Below, piece by piece: positions 1-64,000 of a DNA stretch of 64,000 nucleotides. Position 1 is the stretch's first letter, and each line of letters opens with the position of its first letter. The notes under the pieces were generated by a model that ran no database searches, was not told where the DNA came from, and worked only from the letters and a program-made list of their open reading frames with translations. The stretch lies in contig NZ_VFMN01000001.1 of assembly GCF_006715055.1 (NCBI RefSeq), positions 1,922,001-1,986,000 of the forward strand. The letters are read 5' to 3'. This stretch comes from Lapillicoccus jejuensis (GTDB lineage Bacteria > Actinomycetota > Actinomycetes > Actinomycetales > Dermatophilaceae). A program made the position numbers and the translations under genes.

Positions 1-294
1 GTACGTGAGGTCGGCCGCGAGCTCGCCCTTGCGCTGCGGCGTGCCGACGCAGAGGAAGTGCACCTCGCAGTCGGCGGCCTGCGCCAGGTCGGTGGTGAAC
101 CGCAGCCGGCCGGTCCCGAGCATCGCGGTGAGGAGCTCGGGCAGACCCGGCTCGTGGAACGGGACGACGCCGGCGTTGAGGCTGGCGACCTTGGCCGGGT
201 CGACGTCGATGCCGACGACGTCGTGGCCGATCTCGGCCATCGCGGCCGCGTGGGTGGCGCCGAGGTAGCCGGTGCCGATGACGGAGAGCTTCAC
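1..294 (-). CDS. UDP-glucose/GDP-mannose 6-dehydrogenase family protein (N-terminal part)
   Basis: Only the first 98 codons lie in the window; the gene runs off the left edge. It begins with GTG at 294, and AGGAGG lies a few bases upstream. The start reads VKLSVIGTGYLG, the NAD-binding Rossmann loop of nucleotide-sugar dehydrogenases, and continues with an acidic strand end (GIDVD) and the family motifs NAGVVPFHEPGL and LCVGTPQ. Members oxidise UDP-glucose to UDP-glucuronate, or related sugars, with NAD+. It is the last visible gene of a leftward operon, 39 bp after the GH26 gene, next to a hyaluronan-synthase-like polymerase. UDP-glucuronate supply for that polymer is therefore the best inference. 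A GDP-mannose or UDP-ManNAc dehydrogenase cannot be excluded from the N-terminus alone. Confidence 0.88.
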   Translation of the reverse strand, partial: MKLSVIGTGYLGATHAAAMAEIGHDVVGIDVDPAKVASLNAGVVPFHEPGLPELLTAMLGTGRLRFTTDLAQAADCEVHFLCVGTPQRKGELAADLTY

Positions 295-333
295 GGGTGT
301 CCTCCTGGGACGATGCTGACGAGGAAGGGAGGT

Positions 334-2106
334 TCAGGGGGTGGTGTCGGCGTCGAGACCGACCATGCCGGTGCGGAAGACGTCCGACGCGATGTCGGTG
401 ACGAACTGCTTCTGCGCCGCCGGGTTGCTGACGAAGCGCCAGTCGTTGCTGATCGGGATGCCGTCGACGACCTGGGTGGCGATGTTGTTGTTCCACAGGA
501 ACCCGACGATGCGCGGGTCCGCCGCGAACGCCGACAGGGTGTTGTGGATGAAGTCCGTCTTGAGCCCCGCCTCGTCGGTGGTGCCGTCGGTCTCGATGGC
601 GCCGACCTCGCAGAAGAAGATGGGCTTGCTCGTCGTCGCCTTGAGCGCGGTGACCGTCTTGGCGAAGCTGGCGTCGTACGTCGACCCGGTGGTGGCCCGC
701 CGCAGGTAGACCGAGGCGCCCACCCAGTCGACGTACTGGTCGCCCGGGTAGTCGTCGGCCATCGCGGTGATCCCGTTGGTGGGGCTGGGCTTGAGGTTGT
801 CGACGCGGCTCGGCGACCAGATCCACACGACGTTGTCGTTGGCGCCGACCGACTGGAAGACCTGCCACACGTGGATCCAGGCCTGCTTGAACTTGTCGGG
901 CGAGTTGTTGAAGTCCTTGCGGCCCGCCGACCACGGGTACCAGCCGCCGTTCATCTCGTGGCCGAAGCGGATGCCGACCTGGAGGTTGGTCCGGACGACG
1001 TCGCCGGCGAACTTGCGCAGGTAGTCGTCGTTCGCGCCGGAGATGATGGTCGAGAGGCTGTAGTGGTTGCCGCTCTGGCCGTTGTCCGTGGGCATCCACG
1101 TCATGACCGGCAGGGCGCCGCGCCGCCACGCGTTGGTGACGAGGTCGCCCCGGAAGGTGTCGTCGAAGGACTCGTACCAGCCGACCGAGCTCGGCGCCTT
1201 GCCGGCGGCGGCCTCGACGGTGTCGAACATCGTCGTGTCACCCGGCAGCCCGTCCTGGGAGAAGCCGAAGTACTTCGTCGTCGAGCCGACGATGGTGGCC
1301 TTGGTCTGCGCCGACGCCTTCGGGGCGACGTACTGCCCGACGGGGATCGAGGCGGCGCGGTTGGGGTCGACCGGCAGGTCGCTGCAGGCCAGGCCGTCGG
1401 CGTCGTACGGCCCCGGCAGGCCGTCGAGACCGTAGGGGTCGGACAGGTTGGCGACGTAGACCGCCTGCGCGTCCTGCTGCCAGTCGAACTGCCAGCACTT
1501 GGTCTTGGCCGGCGGCGCCGTCGTCGTCGGCGAGCTCGGCGTGCCGCCCGTCGGGCTCGTCGTGCCGGCCGGGTCGCTCGGGGTCGGCGTCCCCGTCGTG
1601 TTCGGCGTCGCGGGACCCGGCGCCGGCACCGGCACGGTGCGCGTGAACACCGTGCTCGGCGTGCGGACGGTCACCGTGTAGCCCGCTCCGCGCGCGAAGA
1701 ACGCGGAGGACGACAGCGGTGCGCGCAGCGCCGACACCGACGAGGCCGTGCCGCCTGTGCGGGTGCCGGTGGTCCTGCGGCCGGAGGAGGTCGAGACCGA
1801 CGGGGCGTACGGCGCCCCGTACCGCGACCGCACCACGGACCCGGTGACGGAGCCGGTCGACACCGGTCGCGGCTCGGACGCGGCGGACGGCACCGACAGG
1901 TTGCGCTGCACCTCCTGGCGCAGCGGCGAGGCGACGGGCGAGAGGTAGAGCCCGGCCGAGATCGACGTGAGGGCCAGCACCAGCAGCGACAGGTTGAGCT
2001 TGCTCACCCGGACGATGCCGTCGGGCGGCGTGACCGCCGGCGTCACCGCCGGCGGCGTCGTCGACGCCACGGGCGCGGTGGTCTGGTCAGCGGACGTGGA
2101 TGTCAT
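334..2106 (-). CDS. Membrane-anchored glycoside hydrolase family 26 (beta-mannanase-like) protein
   Basis: A 590-residue protein. Residues about 37-56 form one membrane anchor after a Thr/Pro-rich cytoplasmic tail. A Ser/Thr/Pro-rich linker follows (roughly 60-200), then a GH26-type barrel. The motif GHEMNGGWYPW near residue 385 carries the expected acid/base Glu, and FFCEVGA near 499 carries the expected nucleophile Glu. GH26 enzymes hydrolyse beta-mannans or mixed beta-glucans; here the enzyme would face outside the cell. Its start overlaps the end of the GT2 gene by 20 bp, so translational coupling is likely. Inference: it trims, releases or edits the polymer made by the adjacent synthase. 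The substrate is unknown, and beta-mannanase activity is not assured. Confidence 0.87.
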   Translation of the reverse strand: MTSTSADQTTAPVASTTPPAVTPAVTPPDGIVRVSKLNLSLLVLALTSISAGLYLSPVASPLRQEVQRNLSVPSAASEPRPVSTGSVTGSVVRSRYGAPYAPSVSTSSGRRTTGTRTGGTASSVSALRAPLSSSAFFARGAGYTVTVRTPSTVFTRTVPVPAPGPATPNTTGTPTPSDPAGTTSPTGGTPSSPTTTAPPAKTKCWQFDWQQDAQAVYVANLSDPYGLDGLPGPYDADGLACSDLPVDPNRAASIPVGQYVAPKASAQTKATIVGSTTKYFGFSQDGLPGDTTMFDTVEAAAGKAPSSVGWYESFDDTFRGDLVTNAWRRGALPVMTWMPTDNGQSGNHYSLSTIISGANDDYLRKFAGDVVRTNLQVGIRFGHEMNGGWYPWSAGRKDFNNSPDKFKQAWIHVWQVFQSVGANDNVVWIWSPSRVDNLKPSPTNGITAMADDYPGDQYVDWVGASVYLRRATTGSTYDASFAKTVTALKATTSKPIFFCEVGAIETDGTTDEAGLKTDFIHNTLSAFAADPRIVGFLWNNNIATQVVDGIPISNDWRFVSNPAAQKQFVTDIASDVFRTGMVGLDADTTP

Positions 2107-3499
2107 AGAGGACTCCGAGGGGGACGAGGGCGGTCACGAGGAGGTAGGGGATCAGTCCGCGCGGGTCACCGCTGACCAGCGCGGGGAGGGGCCGCGACCG
2201 GGTGGGACCCCCGGCCGGGACGGTGGAGGGGGTGGCGGCGTCGCCGGCCTGGTCGGCGCTGTACGCCGCCGCCCGGGTGCCCCAGCCGCCGACGTGCCCG
2301 AGGCGCAGGAAGCCGTAGGCGCGGATGGGCATGAGGAAGGCGGTGGAGAACAGGACGTAGGCGGGCAGCCACAGCAGGTCGCGCGGACGCTCCTCGATGT
2401 GGCGCAGCTGGCGGATCGTCATGCCCAGCGCCGAGAGCAGCATGGTGATGGCGACGATGCCGGGCAGCATCCACGGCCGGCCGGAGGCGTTGAGCAGACC
2501 GGCGTACAGGTTGACGTCCGAGCCGTTCCACCACCGGATGCACCAGGCGACGAGGATCGTCGCGAGGAGCATCGGCATGACGATGTCGCTGACGAAGAAG
2601 AAGGCCAGCACGGGCGTGTGCCGCAGCATCCACGGCAGCATCCGCAGGGTGTTGTACTGGCTGCCGCGCGACCACCGCAGCTGCTGCTTGAGCAGCTTGC
2701 GGATCTGCAGGGGGGCGTCGGTGTAGCACAGGCTCGTGGACTGGTAGACGGTGCGGAACCCCTTCTTGAGCGTGAGGTTCGTCAGGGTCCGGTCGTCGGA
2801 GACCTCGAGGAAGACGCCGAGGAAACGCTGGTTCATGAAGTCGTCCATGACGTCGACGAGGATCGAGCGGCGGAAGGCGATCGTGCGCCCCGGCAGGCAG
2901 CCGACCGACCCGAGCACGCTCTGGGCCGGCATCGAGTACTGCGCGCGGGTGTTCTCCATCCAGTCCGCCCAGCGGGTGTAGAACGAGCGCTCCGGCTCGA
3001 GGATCCGTTGGCGCGTGGTGACCCCGCCGATCGCCTTGTCCGCGAAGGGCTTGACCAGCTCAGGGAGCGTCCCCGGCGTCCACACGGTGTCGCTGTCGAC
3101 GAGCAGGACGATCTCGCCGGAGCAGCGCTCGACGCCGACCTTGACCGCGTTGCGCTTGCCCGCGATCGGCGTCCAGGTCCACTGCACGTGCGGCGCGAAC
3201 TCCTCGCAGACCCGCTCGAGGTCGGGGTTGCGGGGACCGTTGATGACGACGACGGTCTCGGTCGGCCCCTGCTCGACGATGCGGCGCAGGACGTCGCGGA
3301 AGAGGTCGAGCGGCTCGTCCACGACGGGGATGACGACGCTCGTCGTGCACGAGTACGGCGCCCGCCACGGCCGGTAGCGCGCGGCGAGACCGACCTTGGC
3401 GAGCCACACGACCCAGGTGAGGGCGACGTAGAAGATGAACAGGTAGAGGTGGCCGTGCTCCGTGAGGGCATGGCGCAGCTGCAGGAGGGCGATGAACAC
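2087..3499 (-). CDS. Processive family 2 glycosyltransferase, hyaluronan-synthase-like
   Basis: A 470-residue membrane glycosyltransferase. I start it at GTG 3499, six bases past the acyltransferase stop, because the upstream in-frame stretch is acyltransferase shadow. N-terminal hydrophobic segments precede a GT2 domain with TSVVIPVVDEP, VDSDT near residue 136 (DxD), SDDRTLTN near 234 and QQLRWSRGS near 270. That order (DxD, DDR-LTN, QxxRW) is that of hyaluronan, chitin and cellulose synthases; the LTN and LRWSRG context looks most like class I hyaluronan synthase. At least three further membrane segments follow. It would polymerise and extrude a polysaccharide from nucleotide sugars. Neighbours are a nucleotide-sugar dehydrogenase, a GH26 and an O-acyltransferase. 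The polymer itself is not predictable. Confidence 0.9.
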   Translation of the reverse strand: MFIALLQLRHALTEHGHLYLFIFYVALTWVVWLAKVGLAARYRPWRAPYSCTTSVVIPVVDEPLDLFRDVLRRIVEQGPTETVVVINGPRNPDLERVCEEFAPHVQWTWTPIAGKRNAVKVGVERCSGEIVLLVDSDTVWTPGTLPELVKPFADKAIGGVTTRQRILEPERSFYTRWADWMENTRAQYSMPAQSVLGSVGCLPGRTIAFRRSILVDVMDDFMNQRFLGVFLEVSDDRTLTNLTLKKGFRTVYQSTSLCYTDAPLQIRKLLKQQLRWSRGSQYNTLRMLPWMLRHTPVLAFFFVSDIVMPMLLATILVAWCIRWWNGSDVNLYAGLLNASGRPWMLPGIVAITMLLSALGMTIRQLRHIEERPRDLLWLPAYVLFSTAFLMPIRAYGFLRLGHVGGWGTRAAAYSADQAGDAATPSTVPAGGPTRSRPLPALVSGDPRGLIPYLLVTALVPLGVLYDIHVR

Positions 3500-3504
3500 G
3501 GCGA

Positions 3505-5763
3505 TCAGGCTCCGGTCGTGGTGAGGACGGGGGCGAGCACCGGCGCGAGCCACCGGCTGAAGGGCACGGTCAGGTGCGACTCGTTGCGGTAGACCAGGAC
3601 GTTGCCGACGACCGCCGGGCAGCGGGTCGCCGTGCACAGCCACGGTGCCGGGTCGAGCACCGGCACGGAGGCCGTGGCCAACGCGGGCGCCAGGGCGGCG
3701 TGCCGGTCGGGGTAGCGGTAGGCGGCCGACCGGTCGTAGGTGCACGGCCGCACGTCGTCCAGGTGCGTCGCGACGCAGCCCGGCAGGTCGGTCCCCGGGG
3801 TCGGGATGTCCTGCACGTAGGCGACCCTCGGCGCCCCGGCGGAGCGCAGCGCCCGCACCGTCGCGACCGTCGCGGCCGAGAAGGCCTGCGGCACCACGCT
3901 GCTCGAGGCGACGTTCTCGCTCTGGCTCACGACGACGAGCGCCGGGTGCAGGGCGCCGATCCGCGCCACGGTGGCGTCGCGCCAGGTGTCGCACTCGGTG
4001 TAGCTGCGCCCGAGCGAGGGGTTGTCGACGGTGAGCCGCGCCGCCGGGCACGCGGCCTTGGTCCAGCTGACGACCTGCCAGTGCTGGGCCTTGCCGAGCT
4101 GGTCGAGCGCGGGCAGCCACTGCTCGGCGTGCGAGTCGCCGAAGAGGACGAGCGTGCGGGCGGCGGTGAGGTCGCCGTACCGGCAGTCGCCCTGGCTGAC
4201 CGCGGTGAAGCCGGCGTGGCAGCCGTTGCGCGAGGTCGGCGGGAGCGAGTCGGCGGCGTCCTGCGGCAGGGGCGTGAGGTTCGAGGGGACCTGGACGGTC
4301 CCCACGGCCGCGGCGACGGTCCGCGCGACGGCCTGCTCGGCGGCGCTGGTGGCCGCGCTCGCGGCCGGCCCCGTGCCCGCCACCGCCGGGGCGACGGTGA
4401 CCGCGGCCGCGCCCGGGGCGTCGACGGAGGCGAGGACCGCGGCGGCACCGGTCCCGGTGGTGACCGGGCCGAGGACCATGACCAGGGCGGAGCAGGCGGT
4501 GACGACGCCGCCCAGGGTCGCGCCCGTCCCGATCCAGCCCCAGGTCGGCCAGTGCAGGAGGCGCACCGGCTGCTCGACCCACGTGAAGGAGGCGATGGCG
4601 AGGACCAGCGAGACCCACACGACCGCGAGCCGCTCACCGACGCCGAGGGCGTGCCCGAGGGCGTACGGCGCCACGACGAGCAGCGGCCAGTGCCAGAGGT
4701 ACCACGAGTAGGAGACCCGCCCGAGGCACTGCACGAGCGGCTCGCCGAGCAGCCGCTCGGCCCCGACCCGCGGGCCGCAGCCGGACGCCACGACGAGCGC
4801 CGCCCCGCCGACGGGCAGCCAGGCGGCCACACCGGGGAAGGGGGTCGCGTCGGTGAACCGCACGGCGGCGACCGCGATCGCGGCCAGCCCCAGCCAGGCG
4901 GCGAGACCGGCGAGCCGGCGCGGGAGCGCGACGAGCCGCGGCGCGGCGAGGGCGAGCAGCGCGCCGACGCCGAGCTCCCAGGCGCGGGTGTGCAGCGAGA
5001 AGTAGGCCCACGGCGCGTTGGCCGGCGTGAGGGTCGCCGACGCCCAGCCCGACGCGGCGACGACGCCGACGACGAGCAGGGCCAGGACGAGGCGCAGGTG
5101 CCGGCGCCGGGTGGCCACCGCCACGACGGCGATGACGAGCGGCCAGACGACGTAGAACTGCTCCTCGACCGCCAGCGACCAGAAGTGCTGCAGCGGGCTG
5201 GCCGCCGCCCCCATGTGCTGGTAGTCCGTGCCGACCCACGCGAGGCGGTAGTTCAACCCCGAGAACGCGGTGAAGAGCGCGTCGGTCGCGACGTCGCGGA
5301 CCTTGAGCGGCGGCCCGACGAAGCGGAACGCCACCGTCGTCGCGAGGACGACGACGACCGCGGCCGGCAGCAGCCGGCGCACGCGGTGCCCGTAGAAGGT
5401 CGGCAGCGCGCGCAGCCCGCCCCGGCCGACGCTCTTCAGCAGCTGGCGCGTGATGAGGAAGCCGGAGATGACGAGGAAGACGTCGACGCCGACGTACCCA
5501 CCGGGCAGGGCGAGCCCCGCGTGGTAGACGACGACCGCGACGACGGCGAGCGCGCGCAGGCCCTCGATGTCGGGGCGGAAGTCGCGGTCGGCCGGCCGCC
5601 GGCGAGCGGCGAGCACGCGGCGGGCGCGGCGGGCGCGTCCGGTGGTGAGGGGGGCGGGGGAGCGACCGGCTCGGCGGTGCCCGACCAGCCCCGCGGGCGC
5701 GGGGGAGCGCACGAGGGTGCTGACGGAGGACACGACGGAGGGGGTCGGCGAGGTGGCGGTCAT
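3505..5763 (-). CDS. OafA-type acyltransferase 3 with C-terminal SGNH domain
   Basis: I place the start at ATG 5763 (752 residues) because the 65 codons upstream are AT-richer and unlike coding sequence; GGAG lies about 12 bases upstream. After a basic cytoplasmic tail, FRPDIEGLRALAVVAVVVYHAG (split here as FRPDIEGLRAL and VVVYHAG) opens the ten-helix acyltransferase-3 domain, with the catalytic His near residue 79. A Thr/Ala-rich linker leads to an extracytoplasmic SGNH domain with FGDSHAEQW near 542. The terminal motif is YRNESHLT, where the usual Asp three residues before His is Asn. Such proteins acetylate exported polysaccharides. It is the first gene of the leftward operon with the GT2, GH26 and dehydrogenase genes, so O-acylation of that polymer is likely. 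Confidence 0.92.
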   Translation of the reverse strand: MTATSPTPSVVSSVSTLVRSPAPAGLVGHRRAGRSPAPLTTGRARRARRVLAARRRPADRDFRPDIEGLRALAVVAVVVYHAGLALPGGYVGVDVFLVISGFLITRQLLKSVGRGGLRALPTFYGHRVRRLLPAAVVVVLATTVAFRFVGPPLKVRDVATDALFTAFSGLNYRLAWVGTDYQHMGAAASPLQHFWSLAVEEQFYVVWPLVIAVVAVATRRRHLRLVLALLVVGVVAASGWASATLTPANAPWAYFSLHTRAWELGVGALLALAAPRLVALPRRLAGLAAWLGLAAIAVAAVRFTDATPFPGVAAWLPVGGAALVVASGCGPRVGAERLLGEPLVQCLGRVSYSWYLWHWPLLVVAPYALGHALGVGERLAVVWVSLVLAIASFTWVEQPVRLLHWPTWGWIGTGATLGGVVTACSALVMVLGPVTTGTGAAAVLASVDAPGAAAVTVAPAVAGTGPAASAATSAAEQAVARTVAAAVGTVQVPSNLTPLPQDAADSLPPTSRNGCHAGFTAVSQGDCRYGDLTAARTLVLFGDSHAEQWLPALDQLGKAQHWQVVSWTKAACPAARLTVDNPSLGRSYTECDTWRDATVARIGALHPALVVVSQSENVASSSVVPQAFSAATVATVRALRSAGAPRVAYVQDIPTPGTDLPGCVATHLDDVRPCTYDRSAAYRYPDRHAALAPALATASVPVLDPAPWLCTATRCPAVVGNVLVYRNESHLTVPFSRWLAPVLAPVLTTTGA

Positions 5764-6003
5764 GGGAGGAGGGGGCTCCTGGGCCGGGGCGTGGGGTGAC
5801 CTCCGCGCGGGGAGGCGGAGGGTGTCGGGAGCGGCGCCGATGCCGTCGGCCGCGACATGTCCACTTTGTCGGTTCGGGACGGATCGCCACCACCCGCAAA
5901 ACGTTGTCTTTCGGTCAAGAAACGGCATGTTAAGCGGATATTTCCTGAACCGACCCACTTGCTCTCCGGTGCAGGACGCCTCCCCCGAGGTGGGTCGTCC
6001 CCC
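5764..6003 (-). promoter_or_regulatory. Probable promoter region of the exopolysaccharide operon
   Basis: This 240-bp gap lies between the acyltransferase start and the end of the next leftward gene. Positions about 5895-5955 are clearly AT-richer than anything nearby (CGCAAAACGTTGTC, GTTAAGCGGATATTTCC). This is where the operon promoter should lie, reading leftward. I could not assign a convincing -35/-10 pair. The leftward reading contains GGAAA, 17 bases, GTT, loosely like an ECF sigma promoter, but this is weak. Confidence 0.4.
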
Positions 6004-6891
6004 TCAGGTCCGGCGCCAGGCGTCCCCCGGGGGCGCCGGCGACGGCTGCGGGTCGGCCGCGGTGAGGGGCCGCGCCGACCGGGCCATCCGGGTCACGTCG
6101 GCGCCGCGGCGCAGCCCCGTCGGCAGCGCCTCGCGGGCGACCTCGCGCGCCAGCGCCGCGACGTCGAGCGGCGCGCCGCCCACCCGCGTCGCGGCGAGCA
6201 CGACGTTGCCGAAGCGTCGTCCCTTGAGCACCTCGCCGGTCGCGAGGAGCACCGGCGCCCCGTACGACGCCCCCTCCGCGCCCGCCGTCGCGACCGTCGC
6301 GACCGTCGCGACCGTCGCGACGACCCGCGAGACCCACCGCAGCCCGGGCTCGTCGGTGAGGTTCATCAACAGGGTCCCGCCGGGTCGCAGCACCCGGGCC
6401 ACGTCGGCGAGGTACTCCCGGGTCACGAGCCCGGCGGGGACCCGGCCACCGGCGAACGCGTCGACGACGACGGCGTCCGCGCTCGCGTCGCGCAGCGCCG
6501 CGGTGCCGGGCTCACCGGCGACCGGCCGCACGCGGATCCGGTGCCGACGCGGCAGCGGCAGCTCGCGCCGGACCAGCTCGGTGAGGGCGCTGTCGGGCTC
6601 GAGGACGACCTGCGGCGAGCCCGGCCGCGTCGCCTCGACCCAGCGGGCCAGCGTCATCGCGGCGCCGCCGACGTGGGTGACGGCGAGCGGCGCGGGCGGC
6701 GGCGGGGTCAGCGTGCGCAGGACGAGCGCGAGGTGGGCGACGTACTCGAAGGCGAGCAGGTGCGGGTCGCCCGGGTGGACGTGCGACTGCGGGGCGCCGT
6801 CGACGAGGACGGTCACGCCACCGCGGTCGTCGGGCACGAGCCGGACCCGGTCCCCGGCCACCTCGTCCCGCCGCCGGCCACCGCCTGTCAC
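6004..6891 (-). CDS. Spermidine-synthase-like / methyltransferase-fold protein
   Basis: A 295-residue protein starting with GTG at 6891. The order of segments is that of the spermidine synthase / class I methyltransferase fold: LLAFEYVAHLALVLRTL, then a glycine loop VTHVGGAAMTLARW, an acidic strand end VVLEPD, VVVDAF, and VLRPGGTLLMNL. No N-terminal aminopropyltransferase beta-domain of normal size is evident, so the true substrate is unclear. Actinobacterial homologues are usually annotated spermidine synthase or fused-MFS-like. A 9-bp unit repeated four times (6287-6322) encodes a Val-Ala-Thr run near residue 190. It is divergent from the 6914 gene with only 22 bp between starts. Confidence 0.75.
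   Translation of the reverse strand: MTGGGRRRDEVAGDRVRLVPDDRGGVTVLVDGAPQSHVHPGDPHLLAFEYVAHLALVLRTLTPPPPAPLAVTHVGGAAMTLARWVEATRPGSPQVVLEPDSALTELVRRELPLPRRHRIRVRPVAGEPGTAALRDASADAVVVDAFAGGRVPAGLVTREYLADVARVLRPGGTLLMNLTDEPGLRWVSRVVATVATVATVATAGAEGASYGAPVLLATGEVLKGRRFGNVVLAATRVGGAPLDVAALAREVAREALPTGLRRGADVTRMARSARPLTAADPQPSPAPPGDAWRRT
6287..6322. repeat. 9-bp tandem repeat, four copies, in frame
   Basis: GTCGCGACC is repeated three times and followed by GTCGCGACG. It lies inside the spermidine-synthase-like gene, where each unit adds three residues (Thr-Val-Ala on the coding strand), so copy number changes would not shift the frame. Confidence 0.9.
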
Positions 6892-6913
6892 CGGCTCAGC
6901 CTAGGGTCGGACC

Positions 6914-7792
6914 ATGACCACCCTGCGCGTCGGCGTCACCGTCCTGCCGGAGCTGCGCTGGCGCGAGGCCGAGCCGCGCTGGCGCGCCGTCGAGGACCTC
7001 GGCTTCGACCACGGCTGGACCTACGACCACCTCGTCTGGGGCGGCCTGCCGCAGTCGCCCTGGTACGGCACCACCCCCACGCTCGCCGCCGCCGCGCTCG
7101 TCACGAGCCGGATCGGGCTGGGCACCTTCGTCACGAGCCCGAACTTCCGGCACCCGGTGACGCTGCACCGCGACGTGCAGTCCCTCGACGACCTCTCGGG
7201 CGGCCGCTTCGTCCTCGCCGTCGGCGCCGGGGCCACCGACGTCGACGCCCGCATCCTCGGCCTGCCCGCGCTGTCGGCGCGCGAGCGCGCCGACCGGTTC
7301 CACGAGTTCGTGCGCCTGGCCAAGCGGCTGCGCGACGAGGACCACGTCAGCCAGGAGGGCCGCTGGTTCTCGGCCGACGACGCGCGCACCCTCCCGCGCG
7401 TCGAGCACGTGCCGATCGTCGTCGCCGCCGGTGGCCCCCGCGGCATCGACCTCGCCGCCGAGGTCGCCGACGGCTGGATGACGCTCGGCCGCCGCACCGA
7501 CGACCTCGAGCAGTGGTACGACGGCCTGCGCGAGGAGGGCGGTCGGCTCGACGACCGCCTGGCCGCCCACGGCCGCGACGCGGCGAGCGTCGCCCGCTAC
7601 GTCAACCTCGACTCCTCGCCGCGCTTCAGCCTCGAGTCGGTCGACCTGTTCGAGGAGATGGCCGGCCGCGTCGCCGACCTCGGCTTCACCGACGCCATCA
7701 CGCACTGGCCCCGGGCCGAGTCGCCGTACGCCGGCGCGCAGGCCACCCTCGAGGCGGTCGCCGCCGACGTGCTGCCCCGGCTGCGCGGCTGA
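6914..7792 (+). CDS. LLM-class flavin/F420-dependent oxidoreductase
   Basis: A 292-residue luciferase-like (TIM-barrel) monooxygenase. Features are the N-terminal strand LRVGVTVLPE, GWTYDHLVWGG, the stretch TSRIGLGTFVTSPNFRHPV, LDDLSGGRFVLAVGAG, VVAAGGPRGIDLAAEVADGW, and a C-terminal half typical of F420- or FMN-linked members. The substrate is not predictable. A TAGGGT box at 6902-6907 sits six bases before the ATG, so the transcript is probably leaderless. The stop overlaps the start of the SCP2-like gene (TGATG), indicating co-translation. Confidence 0.87.
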   Translation: MTTLRVGVTVLPELRWREAEPRWRAVEDLGFDHGWTYDHLVWGGLPQSPWYGTTPTLAAAALVTSRIGLGTFVTSPNFRHPVTLHRDVQSLDDLSGGRFVLAVGAGATDVDARILGLPALSARERADRFHEFVRLAKRLRDEDHVSQEGRWFSADDARTLPRVEHVPIVVAAGGPRGIDLAAEVADGWMTLGRRTDDLEQWYDGLREEGGRLDDRLAAHGRDAASVARYVNLDSSPRFSLESVDLFEEMAGRVADLGFTDAITHWPRAESPYAGAQATLEAVAADVLPRLRG

Positions 7793-8169
7793 TGCCGCCG
7801 CGTCGTCGTACCGACCCCGCCGCCGGCCGCTCCGCCCTCGAGGCGGTCCGGGCCGCGGGCGGCGACCCGTCGGGTCTGGACCGCGCCACGGTCGGGGCCG
7901 CGGTGCGCTACACCCTCGAGGAGTTCGCGGTCCGCCACCCCGGCCGCTCGGTCGAGCTGCGGGTGCCGCCGTACGGCGCCGTGCAGGGCATCGAGGGCCC
8001 CACGCACAAGCGCGGCACCCCGCCCAACGTCTTCGAGACCGACGCGGCGACCTGGCTGGCCCTGGCCACCGGGACGCTGGCCTGGGACGAGGCGCTGGGC
8101 TCCGGCGCCGTCCGGGCCAGCGGCCTGCGGGCCGACCTCGCGCCGTACCTGCCCCTCGGTGCGCTGTGA
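7792..8169 (+). CDS. Sterol-carrier (SCP2-like) family protein
   Basis: A 125-residue protein beginning MPPRRRTDPAAGRSALEAV. It resembles the small actinobacterial 'sterol carrier family protein' that commonly lies just before purF: an N-terminal helix, YTLEEFAVRHPGRSVELRVPPYGAVQ, the conserved GPTHKRGTPPNVFETDAATWLALATG and a short C-terminal amphipathic helix. SCP2 folds bind lipids or hydrophobic ligands, but the role of this subgroup is unknown. Its start overlaps the stop of the oxidoreductase by one base, so the two are probably one transcript. Confidence 0.85.
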   Translation: MPPRRRTDPAAGRSALEAVRAAGGDPSGLDRATVGAAVRYTLEEFAVRHPGRSVELRVPPYGAVQGIEGPTHKRGTPPNVFETDAATWLALATGTLAWDEALGSGAVRASGLRADLAPYLPLGAL

Positions 8170-8189
8170 GCGCGACCTACCCTGGACCC

Positions 8190-8396
8190 ATGCCCCGTCG
8201 CTCACCCGCCTTCCTGCGCTGGATCGGCACCGGCGCGGTCGTCGGCTTCCTCGTCGGCCTCGTCATGGCGGTCGTCTCGGCTGACGCCGCCAACTACGGT
8301 CTCGGCTCGCAGGTGGCCTACCTCGGGGTGATGTTCGCCTTCCTCGGCGCGCTGCTCGGGGCGCTCGTCGCCGTCCTCGTCGACCGCCGCGCCTGA
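8190..8396 (+). CDS. Small two-helix membrane protein
   Basis: A 68-residue protein with two hydrophobic helices: IGTGAVVGFLVGLVMAVVS and LGVMFAFLGALLGALVAVLV. I prefer ATG 8190 because TACCCT at 8178-8183 lies six bases upstream, the leaderless arrangement seen for many genes here. GTG at 8166, overlapping the previous stop, is the alternative. Such small proteins often precede purF in actinobacteria. Function is unknown. Confidence 0.7.
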   Translation: MPRRSPAFLRWIGTGAVVGFLVGLVMAVVSADAANYGLGSQVAYLGVMFAFLGALLGALVAVLVDRRA

Positions 8397-8456
8397 CCCG
8401 CCCACGCCTCGGGCGGCGGCGGTGGGCGGCCAGGTCGCTGTGCGAGACTGAGGCAC

Positions 8457-10061
8457 GTGGCTCGCGGAGACGGACGACTCTCGCACGACCTCGACTCCCT
8501 CCAGGGGGGTGACAAGGGCCCGCAGGACGCCTGCGGCGTGTTCGGCGTCTGGGCCCCCGGGGAGGATGTCGCCAAGCTGACGTACTTCGGGCTCTACGCG
8601 CTGCAGCACCGCGGCCAGGAGTCCGCGGGCATCGCCACCGGCGACGGCAGCAAGATCCTCGTCTACAAGGACATGGGGCTGGTCAGCCAGGTCTTCGACG
8701 AGACCGCCCTGTCCTCGCTGCGCGGGCACCTGGCCATCGGCCACACCCGCTACTCCACGACCGGCGGCTCGACGTGGGAGAACGCCCAGCCGACCCTCGG
8801 GGGCGGCGGTGACAGCACCGTCGCGCTCGCCCACAACGGCAACCTCATCAACACCGTCGAGCTGCGCGACCTCGTCACCGAGCGCCTCGGCGCCGGCGCC
8901 TCGCGACGCGGTGAGCTCGGCCGCGGCAACACCAGCGACACCGCCCTCGTCACGACGCTGCTCGCCGCCGACCCGGACCGCAGCCTCGAGGCCACCGCGC
9001 TCGAGGTCCTCCCGCTGCTGCGCGGTGCGTTCTGCTTCGTCTTCATGGACGAGAACACGCTGTACGCCGCCCGCGACCCGTACGGCGTGCGCCCCCTCGC
9101 CCTCGGACGGCTCGAGCGCGGCTGGGTGGTCGCCTCCGAGACGGCCGCGCTGCAGACCATCGGGGCCAGCGTCGTGCGCGAGATCGAGCCCGGCGAGCTC
9201 GTCGTCATCGACGAGAACGGGCTGCGCTCGCACCGCTTCGCCGAGGCCCAGCCCAAGGGCTGCGTCTTCGAGTACGTCTACCTCGCCCGGCCCGACGCGG
9301 TCATCCGCGGCAAGGTCGTCCACGAGGCGCGCGTGGAGATGGGGCGGCAGCTGGCCCGCGAGCACCCCGTCGAGGCCGACCTCGTCATCGGGGTGCCGGA
9401 GTCGGGCGTGCCCGCCGCGGTGGGGTACTCGCAGGAGTCGGGGATCCCCTTCGGGCAGGGCTTCGTCAAGAACGCCTACGTCGGGCGGACCTTCATCCAG
9501 CCCTCGCAGACGCTGCGGCAGCTGGGGATCCGGCTCAAGCTCAACGCCCTCGAGCACACGATCCGTGGCAAGCGGCTCGTCGTCGTCGACGACTCGATCG
9601 TGCGCGGCAACACCCAGCGCGCTCAGGTGCGGATGCTGCGCGAGGCGGGCGCCGCCGAGATCCACGTGCGGATCTCCAGCCCGCCCATCACCTGGCCGTG
9701 CTTCTACGGCATCGACTTCGCGACCCGGGCCGAGCTCATCGCCACCGGGCTCGGCGTCGAGGAGATCCGCGCGTCGATCGGCGCCGACTCGCTCGGCTTC
9801 ATCTCCGAGGAGGGGATGACGGGCGCGACCGAGCAGCCGCCGAGCCAGCTGTGCACGGCGTGCTTCACCGGCCGCTACCCGATCGAGCTGCCCGAGGACG
9901 GGCGGATCGGCAAGCACGTCCTCGAGACGCTGCCGATCTCGGTCCGCACCGGCCACGACGCGGCCCTCGACCTCGGGGTCGACGAGCGGACCGAGCGCGA
10001 CGCCGAGGGCGTCCCCCTCGGGCTCGGCGGCGGGGCCGCCGACGCGCTGCTGCGCCCCTGA
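8457..10061 (+). CDS. purF: Amidophosphoribosyltransferase
   Basis: A 534-residue enzyme for the first committed step of purine synthesis (PRPP plus glutamine to phosphoribosylamine). A 25-residue propeptide precedes DACGVFG, whose Cys26 becomes the N-terminal nucleophile after processing. LQHRGQESAGIA and the class II glutaminase domain follow. The C-terminal phosphoribosyltransferase half has VVVDDSIVRGNT near residue 376 (PRPP loop) and the conserved QLCTACFTGRYPIELP tail, whose cysteines, with others, would bind a 4Fe-4S cluster as in the Bacillus-type enzyme. A GAGACT box ends seven bases before the GTG, so it may be leaderless. purM follows after one intervening gene. Confidence 0.97.
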   Translation: MARGDGRLSHDLDSLQGGDKGPQDACGVFGVWAPGEDVAKLTYFGLYALQHRGQESAGIATGDGSKILVYKDMGLVSQVFDETALSSLRGHLAIGHTRYSTTGGSTWENAQPTLGGGGDSTVALAHNGNLINTVELRDLVTERLGAGASRRGELGRGNTSDTALVTTLLAADPDRSLEATALEVLPLLRGAFCFVFMDENTLYAARDPYGVRPLALGRLERGWVVASETAALQTIGASVVREIEPGELVVIDENGLRSHRFAEAQPKGCVFEYVYLARPDAVIRGKVVHEARVEMGRQLAREHPVEADLVIGVPESGVPAAVGYSQESGIPFGQGFVKNAYVGRTFIQPSQTLRQLGIRLKLNALEHTIRGKRLVVVDDSIVRGNTQRAQVRMLREAGAAEIHVRISSPPITWPCFYGIDFATRAELIATGLGVEEIRASIGADSLGFISEEGMTGATEQPPSQLCTACFTGRYPIELPEDGRIGKHVLETLPISVRTGHDAALDLGVDERTERDAEGVPLGLGGGAADALLRP

Positions 10062-10170
10062 CGACGCCCTCGTGCGCCGGATCGGCGTACGGTGCCTCCC
10101 GGCCCGTGGCACACTGGCGGCCAAGACCTACTTGAACGGTAGGAATTGACAGGGGATGCAGGAGGACACG

Positions 10171-12987
10171 GTGGCCGGGGCGGACGTTCACAGCGACACG
10201 CAGGGGTACGACGCAGCGGGTCACCCGGGTCCGGCCCGGGTCGCCGTCGTCGGCGCGGGACCGGCCGGCACGCTCGTCGCCGCGGCCCTGGCCCGGCTCG
10301 GCGCGCTCCCGACCGGCCTCGAGGTGCTGCTCGTCGACGACGACGCCGGCGACGGCCGCGGGACGGCGTTCTCCACCTCGTGCCCGGACCACCTGCTCAA
10401 CGTGCGGGCCCGCGACCTGTCGGCCCGGCCGGAGGTCGCCGGCGACTTCGTCGACTGGGTCCGCGCGCACCGCGACCCGGCCGCCGGACCCGACGACTTC
10501 CTCCCGCGCGGGTGGTTCGGCGACTATCTCGCCGCCCTGCAGTCGCAGCTGCTCGCGCCCGACGCCACCGACGCCACCGACGCCATCGACGCCACCGGCG
10601 TGACCGTCCGCCGGGTGCCGGCCGGCGCGCTGGCGGTCGACGAGTCCGGTGAGGGGGCCGAGCGCCGCACGGCGCTGGTGCTGCGCTCGGGGGAGCGGCT
10701 GCCCGTCGACGCCGTCGTGCTCGCCGTCGGGACGGAGCGGCCCGGCCTGGACTGGGTGCCGCCGACCCTGCTCGCCTCCGACCGGCTCGTCGCCGACCCC
10801 TGGCGCCCGGGAGCGCTCGACCGACCGGCGGGCGCGCCTCCGGGTACCGTCCTCGTCGTCGGCACCGGGCTGACGATGGCCGACATCGCCCTCACCGTCG
10901 CCGCCGACGGCGACCGCGTCGTCGCCCTGTCGCGGCGCGGCCGCCTCCCCCTGCCGCACAGCGCGCAGCGCCGCGCCCCGCGCCCGTCGACCGCGCTCAC
11001 CGCCGCCATCGGCGACCAGGTCGCGCTGCCGGCGGAGCGCGTGGAGCGGCTCGTGCGCGAGCACCTGCTCGCCGGCGCCCGCGGCGGCGACTGGCGACCC
11101 GCGATGGACGGCTTGCGCCCGCTCACCGCCCTGCTGTGGCAGCGGGTGCCCGAGGACGAGCGCCGCGCCCTGCTGCGCGACGGGATCCCCGCGTGGGAGG
11201 TGCGCCGGCACCGGATGCCCCCGGCCACCGCCGCGGCCCTGGCCCGGCTGCGCCGCGAGGGCCGGCTGGAGGTGCGCCGCGGCGAGGTCGCCGACGTCGA
11301 GCCGCTGCCCGACGGCCGGCTGCTCGTCGCGCTCGCCGACGGCGGGCGCGTCGTCGTCGACCGGGTCGTCAACGCCACGGGGCCCGAGCGCGAGGTCTCC
11401 CGCAGCCGCAACCCCGTCGTCGTCGACCTGCTCGCCTCGGGCCTGGGCACCGCCGGACCGCTCGGCATGGGGCTGGCGACCGACCCCGGTGGCCGGCTGC
11501 TGGGGCGTCGTACGGCCCCGGCGGTGTGGGCGGTCGGCGCGCTGCGCCGCGGTGAGCTGTGGGAGACCACGGCCGTCCCCGAGCTGCGGGCACAGGCCGT
11601 CTCGGTCGCCGCCCAGGTCGTCGCCCGGCTGCGCACCCGCCCGACCGCCACGGGTCCCGCGAGCCGGCCGCAGGTCCCCCGTCGGGACCGTCCGTCGCGC
11701 CCGCTCGACCGGCACGGCAACCCCCTGACGACGACAGCCGAGGCCGCGGCAGCGTTCGACCGCGGCCTGCTGCGGGTGCTGCGCGTCCAGTCCGGCGCCG
11801 AGGAGGCCTTCGCCGAGGCGGTCCGCCTCGACGGGGGGTTCGCGCTCGGGCACGCCGCGCTGGCCCTGGTCACCCACGAGCTCGGGTCGACGGGGGACCC
11901 GGCGGAGGCGCTCGCCACCGCCCGGGCCACGCTCGACCACCGGGCGACCGACCGCGAGCGCAGCCTCGTCGACGTCGTCACCCGCCGCCTGCACGGCACG
12001 CGCCTCGACGGCGACCGCGCGCTGCGGGCCCACGTCGACGCCTTCCCGCGCGACGGGCTCGCGGTGAGCGTCGCCGTCCCGACCATCGCCTTCTCCGGCG
12101 TCACCGACCTGCAGCACGAGGCGTGGGCGCTCGTCGAGTCGCTGCGCCCGGCCTGGGGGGACGACTGGTTCTTCACCGGGCTGCTCGCCTTCGTGCGCCA
12201 GGAGCAGGGCCGGTACGACGAAGCCGACCGCCTGTCCGCCCGTTCCCTCGCGCGGGAGCCGGGCGCCGGTCACGCCGTGCACGCCCGCACCCACGTGTTC
12301 TACGAGACCGGCGCGCACGCCGAGGGTCTGCGGTGGCTCGACGGCTGGATCCGCGGGGGCGGGCACGAGGCCTCGCACCGGGCGCACTTCGCCTGGCACG
12401 CGGCCCTGCACGAGCTCGCCCTCGGCTCCGTCGAGGACCTGCGGCGCCGCTACGAGGCCCAGCTCGCCCCGCCGATGGTGTCCGGCGTGCGGGCCCTCGT
12501 CGACTCGGCGTCGCTGCTGTGGCGGTGTCGGGTCACCGGCAGCTGGGACGACGAGCTGCCCGTCCGCGCGGTGCTCGACAGCGTCGACGACCGGCTGCTG
12601 GCGCAGCCGACGACGCCGTTCACCGCCCTGCACGCGGCGGTCGCCCTCGCCGCGGCGCGCGACGTCGCGGGGCTGGCCCGGCTGCGGGCCCACGCCGCCG
12701 CGCGGCCGCACCCGGTCATGCGCGACGTCGTCGTCGCCCTGTGCGACGCGCTCACCGCGGTCGCCGAGGAGCGCTGGGACGACGCCGTCCGGACCCTGCG
12801 GCTGCTCGGGCCGTGGGTGGCCCAGCTGGGCGGCAGCGACGCGCAGCGCGAGGTCGTCGAGGAGACGCTGCTGCTCGCGCTCGTCCGGGCCGGACGGTGC
12901 GGCGAGGCGCGCCGGCTGCTCGAGGCCCGGCTCGACCGGCGCCCGTCGCCGATCGACACCCGGCGTCTCGCGGGCGTCCCGGGCTGA
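10171..12987 (+). CDS. FAD/NAD(P)-binding oxidoreductase fused to a TTC38-like TPR domain
   Basis: About 938 residues from GTG 10171, which has AGGAGG five bases upstream; ATG 10156 is an in-frame alternative. Residues about 25-33 form the dinucleotide-binding loop VAVVGAGPAG. The next 450 residues match the FAD-NAD(P)-binding family: GTAFSTSCPDHLLNVRARDLS, VVGTGLTMADIAL, VVNATGPE, PLGMGLATDPGGRLLG. After a Pro/Arg linker, residues about 515-938 form an alpha-helical domain similar to tetratricopeptide repeat protein 38 (AAAAFDRGLLRVLR, ALVESLRPAWGDDWFF, HAVHARTHVFYETGAHAEG). I know of no defined function for this combination. It sits between purF and purM. A 9-bp in-frame repeat lies near 10561. 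Confidence 0.82.
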   Translation: MAGADVHSDTQGYDAAGHPGPARVAVVGAGPAGTLVAAALARLGALPTGLEVLLVDDDAGDGRGTAFSTSCPDHLLNVRARDLSARPEVAGDFVDWVRAHRDPAAGPDDFLPRGWFGDYLAALQSQLLAPDATDATDAIDATGVTVRRVPAGALAVDESGEGAERRTALVLRSGERLPVDAVVLAVGTERPGLDWVPPTLLASDRLVADPWRPGALDRPAGAPPGTVLVVGTGLTMADIALTVAADGDRVVALSRRGRLPLPHSAQRRAPRPSTALTAAIGDQVALPAERVERLVREHLLAGARGGDWRPAMDGLRPLTALLWQRVPEDERRALLRDGIPAWEVRRHRMPPATAAALARLRREGRLEVRRGEVADVEPLPDGRLLVALADGGRVVVDRVVNATGPEREVSRSRNPVVVDLLASGLGTAGPLGMGLATDPGGRLLGRRTAPAVWAVGALRRGELWETTAVPELRAQAVSVAAQVVARLRTRPTATGPASRPQVPRRDRPSRPLDRHGNPLTTTAEAAAAFDRGLLRVLRVQSGAEEAFAEAVRLDGGFALGHAALALVTHELGSTGDPAEALATARATLDHRATDRERSLVDVVTRRLHGTRLDGDRALRAHVDAFPRDGLAVSVAVPTIAFSGVTDLQHEAWALVESLRPAWGDDWFFTGLLAFVRQEQGRYDEADRLSARSLAREPGAGHAVHARTHVFYETGAHAEGLRWLDGWIRGGGHEASHRAHFAWHAALHELALGSVEDLRRRYEAQLAPPMVSGVRALVDSASLLWRCRVTGSWDDELPVRAVLDSVDDRLLAQPTTPFTALHAAVALAAARDVAGLARLRAHAAARPHPVMRDVVVALCDALTAVAEERWDDAVRTLRLLGPWVAQLGGSDAQREVVEETLLLALVRAGRCGEARRLLEARLDRRPSPIDTRRLAGVPG
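10561..10596. repeat. 9-bp tandem repeat, four copies, in frame
   Basis: GACGCCACC occurs twice, then GACGCCATC, then GACGCCACC. It encodes a run of Asp-Ala-Thr/Ile units in the FAD-TPR fusion protein. The length and copy number match the unrelated repeat at 6287-6322. Confidence 0.9.
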
Positions 12988-13021
12988 GGCCCGGGGGCGC
13001 GGCGCCGATACGCTGGCGGGC

Positions 13022-14143
13022 GTGACTGACGACGCGCCGATCACCTATGCCGCCGCCGGGGTCGACGTGGAGGCGGGTGACAAGGCCGTCGAGCTGATGA
13101 AGGCGGCCGTCGCGCGGGCTCAGCGCCCCGAGGTGCTCGGCGGCCTCGGCGGGTTCGCCGGGCTGTTCGACGCGAGCGCGCTGGCCCGGATGAGCCGTCC
13201 GGTGCTCGCGACGTCGACCGACGGCATCGGCACCAAGGTCGCCATCGCCCAGGCCCTGGACCGCCACGACACGATCGGGCTCGACCTCGTCGGCATGGTC
13301 GTCGACGACATCGTCGTCTGCGGGGCCGAGCCGCTCTTCATGACCGACTACATCGCGACCGGCAGGGTCGTCCCCGAGAGGGTCGCCGCCATCGTGTCCG
13401 GCATCGCCGCCGGCTGCGCCCAGGCCGGCTGCGCCCTCGTCGGCGGCGAGACCGCCGAGCACCCCGGGCTGCTCGAGCCGGACGAGTACGACGTCGCCGG
13501 CGCCGCGACCGGCGTCGTGGAGCACGCCGACCTGCTCGGGCCCCAGCGGGTCCGCGCCGGGGACGTCGTCGTGGCCCTGGCCAGCAGCGGGCTGCACTCC
13601 AACGGCTACTCGCTGGTGCGCCGGGTCGTCGCCGCCGCGGGCTGGGCGCTCGACCGCGACGTGCCGGAGTTCGGCCGCACCCTCGGTGAGGAGCTGCTCA
13701 CCCCCACCCGGGTGTACGCCGCCGACCTGCTGGCCCTCGTGCGCACGCCCGGCGTCGACGTGCACGCGCTCAGCCACGTCACCGGGGGCGGCCTCGCCGC
13801 CAACCTGGCGCGGGTCCTGCCCGGCGGGGTCACCGCCGTCGTCGACCGCGCCACGTGGACCCCGCCCGCCGTGTTCGGGACCGTCGCCGCGCTCGGCCGC
13901 GTGCCACGGGCCGACCTCGAGCGCACCCTCAACCAGGGCGTCGGGTTCGTCGCCGTCCTGCCCGCCGAGGACGCCGACGAGAGCCTCGCCGTCCTCCGCT
14001 CGCGCGGCATCGACGGGTGGGTCGCCGGCCGCGTCCACGCGGACGAGGACGCGCCGTACGGCGACGCGGTGGAGACCGTCCGCGGCGCCAAGGGCGTCGA
14101 CGGCGGGTCGGTCCGGATGGTCGGCGAGCACCCGCGGGCCTGA
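13022..14143 (+). CDS. purM: Phosphoribosylformylglycinamidine cyclo-ligase
   Basis: A 373-residue AIR synthetase, the fifth step of purine synthesis: ATP-dependent closure of FGAM to AIR. Signatures are TYAAAGVDVEAGD at the N-terminus, STDGIGTKVAIA (ATP loop), GLDLVGMVVDDIVVCGAEPLFMTDYIA, LVGGETAEHPG and ASSGLHSNGYSLVR, all in the usual order. A TACGCT box at 13009-13014 ends seven bases before the GTG, so a leaderless transcript independent of purF is likely. The C-terminus ends near the convergent HNH gene. Confidence 0.97.
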   Translation: MTDDAPITYAAAGVDVEAGDKAVELMKAAVARAQRPEVLGGLGGFAGLFDASALARMSRPVLATSTDGIGTKVAIAQALDRHDTIGLDLVGMVVDDIVVCGAEPLFMTDYIATGRVVPERVAAIVSGIAAGCAQAGCALVGGETAEHPGLLEPDEYDVAGAATGVVEHADLLGPQRVRAGDVVVALASSGLHSNGYSLVRRVVAAAGWALDRDVPEFGRTLGEELLTPTRVYAADLLALVRTPGVDVHALSHVTGGGLAANLARVLPGGVTAVVDRATWTPPAVFGTVAALGRVPRADLERTLNQGVGFVAVLPAEDADESLAVLRSRGIDGWVAGRVHADEDAPYGDAVETVRGAKGVDGGSVRMVGEHPRA

Positions 14144-14193
14144 CTCCTCCCGTCGTCTCCCCACGTCGTCTCCCCCCGTCGTCGCCTCCCCGG

Positions 14194-15801
14194 TCACGCT
14201 GCACGCTCCCGGACCGCTGCCGGTTCGGTGGCGTACGTGCGTCCTAGGGGCGAGGTCCACGTGCAGATCCCGTCGGTGGTGAGGGCGTAGGTCCACGGTG
14301 TGTGGGTCTTGAAGCGGTGGTGGGTGACGCAGAGGCAGGCGAGGTTGTCGACGGTCGTGGGGCCGGTGGGGAACGGGACGACGTGGTCGAGCTGGGTGCG
14401 GGCGGCGGGGACGGAGCAGCCGGGGAAGCGGCAGTGGCCGTCGCGGGCGCGTACCGCTCTGGCGACCGCGACGGCGGGTCGGTAGGTCGTCGGGTCGTGG
14501 GTCAGGAGGGCGCCGGTCCTCGGGTGGCACCCGTGGAGGCGTACCCGGGTGTCGGGGTCGGCCAGCAGTCTGGCGACCGCCTCGGCGAGGACGAACCCGA
14601 CCATGGGGTGCTGCACCCCGATCGACCAGCCGATCGACCAGCCGACCGACCAGCCGACCGCCGGATCCGCAGGGGCGGCGGCCCGGGGTGGTCTCGACGA
14701 CGGCGGCGGGTCCGTTGGTGCGCCGCCGGTCGTCGGGACGAGATGGAGGTCCCGCTCCTGCTCGGCGACCTCCACGAGCGCGGCCAGCCCACGCTCGGCC
14801 ACCGACCACGTGAGGTCGGGGACCAGACTGAGCGCCGGGCGGCGATCGCCGTGCACGTCGGTTATGGAGGCATCGGCCCCGCGATCGTCTACCACGCCGT
14901 CGCCTGCCATGCCGACCGTCTCGGGCCAGGCGTCGAGGGGGACGGTCAGGTCGACCGTCGTCGTGATGGTGGCCCGACCGAGGACGAGCGAGACCAGCGC
15001 CTGGGCCCGGGCCGGACCGACGGTGAGGGACGGGTCGGCCCGCAGGTACTCCCCCGCCAGCTCGTCGATGGCCGCCCACACGGACAGCGAGTCCTCGGAC
15101 GGCAGCGACGCCGACCAGGTGCTCATCCCGGGGTCCAGGCCGGGTCCGACGCGCACGAACGCGTCGCGTCGGGCGCTCTCGGCCCGCCGCTGCTGGGACT
15201 CGGGGTCGACGTGGGCCGCGGCCGCGGCGACGCGCTTGCGCAGGGCCGGGACGTCGAGGTCGGTGGGGCCGAGGCGGTACCGCGTCGACACGAGCTCGGG
15301 GTGGACGACGGCGTCGTCGTACGCCGGACGGTGCTCACGGGCGACCTCGAAGGCCTGGTGGGCGACGACCCGCGCGCGGGCCAGGTCGAGCCGGCCGGCG
15401 CGCACGAGCCCGAGGGTCTGCGGCAGGTCCCGGGCGAGCATGCGGGCGTCGTCGAGCAGCGCGCTCACCGCCCGACGGCCCAGCCGCAGCGCGGGGGCCA
15501 GCTCGACGGCGGCGACGTCGTCCCCCTCGGGACCGAGGGCGCACCTGCCTCTCGCGCGCAGGTCGGCCTTGTCCTGCTCCACCTCCTCGACCGTGCGGCG
15601 GGCGAAGGCCTCCAGGGCCAGCACCTGGATCGCGTCCAGTGCCGAGGTCGCCCGGCGGACCAGCTCCACGACGGCCAGCGCCTCGTCGACCTCGAGGTCC
15701 ACCAGGGCGGTGTCCGTCAGCGACTCGAGGTCCGGGACGACACCCAGCGGCGAGCGCAGGCCGTCACCGACCTGCTCCATGGTCCCCCGCCACCCGGTCA
15801 T
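14194..15801 (-). CDS. DUF222 / 13E12-type HNH endonuclease-like protein
   Basis: 535 residues from ATG 15801, with GAGGAG at the right distance upstream. An N-terminal DUF222 helical domain (SALDAIQVLALEAFARR, LRLGRRAVSALLDDARML, AGRLDLARARVVAHQAFE) is followed by a C-terminal HNH module with GHCRFPGC, QLDHVVPF, NLACLCVTHH. This is the 13E12 repeat family of actinobacteria. Its promoter carries a perfect mycobacterial SOS box, matching the known DNA-damage control of 13E12 genes in Mycobacterium. A three-copy 12-bp in-frame repeat (14620-14655) encodes Gly-Trp-Ser-Ile/Val units between the domains. Nuclease activity is plausible but unproven for this family. Confidence 0.93.
   Translation of the reverse strand: MTGWRGTMEQVGDGLRSPLGVVPDLESLTDTALVDLEVDEALAVVELVRRATSALDAIQVLALEAFARRTVEEVEQDKADLRARGRCALGPEGDDVAAVELAPALRLGRRAVSALLDDARMLARDLPQTLGLVRAGRLDLARARVVAHQAFEVAREHRPAYDDAVVHPELVSTRYRLGPTDLDVPALRKRVAAAAAHVDPESQQRRAESARRDAFVRVGPGLDPGMSTWSASLPSEDSLSVWAAIDELAGEYLRADPSLTVGPARAQALVSLVLGRATITTTVDLTVPLDAWPETVGMAGDGVVDDRGADASITDVHGDRRPALSLVPDLTWSVAERGLAALVEVAEQERDLHLVPTTGGAPTDPPPSSRPPRAAAPADPAVGWSVGWSIGWSIGVQHPMVGFVLAEAVARLLADPDTRVRLHGCHPRTGALLTHDPTTYRPAVAVARAVRARDGHCRFPGCSVPAARTQLDHVVPFPTGPTTVDNLACLCVTHHRFKTHTPWTYALTTDGICTWTSPLGRTYATEPAAVRERAA
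14620..14655. repeat. 12-bp tandem repeat, three copies
   Basis: GATCGACCAGCC occurs twice and then GACCGACCAGCC, with a partial fourth copy. It encodes four-residue Gly-Trp-Ser-Ile/Val units in the linker before the HNH domain. Confidence 0.9.
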
Positions 15802-15815
15802 CGCCGTCTCCTCGT

Positions 15816-15831
15816 TCGAACGTGTGTTCGA
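15816..15831 (-). promoter_or_regulatory. LexA SOS box
   Basis: TCGAAC-GTGT-GTTCGA is an exact match to the mycobacterial SOS consensus TCGAAC(N4)GTTCGA. It lies directly downstream of the -10 box of the HNH gene promoter, where bound LexA would block transcription. Confidence 0.92.
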
Positions 15832-15859
15832 TTCTACGACGAGAGCGTCACGGGGACAA
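15831..15859 (-). promoter_or_regulatory. Promoter of the HNH gene
   Basis: Reading leftward, TTGTCC (15859-15854), 17 bases, then TAGAAT (15836-15831). The -10 box abuts the SOS box. Spacing and both hexamers fit a housekeeping-sigma promoter. Confidence 0.82.
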
Positions 15860-16432
15860 GGGTGATGTCTCAGGACATCGGTGACGGCCCACCGTGAGAT
15901 CGCCAGACGGGCGCCTGCATCTGTGGGGTCATGAGGAGGCATCGTCGGACACCCGGGGCAGAAGTGTCACCACCTCGCCGCGCGGAAGAGTCGCGACGAC
16001 ATCGGCAACCCCGGGGCGCCCGCTGCCGACGTCGGATCCGCCGGGGGAGGGGCAGGTGCAGGCGGGGGACGACGCCGTGCCCTCAGCTGACGACGGTGTC
16101 GCCGTCGACGTTGCCGTCACCAGGGTACCGGTACGTCACGGCAGCAGTGAGTGAACGCGGTGCCGTCCAGCAGGACACCGGTGACGATCCCGCACCAAGA
16201 TCGGACGCGCTCGGCCTCCGCAGGCGGCGCAGAGCAACCGCGCCGGCGCCCTCGCCGCTCAGCCGTCCCGGGCTGGCGACAGGAAAACCAGCAGGATCGC
16301 ACCGTGGAGACCACAGCGGGGCAGCAAGGACCCGCTTCACCTGGTACGACGACGTGCGTCACCGACGCGGTCCTGGCGGACCGAGCACACGACCCGCGGG
16401 GCGGGTCAGACCGACCGGAGGGCCGGCGAGCG
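15860..16432. other. Gene-poor stretch with possible decayed leftward coding sequence
   Basis: No confident gene lies here. On the minus strand two short frames look faintly coding: 16083-16340 ends in TYRYPGDGNVDGDTVVS, and 15929-16120 ends in VADVVATLPRGEVVTLL. They are in different frames and could be pieces of one decayed gene. Base composition is less GC-rich than the flanks. Confidence 0.35.
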
Positions 16433-16633
16433 TCATCGCTCGCCGGAGGCCCACCGTCCGAAGTCGTCCTCGTCGTCGTCCCCGGCGTCGTCGGTCCCGG
16501 GGGACCACCGCTCGGGAGCGTGCGACGTGGAATGCAGTTCTCGCTCAAGCGAACTGAAGTCGGTGTTGGGAGAGAAGTACTTCAGCTCCCGAGCGACCTT
16601 GGTCTGCTTGGCCTTCGCCCGGCCGCGCCCCAT
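16433..16633 (-). CDS. DUF3073 family protein
   Basis: A 66-residue protein starting MGRGRAKAKQTKVARELKY, the hallmark of actinobacterial DUF3073, with an acidic tail (DDAGDDDEDDFGRW). The start at ATG 16633 has GAGGGGG upstream. The family is small, highly conserved and of unknown function, and often lies near purM and bldC as here. The basic N-terminus suggests nucleic-acid contact, but that is inference. Confidence 0.92.
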   Translation of the reverse strand: MGRGRAKAKQTKVARELKYFSPNTDFSSLERELHSTSHAPERWSPGTDDAGDDDEDDFGRWASGER

Positions 16634-17114
16634 GGCGTGACCCCCTCGTGCGTCTGCCGGGGCAGCATCACAGGATCAGGCAGCGCAGGCCGCTCGACCC
16701 CGCGGAGCGGACCCGGGAATCGTGTGTACTCGTGGTGACAACGCTACCTCAGCCCTGCGCCGTTCGCGTAGCAGGGCGCGAGAGCGGTCGGCGGCGGCAG
16801 CCGGGCCCGGCCGGCGGGAGGGCCGCGGTCGGGGCCGAGTGTCGGCAATCCGCCGTCGCGGATCTCGACGGTGACTCTGGACCGCCTACCCTACTTCGGG
16901 TAAATTGACCGATTGGGGCTGGATGCACGGTCGGTCCGCGGCGGGGAGCCGTGGCCGGCAGGACGCGCGGGGGCGCGTTCACGAGGCGCGTACGACATGG
17001 CGACAAAAGACTCCAAAGTCCGTTTTGTCGGTGTATCGTGGGCGTGGGGAAACAGCACGATCACCTGGTGGGGGCACCGGTGACCAACCGATGAGGAAAA
17101 GCGGGGAGAACGAC
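16634..17114. other. Divergent intergenic region between DUF3073 and bldC
   Basis: This 480-bp region holds no gene that I can support. It contains a small TACCC/GGGTA inverted repeat (16889-16904), the strong palindrome at 17001-17030, and a TATCGT hexamer at 17034-17039 that may serve bldC. It should hold promoters for both genes; the long leader is consistent with complex control of bldC. Confidence 0.5.
17001..17030. promoter_or_regulatory. Nested palindrome upstream of bldC
   Basis: CGACAAAA-GACT-CCAA-AGTC-CG-TTTTGTCG: the outer 8-bp arms and inner 4-bp arms are perfect, offset by two bases on the right. It is AT-rich for this genome and lies about 85 bp before the bldC start, next to a possible -10 box. 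A regulator binding site is likely; the protein is unknown. Confidence 0.65.
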
Positions 17115-17306
17115 ATGGCAGTTTCCATCGAGACGCAGGAGCACGAGAAGCTCCTGACGCCGGCCGAGGTGGCCGCGATGTTCCGTGTGGACCCGAAGAC
17201 CGTGACGCGCTGGGCCAAGGCCGGCAAGCTCACGGCGATCCGGACCCTGGGCGGGCACCGGCGCTACCTCGAGAGCGAGGTCAGCCGCCTCCTCGGGTCG
17301 CACTGA
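17115..17306 (+). CDS. bldC: BldC, MerR-like developmental DNA-binding protein
   Basis: A 63-residue protein with ATG 17115 after GGGGAG. LLTPAEVAAMFRVDPKTVTRWAKAGKL and RTLGGHRRYLESEV are the winged-helix MerR/excisionase fold of BldC, conserved across actinobacteria whether or not they sporulate. In Streptomyces it binds cooperatively to AT-rich direct repeats and controls the timing of development. Here it is monocistronic with a long upstream region. The sequence is almost identical to known BldC over the helix-turn-helix. Confidence 0.95.
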   Translation: MAVSIETQEHEKLLTPAEVAAMFRVDPKTVTRWAKAGKLTAIRTLGGHRRYLESEVSRLLGSH

Positions 17307-17365
17307 CCCGGGCGGCGCAGCACCGCTCGACGCAGCACCAGCACCACCAGCAGCACCAGCACGAC

Positions 17366-17403
17366 GGACGGCCGTGACCCGCGGGGGCGGGGAGCGGCCG
17401 TCC
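17366..17403 (+). terminator. Possible hairpin after bldC
   Basis: GGACGGCCG (17366-17374) and CGGCCGTCC (17395-17403) are perfect 9-bp inverted arms with a 20-base G-rich loop. There is no T-run. It may end bldC transcription just before the next promoter. CAGCAC-rich short repeats lie at 17325-17362. Confidence 0.4.
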
Positions 17404-17430
17404 CGTGCGTCCGGGCCCTAGGCTGACGCG

Positions 17431-18636
17431 GTGGAGCGCAGCACGCAGGGGCACGACGAGAACGCCGTACGACGCCCCACCTGGGTGGCGATCACCCCCG
17501 GGTCGGCCAAGCGCACGGCGCTGCTCGCGATCCTGCTCGTCGCCGGGCTCCTGCTCGGGATCTGGGCCTTCGGCGCCCTGTCCGGGTTCCTCTTCCTCCT
17601 CGTCCTGTCCTGGCTGCTCTCGATCGCCATGGAGCCGCCGGTCGTGTGGCTCATGCGGCACGGCGTGCGCCCGCGGGGCCTCGCGACGGGCCTCGTCATG
17701 CTCGTCCTGCTGCTCGTCACGGGCGCGATCCTCCTGCTCTTCGGGCAGGTCTTCTTCCTCCAGGCCACCCAGCTCGGGCAGACCCTGCCGGGGACGACGG
17801 CGTCGGCGCTGGCCTGGGTCAACGAGCACCTCAACACCGACATCGACCTGACCAAGATCCAGACGACCCTCGACCTCACGCCGTCCAGGCTGGGCGAGCT
17901 CGCGGGTCGCTACGGCGGCGGCATCCTCGGCGTCTTCGGCTCGGTGCTCACCTTCCTCTTCGACCTGCTGACCATCCTCGTCTTCGCCTACTACCTGTCG
18001 GCGGACAGCCCGCGTCTGCGCCAGACCATCGGCTCGTTCCTCAACCCGCGCTACCAGGAGGTCATGCAGACCGTCTGGCAGATCGCGGTCGAGAAGACCG
18101 GCGGCTACGTCATCTCCAAGGTCGTCCTCGCGACCCTGTCCGCCGTCTTCCACGCGGCGTTCTTCTGGTACATCGACGTGCCGTTCTGGCTGCCGCTCGG
18201 CCTGCTGGCCGGCATCGTCGGGCAGTTCATCCCGACCATCGGCACCTACATCGGCATCCTGCTGCCCGCGCTCTTCACGGTCGTCTACAACCCGCGCAAC
18301 GTGCTGTGGATCGTCCTGTTCGCGACGGTCTACCAGCAGGTCGAGAACTACGTCTTCACCCCCCGCATCAGCCGGCGCACGATGGACGTGCACCCCGCCG
18401 TCGCGCTGGGGTCGGTCTTCGTCGGTGCCGCGCTCTTCGGACCGATCGGGGCCATCATCGGCATCCCGGTCGCGGCCGCGGCCATCACCATCATCGACAC
18501 CTTCCGCCGGCGGCACGAGCTGCTGCCGCAGCTGGCGGCCCTGCGCGAGGACGAGCTGCCGCCGGAGTCGGAGGAGGACGACGCCCCGGACGACGGCCCG
18601 GCGCCACCGGACCGCGTCCCCACCACCACCGGATGA
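17431..18636 (+). CDS. AI-2E family transporter (PerM-like permease)
   Basis: A 401-residue membrane protein with about eight helices (LLAILLVAGLLLGIWAFGAL, FLFLLVLSWLLSIAM, GLVMLVLLLVTGAILLLF and later pairs) and the family segment PFWLPLGLLAGIVGQFIPTIG. The C-terminus is acidic and disordered. Members export or exchange small solutes; some move autoinducer-2 or act as Na+/H+ antiporters, and the substrate is not predictable. TAGGCT at 17419-17424 lies six bases before the GTG, a leaderless start. Confidence 0.92.
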   Translation: MERSTQGHDENAVRRPTWVAITPGSAKRTALLAILLVAGLLLGIWAFGALSGFLFLLVLSWLLSIAMEPPVVWLMRHGVRPRGLATGLVMLVLLLVTGAILLLFGQVFFLQATQLGQTLPGTTASALAWVNEHLNTDIDLTKIQTTLDLTPSRLGELAGRYGGGILGVFGSVLTFLFDLLTILVFAYYLSADSPRLRQTIGSFLNPRYQEVMQTVWQIAVEKTGGYVISKVVLATLSAVFHAAFFWYIDVPFWLPLGLLAGIVGQFIPTIGTYIGILLPALFTVVYNPRNVLWIVLFATVYQQVENYVFTPRISRRTMDVHPAVALGSVFVGAALFGPIGAIIGIPVAAAAITIIDTFRRRHELLPQLAALREDELPPESEEDDAPDDGPAPPDRVPTTTG

Positions 18637-18703
18637 GCCGGCGGCCCGGGGAGGAGCGCCGCCCGGGGGGTGCGGCCGACCCCGGTGAGAAGGCCCGGCC
18701 CGG

Positions 18704-20287
18704 TCAGCCGGCGCGCGGGACGGGCGGCCGCAGCACCTCGGGCAGCGTCGCCCACCACGTGAGGGCGCTGACCCACGCCGCGTCGTCGCGCGGGTGCGCG
18801 CGGTCCAGCAGGTCCTCGAGCAGGTCGAACCGGCCGCGCATCCCGAGGGCGTAGCAGACGCCCCACGCGTTGCCCGGGTCGACGGGCGTCCGCGGCGCCG
18901 CCGGGTCGGTGAGGTGCGCGACGGCGTACGCGTGCAGCTGCGGGTCGACGGTGTCCGCCCCCGGGGCCGGTGGGGGGACGTTGCCGAGCGCGGCGCCCGC
19001 GTGCGACATCAGCTCGGCGTCGCCGCGTCGGCCGAGGGCCAGGTCGAGCAGGAGCGGGACGTCCTCGGGCTGGGCGAGGAAGGACAGCATCGACAGGTCG
19101 GCGACGGCGCGACCGGTGTCGTCGGCGTCGACCGCCCCGGCGAGGTCCTGGGCCACCACCCGTCCCAGCGTGCGCCCCTGGGGCGCGAGGAGCAGGACCG
19201 CGAGCGCGGTGTCGCGCCGGTCCAGGTGCGGCTCGTCGAGCGCGGTGTCGAGCAGCGCGGCGAGGTCCGGGTCGCGCACGTCGGAGGGCACGTCGCGGGC
19301 CAGCGCGTCGAGGGTCGCCGCCCGTACGGCGTCCTGCCGCTCGCGCTCGAGCCCCGTCCAGGCCAGGACGTCGCGCACCTCGCGGCGCTGCTGCGCCGTG
19401 AGCCGCAGCCGACGTCCGCGGCCCGTCGCGTCGGGGAAGGTGCGGCTCTCGGCGCGCAGGGCGAGGCTGGCGCCGGCCTTGCGGGTGCGCAGCGGCTGGG
19501 CCTCGTCGGCGACGACGTCGGCCGCGACGGCGAGCATCTCCTGGGCCACGCCGTGGTCGACCAGCCCGTGCCGCACGAGGGTCGTCGCGGTCGACAGCGA
19601 GGCCCACAGCGAGCGCGGGTTCGGCGGGGCGGTCAGGGCGCGCAGCAGCACGTCGTGACCGCGGGGGTCCGGCGTGTAGCGCAGCAGCGTCGCGTAGTCG
19701 GAGTAGAGCTGGACGTCGTCGTCGATGAGCGCGCTCTCGATGAGCTCGATGAGGACACCGGTCACCGACCGGTCACCGCCGAGCCGGACGGCCGCCTCCC
19801 ACCGGTGCGCGTACTCCAGCCCGGTGGACACCGACGTCTCGAGGGTCAGCCGGTGCAGCAGCGTCTCCCAGTCGCGGGAGCGGACGAGGACGTGCGGGAC
19901 GAGCGAGACGAGCATCGAGAAGCGGTCCCACTCGACGCCGGTCATCGGCTCGTAGGTGAGCACCTTCTCCAGCAGCGGCATCGCCTCGAGGACGACGTCG
20001 TCGGGGACGGTCGTCGGTGGCAGGGCCGGGCCGCGGCGCAGCGGGTCGTCCTCGCGCGCGAGCAGGTCGACGGAGCGCAGCAGCTGGCCCTCGGGCAGCT
20101 CGAGCGCGGTCTCGTAGCGCCGGACGAGGTCGTGGCCGAGGACGACCGACCCGTCCTCCCAGCGCTTGACCTGTGCCCGGTGCGGCTGGTCGGGCAGCAC
20201 CCGGACGAAGCCGGCGGCCGAGCGGCGGGAGCGGTCGGCGGCGTGCCGGCGCGCGGTGCGCAGCACCCACTGGAACCGACCGATCAC
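18704..20287 (-). CDS. HTH-containing protein with HEAT-like helical repeats, function unknown
   Basis: I prefer GTG 20287 (527 residues), preceded by GGGGA; ATG 20344 would add 19 residues. The N-terminus (FQWVLRTARRHAADRSRRSAAGF, then VLPDQPHRAQVKRWEDGSVVLGHDLVRRYETALELP) resembles an XRE-like helix-turn-helix. The remaining 400 residues are mostly alpha-helical, with HEAT-like pairs such as GVLIELIESALIDDDVQLYSDYATLLRYTPDPRG. I do not recognise the family beyond actinobacterial hypothetical proteins. It lies 66 bp downstream of the DHA2 exporter gene on the same strand and may be co-transcribed. Confidence 0.7.
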   Translation of the reverse strand: MIGRFQWVLRTARRHAADRSRRSAAGFVRVLPDQPHRAQVKRWEDGSVVLGHDLVRRYETALELPEGQLLRSVDLLAREDDPLRRGPALPPTTVPDDVVLEAMPLLEKVLTYEPMTGVEWDRFSMLVSLVPHVLVRSRDWETLLHRLTLETSVSTGLEYAHRWEAAVRLGGDRSVTGVLIELIESALIDDDVQLYSDYATLLRYTPDPRGHDVLLRALTAPPNPRSLWASLSTATTLVRHGLVDHGVAQEMLAVAADVVADEAQPLRTRKAGASLALRAESRTFPDATGRGRRLRLTAQQRREVRDVLAWTGLERERQDAVRAATLDALARDVPSDVRDPDLAALLDTALDEPHLDRRDTALAVLLLAPQGRTLGRVVAQDLAGAVDADDTGRAVADLSMLSFLAQPEDVPLLLDLALGRRGDAELMSHAGAALGNVPPPAPGADTVDPQLHAYAVAHLTDPAAPRTPVDPGNAWGVCYALGMRGRFDLLEDLLDRAHPRDDAAWVSALTWWATLPEVLRPPVPRAG

Positions 20288-20353
20288 GGCTTCCCCGACC
20301 CTTCCTGCAGGCCGTTTCCCTCCCCGTGCGCTGCGGGAGCCCATCGTAGGCGG

Positions 20354-21808
20354 TCAGGCGTCCGTACGGGCCCGACCGGCGGGCAGGCGCGTCGCGACGA
20401 GCGTCGCGACGACGAGCGCGGCGGCCCCGACGAGCACCGCCGGCCGCGCCGCATCGACGTACGACGTCGGGAGCAGGCGCCCGCCCGCCCCGGTGAACAC
20501 CGCGGTGAGCACGGCCGTCCCGAGAGCGACGCCGAGCTCGCGCACCGTCGAGTTCACCCCCGAGGCCTTGGCGTGGTCGGCCTCGTCGAGCTCGGCGAGC
20601 AGCGCGGTCGCCGACGGGGCGAAGACGAGCGCCATCCCCACCCCGGCGAGCAGGAACGAGGGGACGAGGACGCCGTACGCGACCGTGGGCGACATCGTCA
20701 GGGCGATGGCCGCGAGCGCGACCGCCTGCAGGGCGAGTCCCGTGACCATGAGCGCGCGGGTGCCGACCCGGGGCGCGACCGCGCCCGCGATCGGCGCGAC
20801 GACCATCGGCGCGAGGGTCCACGGCATCGTCTGGACGGCGGCGTGCAGCGGCGAGCTCCCCTGGACGACCTGGAGGAACTGGATGAGCAGGAAGATGGCG
20901 CCGAAGGTGCCGAAGCTGAAGGCGAACCCGACGACGTTGGTCACCGAGAACGAGCGGTCGCGGAAGAGCCGCAGCGGCACCAGCGGCGAGGCGGTGCGGC
21001 GCTGGCGCTGCAGGAAGGCCGCGAGGAGGACGACGCCGACGGCGAGCTCGCCGACGACGCCCGCGCTGGACCAGCCGTCGTCGTTGCCGCGGACGACGGC
21101 GTGGACGAGCGCGAGCACGCCGAGCGCGGCCAGCCCGGCGCCGAGGACGTCGAGCGGGGCGCGGACCCCGCGGTCGTCGCGCAGCGCCCAGACGGCGAGC
21201 GGCACGGCGACGACGGCGACGGGGACGTTGATCCAGAAGATCGCCTGCCAGCTCCAGCCCTCGAGGACGGCCCCGCCGACGAGCGGGCCGACGGCGACGC
21301 CGAGGCCGGAGATCCCGCCCCACACGCCGATGGCCAGGGCGCGCCGCTCCCGGCTCACGGCGCCCGCGATGAGGGCGAGCGACAGCGGGAGGATGGCCGC
21401 GCCGCCGAGCCCCTGGACGGCGCGGGCGGCGATGAGCTGAGCCGGGGTCGAGGAGAGCGCGGCGAGGGCCGAGCCGACGGCGAAGACCGTGGTGCCGGCG
21501 AGGAAGACGGTCCGCCGGCCGAGCCGGTCGCCGAGGCCGGCGGCGAGCAGGATGAGGCTGGCGAAGGCGAGCGTGTAGGCGTTGACGAACCACTGCAGCT
21601 GCTCGACCGAGGCGCCGAGCCGCTCGTGCAGCACCGGGAGCGCGTTGGTCATGACGAGGTTGTCGAGCGTCGCCATGAACATCGGCAGCGACGCGGCGGC
21701 GATGACGAGGGCGACGGGACGTCGCCGTCCCGTCGGTGGCGCGGGGGCGTCCGCCCCGACGGGCAGGACGGGGGTCGGGGGGACGGCGGGCGTGGTGTCG
21801 AGGCTCAT
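20354..21808 (-). CDS. DHA2-type MFS multidrug exporter
   Basis: A 484-residue, 14-helix major facilitator. Motif A is present as GDRLGRRTVFLAG, and motif C-like glycines occur in GVWGGISGLGVAVGPLVGGAV. The N-terminal MFMATLDNLVMTNALPVL resembles the EmrB/QacA group, which exports cationic or hydrophobic drugs with protons. It diverges from a TetR gene, and its consensus promoter is interleaved with two copies of a GTAATC palindrome. Repression by that TetR and induction by an export substrate is the clear inference. Confidence 0.92.
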   Translation of the reverse strand: MSLDTTPAVPPTPVLPVGADAPAPPTGRRRPVALVIAAASLPMFMATLDNLVMTNALPVLHERLGASVEQLQWFVNAYTLAFASLILLAAGLGDRLGRRTVFLAGTTVFAVGSALAALSSTPAQLIAARAVQGLGGAAILPLSLALIAGAVSRERRALAIGVWGGISGLGVAVGPLVGGAVLEGWSWQAIFWINVPVAVVAVPLAVWALRDDRGVRAPLDVLGAGLAALGVLALVHAVVRGNDDGWSSAGVVGELAVGVVLLAAFLQRQRRTASPLVPLRLFRDRSFSVTNVVGFAFSFGTFGAIFLLIQFLQVVQGSSPLHAAVQTMPWTLAPMVVAPIAGAVAPRVGTRALMVTGLALQAVALAAIALTMSPTVAYGVLVPSFLLAGVGMALVFAPSATALLAELDEADHAKASGVNSTVRELGVALGTAVLTAVFTGAGGRLLPTSYVDAARPAVLVGAAALVVATLVATRLPAGRARTDA

Positions 21809-21829
21809 GGGTGGCTCCGGGGACTTGTA

Positions 21830-21845
21830 GTAATCGGATGATTAC
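21830..21845. promoter_or_regulatory. TetR operator 1
   Basis: GTAATC-GGAT-GATTAC is a perfect palindrome with 6-bp arms in the exporter gene leader, downstream of its predicted start point. It shares its half-site with operator 2. Confidence 0.82.
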
Positions 21846-21857
21846 CTCTCACGGCAG

Positions 21858-21887
21858 ACGGTAGTAATCAACTGATAACCTTGTCAA
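21858..21887 (-). promoter_or_regulatory. Promoter of the DHA2 exporter gene
   Basis: Reading leftward, a consensus TTGACA (21887-21882), an 18-base spacer, and TACCGT (21863-21858). Operator 2 fills the spacer almost exactly. Confidence 0.8.
21864..21879. promoter_or_regulatory. TetR operator 2
   Basis: GTAATC-AACT-GATAAC matches operator 1 with one changed base in the right arm. It sits in the spacer of the exporter promoter and overlaps the TAACCT -10 box (21876-21881) of the tetR gene, so one bound dimer could shut both genes. Confidence 0.82.
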
Positions 21888-21888
21888 C

Positions 21889-22527
21889 ATGGTCGACGCG
21901 CAGCCCCCCCAGCCCGCCGCGCGCCGGATGTCCGCCACCGAGCGCCGGGAGCAGATCGTCCAGGCCGCCACCGCGGTCTTCGGCGCCCGGGGGTACGGCG
22001 GCACGACGACGGACGACATCGCCCGCGCCGCGGGGGTGAGCCAGCCGTACGTCGTCCGGCTCTTCGGCACCAAGGAGGCGCTCTTCCTCGCCGCCCTCGA
22101 GGACGCGGTCGAGCACCTCGTCGTCACCTTCCGCGGGGTCCTCGAGCAGGAGGCTGGCACCGCGCCGGTCGACGTCGAGCAGCGCTACGGCACCCTCGGC
22201 GAGGCCTACGTCGAGCTCCTGCGGGTGCGCGGTCTGCACCTGCTGCTCAGCCAGGCCTTCCTGCTCGGCGCGCACCCGGTCATCGGCGCGGCGGCCCGGC
22301 ACGGGTTCGCCCGCATCTGGCGGCTGCTGCGCGACGAGGCCGGGCTGAGCGGCGAGGAGGCGCACGAGTTCCTCGCCCACGGCATGCTCATCAACACGAT
22401 GCTGGGCCTGCGCGTCACGGAGGACTACGGCCGCGACGACGACATGACCGAGCTCCTCGACACCTGCTTCCCGACCAAGATCCACTCGGTGCTCGCCGTC
22501 GCCCCCCGCGTCGCCGAGCCCTGGTGA
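21889..22527 (+). CDS. TetR family transcriptional repressor
   Basis: A 212-residue regulator. The N-terminal HTH reads RREQIVQAATAVFGARGYGGTTTDDIARAAGVSQPYVVRLFGTKEALF (shown in pieces: RREQIVQAATAVFGARGYGG, TTDDIARAAGVSQPYVVRLF). The C-terminal helical ligand domain is variable, as usual. It is divergent from the DHA2 exporter, and two GTAATC-type operators lie between them. TAACCT ends seven bases before the ATG, suggesting a leaderless, autoregulated transcript. Confidence 0.93.
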   Translation: MVDAQPPQPAARRMSATERREQIVQAATAVFGARGYGGTTTDDIARAAGVSQPYVVRLFGTKEALFLAALEDAVEHLVVTFRGVLEQEAGTAPVDVEQRYGTLGEAYVELLRVRGLHLLLSQAFLLGAHPVIGAAARHGFARIWRLLRDEAGLSGEEAHEFLAHGMLINTMLGLRVTEDYGRDDDMTELLDTCFPTKIHSVLAVAPRVAEPW

Positions 22528-22646
22528 GCGGCGGGCACGCGACCGGCCTGCCACGTCACTGGGCGTAGCCTGCGACACCACGGCCCGCAGGACGGGACCG
22601 ACGCCGACCGGGCACCGGCGGGCGGAGCGCGCGAGGAGGGGAGCGG

Positions 22647-23879
22647 ATGCGTCGCGGCACCAACCTCCCTGCCGTCGGCGGGTTCAACCAGTCGGTCGTG
22701 CTCGACCTCGTGCGCCGCGCCGGCGAGGGCATCTCGCGGGTGGAGATCGCCGAGGCGAGCGGCCTGTCGCCGCAGACGGTCAGCAACCTCACCCGACGGC
22801 TGCTCGCCGACGGTCTCGTCCGCGAGAGCGGCAAGCGGATCGCCGGGCCGGGCAAGCCGCGCACGATCCTCACGCTCGACCCCCGAGGGGGGTACGCCGT
22901 CGGGGTGCACCTCGACCCGAGCGTCGTCACCTACGTGCTGGCCGACCTCGAGGGTCGCGTCGTCCTCGACCGGCGGGTGCGCACCCCTCGCCAGGTGCAG
23001 CCCGAGGCCGTGGTGACGCAGATGGCGCAGACCATCGGCGCCCTCGTCGAGGCCTCCGGGGTCGCGCCGGACCGGGTGCTCGGCGTCGGCATCGCGGCGC
23101 CGGGGCCCATCGACCGAGAGACGGGCACGGTCCTCGACCCGCCGCTGCTCGCCGGCTGGCACCGCGTCCCGTTGCGCGCGGCGCTGGCCGAGCGGCTCGG
23201 CCTGCCGGTCGGTCTCGAGAAGGACGTCACCGCCGCCGCCACCGCGGAGCTGTGGTCGCCGGAGGGGACGTCGCACCCGCACCAGGCCTTCTTCTACTAC
23301 GGCACCGGTGTCGGGCTGGGGGTCGCCCTGGACGCCGAGGTGGTGCGCGGGTCGTCGGCCAACGCCGGCGACATCGGCCACCTCCTGGTCCGCGGCGACG
23401 GACCGCCCTGCGCGTGCGGGCAGCGCGGCTGCCTGGGGGAGAGCGCGAGCCCGGCGCGGATGGTGCGCGAGGCGGCGGACCTCGGCGTGCTCGACCTCCC
23501 GGCTCGCGACCTCACCCTCGTCGAGGTCGACCGCGCCTTCACCCGGCTCGCGACCGCGGCGGCCCGCGAGGACCCTCAGGCGATGGAGATCCTGCGCCGC
23601 GCCGGGCACGACATCGGCCGCGCCCTCGTCCTCGTCGCCAACCTCCTCGACATCGACACGGTCGTCTGCGGCGGACCGTTCTGGGACCGGCTGGCGCCGG
23701 TGGCGCTGCCCGAGGTGCGTCGCGTCGTCGACGGCGACCCGGCCGTCGTCACCACCCACCCGGTCCGGGTCCTCGAGACCGCGCTGGGCTCCGACGTCAC
23801 GGCGCTCGGCGCCGCCGCGCTCGTGCTCGACGCGGTGCACTCGCCGCGCCCGGCCGGGCTGCTCATCACCGCGCCCTGA
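22647..23879 (+). CDS. ROK family transcriptional regulator of mannoside use
   Basis: A 410-residue ROK repressor, with GGAGGGGAG before ATG 22647. An N-terminal winged helix (GISRVEIAEASGLSPQTVSNL and RRLLADGLVRE) precedes a sugar-kinase-like ROK domain with GVGIAAPGPID, EKDVTAAATAE, FFYYGTGVGLGVALD, the zinc motif CACGQRGCLGE and an ASPARM segment. ROK repressors release DNA on binding a sugar or sugar phosphate. The downstream ABC importer and GH38 mannosidase indicate that its inducer derives from mannosides. A strong hairpin separates it from the ABC operon, which has its own promoter. Confidence 0.93.
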   Translation: MRRGTNLPAVGGFNQSVVLDLVRRAGEGISRVEIAEASGLSPQTVSNLTRRLLADGLVRESGKRIAGPGKPRTILTLDPRGGYAVGVHLDPSVVTYVLADLEGRVVLDRRVRTPRQVQPEAVVTQMAQTIGALVEASGVAPDRVLGVGIAAPGPIDRETGTVLDPPLLAGWHRVPLRAALAERLGLPVGLEKDVTAAATAELWSPEGTSHPHQAFFYYGTGVGLGVALDAEVVRGSSANAGDIGHLLVRGDGPPCACGQRGCLGESASPARMVREAADLGVLDLPARDLTLVEVDRAFTRLATAAAREDPQAMEILRRAGHDIGRALVLVANLLDIDTVVCGGPFWDRLAPVALPEVRRVVDGDPAVVTTHPVRVLETALGSDVTALGAAALVLDAVHSPRPAGLLITAP

Positions 23880-23893
23880 CCGCCGGTCGGGCG

Positions 23894-23922
23894 CGAGGAG
23901 GTCGGCGCTGCCGGCCTCCTCG
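23894..23922 (+). terminator. Terminator hairpin after the ROK gene
   Basis: CGAGGAGGTCGGC, loop GCT, GCCGGCCTCCTCG: a 13-bp stem with one T-G wobble, 14 bases after the stop codon. It has no strong T-run, as is common in high-GC actinobacteria. Confidence 0.75.
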
Positions 23923-23994
23923 AGGCGGTGGGGCGTCGTACCCCGTCGGGCCCGGGATCGAACCCACGGTTCGGTGACGATTCCCGGGAAGGCC

Positions 23995-24023
23995 TTGACA
24001 ACGGGTTCGTCCACCGTCTTTAT
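23995..24023 (+). promoter_or_regulatory. Promoter of the mannoside ABC operon
   Basis: A consensus TTGACA (23995-24000), 17 bases, then CTTTAT (24018-24023) inside the AT-rich CTTTATTAACTCCC. The AT-rich patch overlapping the -10 box is a plausible ROK operator. A 60-base leader and AGGAG precede the binding-protein start. Confidence 0.72.
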
Positions 24024-24083
24024 TAACTCCCATCGGCACGGCTGCGGGGTCGCACCGGCCACCGTCACGAAGGAGTGAATGGG

Positions 24084-25436
24084 ATGAGCAAGCGCGTCGC
24101 TGCGGTCGTGTCCGTGGGGCTGGTGGCCGGACTGGCGTCGGCCTGCGGCGGTGGGGGCAGCAGCTCCTCGTCGTCCGACACCATCAAGGTCGCCTACCAG
24201 AAGTACGGCACCTTCACGCAGATGGACGACCTCATGCAGAAGGTCAAGAAGGACTTCGAGTCGACGCACAAGGGCGTCACCGTCCAGCTGGTGCCGATCC
24301 AGGCGACCGAGGGCGACTACTACACGAAGCTCGCGCTGATGAACAAGTCCGCGTCGACGGCGCCGGACGTCATGTACGAGGACACCTTCCAGGTGAAGTC
24401 CGACGTCAAGGCGGGCTACCTCGCGCCGATGGACGACTACCTCGCGAAGTGGTCGGACTGGAGCCAGTTCTACGACAACGCCAAGCAGGCCGGCCTCGGT
24501 GACGACGGCAAGACGTACGGCGTCTCGATGGGCACCGACACGCGCGCCCTCTGGTACAACAAGGAGCTGTTCGCCAAGGCGGGCCTGCAGGTGCCGTGGC
24601 AGCCGAAGACGTGGGCCGACATCCTCACCGCGGCCAAGACGATCAAGGCCAAGCTCCCCGGGGTCATCCCCTTCAACATCTACTCGGGCAAGGCGCAGGG
24701 CGAGGGCGCGACCATGCAGGGCTTCGAGATGCTGCTCTACGGCACGAAGGACACGCTGTACGACGCCTCGTCGAAGAAGTGGATCGCCGGCTCGCAGGGC
24801 TTCAAGGACTCGCTCGGGTTCCTGGGCAACGTCTTCTCGCAGGGTCTGGCCCCGACGCCCGAGCAGTCGCTGGACAAGAACATCGGCACGACCATCGCGA
24901 CCGAGTGGCTCCCCCAGGGCAAGCTCGCCATCGACCTCAACGGCTCGTGGCAGAGCGGCACCTGGATCGAGGGCGGCTCGAAGCCGTGGCCGGAGTGGAG
25001 CACCGTGATGGGGCAGGCCGCGATGCCGACCCAGGACGGGCAGGACCCGGGCTCGACGTCGATGTCGGGTGGCTGGACCCTCGCCATGGGCTCGAAGAGC
25101 AAGAACAAGCAGGCGGCGTTCGACTTCATCTCGACGGCGCTCAACAAGGACAACTCGATGGCCTACGACATCGCGGCCAGCCAGATCGCCGTCCGCAAGG
25201 ACGTGTCCGAGGACCCGTCGTACGACAAGGCGAACCCGTCCTTCGCGTTCTTCTCCTCGCTGGTCAAGGTGACGCACTTCCGTCCCGCGACCGCCGACTA
25301 CCCGAAGATCTCCAACGACATCCAGGTCGCGATGGAGTCGGTCATGACGAGCCAGCAGACCCCGGAGCAGGCGGCCTCCACCTACGACCAGGCGCTCGAG
25401 GGCATCGTCGGCCCGGACAACGTCACCAAGCAGTGA
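24084..25436 (+). CDS. ABC sugar-binding lipoprotein
   Basis: 450 residues from ATG 24084 (AGGAG at 24071-24075); GTG 24075 is less well placed. A signal peptide ends in GLASAC, with Cys21 as the lipid-attachment residue. A Gly/Ser linker and a family 1 solute-binding fold follow (DTIKVAYQKYGTFTQMDDLM, TAPDVMYEDTFQVKSDVKAGYLAPMDDYL, YGVSMGTDTRALWYNKELFAKAG, GKLAIDLNGSW). It would deliver oligosaccharides to the two permeases downstream. Its stop overlaps the next start (GTGA). With the GH38 gene at the end of the operon, mannose-containing glycans are the likely ligands. Confidence 0.95.
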   Translation: MSKRVAAVVSVGLVAGLASACGGGGSSSSSSDTIKVAYQKYGTFTQMDDLMQKVKKDFESTHKGVTVQLVPIQATEGDYYTKLALMNKSASTAPDVMYEDTFQVKSDVKAGYLAPMDDYLAKWSDWSQFYDNAKQAGLGDDGKTYGVSMGTDTRALWYNKELFAKAGLQVPWQPKTWADILTAAKTIKAKLPGVIPFNIYSGKAQGEGATMQGFEMLLYGTKDTLYDASSKKWIAGSQGFKDSLGFLGNVFSQGLAPTPEQSLDKNIGTTIATEWLPQGKLAIDLNGSWQSGTWIEGGSKPWPEWSTVMGQAAMPTQDGQDPGSTSMSGGWTLAMGSKSKNKQAAFDFISTALNKDNSMAYDIAASQIAVRKDVSEDPSYDKANPSFAFFSSLVKVTHFRPATADYPKISNDIQVAMESVMTSQQTPEQAASTYDQALEGIVGPDNVTKQ

Positions 25437-26368
25437 CCGCCCAGGTCGCTCCCTCCGCCGCCGCCCGGGTCGCCCCGGGCGGCGGTGGGGAGCGCCGCTC
25501 CGGCTGGCGCTCCGCCGGCCGCGCGGCGCCGCTCCTGCCGGCGGTCGTCCTGCTGGCGATCTTCCTGCTCGGCCCGGTCATCAGCGCCTTCGTCGGCGCC
25601 TTCACCAACTCGGCCCTCACCGGCGCCGCGGCGCAGGACACCCAGTTCGTGGGGTTCGCCAACTTCACCGAGCTGTTCGCGGACCCGAACTTCCCCAAGT
25701 CCGTCGTCCTCACGCTGGTCTTCCTCATCGGGTCGGCCGTCGTCGGGCAGAACGTCCTCGGGATGACGCTGGCGGTGCTCATGCGCTCGGCCTCGTCGGT
25801 GGTGCGCACCATCACCGGCACCGTCGTGGTCGGGGCGTGGATCCTGCCTGAGATCGTCGCCAGCTTCGCCGCCTACGCGTTCTTCGGCAAGGACGGCACG
25901 GCCAACGCGATCCTCGGTCTCGTCGGGATCACCGGTCCGTCGTGGCTCTACAGCCTGCCCATGCTGTCGGTGATCATCGCCAACGTGTGGCGCGGCACGG
26001 CCTTCTCGATGCTCGTCTACTCCGCCGCGCTCAACGACGTCCCCCTCGAGATCGTCGAGTCGGCCGAGGTCGACGGGGCCTCGGGGTGGCAGCGGCTGAC
26101 CCGGATCACGCTCCCGATGATCCGGCGCAGCATCTCCACCAACCTCATGCTCACGACGCTGCAGACCCTGTCGGTCTTCACGCTCATCTACGTGATGACG
26201 GGCGGCGGCCCGGGGACCAACTCCTCGACCCTGCCGATCCTCGCCTATCAGGAGGCCTTCTCCTTCGGGCAGCTCGGCTTCGGTACGGCGATCGCCCTCA
26301 TCCTGCTGCTGGTCGGCGCGCTCTTCTCGTTGATCTACATCCGCGCCCTGCGACCGGAGGTCGACTGA
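25433..26368 (+). CDS. ABC sugar permease, MalF-type
   Basis: A 311-residue permease starting at GTG 25433, which overlaps the binding-protein stop by GTGA. Six helices are visible. The EAA loop that docks the ATPase reads EIVESAEVDGASGWQRLTRITLPMI (pieces EIVESAEVDGASGWQRL, TRITLPMI). It pairs with the MalG-type permease that starts two bases after its stop. No ATPase gene is present; actinobacterial sugar importers commonly share one MsiK-type ATPase encoded elsewhere. Confidence 0.95.
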   Translation: MTAQVAPSAAARVAPGGGGERRSGWRSAGRAAPLLPAVVLLAIFLLGPVISAFVGAFTNSALTGAAAQDTQFVGFANFTELFADPNFPKSVVLTLVFLIGSAVVGQNVLGMTLAVLMRSASSVVRTITGTVVVGAWILPEIVASFAAYAFFGKDGTANAILGLVGITGPSWLYSLPMLSVIIANVWRGTAFSMLVYSAALNDVPLEIVESAEVDGASGWQRLTRITLPMIRRSISTNLMLTTLQTLSVFTLIYVMTGGGPGTNSSTLPILAYQEAFSFGQLGFGTAIALILLLVGALFSLIYIRALRPEVD

Positions 26369-26369
26369 C

Positions 26370-27221
26370 ATGTCTGCCGGGAGCCTCGCGCTCACCTCAC
26401 CGCGCCGCCGCAACCTCGCGGTGGTCTCCAACCTCCTCCTGCTCGTCATCGCGCTGCTCTTCGTCCTGCCGATCGTGTGGATCGTGCTCGGCGCGTTCGA
26501 CGCCACGACGAACCTCTCCGTCAAGATCCCCGACCCGTTCACGCTGCAGAACTTCCAGGACGTCCTCACGCCCGACCAGGCGTGGATCCCGTTGCTCAAC
26601 AGCGTGATCCTCTCGGGCGGCTGCGCCGTCGTCACGGTCGCCGTGGCGGTGCTGGCGGCCTACCCGCTCTCGCGCTACCGGATGCGGATCAACAAGCCGT
26701 TCCTGTACGGCGTCCTGTTCGGCACCTGCCTGCCGATCACCGCGATGATGGTGCCGGTCTACTCGCTCTTCGTCCTCTTCAACGGCCTCAACTCGTTCGT
26801 CGCGATCATCTTCTTCCTCGCGGCGACGAGCCTGCCGATGGCGATCTGGATGATGAAGAACTTCATGGACGGGGTGCCGATCGTCCTCGAGGAGGCGGCC
26901 TGGGTCGACGGCGCGTCGATGCTGCAGACGCTGTGGCGGGTCGTCGTCCCCCTCATGCGCCCGGGCATCGGGGTGGTCTTCATCTTCGTCTTCATCCAGG
27001 CGTGGGGGAACTTCTTCGTCCCCTACATCCTCATCACCAACCAGGAGCAGATGCCGGCGGCGGTGACGATCTACAACTTCTTCGGCGCCTACGGCACCGT
27101 GGCCTACGGCCAGCTCGCCGCGTTCTCGCTGGTCTACTCGCTGCCGGTCCTCGGCCTCTACGCCCTCGTGCAGCGCTTCTCCGGCGGCAGCTTCGCGCTC
27201 GCCGGAGCCGTCAAGGGCTGA
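26370..27221 (+). CDS. ABC sugar permease, MalG-type
   Basis: A 283-residue permease with GGAGG upstream of ATG 26370. Six helices are present, plus the EAA-loop VLEEAAWVDGASMLQTLWRV and the MalG-type PLMRPGIGVVFIFVFIQAWGNFFVPY. It forms the importer with the preceding permease and lipoprotein. The operon continues after a 73-bp gap to the GH38 mannosidase. Confidence 0.95.
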   Translation: MSAGSLALTSPRRRNLAVVSNLLLLVIALLFVLPIVWIVLGAFDATTNLSVKIPDPFTLQNFQDVLTPDQAWIPLLNSVILSGGCAVVTVAVAVLAAYPLSRYRMRINKPFLYGVLFGTCLPITAMMVPVYSLFVLFNGLNSFVAIIFFLAATSLPMAIWMMKNFMDGVPIVLEEAAWVDGASMLQTLWRVVVPLMRPGIGVVFIFVFIQAWGNFFVPYILITNQEQMPAAVTIYNFFGAYGTVAYGQLAAFSLVYSLPVLGLYALVQRFSGGSFALAGAVKG

Positions 27222-27294
27222 CCCGGGCCGCACACCGGACCCCCTCACGTCCACCCGCCCTCCCCTCACCTCGACGACCCCGGAAGGTCCTCCC

Positions 27295-30282
27295 GTGCAC
27301 GACACCGTCGCCCTCATCGAGGCGCGTATCCGCCGCAGCTACAGCCAGCGCGTCGCCCGCGCCACCCACACCGACCACGTGCAGGTCACCGTCGAGACCT
27401 GGGACGTGCCCGACGAGCCGGTCCCCTTCGCGCAGGCCGTGACCCGCGAGTTCGCGCCGCTCGAGGCCGGCACCCCGTGGGGCCGCCCCTGGGGGACGAC
27501 GTGGTTCCGGATCTCCGGCACCGTCCCGTCGTCCTGGGCCGGCGACACCCGGCGCGAGCTGCTCGTCGACCTCGGCTGGGTCGGCGGCAACCCCGGCTTC
27601 CAGTCCGAGGGCCTGTGCTACACCCCGGACGGCACCGTCATCAAGGCGCTCGAGCCGCGCAACTCCTGGGTCCCCGTGACGGCGGCACCGGGCGAGGACT
27701 TCACCGTCCTCGTCGAGGCGGCCTCCAACCCCGACGTCGGCGGCACCTGGACCCACGAGCCGACCCCGATGGGCGACCTCGCCACGGCCCCGCGCCGACC
27801 GCTCTACACGTTCGCGTCGGCCGCCCTCGCGGTCCTCGACGAGGACGTCTTCGCGCTGGAGCGCGACATGTGGGTCCTCATCGGCGTCATGGACGAGCTG
27901 CCCGCGTCGTCGCCGCGCCGGGCCGGGATCCTGCGCGCGCTCGAGCGGGCCGTCGACGTCCTCGACCCCGACGACGTCCCGGCCACCGCGAAGCAGGCGC
28001 GCATCGAGCTGGCCCCCGCGCTGGCCTCGCCGGCCGCGGCCACCTCGCACCGGCTCGTCGGCGTCGGCCACGCGCACATCGACTCGGCGTGGCTGTGGCC
28101 GGTGCGCGAGACCAAGCGCAAGGTCGCCCGCACCTTCTCCAACGTCCTCGACCTCATGGACCGGTACGACGACTTCGTCTTCGCCGCCTCGAGCGCGCAG
28201 CAGTACGCGTGGCTCAAGGAGGACCAGCCTGAGGTCTTCGAGCGGCTGAGGAAGCGCGTCGCCGACGGTCGCTTCGTCCCCGTCGGCGGGATGTGGGTCG
28301 AGTCCGACACCAACCTGCCCGGCGGCGAGGCGATGGCGCGCCAGTTCGTCGCGGGCAAGCGGTTCTTCCTCGAGGAGCTCGGGGTCGAGACCGACGAGGT
28401 GTGGCTGCCCGACAGCTTCGGCTACTCGGGGGCCCTCCCGCAGATCGTCGCCGCGTCGGCCTCGCACTACTTCCTCACCCAGAAGATCAGCTGGAACGAG
28501 ACCAACGTCATGCCGCACCACACCTTCCAGTGGGAGGGCATCGACGGCACCCGGGTCTTCACCCACTTCCCCCCGGTCGACACCTACAACGCCGAGCTCA
28601 CCGCGGTGGAGCTGGCCCGGGCCGAGCGGCAGCACGCGGAGCGGGGGGTGAGCGACCTGTCGCTCGTCCCGTTCGGCTACGGCGACGGCGGCGGCGGGCC
28701 CACCCGCGAGATGGTCGAGACGGCGCGCCGCAAGGCCGACCTCGAGGGCTCGCCGAAGGTCCAGCTGGCCCGGCCCGACGAGTTCTTCGGCCAGGCCGCG
28801 CAGGAGCTGCCCGAGCCGGCCGTCTGGGCGGGCGAGCTCTACCTGGAGTTCCACCGCGGGACCTACACCTCGCAGGCCCGCACCAAGCTCGGCAACCGCC
28901 GCTGCGAGCACCTGCTGCGCGAGGCCGAGCTGTGGGCCGCCACCGCGACGGTGCGCACCGGGGCGACGTACCCCGTCGACGTGCTGCGCGAGGCCTGGGA
29001 GACGGTGCTGCTGCAGCAGTTCCACGACATCCTGCCCGGCTCCTCCATCGCCTGGGTCTACCAGGTGGCCGAGGAGAACTACGCCCGCGTCGAGGCGGCG
29101 CTGACCGCCGTCGTCGACGAGGCGCAGCGCGCGCTGGCCGGCACGGGAGGGCGCACCCTCGTCTTCAACGCCTCCCCCTTCGCGGTCGCCGGGGTCCCGG
29201 CCCTCGGGGCGGGCACCGCCACCCCGGCCGCCGCCCGGGTCGCCGCCGACGGCGACGGCGTCGTCCTCGAGTCCGACGCGGTCACCGCCCGGCTCGACGC
29301 GCAGGGCCACGTCGTCTCGCTCGTCGACCGGCGCACCGGCCGTGACGCGATCGCCCCGGGGGAGAAGGGCAACGAGCTCCTCGTCTTCCGCGACACCCCC
29401 AACCAGTGGGACGCCTGGGACGTCGACAAGGCCTACGAGCGGATGCCGCTCGACGTCGTCGCGACGACCGGGGTCGAGGTCGACGGCGACACCGTCGTCG
29501 TGCGTCGTACGGTCAGCGCGTCCACCGTCGTCCAGCGGGTGCGGCTCTCACCGGACGGCGGGGCGCTGGAGATCGAGACCGAGGTGGACTGGCACGAGAA
29601 GCAGAAGCTGCTCAAGCTCGCGTTCGTCCTCGACGTGCACGCCGAGACCTCGGCGAGCGAGATCCAGTTCGGTCACGTCCGCCGCGCCACCCACACCAAC
29701 ACCTCGTGGGACATGGCCCGCTTCGAGATCTCCGGCCACCGCTGGGTCCGCGTCGACGAGCCCGGCTTCGGTGTCACTCTCGCCAACGACCGGGTCTACG
29801 GACGCGACGTCACGCGGCGCCCCCGCGAGGGCGGCGGCCTGGTCAGCGTCGTGCGCGAGTCGCTGCTGCGCGCCCCGCTCTTCCCCGACCCGCACGCCGA
29901 CCAGGGCACCCACGTCTTCCGGCACGCGCTGCGGGTGGGCGAGCTCCTCGAGGGCGTCGCGGAGGGCTACCGGCTCAACCTGCCCTCGCGCACCGTCGAC
30001 GGTGCCGCCGTCGACGCGCTCGAGCCGCTCGTCGCGGTCGAGGGGGAGGGGATCGTCGTCGAGGCGGTCAAGCTCGCCGAGGACGGGTCGGGCGACGTCG
30101 TCGTGCGCCTCTACGAGGCGCGCGGCACCCGCGCCCGCGGCCGCGTCGTCCCCGGCTTCGACGCCGGTACGGCGACCCGCACGGACCTGCTCGAGCGCGC
30201 CTGGCCCGAGCAGCCCGCCGACGCGCTCGAGCTCGACCTGCGGGCCTTCGAGCTGGTCACCCTCCGGCTGCCGCGCGCCTGA
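27295..30282 (+). CDS. Alpha-mannosidase, glycoside hydrolase family 38
   Basis: A 995-residue cytoplasmic enzyme with no signal peptide, GTG 27295 after GGAAGG. An N-terminal beta-domain precedes the GH38 catalytic region: GHAHIDSAWLWPVRE near residues 257-270 supplies the zinc His and Asp, and WLPDSFGYSG carries the nucleophile Asp373. Central helical and C-terminal beta-sandwich domains follow. It removes alpha-linked mannose from glycans, retaining the anomeric configuration. As the last gene of the ABC operon it probably degrades imported alpha-mannosides. Its last 26 bp overlap the convergent phosphodiesterase gene. Confidence 0.96.
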   Translation: MHDTVALIEARIRRSYSQRVARATHTDHVQVTVETWDVPDEPVPFAQAVTREFAPLEAGTPWGRPWGTTWFRISGTVPSSWAGDTRRELLVDLGWVGGNPGFQSEGLCYTPDGTVIKALEPRNSWVPVTAAPGEDFTVLVEAASNPDVGGTWTHEPTPMGDLATAPRRPLYTFASAALAVLDEDVFALERDMWVLIGVMDELPASSPRRAGILRALERAVDVLDPDDVPATAKQARIELAPALASPAAATSHRLVGVGHAHIDSAWLWPVRETKRKVARTFSNVLDLMDRYDDFVFAASSAQQYAWLKEDQPEVFERLRKRVADGRFVPVGGMWVESDTNLPGGEAMARQFVAGKRFFLEELGVETDEVWLPDSFGYSGALPQIVAASASHYFLTQKISWNETNVMPHHTFQWEGIDGTRVFTHFPPVDTYNAELTAVELARAERQHAERGVSDLSLVPFGYGDGGGGPTREMVETARRKADLEGSPKVQLARPDEFFGQAAQELPEPAVWAGELYLEFHRGTYTSQARTKLGNRRCEHLLREAELWAATATVRTGATYPVDVLREAWETVLLQQFHDILPGSSIAWVYQVAEENYARVEAALTAVVDEAQRALAGTGGRTLVFNASPFAVAGVPALGAGTATPAAARVAADGDGVVLESDAVTARLDAQGHVVSLVDRRTGRDAIAPGEKGNELLVFRDTPNQWDAWDVDKAYERMPLDVVATTGVEVDGDTVVVRRTVSASTVVQRVRLSPDGGALEIETEVDWHEKQKLLKLAFVLDVHAETSASEIQFGHVRRATHTNTSWDMARFEISGHRWVRVDEPGFGVTLANDRVYGRDVTRRPREGGGLVSVVRESLLRAPLFPDPHADQGTHVFRHALRVGELLEGVAEGYRLNLPSRTVDGAAVDALEPLVAVEGEGIVVEAVKLAEDGSGDVVVRLYEARGTRARGRVVPGFDAGTATRTDLLERAWPEQPADALELDLRAFELVTLRLPRA

Positions 30283-31090
30283 CCCGCGGCCGGGCGGGCC
30301 CGGGCGCGGGGACGACCCACTCGCCGCGGGACAGCAGGACCTCGCGCAGGACGTCGGGGCGGTCGGTGACGACCGCCCCGACGCCCGCGTCGAGCAGGTG
30401 CCGCATGGTCGGGGCGTCGTCCACCGTCCAGACCGCGACCCGGACGCCGAGGCCGTCGGCCATCCCGACGAGCCGGGTCAGCACCGCGGGCCGTCGCACC
30501 AGCGCCCACGGCACGTGGGCGAACTCGCCCGTCGCGACCGTCCGGTGCGGCCGGACGCCGGTGCGGGCCGCGGTGACCAGCGCGGCCAGCGCCCGCCACC
30601 CCAGCGCCGTCCGCACGCCCGGGAGGTCGGCGCGCACCTGCGCCAGCCAGCCGTCCCACGCCCCGGCGACGCACACGCGCTCGGCCGCACCGGCCCGCGC
30701 CACCGCCTCGACGAGCGGGCCGACGGCGGCCCGGTCCTTGACGTCCACCGCGATACGGCTTCCCGGGAAGGCGTCGAGCACCTCGTCGAGGGTCGGCACG
30801 AGCCCGCCGCCGGTGACCCGCAGGCGACGGACCTCCTCGAGGGTCCGGTCGCGCGCCCGCCCGCGGCCGTCGGTGGTCCGGTCCAGCCTCGCGTCGTGCA
30901 GGCAGAGCAGCCGGCCGTCGGCGGTGAGCCGCACGTCGGTCTCGAGGTAGCGCACGCCCAGCGCGGCGGCGAGCGCGAAGGCGGCGTAGGTGTTCTCGGG
31001 CGCCAGCCCGGCACCGCCGCGGTGCGCGAGGGCCAACGGCCCCGGCTCGTCCCCGTACGGCGCGCCGGACCTCCCGGTCGACGTGCTCAC
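30257..31090 (-). CDS. Glycerophosphodiester phosphodiesterase
   Basis: 277 residues from GTG 31090, overlapping the preceding glycosyltransferase stop by GTGA. Catalytic motifs are AHRGGAGLAPENTYAAF (His-Arg and the metal Glu), ETDVRLTADGRLLCLHD (Glu-Asp and catalytic His) and VWTVDD near the end. It hydrolyses glycerophosphodiesters, or possibly related polyol-phosphate polymers, to glycerol-3-phosphate and an alcohol. No signal peptide is evident. Linkage to two GT4 mannosyltransferase-like genes suggests a role in membrane glycolipid turnover; this is inference. Confidence 0.9.
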   Translation of the reverse strand: MSTSTGRSGAPYGDEPGPLALAHRGGAGLAPENTYAAFALAAALGVRYLETDVRLTADGRLLCLHDARLDRTTDGRGRARDRTLEEVRRLRVTGGGLVPTLDEVLDAFPGSRIAVDVKDRAAVGPLVEAVARAGAAERVCVAGAWDGWLAQVRADLPGVRTALGWRALAALVTAARTGVRPHRTVATGEFAHVPWALVRRPAVLTRLVGMADGLGVRVAVWTVDDAPTMRHLLDAGVGAVVTDRPDVLREVLLSRGEWVVPAPGPARPRVRRAAAGG

Positions 31091-32181
31091 GCCGCCGCCC
31101 CGTGCAGGGCGAGCAGCCGCGCCGTCGTGCGGTCCCAGGGGAACTCCTCGGCCCGGGCGCGGGCGGCGGCCCGGCGTCGGGCCGGGGGGACGGCGAGGAC
31201 CTGCGCCACCGCGTCGGCGAGCGCCGCGGGGTCGGGGTCGGCCACCGCGCCGGCGTCCCCGACGACGAGCTCGGCGAGGGCGGAGGTGCGGGCGGCGACG
31301 ACGGGGGTGCCGCAGGCGAGGGCCTCGAGCGCGGCGAGGCCGAAGGTCTCGATGGGGCCGGGTGCGAGCACGACGTCGGCGGCGCCGAGCAGGTCGGCGA
31401 CGGCGCGCCGCTCCGGGAGGTGGCCGACGAAGGTCACCGGCCGGCCCCGGGCCATCCGCTGCAGCGTCCGGCGGGCGGGGCCGTCGCCGGCGACCACGAG
31501 CCGGGCGCGCACGCCGCGCCGGGCCAGGTGGTCCAGGGCGTCGACCGCGAGGTCGGGCCGCTTCTCCCGGGAGAGGCGGCTGCACACGACGACGAGGGGC
31601 GCGTCGGGCGGCCGCACCGCGCGCAGCCGGGGACGGAAGAGCGCCAGGTCGACGCCCAGGGGCACGTGCTCCGTCGCGGCGCCGATCCGCTCGAGCTCGC
31701 GCGCGGCGAACCTCGTCGTCGTGACGACGCGGTCGAACCGCTCGACGGTCCCGGCGTTGTGCCGGTCGACCACCGGGCGCCAGCGGTCGGGGCCGAACGG
31801 GGAGAAGGCGGCGAGGACGCCGGCGAGCTGCTCGTGCAGGAAGACCGTCGACGGCACCCCGGCCGACCGGGCCCAGTCGCCGAGGCCCCGCAGGGTGAGC
31901 CGGTCCGACACCTCGAGGCGGTCGGGCCGCAGTGCGTCGAGCAGGTCGGTCACCGGACGCAGCCGGGTCAGGGCGCGGTAGCCACCCGAGCCGGGGACCG
32001 CGAGGCCGGGCAGGACCACGTGCCGCCCCCATTCCCGGGAGATGTCTTCCGGGGACCCGCCGGGGGTGACGACGACGAGCTCGTGGCCGGCCTCCCGGTA
32101 GCCGGTCCCCAGTGCCCGGAGGGTGGTCCGGATGCCGCCGCTGTGCGCGGCCCAGGCGTTGGCGACGTGGACGATGCGCAT
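31087..32181 (-). CDS. GT4 glycosyltransferase (PimC-like mannosyltransferase)
   Basis: 364 residues from ATG 32181. The N-terminus MRIVHVANAWAAHSGGIRTTL and the C-terminal GT4 signature (VVCSRLSREKRPDLAVDAL, GPIETFGLAALEALACGTPVV with the E-x7-E motif) are those of retaining GT-B enzymes. The closest remembered relatives are actinobacterial PimC-like alpha-mannosyltransferases acting on glycolipids. It sits 10 bp after a second GT4 and overlaps the phosphodiesterase. GDP-mannose as donor is inferred from the family, not shown by the sequence. Confidence 0.88.
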   Translation of the reverse strand: MRIVHVANAWAAHSGGIRTTLRALGTGYREAGHELVVVTPGGSPEDISREWGRHVVLPGLAVPGSGGYRALTRLRPVTDLLDALRPDRLEVSDRLTLRGLGDWARSAGVPSTVFLHEQLAGVLAAFSPFGPDRWRPVVDRHNAGTVERFDRVVTTTRFAARELERIGAATEHVPLGVDLALFRPRLRAVRPPDAPLVVVCSRLSREKRPDLAVDALDHLARRGVRARLVVAGDGPARRTLQRMARGRPVTFVGHLPERRAVADLLGAADVVLAPGPIETFGLAALEALACGTPVVAARTSALAELVVGDAGAVADPDPAALADAVAQVLAVPPARRRAAARARAEEFPWDRTTARLLALHGAAA

Positions 32182-32191
32182 GGGCCCGGCC

Positions 32192-33310
32192 TCAGGCGGT
32201 CCGCAGCCGGACCGCGCGGACCGCGCGGTAGTGGTCGACGAGGCGCCCGCAGACGCTCTCCCAGGTGCGCCCGCGGACGGCGTCGTACGCCGCCGCGCCC
32301 ATCGCCTCGCGCTTGCGGCGGTCGCCGACGAGGTCGGCCACCCGCTCGCGCAGCACAGCCGTGTCGCCCGGTGGGTAGAGCCAGCCCGTACGGCTCGAGT
32401 CGACGAGGTCGAGCAGCCCACCGGCCCCGGCGGCCACGACGGGGACGCCGCTCGCCATCGCCTCCTGGGCGGCCTGGCAGAACGTCTCGTGCGGCCCGGT
32501 CTGGACGGCGACGTCGAGCCCGGCCGTCTCGCGGGACAGGGCCGCGCCGCCGAGGAGGCCGGTGAAGCGGGCGGTGGGCAGCACCCGTCGCAGCTCCTCC
32601 CGCTCGGGGCCGTCGCCGACGACGACGAGCTCGACGCCCGGCAGGTCGGCGACCGCGGCGAGGTCGGCGATCCGCTTCTCGGCGGCCAGCCGACCGACGA
32701 ACCCGACCCGCACGACCCCGTCCGCCGGGTCGCGGTGCCGGTGCGAGGGGTGGAAGGCGGCGACGTCGACCCCGCGCGGCCACACGAGGACCCGGGGCAC
32801 GCCGTGCGCGCTCAGCTGGCGGGCCACCGTGGCCGTGGGCGCGAGGGTGACGTCGGCCCGCTCGTGGATCGACACGACCCGGCGCCACAGGGCGCTCGTG
32901 ACGGGTGCGTGCCCCAGCCGGGTGTACTGGGCGGCGTAGCCCGGCACGTCGGTCTGGTAGACCGCGACGACGGGGATCCCGAGCCGACCCGCGGCGCGCA
33001 CGACGGGGCCGCCGAGGACGAAGGGCGAGGCCAGGTGGACGACGTCGGGCCGCAGCGCCTCGAGCTCGCGCGCCAGGCGGGCGGCCGAGGCCAGGGACAC
33101 CCGCACCTGCGGGTAGCCGGGCAGCCCCACCGAGGGCAGACCGGTCACGCGGGCGCCCTCGCAGTCCCCGGGCGGGTCGCCGGGGGTCAGGACGTGGGCC
33201 TCGTGACCGTGCGCCACGAGGTGGCGCAGGACCTGGATGACCGAACGGGTCACGCCGTTGACGTGCGGCAGGAAGGACTCGGTCACGACGGCCACCCTCA
33301 CGGCCTCCAT
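32192..33310 (-). CDS. GT4 glycosyltransferase (MgtA-like alpha-mannosyltransferase)
   Basis: 372 residues from ATG 33310; the long upstream extension is non-coding. VRVAVVTESFLPHVNGVTRSV is the N-terminal hallmark of GDP-mannose-dependent alpha-mannosyltransferases such as mycobacterial MgtA. FVGRLAAEKRIADL and HETFCQAAQEAMASGVPVV give the GT4 donor site. In mycobacteria and corynebacteria such enzymes mannosylate glucuronyl-diacylglycerol. First gene of a three-gene leftward operon with the PimC-like enzyme and the phosphodiesterase. Confidence 0.9.
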   Translation of the reverse strand: MEAVRVAVVTESFLPHVNGVTRSVIQVLRHLVAHGHEAHVLTPGDPPGDCEGARVTGLPSVGLPGYPQVRVSLASAARLARELEALRPDVVHLASPFVLGGPVVRAAGRLGIPVVAVYQTDVPGYAAQYTRLGHAPVTSALWRRVVSIHERADVTLAPTATVARQLSAHGVPRVLVWPRGVDVAAFHPSHRHRDPADGVVRVGFVGRLAAEKRIADLAAVADLPGVELVVVGDGPEREELRRVLPTARFTGLLGGAALSRETAGLDVAVQTGPHETFCQAAQEAMASGVPVVAAGAGGLLDLVDSSRTGWLYPPGDTAVLRERVADLVGDRRKREAMGAAAYDAVRGRTWESVCGRLVDHYRAVRAVRLRTA

Positions 33311-33408
33311 GAGAGCAAGCCCGGGTGGTGCGGTCGGTGGTCGCCCGGTGACGCGTCCCGGTCGCGGAGGTGAACAGTCGGAAGGCCCGCGCCGGGCACG
33401 ACGGCGGC

Positions 33409-33612
33409 TCAGTGCGAGGGCGTCGTCCGGGTCCAGACGGTGGTGCCGGCCTCGTCGGCGCGGCGGCGGGCGTCGAGGACGTCGAGGGCGCCGGGCGTCG
33501 GCGCGGGGTCCATGGCGACGAGGTGGCGGCGCACCCACCGGCGCAGCGTGGAGCGGGCCGGGGACACGGTCCGCGAGCGGGTGGACGAGGTGGGGTGGAC
33601 GACGTGGGTCAT
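33409..33612 (-). CDS. Small hypothetical protein
   Basis: A 67-residue reading frame, MTHVVHPTSSTRSRTVSPAR then TLRRWVRRHLVAMDPAPTPGALDVLDARRRAD. The second half has the look of real coding sequence (amphipathic basic helix then acidic-basic helix), but I recognise no family. It is the only candidate gene in the 500-bp gap between the glycosyltransferase operon and the DUF4395 gene; the rest of that gap shows nothing I can name. Confidence 0.4.
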   Translation of the reverse strand: MTHVVHPTSSTRSRTVSPARSTLRRWVRRHLVAMDPAPTPGALDVLDARRRADEAGTTVWTRTTPSH

Positions 33613-33815
33613 GGGGATCTCGGCGTTCTGTGGGGATCGGTGGCGACTGGGACCACCGTCGTCCGAGCGTGTTCGACCAACCTGTGCCGGGCCGCAGTCC
33701 CGCCCATGTGTCGGCTGCGGGGTCGCTGGGTGGTGCGTGCACGACGGCGGTCCGCCACCTGACCGCGGGCTGGACGTGCCGCACAGAGGCCATTGACGAG
33801 GCATAATCTCGTGTT

Positions 33816-34325
33816 ATGGCACCTGTGAGGTCGGCGTTCGGTTTTCCCGACGTGGTCAACGAGAAGGCGGCCCGCTGCGTGGCCGCCGGGGTCGTCGCGC
33901 TGACCGCGTGCACCCTCGCCAGCGGGTGGCTGTGGCTGAGCGCCCTGCTCGCCGTCGGGTTCGCGCTGCGGGTCGCGGCGGGGCCCCGGTGGAGCCCGCT
34001 CGGCCGGCTCGCCGCCGGCGTCGTCGCCCCGCGACTGGGACCGCCGCGCCTCGTCTCCGGCACGCCCAAGCGCTTCGCCCAAGCGGTCGGCCTGACGTTC
34101 ACCCTCGCGGCCACCGCGGCCCTCGTCCTCGGTGCGCCGACGGTCACCGTCGTGCTCCTCGCCGTGCTCCTGGTCTTCGCCACCCTCGAGGCCGTCCTCG
34201 GCTTCTGCGCCGGCTGCTGGGTCTTCGCCCGGCTCATCCGCCTCGGGGTCGTGCGCGACGACGTCTGCGTCGAGTGCGCCGACCTGGGCGCGCGCCGGCG
34301 CCCCGCGCAGCTCGAGGCGCACTGA
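33816..34325 (+). CDS. DUF4395 membrane protein
   Basis: 169 residues with four hydrophobic helices. It opens FGFPDVVNEKAARCVAAGVV and contains LGFCAGCWVFARL, the Cys-x-x-Cys segment typical of DUF4395. Members are often found with thioredoxin or rhodanese genes, hinting at a redox role, but no such partner is adjacent here. TAATCT at 33804-33809 ends six bases before ATG 33816, an almost ideal -10 box for a leaderless transcript. Confidence 0.88.
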   Translation: MAPVRSAFGFPDVVNEKAARCVAAGVVALTACTLASGWLWLSALLAVGFALRVAAGPRWSPLGRLAAGVVAPRLGPPRLVSGTPKRFAQAVGLTFTLAATAALVLGAPTVTVVLLAVLLVFATLEAVLGFCAGCWVFARLIRLGVVRDDVCVECADLGARRRPAQLEAH

Positions 34326-34435
34326 CCCGCGCGCTCACGGCCCGTTCTCAGCGCGCGCCCAGCCGGGTCCCGGGTTAGCGTCGCAGGACAGTGTCGTCCG
34401 GGAGGGCGGGCGACCTCCCGACGGAAGAGATGCGC

Positions 34436-36304
34436 ATGCGCCTGCCCCGTAGCACCCGCTCGACCCGGCGACCGGCCGTCGTGGCCGTGACCGTCCTGGC
34501 CTCGGCCGGCCTCCTCGCGACCGGGACCGCTGGGGCGGCGACGCCCGCCGGACCGGCGCCGGGGGGCGTCGGCACCACCGAGGCGCGGGACGTCGACCGG
34601 GGCGTCACCCACGAGCGCAACCCGCTCGTACCGGTGGGCGCCTCGTGGACCGAGCACTACTTCTCGTCACCGCAGGAGGACTCGCCGACCCCGGTGCAGC
34701 TGCACGCCGACGTGCTGCGTCCGACGACGGTGCCGGACGGCACGCCGACGCCGGTGATCCTCTCGGTGGGGCCGTACTTCAGCCACGCCGGGCAGACCGG
34801 CACCGAGACCGATGCGACCGGGCCCTCGCAGCGCTTCGCCGACCTCATCGAGGGCGCCAAGCCGCTCGCCCGCGGCTACACCGTCGTCATGGTCGACCTG
34901 CGCGGCTTCGGCGGCAGCACGGGCTGCCTCGACTGGCTGGGCCGCGGCGAGCAGGCCGACATCAAGGCTGCCGTCGAGTGGGCGGCCGCCCAGCCGTGGT
35001 CGACCGGGAAGGTCGGCACCTACGGCAAGTCGTACGACGCCTCGACCGGCCTGTGGGCCAACAACGTGCGCCCCAAGGGCCTCGCCGCGGTCGTCGCGCA
35101 GGAGCCGCTGTGGAACGGCTACAACTACTACTACTCCAACGAGGTCGCCCGACCGAACAACCGCTACACCCCGTTGGCCTACAACGGGATCGCGCAGATC
35201 CCGGCGACGCCCGGCGACACCGACCACTACGCGCGCAACGCCGCGTACGAGGCGACCCACCCCGAGTGCACGCAGGCCAACCTCGTGGGCGGCCTGACGA
35301 ACACGCGGCCCACCGACCCCTACTGGCTCGAGCGCGACAGCGTCCGGCCGGCCGCGGGGACGACGACGCCGATCTTCTTCACCCAGGGCTTCACCGAGTC
35401 CAACACCAAGCCCGAGCAGATGCAGGACTACCTGCAGGCGCACACGGGCGTCGAGCACGGCTGGATGGGCCCGTGGGAGCACGTGCGCGGCAACGAGCGC
35501 GACCCCGCCACGGGACGGCTGCTCGAGGGTCGCGGCGGCTTCTTCGCCGAGGTGATGAGCTTCTACGACCAGTACCTCAAGGGCCTGCCGCCGGCCGTCA
35601 CCCCGCCGGCCTTCGCCATCCAGGGCAGCGACGGGCAGTGGCGCGGCCAGGCGTCGTGGCCGGGAGCGACCCGTCCCGGCACCGTGTCGCTCGGTCGCGG
35701 CAGCTACGTCGACGACGGGCGGGCCGGCACCACGACCGAGGTGACCGGGGCGACCGGCGACGTCGACCGTCAGGTCCGCAGCCGGCTCGTGCCGACCGCG
35801 GCGAGCGCGAAGGCGGCCTCCCCGGCCGCGACGGCCGCGTCGTCGTACCAGGTGCTCAGCAAGCCCGTCGCCGTCGCGACGCGGCTGACCGCGACGCCCT
35901 CGGTCACCCTGCGCACGACGGGCCACGGTGACGTCATGGTGCGCCTGTACGACGTCGACCCGGCCGCCGGGACCGGCGTGCTGGTCGACGAGAACGTCGC
36001 CCGTCTCCAGCCCGACCGGACCTCGTTCGAGCTGAAGTCGCTCGACTGGGAGCTGGCGCCCGGGCACCGGCTCGCCGTGAGCGTGGGCACCATCGACCCC
36101 ACGGGTTACTGGAACCCGAGGCCGAGCGGCACCACGGTGACGGTCACGGCGGTGTACCTGACGCTCGAGACGCAGTCGCCGAGGAACGACCGGCCGACCC
36201 ATGGCGAGGAGTCCGCGTTCCTCGCCGGCTACGTCGCGGACAACACCGTGCCGGTGGCGGTGGACGGGCCCGGGACCTTCGCGGTGCCGGTCCCGCGCGG
36301 CTGA
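34436..36304 (+). CDS. Secreted CocE/NonD-type hydrolase (Xaa-Pro dipeptidyl-peptidase-like)
   Basis: About 622 residues. ATG 34436 is favoured over 34430 because GGAAG is better spaced. A signal peptide (PAVVAVTVLASAGLLATGTAGA) is followed by an alpha/beta-hydrolase: LSVGPYFSHAG, VMVDLRGFGGSTGCLD, GTYGKSYDAST (nucleophile Ser, S15 motif G-x-S-Y), GVEHGWMGPWEH with the likely catalytic His region, and a C-terminal jelly-roll (PSVTLRTTGHGDVMVRLYDVD) typical of CocE and X-Pro dipeptidyl-peptidases. It acts outside the cell on an ester or peptide; the substrate is unknown. Confidence 0.88.
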   Translation: MRLPRSTRSTRRPAVVAVTVLASAGLLATGTAGAATPAGPAPGGVGTTEARDVDRGVTHERNPLVPVGASWTEHYFSSPQEDSPTPVQLHADVLRPTTVPDGTPTPVILSVGPYFSHAGQTGTETDATGPSQRFADLIEGAKPLARGYTVVMVDLRGFGGSTGCLDWLGRGEQADIKAAVEWAAAQPWSTGKVGTYGKSYDASTGLWANNVRPKGLAAVVAQEPLWNGYNYYYSNEVARPNNRYTPLAYNGIAQIPATPGDTDHYARNAAYEATHPECTQANLVGGLTNTRPTDPYWLERDSVRPAAGTTTPIFFTQGFTESNTKPEQMQDYLQAHTGVEHGWMGPWEHVRGNERDPATGRLLEGRGGFFAEVMSFYDQYLKGLPPAVTPPAFAIQGSDGQWRGQASWPGATRPGTVSLGRGSYVDDGRAGTTTEVTGATGDVDRQVRSRLVPTAASAKAASPAATAASSYQVLSKPVAVATRLTATPSVTLRTTGHGDVMVRLYDVDPAAGTGVLVDENVARLQPDRTSFELKSLDWELAPGHRLAVSVGTIDPTGYWNPRPSGTTVTVTAVYLTLETQSPRNDRPTHGEESAFLAGYVADNTVPVAVDGPGTFAVPVPRG

Positions 36305-36339
36305 CGGGGAAGTGCCTCGTGGCCGGCGTCCGTGAGGTC

Positions 36340-36467
36340 GTCGACGCCCCGCCGGCACCGGGGTCCAGTCCGGCGTCGTCGGCGCGGCGACCATGGTCAT
36401 CCAGCACGTGCTGTCCGCCGACCGGGTCGACCTCGCGATCGCCCAGCGCACCTCGGCCGCCTCGTAG
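36340..36467 (+). pseudogene. Possible C-terminal remnant of an unidentified gene
   Basis: Between the hydrolase and the histidine kinase, the plus strand reads TGVQSGVVGAATMVIQHVL followed by SADRVDLAIAQRTSAAS and a stop at 36467. It looks like the tail of a protein, but there is no upstream open frame. The only in-frame ATG (36393) would give 24 residues. A decayed gene end is the best guess. Confidence 0.3.
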
Positions 36468-36474
36468 GAGCCGG

Positions 36475-38097
36475 TCAGCCGCGGCCGGCGGGCAGGTCGA
36501 CGCACACGGTCGTGCCGACGCCCGGCGTGCTGTGCACCTCGAGGGAGCCGGCCATCGCCTCCGTGAGCCCGCGGGCCAGCGGCAGGCCGAGCCCGACCCC
36601 GCCGTCCGCGTCGCGGCCCAGGCGGTCGAAGGGGACGAAGAGCCGCCCGAGGTGCTCGCGGGCGATCCCGGGACCGTTGTCGCGCACGGTGATCCGCACC
36701 TGCCCCTCGTCGACGCTCCAGCCGACGAGCACCCGTCCCCCCGGGCGGTGGTAGCGCAGCGCGTTGGTGACGAGGTTGAGCAGGATCTGCCGGACCCGGC
36801 GCTCGTCGGCGTGGACGAGCACCGTCGTCGTCATCGGGGCGGTGTGCAGGGTGACCCGCTCGGCCGCGGCCAGCGGCGCGACCATGGCCAGGACGTCGGC
36901 GACGACCGGCTCGACGGGGACGTCGCGCAGCGACAGGGGCAGCGAGCGGGTCTCGATGCGGGACACGTCGAGGACGTCGGCGACCATCGTGAGGATGTGC
37001 TCGGCGGCCCCGCCGATGTGCCGCAGGGCCTCCGCCCGCCGGTCCGGGGGCAGGTCGAGGGTGGCCAGCAGCTCGGTGAACCCGGTGATCGCCTGCAGGG
37101 GCGTGCGCAGCTCGTGCCCGAGGGCCGTGACGAAGTCGGTCTTGGCGCGGTTCGCGGACTCCGCGGCGGCGGCGGCCACCTCCGCCTCGGCCCGTGCGCG
37201 GCGCTCGCGCTCGGCGGCCCGCGCCGCGGTGACGTCGAGGACGTTGACCGACAGGGCCCGTGGCAGGCCCCGGGCGTCCATGATCGGTGAGGCGGCGACG
37301 ACGAGGTCGAGCGGGCCGCCGCCCGGGGACCCGGCCGTGGCGTCGTACTCCTCGTGCCGGGCGCCGCGACGGCGGGGGGCGAGCGGCACGACGACGTCGT
37401 CGAGGGCCGCACCGACGAGCTCGTCCTCGGGACGCCCCAGCAGCGCCACGAGGGCGTGGTTGACCCGCGTGACCTCGCCCTGCGGCGTGGTGAGGGCCAT
37501 GCCGACCGCGTTGTCCTCGAAGGCGCGGCGGAAGCGCTCCTCGCTGACGGCCAGCGCCCCGACGACCGCGTCGTGGTCGATGGCCACCGACGCGAGGTGC
37601 GTGAGCCGGGCGACGAGCAGCTCCTCGCGCGCCGACGGGAGGTGGGGCTCGTGGTGGTAGACGGCGAAGGTGCCGCAGACGCCGTCGCGCCCGCGGATGG
37701 GCGTGGACCAGCAGGCCCGCAGCCCGGCCGCGTCGGCGAGCGAGCGGTAGCGGGCCCAGCGCGGGTCGGACCGGATGTCGTCGGCGACGACCGGGAGGCC
37801 GGTGTGCGCGGCGGTGCCGCACGACCCGGCGTCGGGGCCGATCGCCATCCCGTCGATGTGCGCGGAGTAGTCGGTGGGCAGCGTGGGTGCGGCGCCGTGC
37901 CGCAGCGTGCCGGCGACCCGGTCGAGGAGCAGCACCGAGCAGTGGCTTCCCGGGACGAGGTCCTCGTACGTCGTCGCGACGTCGGTGAGGACGCCGACGA
38001 GGGGCCCGCCGACGGCGATCCGCTCGAGGATGCCGGTCTGCCGGGTGAGCAGCGCGACGGCGTCCTCCTGCGCGAGGGGCAGGTCGAGGGCGGTCAC
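36475..38097 (-). CDS. Soluble GAF-PAS histidine kinase
   Basis: 540 residues from GTG 38097, overlapping the response-regulator stop (GTGA). No membrane helices are visible. Domains in order: GAF (about 30-180, with GSCGTAAHTGLPVVADDI), PAS (about 185-300), a coiled coil, HisKA with the phosphorylatable His in TALGHELRTPLQAI, and HATPase with NLVTNALRYH, DNGPGIA and GVGLGLPL. It would sense a cytoplasmic signal and phosphorylate the adjacent OmpR-type regulator. Targets are unknown. Confidence 0.94.
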   Translation of the reverse strand: MTALDLPLAQEDAVALLTRQTGILERIAVGGPLVGVLTDVATTYEDLVPGSHCSVLLLDRVAGTLRHGAAPTLPTDYSAHIDGMAIGPDAGSCGTAAHTGLPVVADDIRSDPRWARYRSLADAAGLRACWSTPIRGRDGVCGTFAVYHHEPHLPSAREELLVARLTHLASVAIDHDAVVGALAVSEERFRRAFEDNAVGMALTTPQGEVTRVNHALVALLGRPEDELVGAALDDVVVPLAPRRRGARHEEYDATAGSPGGGPLDLVVAASPIMDARGLPRALSVNVLDVTAARAAERERRARAEAEVAAAAAESANRAKTDFVTALGHELRTPLQAITGFTELLATLDLPPDRRAEALRHIGGAAEHILTMVADVLDVSRIETRSLPLSLRDVPVEPVVADVLAMVAPLAAAERVTLHTAPMTTTVLVHADERRVRQILLNLVTNALRYHRPGGRVLVGWSVDEGQVRITVRDNGPGIAREHLGRLFVPFDRLGRDADGGVGLGLPLARGLTEAMAGSLEVHSTPGVGTTVCVDLPAGRG

Positions 38098-38810
38098 GGG
38101 CCGGACCGGTATCCCACACCGCGCACGGTGACGAGGTGGCCGGGTCCGAGCTTGTGCCGCAGCCGGTGCACGTGCTCGGTCACCGTGGCCTCGCTCTGCC
38201 AGCCGTGCGAGCTGGCCCAGACGTGCTCGAGGAGCTGGGCCCGGGTGAAGACCTGACGGGGATGGGCGTGCAGGAACGCGACGAGGTCGAACTCCTTGGC
38301 GGTCAACGGCACCGGCTCGCCGTCCACCTCGACCTCCCGGGTCCCGTGGTCGATGCGCAGCCGCGCCGCGCCACCGCCCGTCGCCGGGGGCCGCGGGGCC
38401 TGTCCGTCCGTCGCCCCACGGCCGGAGGGGTCCCTCCCGACGGTGCGCCGCAGCACGGAGCGGACCCGGGCGGCGAGCTCGCCCGGAGAGAACGGCTTGA
38501 CGAGGTAGTCGTCGGCGCCGAGGTCGAGCCCGGTGATCCGGTCGCCCTCGCCGTCCCGACCGGACAGCACGACCACGGGGGTGACGTCGCCCGCGGCGCG
38601 CAGCCGGCGCAGGAGGTCGAGACCCGAGAGGCCCGGCAGCGACAGGTCGAGGACGACGAGGTCGGGACGGTGCCGTTCGATCCCGGCCCAGGCGGCGTAC
38701 CCGTCGGCGGCCTCGTGGACGTCGTACCCCTCGGCCTCGAGCTGCCAGCACACGACCGTGCGGACGCGCGCGTCGTCGTCGACGACGAGGAGCGACGCCG
38801 CACCACGCAT
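38094..38810 (-). CDS. OmpR-family response regulator
   Basis: 238 residues. The receiver domain has the acidic pocket DDD, phospho-acceptor Asp in LVVLDLSLPG, and Lys in YLVKPFSPGEL. A Gly/Pro-rich linker leads to an OmpR-type winged helix (LTAKEFDLVAFLHAHP, SEATVTEHVHRLRHKLG, TVRGVGYR). It is the first gene of the operon with the GAF-PAS kinase, which begins inside its stop codon, so stoichiometric co-translation is expected. Confidence 0.96.
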   Translation of the reverse strand: MRGAASLLVVDDDARVRTVVCWQLEAEGYDVHEAADGYAAWAGIERHRPDLVVLDLSLPGLSGLDLLRRLRAAGDVTPVVVLSGRDGEGDRITGLDLGADDYLVKPFSPGELAARVRSVLRRTVGRDPSGRGATDGQAPRPPATGGGAARLRIDHGTREVEVDGEPVPLTAKEFDLVAFLHAHPRQVFTRAQLLEHVWASSHGWQSEATVTEHVHRLRHKLGPGHLVTVRGVGYRSGP

Positions 38811-38873
38811 GCACGGACGGTACCCGCCGTCCCTGGGTGGGGCGAGGCGTTCGAGCGGAACGGCGCCGTCCGC

Positions 38874-39620
38874 TCAGGGGAAGCGCGCGCGGGCCGCCTC
38901 CGCCGGGGGGCCGTCGGGGGACAGGAGGAGGACCGCGTCGTCGACGCCGGCGGCGTCGTACCGGCGCAGCGTGGGGCCGAGCGCCGCGAGGTCGTCGTCG
39001 TCGCGGACGGGGACGGCGCACACGACGGCGCGCCGCCCACCGGCGGCCCGGAAGCGCTCGTGCGCGGCCAGGATCTCGTCGGGGGTGGTGCGGTAGCCCG
39101 AGGCCAGCCACCCCTCGAAGTCGCGGGCCGCGCGCTCGACGTTGCGGCCCCACGAGCCGAGCAGCATCGCGGGTCGGCCCCCCGGACGAGGCGCCACCCG
39201 CGCCGCACCGTCCCCGCCCTCCTCGAGCAGGGTGCGCAGCCGGGCCGCGCGCTCGCGGAAGACGGCGAACCGCGTGCCGTACGACGCGTCGAGGGCCGCG
39301 TAGTCGTCGGCCGTCGAGCCGGGGCTCACCCCGAGCACGAGGCGTTCGCCGCACAGGGAGCGCAGGGTGAGGACACGGTGCGCGACGTCGACCGGGTGCA
39401 GCAGCGGGAGCTGCACCGTCGCCGTACCGAGCTCGACGTCCTGCGTCACCGCCGCGGCGGCGGCGAGCACCGTGAACGGGTCGGGCACGAGGGGGCCGCG
39501 GCCCACGACGTGCGGCGCCCAGAGCGACTCGAACCCGGCGGCGGCGAGCCGCCGGGCCCAGCGCACGACGTCGTACGGCGCCGCGTCGTCGAGGTGGACG
39601 AGGGTCGCGCCGAGGCGCAC
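38874..39620 (-). CDS. Short LLM-class flavin/F420-dependent oxidoreductase
   Basis: 248 residues, shorter than the usual 290-350. Features are LAAAGFESLWAPHVVGRGPL, DPFTVLAAAAAVTQDVELGTATVQLPL, CGERLVLGVSPGST and MLLGSWGRNVERAARDFEGWLASGY. The luciferase-like barrel appears complete but compact. The gene ends 63 bp before the response-regulator start, and its own start lies 10 bp after the acetoacetate-CoA ligase stop, so it is probably co-transcribed with the ligase. Substrate unknown. Confidence 0.83.
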   Translation of the reverse strand: MRLGATLVHLDDAAPYDVVRWARRLAAAGFESLWAPHVVGRGPLVPDPFTVLAAAAAVTQDVELGTATVQLPLLHPVDVAHRVLTLRSLCGERLVLGVSPGSTADDYAALDASYGTRFAVFRERAARLRTLLEEGGDGAARVAPRPGGRPAMLLGSWGRNVERAARDFEGWLASGYRTTPDEILAAHERFRAAGGRRAVVCAVPVRDDDDLAALGPTLRRYDAAGVDDAVLLLSPDGPPAEAARARFP

Positions 39621-39630
39621 GGGTCCGCCC

Positions 39631-41625
39631 TCAGCCGTCCCGGCCGAGGCGCTCGGCCGCGAACCGCTGGTACCAGTACAGGGTCTCGGGGTCGTCGACC
39701 GAGGCGACGTTCGCGGCCTTCTCCAGGGGCGTGCCCCGCATGAGCTTCTTGACCGGCACCTCGAGCTTCTTCCCGCTGAGGGTGTGCGGGACCGCCGGCG
39801 CCCGGAGGATCTCGTCCGGGACGTGCCGCGGCGTGAGCCGGGTGCGCAGCGTGGTGACGATCCTCGCGCGCAGCTCGTCGTCGAGCTCGTGGCCGTCGGC
39901 CGGGACCACGAACAGCCCCAGCCAGTACCCGTCGTCGGGTTGCTCGACCCCGATGACGAGGGCCTCGGCGATCTCCGGGAGCGTCGCCAGCACGTCGTAG
40001 AAGTCGCTGCTGCCGAGCCGCACCCCCTGGCGGTTGAGGGTCGAGTCCGAGCGGCCGTGGACGGACACGCTGCCGTCGTCGTGGAAGGTCACCCAGTCAC
40101 CGTGCCGCCAGACCCCGGGCCAGGTGTCGAAGTACGACTCGGCGTAGCGGTGGCCGTCCGGGTCGTCGACGAGGTGCACGGGCATCGACGGCATCGGCTG
40201 GGTGACGACGAGGTCGCCGACCTCCTCCACGACGGATCGGCCGTCGTCGTCCCACGCGGCGGCGTCGACCCCCGCCAGCCGGCCGCCGATCCGGCCGGGA
40301 CGCACGACGGAGTACTCGTTCGCGCCCACGAAGGCCCCGGAGATGTCGGTGCCACCGCTCGTGGAGTCGATGCGCAGGTCGGGGCTCACGTGCTCGGCGA
40401 CCCAGTGGTAGCCGGCCGTCGGCAGGGCCGACCCACTGACCATGAGGTGCCGCAGCCGGCCGAGGTCCCATGCCTCGCGCGGGGACACGCCCGAGGCCTG
40501 CGACGCGGTGACGACCGCCGCGCCGAGCAGCACGACGTCGGCGCTAGTGCGGGCCGCCACCTCCCACACCGCGCCCGGCGGGAAGCCCGGGCTGCCCTCG
40601 TACAGCACGATGCTCGCGCCCTGGGTCAGCGCGCCGAGCTGCATGTTCCACAGCGCCCACCCCGTGGAGGTGAAGGTGAACATCCGCTCGCCGGGCCGCA
40701 GCCCGCAGTAGAGACCCGCCCACTTGCTGCCCTCGAGGGCGATGCCGCCGTGCGAGTGGACCAGGCCCTTGGGGCGGCCCGTCGTCCCCGACGTGAAGAG
40801 CACCCACAGGGGGTGCGAGAACTCGACCTGCTCGAAGACCGGGTCGGTCCCCTCGCGGACGAGGTCCTCCCACGGGACCGCGCCGTCCGGGCCGGTGCGG
40901 TCCGGGAAGGCCACGGGGACGTGGACGGTGCGGCGCAGGGTCGGCAGGGCGGCCCGCAGCTCGGCGACGACGTCGGCGCGGTCGACCGTGCGGCCGTTCC
41001 AGTGGTAGCCGTCGGCGGCGAGCAGGACGACCGGCTCGAGCTGGGCGAGCCGGGCGATCGTGCCGTCGGCGCCGAAGTCCGGCGAGCAGCAGGACCACAC
41101 GGCCCCGACCGCGGCCGCCGCCAGGACCCCGACCACGGCGTGCTCGGTGTTGGGCAGGTACGCCGCCACCGTCTCACCGGGCCGCACGCCGGCCGCGCGC
41201 AGCCAGGCGGCGAGGGCACCCACCCGGCGGCGCAGGTCGCCGTACGTGATCTCGTGCGCCGGGTCGCCGCCCTCGCGGGCGACGACGAGCGCGGTCGCGT
41301 CGTCGTCCCCGCGGCGCAGGGCGTGCTCGGCCCAGCTGAGCCGGCCACCGGTGAACCACCGCGTGCGCGGCATCGGGTCGTCGGTGCGCACCTGCTCCCA
41401 CGGCGTGGAGAACCGCACGTCGAAGTGGTCGACGATGCTCAGCCAGAACCGGTCGAGGTCCTCGACGGACCAGGCCCACAGGTCGTCGTGGTCGGCGAAG
41501 GGCCGTCCCTCGCGCTCCTGCAGCCGGTCGAGGTAGGCGCGCAGCGCCGACCCCTGGATGCGCTCCGCCGAGGGGCGCCACAGGACGTCGCTGTCGTCGC
41601 GGCTGTCGCTGCCGTCGCTGGCCAT
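39631..41625 (-). CDS. Acetoacetate-CoA ligase
   Basis: A 664-residue ANL-superfamily enzyme. The N-terminal cap (VLWRPSAERIQGSALRAYL) is typical of acetoacetyl-CoA synthetase. The adenylation motifs are LFTSGTTGRPKGLVHSHGG, SGGTDISGAFVGAN and HGRSDSTLNRQGVRLGSSDFY, and the catalytic Lys lies in LSGKKLEVPVKK. It activates acetoacetate with ATP and CoA for ketone-body or PHB-linked metabolism. Leftward TACGGT (41640-41635) ends six or so bases from the ATG, consistent with a leaderless start. The short LLM gene follows in the same direction. Confidence 0.94.
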   Translation of the reverse strand: MASDGSDSRDDSDVLWRPSAERIQGSALRAYLDRLQEREGRPFADHDDLWAWSVEDLDRFWLSIVDHFDVRFSTPWEQVRTDDPMPRTRWFTGGRLSWAEHALRRGDDDATALVVAREGGDPAHEITYGDLRRRVGALAAWLRAAGVRPGETVAAYLPNTEHAVVGVLAAAAVGAVWSCCSPDFGADGTIARLAQLEPVVLLAADGYHWNGRTVDRADVVAELRAALPTLRRTVHVPVAFPDRTGPDGAVPWEDLVREGTDPVFEQVEFSHPLWVLFTSGTTGRPKGLVHSHGGIALEGSKWAGLYCGLRPGERMFTFTSTGWALWNMQLGALTQGASIVLYEGSPGFPPGAVWEVAARTSADVVLLGAAVVTASQASGVSPREAWDLGRLRHLMVSGSALPTAGYHWVAEHVSPDLRIDSTSGGTDISGAFVGANEYSVVRPGRIGGRLAGVDAAAWDDDGRSVVEEVGDLVVTQPMPSMPVHLVDDPDGHRYAESYFDTWPGVWRHGDWVTFHDDGSVSVHGRSDSTLNRQGVRLGSSDFYDVLATLPEIAEALVIGVEQPDDGYWLGLFVVPADGHELDDELRARIVTTLRTRLTPRHVPDEILRAPAVPHTLSGKKLEVPVKKLMRGTPLEKAANVASVDDPETLYWYQRFAAERLGRDG

Positions 41626-41675
41626 GGCCCGACCGTACGGCGCCCCGGCCCCGCGCGGACAGGCGGGCGGGCGCC

Positions 41676-41724
41676 GTTGAGACTCCGTTGAGGGAGGGGG
41701 GTGGCTGCGTTGAGGAACGTTGTC
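41676..41724 (+). promoter_or_regulatory. Helically phased GTTGAG direct repeats
   Basis: GTTGAG starts at 41676, 41687 and 41709, with a related GTTGTC at 41719. The separations are 11, 22 and 10 bp, that is, one, two and one DNA turns. They lie between the acetoacetate-CoA ligase and the rightward LLM gene and are a likely binding array for a regulator that contacts one DNA face. Confidence 0.6.
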
Positions 41725-41789
41725 GACGCTGGGCCCGACCGGGCGTCGACGACGCCGCCCGCCGCTCGTCAGACCCGAAGGAGCCGACG

Positions 41790-42782
41790 ATGAAGCTCGC
41801 TCTCTACCTGCCGAACTTCCGCGACCACGTGACGATCAAGGAGCTCGAGGACCTCACGGCCCTCGCGGAGGAGCTCGACTTCGACTCGGTGTGGACCCTG
41901 GACCGGATCATCGTCCCGGAGGCCTCGGACCGCGGGGAGATGCAGTTCCCGTTCGGGATGATGATGGACTTCCCGCCGCAGATGCCCGTCATCGCCAAGG
42001 GCAAGTGGTTCCAGGGCATGCCGCTCATCCCGTGGCTGGCCGCCAAGACGCAGAAGGTGCGGATCGGGATGAGCATCATCGACACCCCGTACCGCTCCCC
42101 GGGGGTGCTGGCCGCCGAGCTCGCGACCCAGGACCACCTCTCCGACGGCCGGCTCAACGTGGGCGTGGGGTCGGGCTGGATGCCCGAGGAGTTCGCCGCG
42201 GCGAGCGTCCCGCACCTCTTCCCCCGTCGTCACGGTCACGTGCGCGAGACGATCGAGATCATGCAGGGCATCTGGGAGAACGAGCTCTTCGAGTACCACG
42301 GCGAGTTCGCCGACTTCGAGCTCTCCGGCTTCGGTCACCAGCCGCTGCAGAAGCCCGGTCCGCCGATCTACTTCTCGGGGTTGAAGGACCCGGCCCGTTC
42401 GGCGAAGCGGATCGCCAGGTACGGCCTGCAGGGCTGGATCGGCATCCAGGACTCGCCCGAGGACATCGCCCGGTGGAAGGGCGCGATGAAGGAGGAGCTG
42501 GAGAAGATCGGCAAGGACTTCCCCGACGGCTTCGACATGTGCTCGATGATCTGGTTCACCATCACCGACGAGGACGTCGACCAGACCCCGGCCGGCAAGG
42601 GCAGCAACCTGCTCGTCGGCAGCGCCCGGCAGATCGAGGACATCCTCAAGCGCTACCAGGAGGCGGGGATGACGATGCCGCTGCTGTGGCCCCCGTTCCG
42701 CGACGTGCCGACGAGCAAGACCCTCGACGACCTCAAGCGGCTGGTCGAGGAGATCATGCCCAAGGTGAACGCCGAGGCCTGA
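41790..42782 (+). CDS. LLM-class F420-dependent oxidoreductase
   Basis: 330 residues from ATG 41790 with a perfect AAGGAG six bases upstream. LALYLPNFRDHVTIKELEDL, TQKVRIGMSIIDTPYRSPGVLA, LSDGRLNVGVGSGWMPEEFAA and PPIYFSGLKDP follow the luciferase-like fold. The insertion MQFPFGMMMDFPPQMP near residue 50 is unusual among the LLM genes here. A PPOX-type gene follows two bases after its stop; together they suggest a cofactor-F420 reduction pathway, although the substrate is unknown. Confidence 0.9.
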   Translation: MKLALYLPNFRDHVTIKELEDLTALAEELDFDSVWTLDRIIVPEASDRGEMQFPFGMMMDFPPQMPVIAKGKWFQGMPLIPWLAAKTQKVRIGMSIIDTPYRSPGVLAAELATQDHLSDGRLNVGVGSGWMPEEFAAASVPHLFPRRHGHVRETIEIMQGIWENELFEYHGEFADFELSGFGHQPLQKPGPPIYFSGLKDPARSAKRIARYGLQGWIGIQDSPEDIARWKGAMKEELEKIGKDFPDGFDMCSMIWFTITDEDVDQTPAGKGSNLLVGSARQIEDILKRYQEAGMTMPLLWPPFRDVPTSKTLDDLKRLVEEIMPKVNAEA

Positions 42783-42784
42783 GC

Positions 42785-43225
42785 GTGAGGCTGCCCGAGG
42801 GCGAGGCGCGCGAGCGCCTCGCCCGCGAGGTCCACGGGGTCCTGGTCACCCTCCACCCGGAGCGGGGTCCGGACCCGCAGCCGGTCGTCTTCGCGGTCAC
42901 CGAGCAGGACGGCGCGGCGTTCGTCGGCGTCCCGATCGACAAGGTCAAGCCGAAGCGGTCGTCGCGGCTGCGGCGCGAGGACAACCTCGAGGCCGACCCG
43001 CGCGGGTCGCTCCTCGTCGAGCACTGGGAGACCGACGACTGGTCGCGGCTGTGGTGGGTGCGAGCTCAGCTCGAGCACGTCCCCGACCCCGCGGAGCCGG
43101 TCGTCGAGGACCTGGCCGACCGGTTGGCCGGCGCGGTGCCCCAGTACGCCGACAAACCGTTCCACCGGGTGCTCGTGTGCCGCGTCGTCGGGATCACCGG
43201 CTGGGCGGCGTCCGAGGACGCCTGA
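42785..43225 (+). CDS. PPOX-class (F420/FMN-dependent) oxidoreductase
   Basis: 146 residues from GTG 42785, immediately after the LLM gene. VHGVLVTLHPERGPDPQPVVFAV, FVGVPIDKVKPKRSSRLRREDNLEADPRGSLLVEHW and WWVRAQ form the split-barrel pyridoxamine-oxidase-like fold; the KxK..S..RxxNL segment is typical of the TIGR03668-like F420 group. A role paired with the LLM enzyme is inferred from the two-gene operon. Confidence 0.85.
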   Translation: MRLPEGEARERLAREVHGVLVTLHPERGPDPQPVVFAVTEQDGAAFVGVPIDKVKPKRSSRLRREDNLEADPRGSLLVEHWETDDWSRLWWVRAQLEHVPDPAEPVVEDLADRLAGAVPQYADKPFHRVLVCRVVGITGWAASEDA

Positions 43226-43319
43226 CCCGTCTCTTCGTCATCATCTTCCCAGGACGCGTCAGGTGCGTTCCCCTGGCTCGCTGAGCGACGGCTGGTCAGG
43301 GGCCGCCCCGGCGGCGGCC

Positions 43320-46300
43320 TCACGCGGCGGTGGCCGCCCCTGGGAGGTAGCGGGCGACGAAGTCGTCGTACGTCGTGGGGCGGCCGACGTCGTAGCCCTG
43401 GGCGAGGTCGACGCCCTCCGCGCCGACGATCTCGAGGATCGCGGGCTCGGCGACGAACTCGGCGACGGTCTGCTTGCCCAGGTCGCGGGCGATCCCGACG
43501 ATCGAGCGCAGGATGGTGCGGTCGATCCCGGAGCGGTGGCAGTTCGCGACGAACTCGCCGTCGATCTTCACGTAGTCGAAGACGAGGTGCTTGAGGTAGT
43601 AGAAGGACCCGAAGCCCGCGCCGAAGTCGTCGAGCGCGAAGCGGCAGCCGAGCGCGGTCATCCGGTCGGCGAACTCACGCGCCCGCTCGACGTCGGCGAC
43701 GGCGGCGGTCTCGGTGATCTCGAGGATGAGTGCGGAGGGCTCGACGTCGTGACGGCGCAGCCCCTCGACGAGCGCCCGCTCGACGCGGTCGTCGCCGATG
43801 GAGTGGCCGGACAGGTTGACCTCGAGGCGGAAGAGCGGGTCGAGGCGCCGCAGCGAGGCGAGCAGGCCGAGCGCCCGCTCGACGACCCAGGTGTCGAGGG
43901 CGGGCATGAGCCCGGACTGCTCCGCCACGTCGAGGAACCGGCCGGGCGGGACCAGCTCGTCGGCGTCCGCGAGCCGCAGCAGCACCTCGGCGGAGTGGAT
44001 CTCGCCGGAGCGCAGGTCGAGGATCGGCTGCAGGTGCAGCTCGAAGGCGCCGTCCTCCAGCGCGTCCTCGATGCGTCGTTTCCACGCCATCCGCGCTCCG
44101 GTCCGCGGCTGCCGGCGGGCGTCCTCGTCGAGGACGACCACCCCGTCCCGGCCGGCGTCCTTGGCGTCGTACATCGTCATGTCGGCGAGGGCGAGGATGT
44201 CGACGTCGTGGTCGTGGGCCGCCCGCACCGTGACGACGCCGACGCTCGCCGTGACCCGGCGCCGGCTGCCCTCGAGGGTCGCCGCGTGCTCGCGCACCCG
44301 GTCGACGATGGAGTGGGCGACGGCCTCGGCCGCGACGCGGTCGGCGTCGACGAGCAGGACGGCGAACTCGTCGCCCCCGAGCCGGGCGACGACGTCGGTG
44401 CTGCGCACCCGGCTGCGCAGGAGCTGCGCCGTGGACACGATGAGCTGGTCGCCGGCGGCGTGCCCGAGGGTGTCGTTGACCTCCTTGAAGTTGTCGAGGT
44501 CGATCATCAGCAGCGCGCCGTCGGGGCCGTGGCGTCGGCAGCGCTCGAGGTGACGGGTCAGCTCCTCGTCGAAACGGCGCCGGTTGGCCAGCCCGGTGAG
44601 CTCGTCGTGGTCGGCGAGGTGGGCCAGCCGCTGCTCGTAGCGCCGCCGCTCGGAGACGTCGACGACGTTGACGAGGACCAGGTCGTCGGTGTCCTCGTCG
44701 CCGACGACGAGCCGGCTGCTGAGCAGCGTGTGGACCTCGCGCCCCTGCGGGGTCGCGAGGCTCCAGTCGGCCTCGACCCGGGTGCCGGGGGCCTCGCGCG
44801 CCGCGCGCAGGTGCTCGCGCAGCGTCGTGTCCTTCGGGCAGGCGACGGCGGCGAACGGCGTCCCGACCAGGGTGCCGGCGGGGCGGCCGACCATGGTGCA
44901 GAGCGCCTCGTTGACGTCGAGGACGACCCCGTCGGGGGTGAGCAGCGCGACGCCGTACGGCGCGTCGGAGAGCAGCCGCTCGGCGCGCTCCTTGGCGCGC
45001 AGCACCTCGCGCTCGTGCGCGCGCTCACGGCTGACGTCCCGGGCGATGACGAGCGCCCGCCGGCCGTCCTCGCCCGGGAGCAGCGGGGTGACCGTGACCT
45101 CGTGGGCCGCGTCCGTCCGGCCGCCGCGCAGCTCCGCGGTCCCCTCCACGCCGTCGAAGGCGCCGCGCACGAGGGGCGTGAGCGCGTCAAGGCTGTCGGG
45201 CTTGACGAGCTCGGCGAGCGGGTGCCCCTCGGCGCCGGTGAAGCCCTGCGTCACCGCTCCCTCACCGCCGACCGCGACGACCGTCAGGTCCTCGTCGAGC
45301 ATGAGCACGGTCGTGTCCGGCAGGTGCTGGAGCACGGCGCGCAGGGTGGCCTCGCTGCGGGCGACGGCGCGCTCGGCCTCGACGGAGGCGGTGGAGTCGA
45401 TGGCGATGCCGAGGCAGCCGGTGACCCGGCCCTGCTCGTCGCGGAGCTCGGTGAGGGCCAGGCGGACGTAGGCCCAGGTGCCGTCAGCGCGCAGCTGGGC
45501 CCAGGTGCGCGGCGGGGCGTCCCGGCGCGCCAGCTCGGCGAACACCTCGTGCGGGCGGACGCCGAGCTCGGTGGCGGCGGCGAAGATCTCGGCCGGGTCG
45601 TGCAGCGCCTCGCGACGCACCGCGGCGCCGACGATGTGCTCGCAGCGGTGGCCGAGCAGGAGCTCGGCCCCCCGGCTGAACGAGGTGATGACGCCGTGGG
45701 TGTCCGAGGCGATGATGCTGCTGAGGTGGGCGGCGCGCATGACCCCGGCCACCTCCGCGTGCGCCTCGCGAGCCCGGGCCGACTCGCGGTGGACCCGCCC
45801 CACGACCCGGTGGATCTCCGGGGCGATGAAGACGGTGACGAGCGTCCACATCAGCCCGTGCAGCCAGTCGGTGGGGGAGTAGAGGGGTGGCCCGATGACG
45901 AGGATGGGCGCCACGAAGACGACGAGGGTGAGTCCCGAGGACACCCAGACGTCGCGGCGGGTGCCGGTGAGGGCGAGCCAGAGCGAGGGGATCGCGACCA
46001 GCGCACCGAGAGGGGAGGCCGACCCTCCCGAGACGTCGCGGGCGACCATGATGGCGAGGAAGCTCAGCCACGGCCCGACCGGGTCGACCCAGGTCCGCCG
46101 GTCGCGGCGCAGCGAGATGCCGAGGTAGACCAGGGCGACGGCGTAGCAGACCGGGACGAGCCAGGCGTGATCGCCGCGGTCGCCGTGCGGCGTGACGAGG
46201 GCGATGAGCACGCCGATGAGGCCCGTGAGGACGAAGGGCGCGGCGGCACGCGACGTCGCGCGCGGTCGGCTCGGGTCGAGCGGCGGGGCGCCGGTGACCG

Positions 46301-46343
46301 AGGGTGCCGCGGGCGCGGCGGCACGGACGGTGGGGCGCTTCAT
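43320..46343 (-). CDS. Membrane PAS-GGDEF-EAL cyclic-di-GMP protein
   Basis: 1007 residues from ATG 46343. TATTCT ends six bases before it, a leaderless start. Five or six N-terminal helices (about 35-175) are followed by three PAS/PAC regions, then GGDEF with an intact RLGGDEFAVLL and an upstream RSTD inhibitory site, and EAL with EVLLR in place of EALLR, EVNLSG, ILEITETAA, DDFGAGFGS, VKIDGEF and TVAEFVA. Both cyclase and phosphodiesterase residues appear present, so it could make or degrade c-di-GMP depending on the signal. No neighbour identifies the target. Confidence 0.95.
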   Translation of the reverse strand: MKRPTVRAAAPAAPSVTGAPPLDPSRPRATSRAAAPFVLTGLIGVLIALVTPHGDRGDHAWLVPVCYAVALVYLGISLRRDRRTWVDPVGPWLSFLAIMVARDVSGGSASPLGALVAIPSLWLALTGTRRDVWVSSGLTLVVFVAPILVIGPPLYSPTDWLHGLMWTLVTVFIAPEIHRVVGRVHRESARAREAHAEVAGVMRAAHLSSIIASDTHGVITSFSRGAELLLGHRCEHIVGAAVRREALHDPAEIFAAATELGVRPHEVFAELARRDAPPRTWAQLRADGTWAYVRLALTELRDEQGRVTGCLGIAIDSTASVEAERAVARSEATLRAVLQHLPDTTVLMLDEDLTVVAVGGEGAVTQGFTGAEGHPLAELVKPDSLDALTPLVRGAFDGVEGTAELRGGRTDAAHEVTVTPLLPGEDGRRALVIARDVSRERAHEREVLRAKERAERLLSDAPYGVALLTPDGVVLDVNEALCTMVGRPAGTLVGTPFAAVACPKDTTLREHLRAAREAPGTRVEADWSLATPQGREVHTLLSSRLVVGDEDTDDLVLVNVVDVSERRRYEQRLAHLADHDELTGLANRRRFDEELTRHLERCRRHGPDGALLMIDLDNFKEVNDTLGHAAGDQLIVSTAQLLRSRVRSTDVVARLGGDEFAVLLVDADRVAAEAVAHSIVDRVREHAATLEGSRRRVTASVGVVTVRAAHDHDVDILALADMTMYDAKDAGRDGVVVLDEDARRQPRTGARMAWKRRIEDALEDGAFELHLQPILDLRSGEIHSAEVLLRLADADELVPPGRFLDVAEQSGLMPALDTWVVERALGLLASLRRLDPLFRLEVNLSGHSIGDDRVERALVEGLRRHDVEPSALILEITETAAVADVERAREFADRMTALGCRFALDDFGAGFGSFYYLKHLVFDYVKIDGEFVANCHRSGIDRTILRSIVGIARDLGKQTVAEFVAEPAILEIVGAEGVDLAQGYDVGRPTTYDDFVARYLPGAATAA

Positions 46344-46463
46344 GCTCCGAGAATAGTGCAAAGCGGACAATGACCCCATAGTGCACACGGCCCATCACGG
46401 GCCTGCGGAGTGTCCCGTCGTCGCCCTCCGGTGGGGCTGCCGTCGGGGGTGCAGGATGGGGCC

Positions 46464-47090
46464 GTGATCCTGTTCGCGGCCGTCGTCCCGCCTCCGCCGG
46501 TCGTGGAGGCGGCCCTCGCGCGGGTCCGGCGGGCGCTCGCGCCGGCGCCCGCGCCGCCGCGTCGCTGGTGGCAGCGCGGTGGCCGCTCCACCGCCGAGGC
46601 CGCGCCGCCGATCGAGGTGCTCCCCGCCGACCGCGTGGTGCTCACGGTGGCCCGCTTCGGCAACCTCACGACCCCCGACGCGCACCGGCTCACCTCCGCC
46701 CTCGTCGAGGCGGCGACCGACTGGTCGACGCCGACGGTGCGGATCGCCGGCGCCTCGGTGTGGGAGTCCTCGCGCATCCCCCAGCTCGCCCTCGACCTGT
46801 CCGGCGACCTCGACGGCCTCCACGGGATCGCGCGCGACGTCCGCGCCACCGTCCAGGGGCTCGGTCTGTTCCTCGACCGGCGCGACTTCCGCCCGTCGCT
46901 CCCGGTCGCGCCGTTGCCGGAGGGTGGCGCCGACGACGAGGTCGCCGCCGTCGCGGCCGCCGTCGCGGGCGAGGTCGGCGAGCCGTTCACCGTCACCCAC
47001 CTGTCCCTGCTGCGCCAGGCGACGGAGACCTCGCCGCTCCTCGAGCACGCCCGGGTCCCCCTGTCGTCGGACGCGGCCGGCTGCGTCTGA
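46464..47090 (+). CDS. 2'-5' RNA ligase (2H phosphoesterase) homologue lacking both catalytic histidines
   Basis: 208 residues from GTG 46464, with CAGGAT ending six bases upstream. It aligns well with LigT/ThpR-type proteins: VILFAAVVPPPPVVEAAL, DRVVLTVARFGN (expected R-x-HxT-x-A-F-x-G), a middle domain, FLDRRDFRPSLPVAPL (expected RPHxTxA) and FTVTHLSLLRQ. Both HxT motifs have lost histidine (Val and Ser respectively). It is therefore probably not a phosphodiesterase; it may bind RNA or nucleotides. An Arg/Trp-rich insertion lies near residue 30. Confidence 0.75.
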   Translation: MILFAAVVPPPPVVEAALARVRRALAPAPAPPRRWWQRGGRSTAEAAPPIEVLPADRVVLTVARFGNLTTPDAHRLTSALVEAATDWSTPTVRIAGASVWESSRIPQLALDLSGDLDGLHGIARDVRATVQGLGLFLDRRDFRPSLPVAPLPEGGADDEVAAVAAAVAGEVGEPFTVTHLSLLRQATETSPLLEHARVPLSSDAAGCV

Positions 47091-47139
47091 GACCCCCGTC
47101 GTCGCGCCGGTAGCCACATGGCGAGACAGTCGCCCACTA

Positions 47140-47162
47140 AAAGGTCCGTAGCCCGTACCTTT
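47140..47162. promoter_or_regulatory. AAAGGT/ACCTTT inverted repeat
   Basis: AAAGGT and ACCTTT are perfect 6-bp arms separated by 11 bases, in an AT-rich patch 120 bp upstream of the marR gene. It may be an operator; the factor is unknown. Confidence 0.5.
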
Positions 47163-47250
47163 ATCTCGGCGCCCGCGGCGGACCCCCCGAGCGGCCGCGG
47201 GCGCCACCTCTCGACCACCACGGGCGTTTCATGTCTGTGTCGACGGGAAC

Positions 47251-47265
47251 TGTTGTCCCTCAACA
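47251..47265. promoter_or_regulatory. Candidate MarR operator
   Basis: TGTTG-TCCCT-CAACA, perfect 5-bp arms, starts 33 bp before the marR ATG. The position suits autoregulation by the MarR protein, although the sequence is short. Confidence 0.5.
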
Positions 47266-47283
47266 CGATTCGTGGAGGGTGCA

Positions 47284-47736
47284 ATGGGGCGTCAGGACAT
47301 CGACAGCGCTGTGCGGCAGCTCGTCGACCGGGTCGAGCAGTACCGGCTGGCGGTGTCGGCCTTCCTCGGCTGCTCCGCCTCCGAGTCCCGGGTGCTCGAC
47401 CTCATCCGCGAGCGGGGGCCGCTGGGCGTCGGCCAGGTCTCGCGTGCCGTGGGGGTCCGGCACAGCGTGGTGACCGGGATCGCCGATCGCCTCGTCGCGA
47501 GGGGTCTGCTCGAGCGGCGGCCGGACGCCACCGACCGGCGTCGCAGCATCCTCGCCCTGCCCGAGGAACGGGTGGCGGCCCTGGACACGCCGTACCAGCT
47601 CTTCGGGGAGGCGATGGTCGACCTCGACGACGAGCGTGCGCAGGAGGTGATCGACGCGCTGCGCGTCGTCGGCGAGATGCTGGATCGTGGCAGTGACGCG
47701 CTCGTCCGGAAGGGGCGTCGCCGGACGCTGGGCTGA
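47284..47736 (+). CDS. MarR family transcriptional regulator
   Basis: 150 residues from ATG 47284 with GGAGGG five bases upstream. Helices at both ends provide the dimer interface, and the winged HTH reads GPLGVGQVSRAVGVRHSVVTGIADRLVARGLLERR (in pieces GVGQVSRAVGVRHSVVTGI and DRLVARGLLERR), with the wing DATDRRRSIL. Target and ligand are unknown. A palindrome just upstream suggests autoregulation, and the downstream M20 peptidase has its own leaderless promoter. Confidence 0.9.
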   Translation: MGRQDIDSAVRQLVDRVEQYRLAVSAFLGCSASESRVLDLIRERGPLGVGQVSRAVGVRHSVVTGIADRLVARGLLERRPDATDRRRSILALPEERVAALDTPYQLFGEAMVDLDDERAQEVIDALRVVGEMLDRGSDALVRKGRRRTLG

Positions 47737-47791
47737 CCGACGGCCGTTGGGTCGACGGGTACGCCCCCGGACCACGGGCTAGGTTGCCGCC

Positions 47792-49078
47792 GTGCGCCCC
47801 CTGCTCTCCACGGCCGAGACCCGCGTCCTGCAGGCGATCGACGACGAGATGCTGGTGAGTCAGCTCGTCGAGCTGGTCCGGGTCCCCAGCGTCACCGGCA
47901 CCGACGCCGAGTCGGAGCTGCAGCACTGGCACGCGACCCAGCTGGGACGACTCGGGTACGACGTCGACCTGTGGCCGCTCGACCTCGACCAGCTCGCGGC
48001 CGACCCCGGCTTCCCCGGGACCGAGGCACCCCGCACGGAGGGGTACGGCGTCGTCGCGACCACCGGCCCGTCGGGGCCGGACGCCCCGCCGGCCCTCGTG
48101 CTGCAGGGGCACGTCGACGTCGTCCCGACCGGCGACCTCGATCGGTGGGAGGACCGCGACCCGTGGAGCGGGACGATCCGCGCGGGCCGCGTGCACGGGC
48201 GCGGCGCGTGCGACATGAAGGCGGGCGTGGCCGCCAACCTCGCTGTCGCACGGGCGATCTCGACGTCCGGGGTGCGACTCGAACGGGCCTTCGGGGTGCA
48301 CGTCGTCGTCGGCGAGGAGGACGGCGGGCTGGGCGCGTTCGCGACCGTCCGGCGTGGTCACGTCGCCGATGCCGCCGTCATCACGGAGCCGACGAGCGGT
48401 CGGGTCGTCGTCGCCAACGCCGGCGCCCTCACGTTCGCGCTGCGGGTGCCGGGCCGGGCCGCCCACGGCAGCACGCGACGCGAGGGACGCAGCGCGTTCG
48501 AGGCGTTCCTGCCGGTGCACGCAGCGCTCGGCGAGCTCGAGCGGGAGCGCAACATCGACGTCGACCCGCTGTACGGCGACCTGACCCTGCCCTACCCAAT
48601 CTCCGTGGGCATCGTCCGCGCCGGTGACTGGGCCAGCTCGGTGCCGGACCTGCTCGTCGCGGAGGGCCGGCTGGGTGTCCGGCTGGGGGAGCCGGTCGAG
48701 CAGGCACGGGCGGCCCTCGTGCACGCCGTCGCCGAGGTCTGCGCGCGGGACCCTTGGCTGCGGGACCACCCGGTCGACGTGTCGTGGCCGGGTGGCCAGT
48801 TCGCCAGCGGGCGGATCGACCCCGGGCACCCCCTGGTCGCCGACGTGACCGGGGCGGTCGCGGCGGTCGAGGGCCGCGCGGTGTCGCTGGGCGCGGCGCC
48901 GTACGGGAGCGATCTGCGGCTGTACGCCGACGAGGGTGGGGTCCCGACGCTGCACTACGGGCCGGGCGACGTGCGGTTCGCGCACGCGCCGCGCGAGCAG
49001 GTCGACATCGAGGAGCTGCTGCGGGTGACGAGGTCGCTCGCCGTGCTCGTGGCGCGGCGCTGCGGCGCACGCGTGTGA
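47792..49078 (+). CDS. M20-family metallopeptidase / acetylornithine-deacetylase-like
   Basis: 428 residues. Metal and catalytic residues are visible: LQGHVDVVPTGD (His, Asp), GRGACDMKAGVAAN (bridging Asp), VVGEEDGGLG (catalytic Glu-Glu) and the late His in LHYGPGDVRFAHAP. The dimerisation lid begins with PGRAAHGSTRREG. Family members deacetylate acetylornithine or desuccinylate SDAP, or cleave dipeptides; this one cannot be placed more exactly. TAGGTT at 47780-47785 ends six bases before the GTG start, so it is leaderless. Confidence 0.93.
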   Translation: MRPLLSTAETRVLQAIDDEMLVSQLVELVRVPSVTGTDAESELQHWHATQLGRLGYDVDLWPLDLDQLAADPGFPGTEAPRTEGYGVVATTGPSGPDAPPALVLQGHVDVVPTGDLDRWEDRDPWSGTIRAGRVHGRGACDMKAGVAANLAVARAISTSGVRLERAFGVHVVVGEEDGGLGAFATVRRGHVADAAVITEPTSGRVVVANAGALTFALRVPGRAAHGSTRREGRSAFEAFLPVHAALGELERERNIDVDPLYGDLTLPYPISVGIVRAGDWASSVPDLLVAEGRLGVRLGEPVEQARAALVHAVAEVCARDPWLRDHPVDVSWPGGQFASGRIDPGHPLVADVTGAVAAVEGRAVSLGAAPYGSDLRLYADEGGVPTLHYGPGDVRFAHAPREQVDIEELLRVTRSLAVLVARRCGARV

Positions 49079-49254
49079 GCACGCCACCCGGGTAACTTGT
49101 GCAGGTTGTTCCGGTTTTGCGTAAGTTCGCGTACCTTCGATCTCCAGCACTCGGTGCTGTGGCGACCCCTCGGCATCCGTGATGCTCGCTGGGCGAGATA
49201 TCTGGACGGTTCCTCTCGCAACCGGGGTCGGCGGTGCCGATGTCCGGGATCGAT

Positions 49255-49273
49255 CCGTCCGTCCGTCCGTCCG
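49255..49273. repeat. CCGT tetranucleotide tandem repeat
   Basis: Four perfect CCGT units plus CCG, immediately before the Shine-Dalgarno GGGAGG of the chemoreceptor gene. If translation starts at ATG 49240 it is coding, and slippage would shift the frame; from GTG 49285 it lies in the leader. Confidence 0.85.
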
Positions 49274-49284
49274 GGAGGCCCTCG

Positions 49285-50919
49285 GTGCCTGAGCTCCTGT
49301 CGTCGTCCTCGTCCTCCGCACGTCGAGGTGGCGTGCACACGGTGTTGTCCGACCGACCCGTGGCCGTGCAGATCGGCGCCGCCGTCGGTGTGCTCGTCAC
49401 GGTGATCCTCGTCGTCGGGACGCTCGGGGTGCTCAAGCTCAACTCGGCGACGTCGACGCAGGAACGGCTGTACGACGACCACGTCGTGCCCCTGACCCAG
49501 CTGGACGAGCTGCAGGCCCAGGTCGGTGCGATCCGGCTGGCGTCGACGAAGTACGTCCTCGCGGACGCCGCCGAGCGTCCCGCCCTGGCCGCTTCCGCCG
49601 CGAAGGCGCTGGCCGACCTCACCGCCCTCGCGCCGGTCTACCAGGCGCACGCCTCGGACCCGAAGGACTTCTCGGCGGCCGTCAGCAGCATCACGCAGCT
49701 CGCGGCCGGCGCTCGGACCCAGGTCTTCTCGCTGGCCGACGCGGGCCGCACGACCGAGGCCTTCGCGCTCGTGCAGCGCGTGCTCAAGCCGCTGGGCGAC
49801 GCCGCGGTCGCCGACCTCGAGAAGGAGGCGGCGGCGCAGAAGGCTCAGAGCGACGCCCTGGCGGTCGTCGCGCTGACCCAGGCGGACGAGGCGCGGACGG
49901 TCATGCTCGTCTCGATGGGCATCGGCGTGCTCGTCGGCCTGCTCATCTCGGTCGTCGTCGTGCGCGCCATCCGCGGCAACATCCGCAAGGTCCAGGTCAG
50001 CCTGGCCGCGCTGGCGGACGGCGACCTGACCGTGGAGTCCGGGGTCGACAGCCGCGACGAGCTCGGTCAGCTCGCGCAGTCCCTGCGGCGGGCCCAGGGC
50101 GCCCTCGGCGCTCTCCTGAGCAAGGTGTCGCAGTCCGCGTCGTCGGTGGCCGCGGCGTCGGTCGAGCTCGCGGAGTCCTCCGCGCTCATCGCCTCGGCCA
50201 CGGAGGAGGCCAGCGCCCAGTCCGGGGTGGTCTCCGCGGCCGCGGACCAGGTCTCCCGCAGCGTCTCCATCGTCGCCGCCGGCGCGGAGGAGATGGGCGC
50301 CTCCATCCAGGAGATCGCCGCCAACGCCGCCGAGGCCGCCGCGGTCGCGCAGCGTGCCGTGGCGGAGGCCGCTCAGACGACCGACACGGTGACGACCCTG
50401 GGGGCCGCGTCGGCCGAGATCGGCACGGTCGTCAAGCTCATCACCTCGATCGCCGAGCAGACCAACCTGCTCGCCCTCAACGCCACCATCGAGGCCGCCC
50501 GCGCCGGTGACGCGGGCAAGGGCTTCGCCGTCGTCGCCGGCGAGGTCAAGGAGCTCGCCCGCGAGACCGCCCGCGCCACCGAGGACATCGCCACGCGGGT
50601 GTCGAGCATCCAGCAGATGACGACCGACGCGGTCACCGCGATCGGCTCGATCTCGACCGTCATCGGCACCATCGACGACTACCAGACCACCATCGCCTCC
50701 GCCGTCGAGGAGCAGACGGCCACGACGAGCGAGATGAGCCGCTCGGTCGCCGAGGCCGCCAGCGGCACCGAGCACATCGCCTCGAACATCGGCGGGGTGT
50801 CCGACTCGGCGAGCACGACGACCGTCGCGGTGCTGCAGACGCACGCCGCCGTCGAGGAGCTCGCGCGGCTGGCCACCGACCTCGAGACCCACGTCGGGGC
50901 CTTCCGCTTCCGGGGTTGA
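49285..50919 (+). CDS. Methyl-accepting chemotaxis protein
   Basis: I choose GTG 49285 (544 residues) for its GGGAGG six bases upstream; ATG 49240 is an in-frame alternative. TM1 ([20 protein letters not shown]) is followed by a four-helix-bundle periplasmic domain of about 150 residues, TM2 ([20 protein letters not shown]), HAMP, and a cytoplasmic signalling coiled coil with the invariant hairpin tip [18 protein letters not shown] and [14 protein letters not shown]. It implies that the organism has a chemotaxis system and probably flagella or pili. The ligand is unknown. Confidence 0.95.
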
Positions 50920-50999
50920 CGCCGGTCGTCCGCCGGTCGCGGAGCTCGGGCGCCACCGCTCACCCCGGCCGACCGGTGGGCCCCCGGCCGCGGCGCGAC

Positions 51000-51113
51000 C
51001 GGCAGGACACGGCGAAGCGACTCTACGAGAGGGCAGGGTTCCAGCCCGTCGAGAACGTCAACGGGCACCCGTGGGCCACGTACTTCGGTGAGCTCCGGCT
51101 GCGGGATGACGCA
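51000..51113 (+). pseudogene. C-terminal remnant of a GNAT acetyltransferase
   Basis: The frame reads DTAKRLYERAGFQPVENVNG then HPWATYFGELRLR, the unmistakable last strand-helix of GNAT acetyltransferases (A-x-x-LYERAGF). No acetyl-CoA loop or N-terminal part lies upstream, and the frame has no normal stop before the tRNA. The rest of the gene has been lost, leaving this fragment between the chemoreceptor and tRNA-Phe. Confidence 0.72.
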
Positions 51114-51185
51114 TGGCGGTGCAGCGGGGACCCGACCCGAACGAGAGAACCGCAGGCAGCCGTCCGGGGCGACCTGCGGTTCCGG

Positions 51186-51262
51186 TGGTGGCCAGGGGCG
51201 GGGTCGAACCGCCGACCTTCCGATTTTCAGTCGGACGCTCGTACCAACTGAGCTACCTGGCC
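51186..51262 (-). tRNA. tRNA-Phe (anticodon GAA)
   Basis: Read leftward: GGCCAGG acceptor arm pairing perfectly with CCTGGCC, D-loop GCTCAGTTGGTACGAGC, anticodon loop CTGAAAA with GAA, T-loop GGTTCGACCC, and an encoded CCA (51188-51186). All four arms fold. Confidence 0.96.
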
Positions 51263-51288
51263 GGAACGCGGGCGGGGCCCGCGCACTC

Positions 51289-51322
51289 GACGCCGCATCC
51301 CTGCGGCGTCGGGAGGACTATA
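51289..51322 (-). promoter_or_regulatory. tRNA-Phe promoter with leader hairpin
   Basis: Leftward TATAGT (51322-51317) is a near-consensus -10 box. Between it and the tRNA are a perfect 9-bp hairpin (GACGCCGCA and TGCGGCGTC, 51289-51310) and a second GC hairpin near 51268-51285. The first may also stop rightward transcription. Confidence 0.65.
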
Positions 51323-51402
51323 CCGGAGTCCGGGGGTGGCCCTGATCTCGAGGACCACCGCCCGGACTCCCGGAGACGCCGTACGGCGTCCTGCGGCGGG
51401 GC

Positions 51403-52233
51403 TCAGCCCTGGGCGAGCTTCGCGACGTCGTCCCAGCGCTCCCAGGTCTCGATGCGCTGCGCGTAGTCGGCCTTCGCGATGTCGATCGGGGCGGCCCCGA
51501 AGAAGACCCGCAGCGGCGGCTCGTCGGCGTCCACGACGCGCAGGATGGCCTTGGCCGAGGCGGTCGGGTCGCCCGGCCCACCGGCGCCGACGCGCTCCTG
51601 GCGCTGGCGCTCCATGTCCTCGCGCGCCTGCGCATACGCCTCGAGGGGCTGCGAGCGCTTGGCCGAGGGACCGGCCCAGTCGGTGGCGAACCCGCCCGGC
51701 TCGACGAGGGTCACGTGGATGCCGAAACGCGCGACCTCCTGCGCCAGGGCCTGGCTGAAGCCCTCGAGGCCCCACTTGCTCGCGTGGTAGAGCCCGACCC
51801 CCGGGAAGGCGCTGATCCCGCCGATCGAGGACACCTGCACGATGTGGCCCGAGCCCTGCTCGCGCAGGAACGGCAGCGCCGCCTGCGTCACCCACAGCGC
51901 GCCGAAGAGGTTGGTCTCGAGCTGCGCCCGTGCCTCGTCCTCGGTGACCTCCTCGACGAACCCGAAGTGCCCGTAGCCCGCGTTGTTGACGACGACGTCG
52001 AGCCGGCCGAAGCGCTCGTGCGCCTGCCCGACGGCCGCGACGTCCGCCGCGCGGTCGGTGACGTCGAGCTCGATCGGCAGGAAGGCGTCGCCGTACGTGC
52101 TGACGAGCTCGTCGAGGGTGGAGGTGTCGCGCGCCGTACCGGCCACGCGGTCGCCGCGCTCGAGCGCGGCGGCGGCCCACTCGCGGCCGAAGCCACGTGA
52201 GGTGCCGGTGATGAACCAGGTCTTCTGCGTCAT
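51403..52233 (-). CDS. Short-chain dehydrogenase/reductase
   Basis: 276 residues from ATG 52233. TWFITGTSRGFGREWA is the NAD(P) loop, VVNNAGYG and the VSSIGG...YHASK stretch give the Ser-Tyr-Lys active site, and VEPGGFATD follows. It resembles the bacterial 'SDR family oxidoreductase' group with large, open substrate pockets; specificity is unknown. It is divergent from csoR with a 115-bp gap that includes the CsoR palindrome, so copper control of this gene is possible. Confidence 0.93.
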   Translation of the reverse strand: MTQKTWFITGTSRGFGREWAAAALERGDRVAGTARDTSTLDELVSTYGDAFLPIELDVTDRAADVAAVGQAHERFGRLDVVVNNAGYGHFGFVEEVTEDEARAQLETNLFGALWVTQAALPFLREQGSGHIVQVSSIGGISAFPGVGLYHASKWGLEGFSQALAQEVARFGIHVTLVEPGGFATDWAGPSAKRSQPLEAYAQAREDMERQRQERVGAGGPGDPTASAKAILRVVDADEPPLRVFFGAAPIDIAKADYAQRIETWERWDDVAKLAQG

Positions 52234-52296
52234 GTCCTCGACGCTACGTCCGCCCGGAGCGCCGCGTCCCGCGAGGTAGATTGGAGGGGCGAAAGA

Positions 52297-52311
52297 TACC
52301 CCCATGGGGTA
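52297..52311. promoter_or_regulatory. CsoR operator
   Basis: TACCCC-CAT-GGGGTA, a perfect GC-rich palindrome of the type bound by CsoR/RicR proteins. It lies downstream of a TAGATT hexamer (52277-52282), a plausible -10 box for csoR, so binding would block early elongation. Confidence 0.87.
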
Positions 52312-52348
52312 CGTCGCGTCGTCGACCAGGACGCAGGAGGCGGACACC

Positions 52349-52639
52349 ATGACGGCCACCCCGGGCTACCACGACCACCGCGCCGCCCACCTCAAGCGGC
52401 TGCGCCGCATCGAGGGCCAGGTGCGCGGTCTGCAGCGCATGGTCGAGGAGGACCAGTACTGCATCGACATCCTCACCCAGGTCGCGGCGGCCACGAAGGC
52501 GCTCCAGTCGTTCTCGCTCGAGCTGCTCGACGAGCACCTCGCGCACTGCGTCGTCGACGCCGCGGCCAAGGGCGGCGACGAGGCCCAGGCCAAGGTGCGC
52601 GAGGCGAGCGAGGCCATCGCGCGGCTCGTGCGCAGCTGA
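52349..52639 (+). CDS. csoR: CsoR-family copper-sensing repressor
   Basis: 96 residues from ATG 52349 with AGGAGG eight bases upstream. The all-helical fold reads HLKRLRRIEGQVRGLQRMVE, and the Cu(I) ligands are Cys38, His63 and Cys67, with exactly the 25- and 4-residue spacing of mycobacterial CsoR (Cys36, His61, Cys65). A matching GC-rich palindrome precedes the gene. No copper exporter is adjacent; the next gene is a ClC channel, so its targets besides itself may lie elsewhere. RcnR/FrmR-type specificity is less likely given the ligand set. Confidence 0.93.
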   Translation: MTATPGYHDHRAAHLKRLRRIEGQVRGLQRMVEEDQYCIDILTQVAAATKALQSFSLELLDEHLAHCVVDAAAKGGDEAQAKVREASEAIARLVRS

Positions 52640-52649
52640 TCCCCAGGAC

Positions 52650-54053
52650 GTGGGCGCCCGTCCTCGTCGCGGTCCCGGGCGTGCCCCCCGGGCCCGCGAG
52701 CCCCGACCGCTCGTGCCGTACCGGATCCTCTCCGGCCGCGGCGCCACCGAGCAGCCCAACACCACCGGCGACGGCGACGTCCCGCTCACGCCGCTGTTCT
52801 GGCTGGCCACCCTCGTCACCGGGGTCGCCGCCGGGCTCGCCGGGATCGCGACGACCGAGCTGCTCCAGCTGGCCAGCCGGCTCGCCTACGGCCCCGACGT
52901 CGTCCGCGGCGAGCTGGCGCCGGTGGTCGAACGGCTCGGGTTCGGGGCCCGGTTCACCCCGCTGCTCGTCGCCGGCGTCGTCGGCGGCGTGGGGTGGTAC
53001 CTGCTGCGTCGCTACGTGCGCGGTCGCACCGACGTCGACGACGCGATCTGGACCGGCGACGGGCGGCTGGGGCTGCGTCGCAGCCTCGGCACGGCCGCCC
53101 TCTCGCAGGTCTTCATCGGCCTCGGCGCGTCGCTGGGGCGCGAGGCGGCGCCGCGGCTGCTCGGGGCCGCCGCCGGCAGCGTCCTCGCCGGCCGGCTCCG
53201 CCTCAGCACCCCGCAGCGCCGCCTGCTCGTCGCCTGCGGGGCCGGCGCGGGCCTGGCCAGCGTCTACAACGTGCCGCTCGGGGCGGCCCTGTTCACCGCG
53301 GAGGTGCTCATCGGGACGCTGCGTCTGCCCGTCGTCCTCCCGGCGCTGGCGTCGTCGGGCGTCGCGACCCTCACGGCGCACCTCGTCCTGCCGGACCGGG
53401 CGACGTACCCCGCCCTCGAGCGGGGCACCACCGACGCGCGCACCCTGGTGTGGTCGCTGCTGGCCGGGCCGGTCGTCGGGTTGGTCGCGGTCGCGTTCGT
53501 GCGGCTCATCGCCCTCGTCTCGCACCGACAGCCGCGCACGACGGCGTTCCGGCTGCTCGCCCCGCTCGGCGCGTGCCTGGTCCTCGGTGTCGTCGGGCTG
53601 GCGTACCCGCAGCTCTACGGCAACGGCCAGGAGATGGCCCAGCTCGCCTTCCTCGGCCTGTCACCGATCGGCCTGTACGCCGTCCTCGCCCTCCTCAAGC
53701 CGCTCGTCACCTGCCTGTTCCTCGGCAGCGGGGCGTCGGGCGGTCTCTTCACGCCGACGCTGAGCACCGGGGCGGTCCTCGGGGCGGCGCTCGGTGGGCT
53801 GTTCGGTCTCGTGTGGCCGGGCGGGTCGGTCGGCGCGTACGCGCTGCTCGGCGCCGCGGCGATGCTGGGCGCCGGGATGCAGGCGCCGCTCGCCGCGCTC
53901 GCCCTCGTCCTCGAGCTCACGCACGGCGGCTTCGAGCTCCTCGTGCCGCTCGTCCTCGTCACGACGATCGCCACCGCCGTGGCGCGCCGGGTCGACGGCT
54001 ACTCGATCTACAGCGCCAGGCTGACCGCCGAGCACCCGCCGCAGGCGACCTGA
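52650..54053 (+). CDS. ClC family chloride channel/transporter
   Basis: Up to 467 residues; GTG 52650 and GTG 52713 are both possible starts, and the N-terminal 40 residues are poorly constrained. About ten helices carry the ClC signatures GLGASLGREAAPRLLG (gating Glu in the GREGP-type motif), PLGAALFTAEVL and GSGASGGLFTPTLSTGA. It moves chloride, perhaps in exchange for protons. It starts 10 bp after csoR and may be co-transcribed with it, although no link between copper and chloride is established. Confidence 0.92.
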   Translation: MGARPRRGPGRAPRAREPRPLVPYRILSGRGATEQPNTTGDGDVPLTPLFWLATLVTGVAAGLAGIATTELLQLASRLAYGPDVVRGELAPVVERLGFGARFTPLLVAGVVGGVGWYLLRRYVRGRTDVDDAIWTGDGRLGLRRSLGTAALSQVFIGLGASLGREAAPRLLGAAAGSVLAGRLRLSTPQRRLLVACGAGAGLASVYNVPLGAALFTAEVLIGTLRLPVVLPALASSGVATLTAHLVLPDRATYPALERGTTDARTLVWSLLAGPVVGLVAVAFVRLIALVSHRQPRTTAFRLLAPLGACLVLGVVGLAYPQLYGNGQEMAQLAFLGLSPIGLYAVLALLKPLVTCLFLGSGASGGLFTPTLSTGAVLGAALGGLFGLVWPGGSVGAYALLGAAAMLGAGMQAPLAALALVLELTHGGFELLVPLVLVTTIATAVARRVDGYSIYSARLTAEHPPQAT

Positions 54054-54127
54054 GCGGCGACGTACGGCGAGCGTCGTCGAGAAACGGGGCCGGGTCCGGG
54101 CCGGGCGCGAGCGGCGACGTACGGCGA
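54052..54127. repeat. Pair of 19-bp direct repeats before the tRNA terminator
   Basis: GAGCGGCGACGTACGGCGA occurs at 54052-54070 and 54109-54127, identical over 19 bp, 57 bp apart start to start, directly after the ClC stop and beside the terminator. Confidence 0.9.
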
Positions 54128-54160
54128 AGGGCCCGTCACCGTGATGGTGACGGGCCCTTC
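54126..54160. terminator. Strong hairpin terminator between ClC and tRNA-Asp
   Basis: GAAGGGCCCGTCACC, loop GTGAT, GGTGACGGGCCCTTC: a perfect 15-bp stem. It lies nine bases downstream of tRNA-Asp on the minus strand and after the ClC gene on the plus strand, so it probably works in both directions. Confidence 0.87.
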
Positions 54161-54168
54161 GATGTGGG

Positions 54169-54242
54169 CGACCCCGACCGGGCTCGAACCGGCGACCTCC
54201 GCCGTGACAGGGCGGCGCGCTAACCAACTGCGCTACGGGGCC
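54169..54242 (-). tRNA. tRNA-Asp (anticodon GUC)
   Basis: Read leftward: GGCCCCG pairs with CGGGGTC (one G-T pair), D-loop GCGCAGTTGGTTAGCGC, anticodon loop CTGTCAC with GTC, T-loop GGTTCGAGCCC. CCA is not encoded. Confidence 0.96.
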
Positions 54243-54265
54243 TAGATGATGGTGCTGGTGGTGCG

Positions 54266-54338
54266 TATCCCCAACGGGATTCGAACCCGTGCTACCGCCG
54301 TGAAAGGGCGGGGTCCTAGGCCGCTAGACGATGGGGAC
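54266..54338 (-). tRNA. tRNA-Glu (anticodon UUC)
   Basis: Read leftward: GTCCCCA pairs with TGGGGAT, D-loop CGTCTAGCGGCCTAGG, anticodon loop CTTTCAC with TTC, T-loop GGGTTCGAATCCC. CCA is not encoded. It is followed 23 bp later by tRNA-Asp in the same transcript. Confidence 0.96.
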
Positions 54339-54405
54339 GCGGTCTTGCGACCGTTCCTCGGCGTCTCGGTGGGCCCGGGCGTCGGTTCCGTCGAGGACGT
54401 CCTGA

Positions 54406-54435
54406 AGCATAGGGGATGCCGGGCAGCCCGCCCAA
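54406..54435 (-). promoter_or_regulatory. Promoter of the tRNA-Glu/tRNA-Asp unit
   Basis: Leftward TTGGGC (54435-54430), 18 bases, TATGCT (54411-54406), about 70 bases before tRNA-Glu. The same TTGGGC with 18-base spacing occurs before the Mn riboswitch. Confidence 0.68.
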
Positions 54436-54436
54436 A

Positions 54437-55492
54437 TCAGCCCTTGCCGGCGCGGCTCCAGGCCAGCACCTCGTCCACCGGCCAGGTCGTGACGATGCGC
54501 TCCGGCGGGATCCCGAGGCGCTCGGCGCGCTCGCAGCCGTAGGCCTTCATCTCGAGCTGCCCGGGCGCGTGCGCGTCGGAGTCGATGGTGAAGAGGCAGC
54601 CGAGGTCGCGGGCCAGCTCGACGAGCTCGTCGGGCGGGTCGCACCGCTCCGGCCGCGAGTTGATCTCGACCGCCGTGCCGCCCTCGAGGCAGGCCTCGAA
54701 GACCGCCCGCGCGTCGAACTCCGACGGCGGACGCGTCCCGCGGCTGCCCTCGACGAGCCGCCCCGTGCAGTGCCCGAGGACGTTGACCCGCGGGTCGAGC
54801 GCGGCCGCGACCATCCGCGTCGTCATCGGTGCGCTCGCCATCCGCAGCTTCGAGTGGACCGACGCGGTGACGACGTCGAGCTGCGCGAGCATCTCGTCGC
54901 TCTGGTCGAGCCCGCCGTCGTCGAGGATGTCGACCTCGATCCCGCTGAGCAGTCGGAACCGCTCGCCGAGGGAGGCGTTGACCGCGGCGACCACCTGCAG
55001 CTGCTCGGTCAGCCGCGCAGCGCTCAGCCCGCGCGCCACCTTGAGCCGGGGGGAGTGGTCGGTCAGCGCCAGCCAGTCCTGCCCGAGCTCGACCGCGGCG
55101 AGGACCACCTCGTCGATCGGGCTGCCCCCGTCGCTCCAGTCCGAGTGGCAGTGCAGGTCGCCGACGACCGCGGCGAAGAGCTCGTCGCCGCCACGGACCA
55201 ACGGCTCGGACGCCTTCTCCTGCCACGACTGCAGGTACGACGGCAGCTCGCCCGCCACCGCCTGCGCCACCACCGACGCGGTGGCGTCGCCGACCCCGGC
55301 CAGCTCGGTGAGCGTGTCGGTCGAGGCCCGCCGGTCGAGCTCGTCGTCCTCGAGCGCGGCGACGACGCGGGCGGCCTTGCGGAAGGCCTCGATCCGGTAG
55401 CTGCCGGCGCGGGAGCGCTCGAGGAGGAGGGCGATGCGGCGCAGCGCCTCGACCGGGTCGACGGGGGCCTCCAGCGGCCGCAGCGGCATCAC
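54437..55492 (-). CDS. PHP-domain phosphoesterase with PolX-type N-terminus
   Basis: 351 residues. The N-terminal 90 residues (EALRRIALLLERSRAGSYRIEAFRKAA, given in pieces EALRRIALLLER and GSYRIEAFRKAARVV; then LTELAGVGDATASVVAQA) form the 8-kDa-like helix-hairpin-helix region of DNA polymerase X. A PHP domain follows with DLHCHSDWSDGG, ALTDHSPR, GIEVDILDDG, VLGHCTGR and FTIDSDAHAP. The metal-binding His and Asp residues are present, but the polymerase palm is absent. Relatives hydrolyse phosphoesters, possibly in DNA repair or as histidinol-phosphatase-like enzymes. It lies 19 bp after the anti-sigma-like gene. Confidence 0.88.
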   Translation of the reverse strand: MMPLRPLEAPVDPVEALRRIALLLERSRAGSYRIEAFRKAARVVAALEDDELDRRASTDTLTELAGVGDATASVVAQAVAGELPSYLQSWQEKASEPLVRGGDELFAAVVGDLHCHSDWSDGGSPIDEVVLAAVELGQDWLALTDHSPRLKVARGLSAARLTEQLQVVAAVNASLGERFRLLSGIEVDILDDGGLDQSDEMLAQLDVVTASVHSKLRMASAPMTTRMVAAALDPRVNVLGHCTGRLVEGSRGTRPPSEFDARAVFEACLEGGTAVEINSRPERCDPPDELVELARDLGCLFTIDSDAHAPGQLEMKAYGCERAERLGIPPERIVTTWPVDEVLAWSRAGKG

Positions 55493-55511
55493 CGCGCCAG
55501 TCTGTCAGCCC

Positions 55512-56210
55512 TCAGGGTGCGCGGTACTCCACCGGGGTGCCGGCGGGGAGCGACCGGGACACGAGGTCGACGAGCGCCGGGTCCAGGGCCGGACGGCGGT
55601 CGACCGAGACCTGCAGGGTGACCACGACGGTGCCGCCGCGCAGCGCGACGGTCGGCCGGAGGTCGAAGAAGGGTGGTTCCCGCAGCCGCTGCTGCAACCG
55701 CGCCACGGCGTCGGGGAGGGAGGTCGTGGCGGCGCCCGTGGCCGATCCCTTGCCCAGCAGCGACGCACCGGGAACGGTGCTCCCCGCTGTGCCCGCTCCG
55801 GATCCGCCGGCCGCGTCGGCGGGGGCGGGACGGTCCGCCGACGCCGGCCCCTGGGCGGTGCCGGCCTCCGGCTGGGCGGCGGCACCCGAGCTGGCCGAGC
55901 TGCCGCCCCCCACGTGCTGCAGCCCGCTCAGCGCAGCCGTCCCGAGGACGAGGGCCGCGGCCACCCCGGTGAGGGCCCGGGCCCAGGGCCGGCGGTGCAG
56001 CGGGACCACGGGTACGAGGCGCTCGGCGGGCTCGGTGTTCCCGGTGTCCTCGGCGTCCGCGGTGGTGGCGCGCGACGTCGTACGGGCGGCGGCCATGGCC
56101 CGGGCGGCGAAGTCCGGCGCGGGGGGCGGGGTGAGGTCGTCGACGGAGCGCAACCGGTCGCGCAGCGCGCGCTCGAGCCCGGCCTCGGGGGAGAGGTCGT
56201 CGTCGCTCAC
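55512..56210 (-). CDS. Putative anti-sigma factor / membrane-anchored partner of SigE-type sigma
   Basis: 232 residues from GTG 56210, overlapping the sigma stop by GTGA. An N-terminal cytoplasmic part (LERALRDRLRSVDDLTPPPAPDFAARAM) precedes one membrane helix (ALTGVAAALVLGTAALSGL), an Ala/Gly/Pro-rich linker and a small C-terminal domain (RPTVALRGGTVVVTLQVSV). No classical zinc-binding HxxxCxxC is present, so the anti-sigma role rests on gene order and topology only. Confidence 0.65.
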   Translation of the reverse strand: MSDDDLSPEAGLERALRDRLRSVDDLTPPPAPDFAARAMAAARTTSRATTADAEDTGNTEPAERLVPVVPLHRRPWARALTGVAAALVLGTAALSGLQHVGGGSSASSGAAAQPEAGTAQGPASADRPAPADAAGGSGAGTAGSTVPGASLLGKGSATGAATTSLPDAVARLQQRLREPPFFDLRPTVALRGGTVVVTLQVSVDRRPALDPALVDLVSRSLPAGTPVEYRAP

Positions 56211-56743
56211 GTCGCCACCTCCCCGTCCTCGGCGAGGCGACCGCGCAGCGACGCCAGGGCGCGGGAGAGCTGGCTCTTGACCGTGCCCTCCCGCAGCTGC
56301 AGGGCGGTGGCGATCTGGGGCACGGTGAGGTCCTCGTAGAAGCGCAGGACGACGACGGCGCGGTGCGCCGGGGGCAGCTCGTCCAGCAGGTCGCGCAGGG
56401 ACACGGCCAGCGCCGTGTCGGGCCCGTCCGCGCCCGCCTCGGGCAGCGTCTCGACGGCCACTTCCTTGAGCACCCGGCGGTGCTGGTTGAGCCAGGTCCG
56501 CACCATCGTCGTGCGCGTGTAGGAGAACGCGGCGGCGGGGGACTCGATCCGCGGCCACGCGAGGTAGACCTTGGTCAGCGACTCCTGGAGCAGGTCGTCG
56601 CCGTCGGTCCAGCTGCCCGTGACGAGGTAGGCGGTGCGCCGCAGCGCCGCCTGTCGCTCCTGCACGAACCGCATGAACTCCTCGTCCTGGTCGCGGCCCC
56701 GGCGCTGCTCGCCGGACCCCTCACCCCCGGGGACACCGTCCAT
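56207..56743 (-). CDS. ECF sigma factor, SigE family (TIGR02983-like)
   Basis: 178 residues. Region 2 is seen in EEFMRFVQERQAALRRTAYLVTG and GDDLLQESLTKVYLAWPRI, and region 4 in LLDELPPAHRAVVVLRFYED, VPQIATALQLREGTVKSQLSRALASLRG (pieces of 20 or fewer: VPQIATALQLREGTVKSQL). The FVQER...AYLVTG block marks the actinobacterial SigE group. It lies 24 bp downstream of a membrane-anchored protein gene and overlaps the anti-sigma-like gene. The promoter it recognises is unknown. Confidence 0.93.
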   Translation of the reverse strand: MDGVPGGEGSGEQRRGRDQDEEFMRFVQERQAALRRTAYLVTGSWTDGDDLLQESLTKVYLAWPRIESPAAAFSYTRTTMVRTWLNQHRRVLKEVAVETLPEAGADGPDTALAVSLRDLLDELPPAHRAVVVLRFYEDLTVPQIATALQLREGTVKSQLSRALASLRGRLAEDGEVAT

Positions 56744-56767
56744 GCCGTCGACCGTTCCCGTCCGGGG

Positions 56768-57445
56768 TCAGCGGGCCGGGACCGGGCCCAGCGTCTGACC
56801 GCCGACGGTGGCCAGGCAGTAGCCCGCGCCGTCGCCGCCGTTGACCGTCATGGTCACCGAGCCCGGCCCGCGGACACCCGACGCGACCTTGCCGCCACCC
56901 ACGAGGTAGGCCTGCACCGGGGCGGTCGTCGTGAAGCTGAGGGTCCCCTTGACGGCGTTGCGGGTCCGCTTGCACGACAGCTGCGCGTTGGTCACCCGCG
57001 GCTGCGCCGGGGCGGTCGTCGGGGGCGGCTTCGGGGCCGGGGTGCTGCGGTTCGGGGCCGGCGCCGTCGTCCCCGCGGGGACGGTCGCGGTCGGCGCGAG
57101 GGTGTAGGTCGGCAGCTCCGGCGGCGGCAGGTCGAGCGTGGGGGAGGGCGTCGTCGTCCGGCTGGTCGAGGTCAGGGTGCTCGTGATCGTCGTCGGGCCC
57201 TCGTCCGGCGTGGTGGTCGTCGACGACCCGCTCGTCGACACCGCCGGCGCGGCGGCCGCCGCGCCCCCGCCGGTGGTCGACCCCCCGAGACCGGAGGTGA
57301 CCAGCCAGAACACGCCGCCGACGGCCAGCAGGCCGAGCAGCGCCGCGACCGCGAGCACGGCGACCGTACGGGGCCCCTCGCGGCCCTCCGGGGCCGTGTG
57401 CCGCCCCGGCTCGCGCTCCGGTCCGCCCAGTGCGTCGACGTCCAT
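56768..57445 (-). CDS. Membrane-anchored Thr/Pro-rich extracellular protein
   Basis: 225 residues. A charged cytoplasmic tail (PEREPGRHTAPEGREGPR) leads into one helix (TVAVLAVAALLGLLAVGGVFWLV), then a roughly 90-residue Ser/Thr/Pro linker and a small C-terminal domain with two cysteines (LSCKRTRNAV and GYCLATVGGQ), likely disulfide-bonded. I recognise no family. As first gene of the sigma-factor operon it may be a surface sensor or a stress-response product. Confidence 0.7.
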   Translation of the reverse strand: MDVDALGGPEREPGRHTAPEGREGPRTVAVLAVAALLGLLAVGGVFWLVTSGLGGSTTGGGAAAAAPAVSTSGSSTTTTPDEGPTTITSTLTSTSRTTTPSPTLDLPPPELPTYTLAPTATVPAGTTAPAPNRSTPAPKPPPTTAPAQPRVTNAQLSCKRTRNAVKGTLSFTTTAPVQAYLVGGGKVASGVRGPGSVTMTVNGGDGAGYCLATVGGQTLGPVPAR

Positions 57446-57523
57446 GTCACCTCCTGAGCCGGCCCCTGGCGGCCGGTGGTCGCCGGTCAGGATAGGCCAG
57501 CGAGGAGCCGGGTCGGGGGAGGT

Positions 57524-58114
57524 TCAGCGCTGCCGGGGGACGCGGCCCATGAGGTAGAACTCCTCGTTGGGCATCAGCCCGGTCGTGCTGGCGATCCGGT
57601 TGGACAGCCCGAAGAAGGCGGTGATGCCCGCGATGTCCCAGGCGTCCTCCGCGTCGAGGCCGTGCTCGGCGAGCGCGTCGAGATCCGCCTGCTCCACCTC
57701 GGCGCTCGCTGCGTTGACCTTGTGGGCGAAGTCAAGCATCGCCCGCTGGCGCGGGGTGATGTCCGCCGTGCGGTGGTTGGTGGCGACCTGGTCGGCGACG
57801 AGCGGTTTCTTCTCGTAGATCCGCAGCAGCGCCCCGTGCGCGACGACGCAGTAGGTGCAGCGGTTGGCCGCCGAGATGCTCGTGACGACCATCTCGCGGT
57901 CGCCCTTGCTCAGGTGCGACCCGTCCTCCTCGGTGCGCAGCATGAGCGCGTCGTGGTAGGCGAAGAAGGCGCGGAACTCGGCCGGTCGACGCGCCAGCAG
58001 GAGGAAGACGTTCGGCACGAAGCCGGACTTCTCCTGGACCGCGAGGATGGCCTCGCGGACGTCCTGCGGCACGTCGGCCAGGTCGGCGTACGGGTAGCGC
58101 GGCGGGGTCGTCAT
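57524..58114 (-). CDS. Carboxymuconolactone-decarboxylase / AhpD-like peroxidase-related protein
   Basis: 196 residues. ISAANRCTYCVVAHGALLR contains the CxxC...H redox centre of AhpD-like alkylhydroperoxidases. KSGFVPNVFLLLARRPAEFRAFFAYHDAL and ITAFFGLSNRIASTTGLMPNEEFY are typical of the 'peroxidase-related enzyme' group. It starts 33 bp after the TMEM165/GDT1 stop and may share that riboswitch-controlled transcript; a weak CACGCT box six bases before the ATG is an alternative promoter. Reduction of organic peroxides is the likely role. Confidence 0.9.
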   Translation of the reverse strand: MTTPPRYPYADLADVPQDVREAILAVQEKSGFVPNVFLLLARRPAEFRAFFAYHDALMLRTEEDGSHLSKGDREMVVTSISAANRCTYCVVAHGALLRIYEKKPLVADQVATNHRTADITPRQRAMLDFAHKVNAASAEVEQADLDALAEHGLDAEDAWDIAGITAFFGLSNRIASTTGLMPNEEFYLMGRVPRQR

Positions 58115-58147
58115 GCTCGCAGCGTGTCACGGCCCACCGGTCGCCGC

Positions 58148-58729
58148 TCAGCGCGAGGTGAGGCCCTCGACGATGAGCAGGATGCCGAAGGCCACGAAGG
58201 CCAAGGTGGCCACGATCTTGATGACCTTCTCAGGAAGCTTCTTCCCGAGAGCGCGTCCGACGACGATGGCGAGGGCGTCGGCGGCGACCATCCCGACCGT
58301 GCTGCCGATCCACGTGCCGACCCACTCCTCCTTGGCGGCGAGCGTGATCGTGGCGAGCATCGTCTTATCGCCCAGCTCGGCGAGGAAGAAGGCGACGCCG
58401 ACGGCGACGATGGCGGCGCCCTTGCTGCGGCGCGCCTTGTCGGCCTCGTCGTCGCTCAGCTCGTCGCCGCGCAGGGTCCACGCCGCGAAGGCGAGGAAGG
58501 CCACGCCGGCGACGATCGAGATGATCCACTGGTACGACGCGAAGCTCGTGCCGATGAGGCGGCCGATGCCGACCGAGGCGAGGTGGACGACCGCTGTCGC
58601 GGCGGTGATGCCGAGGAGGACGTCGCGTGTGCGGTAGCGGGTGGCGAAGGTCATCGCCATCAGCTGGCTCTTGTCGCCGAGCTCGGCGAGGAAGATGACG
58701 GCGGTGCTGACGAGCAGGGCGTCGATCAC
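58148..58729 (-). CDS. TMEM165/GDT1 family manganese exporter
   Basis: 193 residues from GTG 58729 with AGGAG eight bases upstream. Two homologous three-helix halves each carry the family motif E-x-G-D-K-S/T (FLAELGDKSQLMAM and FLAELGDKTMLATI). Bacterial and eukaryotic members move Mn2+ (or Ca2+) out of the cytoplasm. The leader contains a likely yybP-ykoY riboswitch that would switch the gene on when Mn2+ is high. The peroxidase-related gene follows on the same strand. Confidence 0.93.
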   Translation of the reverse strand: MIDALLVSTAVIFLAELGDKSQLMAMTFATRYRTRDVLLGITAATAVVHLASVGIGRLIGTSFASYQWIISIVAGVAFLAFAAWTLRGDELSDDEADKARRSKGAAIVAVGVAFFLAELGDKTMLATITLAAKEEWVGTWIGSTVGMVAADALAIVVGRALGKKLPEKVIKIVATLAFVAFGILLIVEGLTSR

Positions 58730-58826
58730 GGGGGTGGCTCCTTGGTCCGCCGCCCAGCCGAGGCGCGGCGCCCAGGTGGTCCGGGGACGACTCCTCGACC
58801 AGGACGGCACGGGGTCGTCTACTGGC

Positions 58827-58925
58827 CGAGAGTCTCGTCCGCCCTCCGGCTCTCGCCGGCTGGCCCACCGCACCGGGCCGCGAGGCCAGTGTGTCGACAC
58901 GGTGGTCGGGGACTACTCCCTCTCG
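58827..58925 (-). promoter_or_regulatory. yybP-ykoY-type Mn2+ riboswitch
   Basis: The leftward RNA begins CGAGAG-GGAGTAG and ends GGACGAGA-CTCTCG. The CGAGAG/CTCTCG pair forms P1, GGAGUAG is the conserved first loop, and GACGAGA corresponds to the conserved GCAAGA-like second loop; internal hairpins (GTGTCGACAC, CTGGCC with GGCCAG, CCGGC-GAGA-GCCGG) lie between. About 97 bases separate it from the GDT1 start. A promoter lies directly upstream. Confidence 0.78.
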
Positions 58926-58933
58926 CTGCTCCC

Positions 58934-58963
58934 AGGGTACCGGCAGGCGGCGCCCAGGCCCAA
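58934..58963 (-). promoter_or_regulatory. Promoter of the Mn riboswitch-GDT1 unit
   Basis: Leftward TTGGGC (58963-58958), 18 bases, TACCCT (58939-58934). Transcription would begin within a few bases of riboswitch stem P1. Hexamers and spacing resemble the tRNA-Glu promoter. Confidence 0.72.
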
Positions 58964-59012
58964 CTCAGCCCGACCGGGGCCGACCCACGGGTGCGGTGGG
59001 GATGATCGCCTC

Positions 59013-59858
59013 ATGTCGACCTCCCCCGCCCCCGTCCGCTCCTGGTGGTCCCGCGCCTCGTGGGTGCTCGTCCTGGTCCTCGGCATCGCGACCTACGTCG
59101 CGGAGCAGCAGGTCATGCTCGCGACCCGCAACCCCAACCTCTTCCCGTCGCTGCTGCTGCTCGGCGCCGCGGTCGTCCCGATGACCGTGCTCGCCTACGC
59201 CGCGACGAGCAGCCGGACGGCGCTGGCGCCGTCGACGTGGGTCGCGGTCTCGGCGTTCTTCGGCGGCGTCGTCGGCACCCTCAGCGCGGGGGTGCTGGAG
59301 TACGACGTCCTCACCCGCCTGGGCGTCGGCTCGATGCTCGCCGTCGGGGTCATCGAGGAGGCGACCAAGCTCGTCGTCCCGCTCGTCGTGCTGCTGCTGG
59401 TCGGGCGCTGGTACCCCTTCGCCGGGGTCGTCCTCGGGGTCGCGAGCGGCGCCGGCTTCGCGACGCTGGAGACGATGGGCTACGGCTTCACCGCGCTGCT
59501 GGCCAGCCGGGGCGACGTGCTCGCCGCCGAGCGGACGCTGCAGCTGCGGGCCCTGCTCGCCCCCGCCGGGCACGTCGCGTGGACGGGGGTGGCCGCTGCG
59601 GCCCTGGCCGCCGCGCTGGGGGCGCGCGAGCCGGGACGGCGCTCGCGGGCGACCCGCCGCTTCGCGTGGACCTTCGTCGCCGTCGTCCTCCTGCACGCGG
59701 CCTGGGACGGTCTGCCGTCGACCGCGGTGCGGGTCGCCGTCGCGGTCGTCAGCGTCGGCTGGCTCCTGCTCGTCGTGCACCGCCCGCACGTCGCGGCGCG
59801 TGGGGCGGAGCCCATGACGGGATGGCCGCCCGGGGCGTCGTACGGGGTCAGGGCATGA
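59013..59858 (+). CDS. PrsW-family intramembrane metalloprotease
   Basis: 281 residues with about eight helices. VGVIEEATKLVVP contains the EExxK motif, and LAPAGHVAWTGVAAA and LLHAAWDGLP supply the two histidine segments typical of PrsW / CAAX-like membrane proteases. In Bacillus PrsW cleaves an anti-sigma factor, but here the target is unknown. GATGAT ends six bases before ATG 59013, suggesting a leaderless transcript divergent from the Mn riboswitch unit. Confidence 0.88.
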   Translation: MSTSPAPVRSWWSRASWVLVLVLGIATYVAEQQVMLATRNPNLFPSLLLLGAAVVPMTVLAYAATSSRTALAPSTWVAVSAFFGGVVGTLSAGVLEYDVLTRLGVGSMLAVGVIEEATKLVVPLVVLLLVGRWYPFAGVVLGVASGAGFATLETMGYGFTALLASRGDVLAAERTLQLRALLAPAGHVAWTGVAAAALAAALGAREPGRRSRATRRFAWTFVAVVLLHAAWDGLPSTAVRVAVAVVSVGWLLLVVHRPHVAARGAEPMTGWPPGASYGVRA

Positions 59859-60039
59859 AGGCGAAGCCGATGATGCTCAGCGCGACCATGAAGACGACGA
59901 ACCCCAGCGTCTTCTTGTCGAAGCCGAGCGCGCGGTCGGGGCCGTCGAGGTCGACCTCGTCGGTGGCGGGCTCGGCGGCCGCGGTGGCGAGCCCCGTCGA
60001 CGTCGGATCGGACGGGGGCACGGGCACGATCGAGGTCAT
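59848..60039 (-). CDS. Small single-pass membrane protein
   Basis: 63 residues: a Pro/Thr/acidic N-terminus, DRALGFDKKTLG, then a C-terminal helix FVVFMVALSIIGFAF. Function unknown. Leftward TACGAT lies six bases before ATG 60039, so it is probably leaderless. Its end overlaps the PrsW-like gene by 11 bp on the other strand. Confidence 0.7.
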   Translation of the reverse strand: MTSIVPVPPSDPTSTGLATAAAEPATDEVDLDGPDRALGFDKKTLGFVVFMVALSIIGFAFMP

Positions 60040-60075
60040 GCGGACATCGTACGGAGACCCGCGCCGGTGCGCCTC

Positions 60076-60370
60076 TCACCCGGGGACGCCGGACGAGGTT
60101 GAGTGACCGTCCGAGACGACGTCTGACCCGCCCGTCCTCGACGTGCAGCGCGGTCCTGTCGTCGATGGCGTAGGACCGGGACCCCGATCTCGCCGGCCCA
60201 CCGCGGCGCCTCGGCGAGGCTGTTCTCCGGTCCCTCGTCCAGGTGGGGGAGATCGCGACGTCGACGACGCCGCCGACGTCGACGACGCCGAGGGCGCGGT
60301 CGTCGGGGCCCGCCGGGCAGGTCGTCGGCTGCCGGGGTCGTGACGTCGACCGAGGTGAGGAGCAGCTTCG
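60076..60370 (-). pseudogene. Decayed peptidase E-like (S51, type 1 glutamine amidotransferase fold) gene
   Basis: Minus-strand pieces in different frames align in order with actinobacterial peptidase E-like proteins: KLLLTSVDVTTPA (start), DDRALGVVDV, PHLDEGPENSLAEAPRWAGE then IGVPV, YAIDDRTALHVEDGRV and DVVSDGHST (end). At least three frame changes and a large internal deletion remove the catalytic Ser region. An 18-bp repeat containing GACGTCGACGACGCC (about 60257-60290) lies inside. Confidence 0.77.
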
Positions 60371-60537
60371 GGCCCGGTCCTACGCCACCGCAGGGGGAGC
60401 GCGTCGGCCGCGCGGGCCCCACGGGCTGTGGTGGGCGGGATCGATGGGGTCAGGGCACCACCGATCCCGCCCACGAGGCGGCAGGGTCCGTCGGACAGCG
60501 CTCGCGGCCCGGTCGCCGGGGCTCTAGGTTCGCGATC
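60371..60537. other. Non-coding gap after the pseudogene
   Basis: No gene. It contains the TAGGTT box (60525-60530) that serves the next gene and otherwise shows nothing I can name. Confidence 0.5.
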
Positions 60538-61116
60538 GTGGGGACCGAGCGAGCACGCACCCCGACGACGAGCCCGCTGGACCACGGTGCGGTGGCGCTG
60601 CTCGTCACCGGGTCGCCCGGCGCCGGCAAGTCGACCGTCGCCCGTGCCGTCGCCGGTGCGCTGTCCCGCTCCGCGCTCGTCAACGGCGACGCCGTCGCCC
60701 GCCTCGTCGTCGGCGGGTACGTGTGGCCGCTGGGCGAGCCGGCCGACGAGGCCGCCCGGCAGGTGCGGCTCTGCAACGACAACCTCTGCTCCCTGGCGCG
60801 CAACCTCCTCGCGGCCGGGTTCACCCCGGTCATCGACTGGATCGTCCCGGACGGCGACCAGCTCGAGGTCTACCGCGCTGCCCTGGGCGAGCGCCTCCGC
60901 GTCGTCGTCCTCGACCCGGGCGCGGACGTCTGCGTCGCGCGGGACCGGCAACGGGCACCGCTGGAGCAGTTCGCGTTCGACGGGCACGACGCGCTGCGGG
61001 CGACGATGGTCGAGGGCTTCGGTGGGCGCGGGTGGTGGCTGGACTCGTCGCACCTCACCGCGCAGGAGACCGCCGCCCTCGTCCTGCGCGAGGCCGACGA
61101 GCGGGCCCGGGCCTGA
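60538..61116 (+). CDS. P-loop small kinase / AAA-type ATPase
   Basis: 192 residues from GTG 60538; TAGGTT ends seven bases upstream (leaderless). LLVTGSPGAGKSTVARAVAG is the Walker A loop, and LVNGDAVARLVVGG and PVIDWIVPDGDQLEVYRAAL resemble chloramphenicol-phosphotransferase-like or shikimate-kinase-like small kinases; DRQRAPLEQF is a likely lid. It would phosphorylate a small molecule that cannot be predicted. Confidence 0.83.
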   Translation: MGTERARTPTTSPLDHGAVALLVTGSPGAGKSTVARAVAGALSRSALVNGDAVARLVVGGYVWPLGEPADEAARQVRLCNDNLCSLARNLLAAGFTPVIDWIVPDGDQLEVYRAALGERLRVVVLDPGADVCVARDRQRAPLEQFAFDGHDALRATMVEGFGGRGWWLDSSHLTAQETAALVLREADERARA

Positions 61117-61129
61117 CGCCCACCCCGGG

Positions 61130-61657
61130 TCAGGGGGCGAGCGCACCCACCGGGACGGAGCCGCCCCCGGACGGACACGTCCAGCGCACGGAGGCGACGG
61201 GCCGGTCGGGGCGCTCCTGCCCGTCCCACCCCGGAGTGTCGAGCCGGGGCCGCAGCGGGTGGACGCCTCCGTGGTCCGGGCACGGCGGCCACGTCGGGTC
61301 GGAGCCGTTCTCCCACAACACCATCTGCGTCACCTGCTGCGCGACGTCCGCGACGTCGTGGGCGGTGTCGAGCGCCGACAGGTCGCCGTACGGCGACGCC
61401 AGGCCGGTGGGGTGCGCTCGCGGCGGGTGCAGCGCGAGGCCGGCGCCCGGACCCAGCAGGCCGATCGTCTCCCACACCGCGTGGGTGGGGCGCTCGGTGT
61501 CGGTGTGCAGGAGGGCGGCCACGCCCTCGGCGGGGTCGTCCCAGGGCGTGAGCACCAAGCGGATCCCGGTGGTCCGCTCGACGTCGGTCGCCACGACGAG
61601 CAGACCGCTGCTCAGGAGGCCGAGATCATCCACGCGCGACAGACTGTCAGGAACCAC
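61130..61657 (-). CDS. Hypothetical protein with C-terminal Cys/His segment
   Basis: Up to 175 residues; the exact start is uncertain. VVATDVERTTGIRLVLTPWD, AGLALHPPRAHPTGLASPYG and the C-terminal CPDHGG...VRWTCPSGGG look like real coding sequence. I recognise only similarity to uncharacterised actinobacterial proteins. It is convergent with the kinase gene (13-bp gap). Confidence 0.6.
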   Translation of the reverse strand: MVPDSLSRVDDLGLLSSGLLVVATDVERTTGIRLVLTPWDDPAEGVAALLHTDTERPTHAVWETIGLLGPGAGLALHPPRAHPTGLASPYGDLSALDTAHDVADVAQQVTQMVLWENGSDPTWPPCPDHGGVHPLRPRLDTPGWDGQERPDRPVASVRWTCPSGGGSVPVGALAP

Positions 61658-61730
61658 ACGGGAGGTGACGCCTGTCGGTGCCCCACACCCGTCCGCCGGG
61701 CCCGGGCGGCGGGCCGATGGCGTGGTCGGC

Positions 61731-62267
61731 TCACTGGTGACGGGTCCTCGCCAGCCGGTCGACGCGGCTCAGGGGGTCCGGGATGCGGTGGGAGCCGGCC
61801 ATCTCCGCCACCATCGTGGCGGCCTCGTCGATCGGGAGGCCTCCGGCCGACGTCACGTAGAGCGGGCGGGTCGCCCGCCTCCGTCGCACCTCCACGGCAT
61901 GGGTGGCGCCCGCGAACGCCGTCTTGGCCACACCGACGACCGGGATCCCGAAGGCCGCCGCGGCGTGGGCGCCGAGTCCGGGGCGGCCCGACGGCGCGAG
62001 CGTCGCGTAGCCGTCGACCACGAGCAGCGACAGCCGCGGACCCAGCGCGAGCACCGCACGCAGACAGGGCAGCTCGCGGTCGGCCAGCCTCCCCGGCACG
62101 TACGGCGCCACGTCGGCGACCCGCGCGACGTGCTCCGACACGACCTGCGCGAAGGACCGGTCGCGGCCGACCACGAGAGCGGCGGTCGCCGAGCCGTCCG
62201 GCCGGTAGTGCACGTCGACCGCTCCGACGGGCCCGGTCGTCGGCGGCCGCGGGGCTGGATCGGTCAT
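61731..62267 (-). CDS. nfi: Endonuclease V
   Basis: 178 residues, short compared with about 220 for the family; the usual N-terminal helix is missing. GAVDVHYRPDGSATAALVVG, RELPCLRAVL, LLVVDGYATLAPSGRPGLGAH, VVGVAKTAF and RPLYVTSAGGLP match endonuclease V, with the metal ligands Asp (DVHY), Glu (RELP) and Asp (VDGY) present. The enzyme nicks DNA or RNA next to deaminated adenosine (inosine). Its ATG overlaps the stop of the zinc-ribbon gene, so the two are co-translated. Confidence 0.87.
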   Translation of the reverse strand: MTDPAPRPPTTGPVGAVDVHYRPDGSATAALVVGRDRSFAQVVSEHVARVADVAPYVPGRLADRELPCLRAVLALGPRLSLLVVDGYATLAPSGRPGLGAHAAAAFGIPVVGVAKTAFAGATHAVEVRRRRATRPLYVTSAGGLPIDEAATMVAEMAGSHRIPDPLSRVDRLARTRHQ

Positions 62268-62686
62268 GCGTACGGTCCGGGCGGGAGGTCGACGATCCGG
62301 ACGGCCGACGGGTCGAGTCGGACCTCCTGCGGGGTCCAGCAGTCGTCGCGGATGACGCCGATCTCGGCGCCGCAGCGGGGGCAGACGATGTTCGGGCCGT
62401 GGCCGCCGTCCCGACCGCAGCACCCTACGTGCCGGCGCGGGTCCGGGTGATCCGTGAGGTCCGTCAGGTCCTCCCGGTTGAGCACCAGGAAGCTGTCGAT
62501 CGTGACGCTGCGGCCGTCGTCCGTCGGCACGACCCGTCGAGGCTCCGTGGCCCAGGTGCCTTGTGCCATCGTCGGGTCGAACTCGAAACCGCCATCGTGG
62601 TGGCGCTCCGGGACGGCCTCGAGCCGACGCACGGGTCGGGTGAGCGTGCCGCCGCAGCGACGGCAGGTGAAGCGCACGTCCCCCAT
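62264..62686 (-). CDS. Zinc-ribbon protein coupled to endonuclease V
   Basis: 140 residues from ATG 62686; leftward GACGAT ends six bases before it. Cysteine pairs CRRC (near residue 9), CC (near 97) and CPRC (near 111), with nearby histidines, suggest two zinc sites. No known family. Its stop overlaps the endonuclease V start (ATGA), a strong sign of a shared job, perhaps nucleic-acid recognition. Confidence 0.72.
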   Translation of the reverse strand: MGDVRFTCRRCGGTLTRPVRRLEAVPERHHDGGFEFDPTMAQGTWATEPRRVVPTDDGRSVTIDSFLVLNREDLTDLTDHPDPRRHVGCCGRDGGHGPNIVCPRCGAEIGVIRDDCWTPQEVRLDPSAVRIVDLPPGPYA

Positions 62687-62754
62687 GGGTCGATCGTCGC
62701 ACCGTCGGGGTGTCGTTCGCTGTGCCCTGTGGACGACGGTCGCGTCCCTTCCCC

Positions 62755-62791
62755 TTGACAGTGCGCCGCCTGCAGCGTGCAATATATTGCA
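62755..62791 (+). promoter_or_regulatory. GntR-acdS promoter with overlapping operator
   Basis: A consensus TTGACA (62755-62760), exactly 17 bases, then TGCAAT (62778-62783). The 14-bp perfect palindrome TGCAATATATTGCA (62778-62791) covers the -10 box, the start point and the A of the ATG. Binding by the GntR product would abolish transcription; the mRNA is leaderless. Confidence 0.85.
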
Positions 62792-63450
62792 TGCCGGTTC
62801 CCGAGGGTCACCACGTCGCGTCCCGGTCGCTCCTGCGCGACGACGCGTTCCGCGCCCTCCGTGACGCGATCGTCGACGGGACGCTCGCGCCGGGAGAGCG
62901 GCTCGTCGACGCCGAGCTCATCGCGTGGCTCGGAGTGAGCCGCACCCCGATCCGCGAGGCGCTCGCCCGACTCGAGCAGGCCGGTCTCGTGCAGACCAGG
63001 CCCGGTCGGTCGACGACCGTCAGCCCGCTCGACGTCCGCGAGACGCGCGCGGCGCAGTCGGTCGCGGCGGCGATGCACGAGCTCGCGGTCCGTGAGGCGG
63101 TCCCTCAGCTCGCCGAGGCCGATCTCGAGGCGATGACGAAGGCCAACGGACGCTTCGCCAAAGCCCTGCGTCGCAAGGACGTCGACGCCGCGGTGAACGC
63201 GGACGACGACTTCCACGGGGTCGCCGTACGGGCCTGTGGGAACGCGATGGTGCGCACGGTGCTGGACCAGGTGACCCCGCTCGTACGGCGCGCCGAGCGG
63301 CTGCGCTTCACCTCGCTCACCGGTCGCGGCTCGGTCGCCGTCCACGCCGCCATCGTCGAGCTGTGCCGCGCCGGCGACGCGGACGGTGCCGGCCGCGAGG
63401 CGCGCGCGAACTGGCTCACCCTGCAGCTGCTGCTCGCCACCGACGACTGA
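62791..63450 (+). CDS. GntR/FadR-family regulator of acdS
   Basis: 219 residues from ATG 62791. The winged HTH ([53 protein letters not shown]) is followed by an FCD-type all-helical ligand domain whose metal His/Asp residues are visible ([14 protein letters not shown]). A perfect palindrome lies at its own start, indicating autorepression. acdS follows after 33 bp, so an ACC-related ligand probably induces the operon. Confidence 0.93.
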
Positions 63451-63482
63451 CCAGCCCCGCCTACCCCTTCCCAGGAGGACTC

Positions 63483-64000
63483 TTGTCCATCACCGACTTC
63501 CCGCGACACCAGCTGACGTTCGGTCCGAGCCCGGTCCACCCGCTCGAGCGGCTCACCCAGCACCTCGGTGGGGCGCAGGTGTGGGCCAAGCGCGAGGACT
63601 GCAACTCGGGACTCGCCTTCGGCGGCAACAAGACCCGCAAGCTCGAGTACCTCGTCCCCGACGCGGTCGCGCAGGGCGCGACGCACCTGGTGTCGATCGG
63701 TGGCGTCCAGTCCAACCACACCCGCCAGGTCGCCGCCGTCGCCGCGCGGCTGGGTCTCCAGGCCGTGCTCGTGCAGGAGAGCTGGGTCGACTGGCCCGAC
63801 GCCGTCAACGACCGCGTCGGCAACATCCTCCTGTCGCGGATCATGGGCGCCGACGTCCGGCTCGTCGACGCCGGCTTCGGCATCGGCTTCAAGGACAGCT
63901 GGGAGCGGGCGCTGCAGTCCGTGCGGGACGAGGGCGGGACGCCGTACGCCATCCCGGCCGGCGCCTCCGACCACCGCCTCGGCGGGCTCGGCTTCGCGAA
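63483..64000 (+). CDS. acdS: 1-aminocyclopropane-1-carboxylate deaminase (N-terminal part)
   Basis: The gene starts with TTG at 63483, four bases after AGGAGG, and runs off the right edge (172 codons visible). [39 protein letters not shown] (PLP Lys), [18 protein letters not shown] and [16 protein letters not shown] match AcdS closely rather than D-cysteine desulfhydrase. The enzyme opens ACC, the plant ethylene precursor, to 2-oxobutyrate and ammonia. The residues that separate ACC deaminase from D-cysteine desulfhydrase lie beyond the window, so that alternative is not fully excluded. Confidence 0.88.

Follow-up and report, generated by a model that had tools for sequence, protein, structure and literature searches.

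Class I hyaluronan synthase (HAS) operons combine hasA with hasB, that is, one membrane GT2 with a UDP-glucose dehydrogenase, and to our knowledge they contain neither a GH26 gene nor an acyltransferase gene. In the type 3 capsule locus of Streptococcus pneumoniae, in which we know of no GH26, the UDP-glucose dehydrogenase (UGD) is Cps3D. The capsule itself is described in the accessible part of one source as an alternating GlcA-Glc polymer, produced in synthase-dependent fashion by a single synthase, Cps3S (PMC12220298). The operon considered here, from the soil-type actinobacterium Lapillicoccus jejuensis, resembles the HAS operons in its membrane GT2 and UGD, HAS being the nearest solved GT2, but its GT2 lacks the Gly300 and Arg348 of HAS. 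It would resemble the type 3 capsule in scheme, namely a single synthase in a synthase-dependent system, a likeness drawn from the published description.

PelA, PgaB and CcsZ belong to other hydrolase families and accompany other synthases than the GT2-GH26 combination. Excerpts of three papers report a hydrolase encoded with the synthase for Pel (PelA), PNAG (PgaB) and clostridial cellulose (CcsZ), which are alike in joining a synthase to its cognate hydrolase (PMC12022489, PMC5933820, PMC7710045). Among actinobacteria, the wps-1 cluster of Actinoplanes missouriensis is an exopolysaccharide cluster with a GH26, WpsE, and a GT2; in the accessible text, a Wzx/Wzy route is predicted, the GT2 is grouped with galactofuranosyltransferases, and deletion of WpsE leads to partly abnormal sporangia (PMC13390465). 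Compared by description, wps-1 is alike in being an actinobacterial exopolysaccharide cluster with GH26 and GT2, but unlike in its predicted Wzx/Wzy route and in the grouping of its GT2. Among the papers listed by searches of open PMC text, none describes a GT2-GH26-UGD or similar actinobacterial operon. By analogy, the operon would represent a synthase-dependent surface-polysaccharide system, capsule-like in the manner of type 3 and hyaluronan, with an added hydrolase.

Layout of the locus

The window, that is, the whole stretch of 64,000 nucleotides analysed, corresponds to G000:C1:1922001-1986000 of the 4.58-Mb, single-contig genome. The four open reading frames (ORFs) at its start all lie on the minus strand, as in the initial annotation. 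The tight leftward packing that it described agrees with the ORF coordinates, with a 5-nt gap between OAC1 and the GT2, a 20-bp overlap of GT2 and GH26, and a 39-nt gap between GH26 and the dehydrogenase. The operon extends past the window edge through the full dehydrogenase and a second AT3-SGNH acyltransferase, beyond which lies a convergent purL-like gene, identified by eye.

3505..5763, minus strand: OAC1, AT3-SGNH O-acyltransferase, 752 aa (ATG at 5763; PF01757, PF19040)
2087..3499, minus strand: GT2, HAS-like polysaccharide synthase, 470 aa (GTG start; PF13641; HAS matches in the PDB)
334..2106, minus strand: GH26 hydrolase, 590 aa (PF02156; lichenase top in the PDB by sequence and by fold)
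1..294, minus strand: first 98 codons of UGD, the remainder lying beyond the window edge
G000:C1:1920993-1922294, minus strand: UGD, whole gene, 433 aa, crossing the window edge
G000:C1:1918665-1920752 (= L009:10665-12752): OAC2, second AT3-SGNH acyltransferase, an ATG-start ORF after UGD, outside the window

Purine genes flank the operon by eye, purL-like at one end and purF-like (8457-10061) at the other, and a luciferase-like monooxygenase lies at 6914-7792. In a second genome of the genus (G002, locus L016), purL-like, luciferase-like and 295-aa genes likewise adjoin, again by eye. Isolated spots of weak DNA similarity occur elsewhere in the L. jejuensis genome. Rfam gave zero families at gathering score across window positions 1-20000. 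A signal scan of L010 500-10300 gave no promoter-like sites, sigma-70 patterns being of little use in this G+C-rich genome, and one terminator-like site, inside the GT2, against 1.1 expected.

The GT2 synthase and its GH26 partner

The GT2 matches PF13641 in Pfam (4.7e-24, scored on the longer ORF 2087-3592) and shares with class I HAS the GT2 fold and the DxD, DD(R) and QxxRW motifs, here DSDT, SDDR and QQLRW. Residues D135, D137, D235, D236, R237, Q272, R275 and W276 are invariant in 20/20 aligned rows, and L025 has the motifs too. When a profile of 11 GT2 orthologues was run against the PDB, hyaluronan synthases were the sole matches at 1e-8 (best 1.7e-20). Modelling against HAS, cellulose and chitin synthases had been proposed as a check and, on a weak model (mean pLDDT 59.7), HAS came nearest by fold, filling the top 13 rows; a mannosyltransferase, BcsA and chitin synthase followed. 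Membrane helices are seen in this low-confidence model, which is too weak for subsite analysis. The NCBIfam match is NodC, whose cut-off of 550 bits lies above the 119.3 bits scored. K177 and R341, which contact GlcA in CvHAS, are conserved in the GT2; the motifs that hold them are general to processive GT2s and thus not specific, and these residues were dropped as proof of UDP-GlcA use. The accessible text of one source lists Gly300 of GDD and Arg348 as HAS-conserved positions (PMC12987647), and the GT2 departs at both: the Gly300 position is Ser in 21/21 loci, and the Arg348 position, by HMMER alignment, is Tyr in the 20 aligned rows, with the same motif in L025. The HAS flavour first ascribed to the enzyme stands as far as its nearest solved relatives go; the GT2 is HAS-like, with HAS identity not supported at two HAS-conserved positions.

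The GH26 scores 48.8 bits with PF02156 (8.4e-13; cut-off 20.2) and, as first reported, has both catalytic Glu residues, E384 and E500 (P0004 numbering), which are invariant in 21/21 loci. An N-terminal hydrophobic segment is followed by a long linker and a lichenase-like catalytic domain, and the hydrophobic stretch, at about residues 37-57 by eye, is the basis on which the enzyme is predicted to be tethered outside the membrane. GH26 enzymes take Glc, Man or Xyl chains as substrates, the lichenase substrate being beta-1,3/1,4 glucan. A GH26 profile against the PDB gave 166.7 bits for the lichenase CtLic26A (named Endoglucanase H), 57.1 for the best mannanase and 37.4 for the xylanase AlXyn26A. 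In Foldseek, lichenase occupied ranks 1-7, rank 1 being a transporter complex that has Endoglucanase H as its chain C and ranks 2-7 having TM(target) of 0.85-0.88. In the accessible parts of the literature, most of the GH26 enzymes that have been characterised are mannanases (PMC13390465, PMC6556568) and lichenases form a separate branch of a published GH26 tree (PMC6556568). A plain mannanase was rejected on the scores above, and the nearest structures predict the lichenase and not the mannanase branch. A lichenase-like GH26 would fit a chain with both beta-1,3 and beta-1,4 linkages.

Between the linker and the GH26 domain lies a segment without a Pfam match, CWQF...DADGLACSDLP (window 1370-1500), which recalls Excalibur calcium-binding domains; similar segments occur in L016, L017, L018, L022 and L023. 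In addition, four loci have another GH26, encoded on the opposite strand and running towards the GT2-GH26 pair: L021:4999-5985, L024:13282-14466, L025:13355-14521 and L026:13306-14577.

Distribution of the gene set

Orthologues were drawn from a scan of genome contigs (8 loci), 58 relatives and 396 genomes of the order, giving 21 loci with L017 and its identical twin L020 counted once. Gene counts are from six-frame ORFs; the gene caller missed at least three UGDs (L059, L060, L066) and several GT2s. GT2 and GH26 are neighbours on one strand in 21/21 loci, the contigs of L061 and L063 ending at the GH26. The hosts are Lapillicoccus, Streptacidiphilus, Microthrixaceae, Acidimicrobiia and Actinomycetales MAGs and a Melainabacteria-labelled MAG, together with three other families of the window's order. 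Among the named relatives found, a MAG with the label Lapillicoccus sp., placed in the window's genus (G001), is the closest; its GT2 is 82% identical and its contig is identical to L020. UGD directly follows GH26 in 10/21 loci (the window, L017, L058, L059, L060, L062, L064, L065, L066 and L067) and lies upstream, with one opposite gene between, in 3/21 (Streptacidiphilus). In L061 and L063 (2/21) the contig ends after GH26, and both genomes carry UGDs on different contigs, close to one of the contig's ends (G705 C17, G725 C81). No UGD was found near GT2-GH26 in 6/21 loci (L016, L018 and L027, ~19 kb; L021, L022 and L023, contigs of 5-11 kb).

An SGNH acyltransferase stands directly upstream of the GT2 in 4/21 loci (the window, L016, L017 and L018), a count that does not include an AT3-like gene ~3.4 kb upstream in L022. 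The initial annotation had read the four families as one set; they occur together in only 2/21 loci, the window and L017, and the four-gene set was rejected as a conserved unit. What is conserved is the GT2-GH26 pair, frequently accompanied by UGD, and acylation is a putative lineage addition. In the GT2 tree, Lapillicoccus has as its sister G039, a member of a different family (100 SH-aLRT), and the order's other families lie apart from these two; G039 and Lapillicoccus hold the four acyltransferase-bearing loci, so that one gain explains them. GT2 distances correlate with GH26 distances (r = 0.885, n = 20 loci), and common descent by itself would produce part of this correlation.

GT2 orthologues were found in 12 of the 396 genomes of the order, own genome included, all above 700 bits, the next score being 227.6. 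At 1e-90 the phylum sample gave the own genome only (1/396), and the 58 relatives gave four, own included, plus one second-shell match. Because the orthologue occurs within the family sample of 58 relatives only in the window's genus (3/3 genomes), and one of the two g38 genomes has it whereas it is absent at 1e-30 from the other, the patchy distribution suggests horizontal spread or repeated loss.

GT2s at or below 227.6 bits, against more than 700 for the orthologues, were treated as a second shell. No GH26 was found beside six second-shell GT2s in five loci of ~20 kb (the top 5 of 21 second-shell genomes), nor in 20 further-scan loci, which represent 19 distinct places (L015 lies within L019), most with 1.5-kb flanks; five of the 19 places are the same as the ~20-kb loci. 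In the loci covered, GH26 pairing is limited to the window's GT2 group. UGD, on the other hand, lies within ~3.5 kb of second-shell GT2s in 5/5 large loci (L068-L072). The GT2s of these loci retain GDD and have an Arg six residues past the Trp of QxxRW. In L068 and L071 the second-shell GT2 adjoins right-handed beta-helix proteins (PF13229), with one weak chondroitinase B match below cut-off, an arrangement reminiscent of systems that join a synthase to a lyase or an epimerase.

The window UGD scores 424 bits with a general NDP-sugar dehydrogenase model (cut-off 189.8). UDP-glucose dehydrogenase models give 373.6 (TuaD) and 360.2 bits, against 172.8 and 157.5 for UDP-ManNAc dehydrogenase models, and the short-type UDP-glucose model gives 127.4. 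PDB matches agree, at 325.9 bits for UDP-glucose, 172.3 for GDP-mannose and 141.2 for ManNAcA dehydrogenase. All NCBIfam equivalog models stay below their cut-offs (TuaD, 373.6 of 700). The initial suggestion that the enzyme could supply UDP-glucuronate is upheld in that it is predicted to be of the UDP-glucose 6-dehydrogenase type; a mannose or ManNAc dehydrogenase, which the initial annotation had named as a refuting outcome, was rejected (GDP-Man 172.3 and ManNAc 141.2-172.8 against UDP-Glc 325.9-373.6 bits).

A UGD-like gene is present at 1e-20 in 14/14 genomes of the order tested. At that threshold, G002 has only a short-type UDP-glucose dehydrogenase, elsewhere in its genome (best family PRK15057, 520 bits for a 337-aa piece, cut-off 757), and in G039 the UGD is on a separate contig from GT2-GH26. 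G559, G634, G786, G743, G715, G637 and G001 each have two UGDs of the long type, of which one adjoins GT2-GH26 and the other lies elsewhere. The window UGD is 66-70% identical to unlinked copies (G039, G559, G634, G786, G743, G715, G637), above its 60-64% identity to the operon-linked copies of other families, which would mean either that the three genes did not descend together as a block or that the tree is not resolved there. In that tree of 27 UGDs, which does not settle the order of groups or the exact place of the window copy, linked UGDs form three groups, each with support of 100: Lapillicoccus (window and L017), families f9/f14, and Streptacidiphilus. The f9/f14 group includes L089, L090 and L092, the G715, G705 and G634 copies, those of G715 and G634 being linked. 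This grouping argues against descent of the three genes as a single block and would fit a UGD that was recruited to GT2-GH26 more than once.

OAC1 matches both AT3 PF01757 (1.6e-27) and SGNH PF19040 (1.9e-35; scored on the longer ORF 3505-5958), as expected from its first description as an acyltransferase with an SGNH domain, and OAC2 is 57% identical to it. At 1e-20, OAC1 has three matches in its own genome, the two operon copies and a distant one (37%) elsewhere. The sole NCBIfam match of both is the mycobacterial polysaccharide succinyltransferase SucT (NF058601), at 265.6 bits for OAC1 and 252.8 for OAC2, both far below the cut-off of 1275. The catalytic blocks of AT3-SGNH enzymes are GDS and DxxH. 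GDSH is present in all five operon-linked copies, and the DxxH position reads N-x-S-H in four of them, including OAC1 and OAC2, and D-D-S-H in L018. No second acyltransferase was found after GH26 in G002 (L016).

Proposed mechanism and alternative readings

The enzymatic steps, the polymer and the editing role are here proposed from gene families, gene order, pairing and UGD linkage. UGD would convert UDP-glucose to UDP-glucuronate, and the membrane GT2 would polymerise UDP-GlcA with a second UDP-sugar, passing the chain out by way of a membrane domain of its own, like HAS and the type 3 capsule synthase. The tethered GH26 may then cut the nascent or finished chain outside the membrane, for length control or release, and in the window's lineage one or two AT3-SGNH enzymes may O-acylate the polymer. 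The general machine, one UDP-GlcA-using synthase with a hydrolase acting on that polymer, is considered probable (roughly 0.6). The GT2-GH26 pairing in 21/21 loci, the UGD linkage, HAS as the nearest solved GT2 and the lichenase-like GH26 argue for it; the six loci with no UGD nearby, the closeness of the window UGD to unlinked copies and the weak GT2 model argue against it. HAS-like synthesis combined with a lichenase-like hydrolase suggests an alternating beta-1,3/beta-1,4 chain, and Glc in place of GlcNAc as the partner sugar is a conjecture from the GH26 substrate range. A type-3-like product, linear, alternating beta-1,3/beta-1,4 GlcA-hexose with Glc as partner, is put forward tentatively as the likeliest product class, at less than even odds.

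The other readings differ in the polymer or in the task of the hydrolase. The GT2 might make a neutral beta-glucan or glucomannan that GH26 cuts, UGD serving another pathway; the lichenase-like character of GH26, the preponderance of mannanases among characterised members and the six pairs with no UGD alongside would suit this, whereas UGD directly after GH26 in ten loci, its proximity to the second-shell GT2s and a GT2 nearer HAS than cellulose or chitin synthase would not, and we regard it as unlikely. Nor can the catalytic Glu residues alone separate hydrolysis from transglycosylation, and from sequence GH26 could be a scavenging or transglycosylating enzyme, for example one anchoring the polymer to the wall, instead of an editor. 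In the window the GH26 reading frame overlaps that of the GT2, and GH26 is strictly paired with one group of GT2s; both would suit a dedicated part in synthesis, and a scavenging or transglycosylating enzyme is considered more improbable still.

The least credible of these readings is that the GT2 is a HAS making true hyaluronan (GlcA-GlcNAc). HAS enzymes are indeed its nearest solved relatives and UGD its partner, but the Ser at the Gly300 position in every locus weighs against this, and no GH26 is known to us to degrade hyaluronan.

The preferred reading is a synthase acting with a hydrolase on a UDP-GlcA-derived polymer. In its most specific form, which is speculative, the GT2 would belong to a new actinobacterial class of HAS-like heteropolymer synthases (SDDR, RWxRGSQYNT) making a type-3-capsule-like GlcA-Glc polymer with a dedicated, lichenase-like, chain-length GH26; the pair would have moved between lineages, with UGD and, on one occasion, acyltransferases added on the way. 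How HAS-like enzymes control chain length is described as unsolved in the accessible text of one source (PMC10939387). If the proposal is right, the pair would provide a minimal Gram-positive synthase plus hydrolase module, in environmental bacteria, in which HAS-like chain-length control could be studied, and may supply new enzymes for making polymers of the glycosaminoglycan-like kind.
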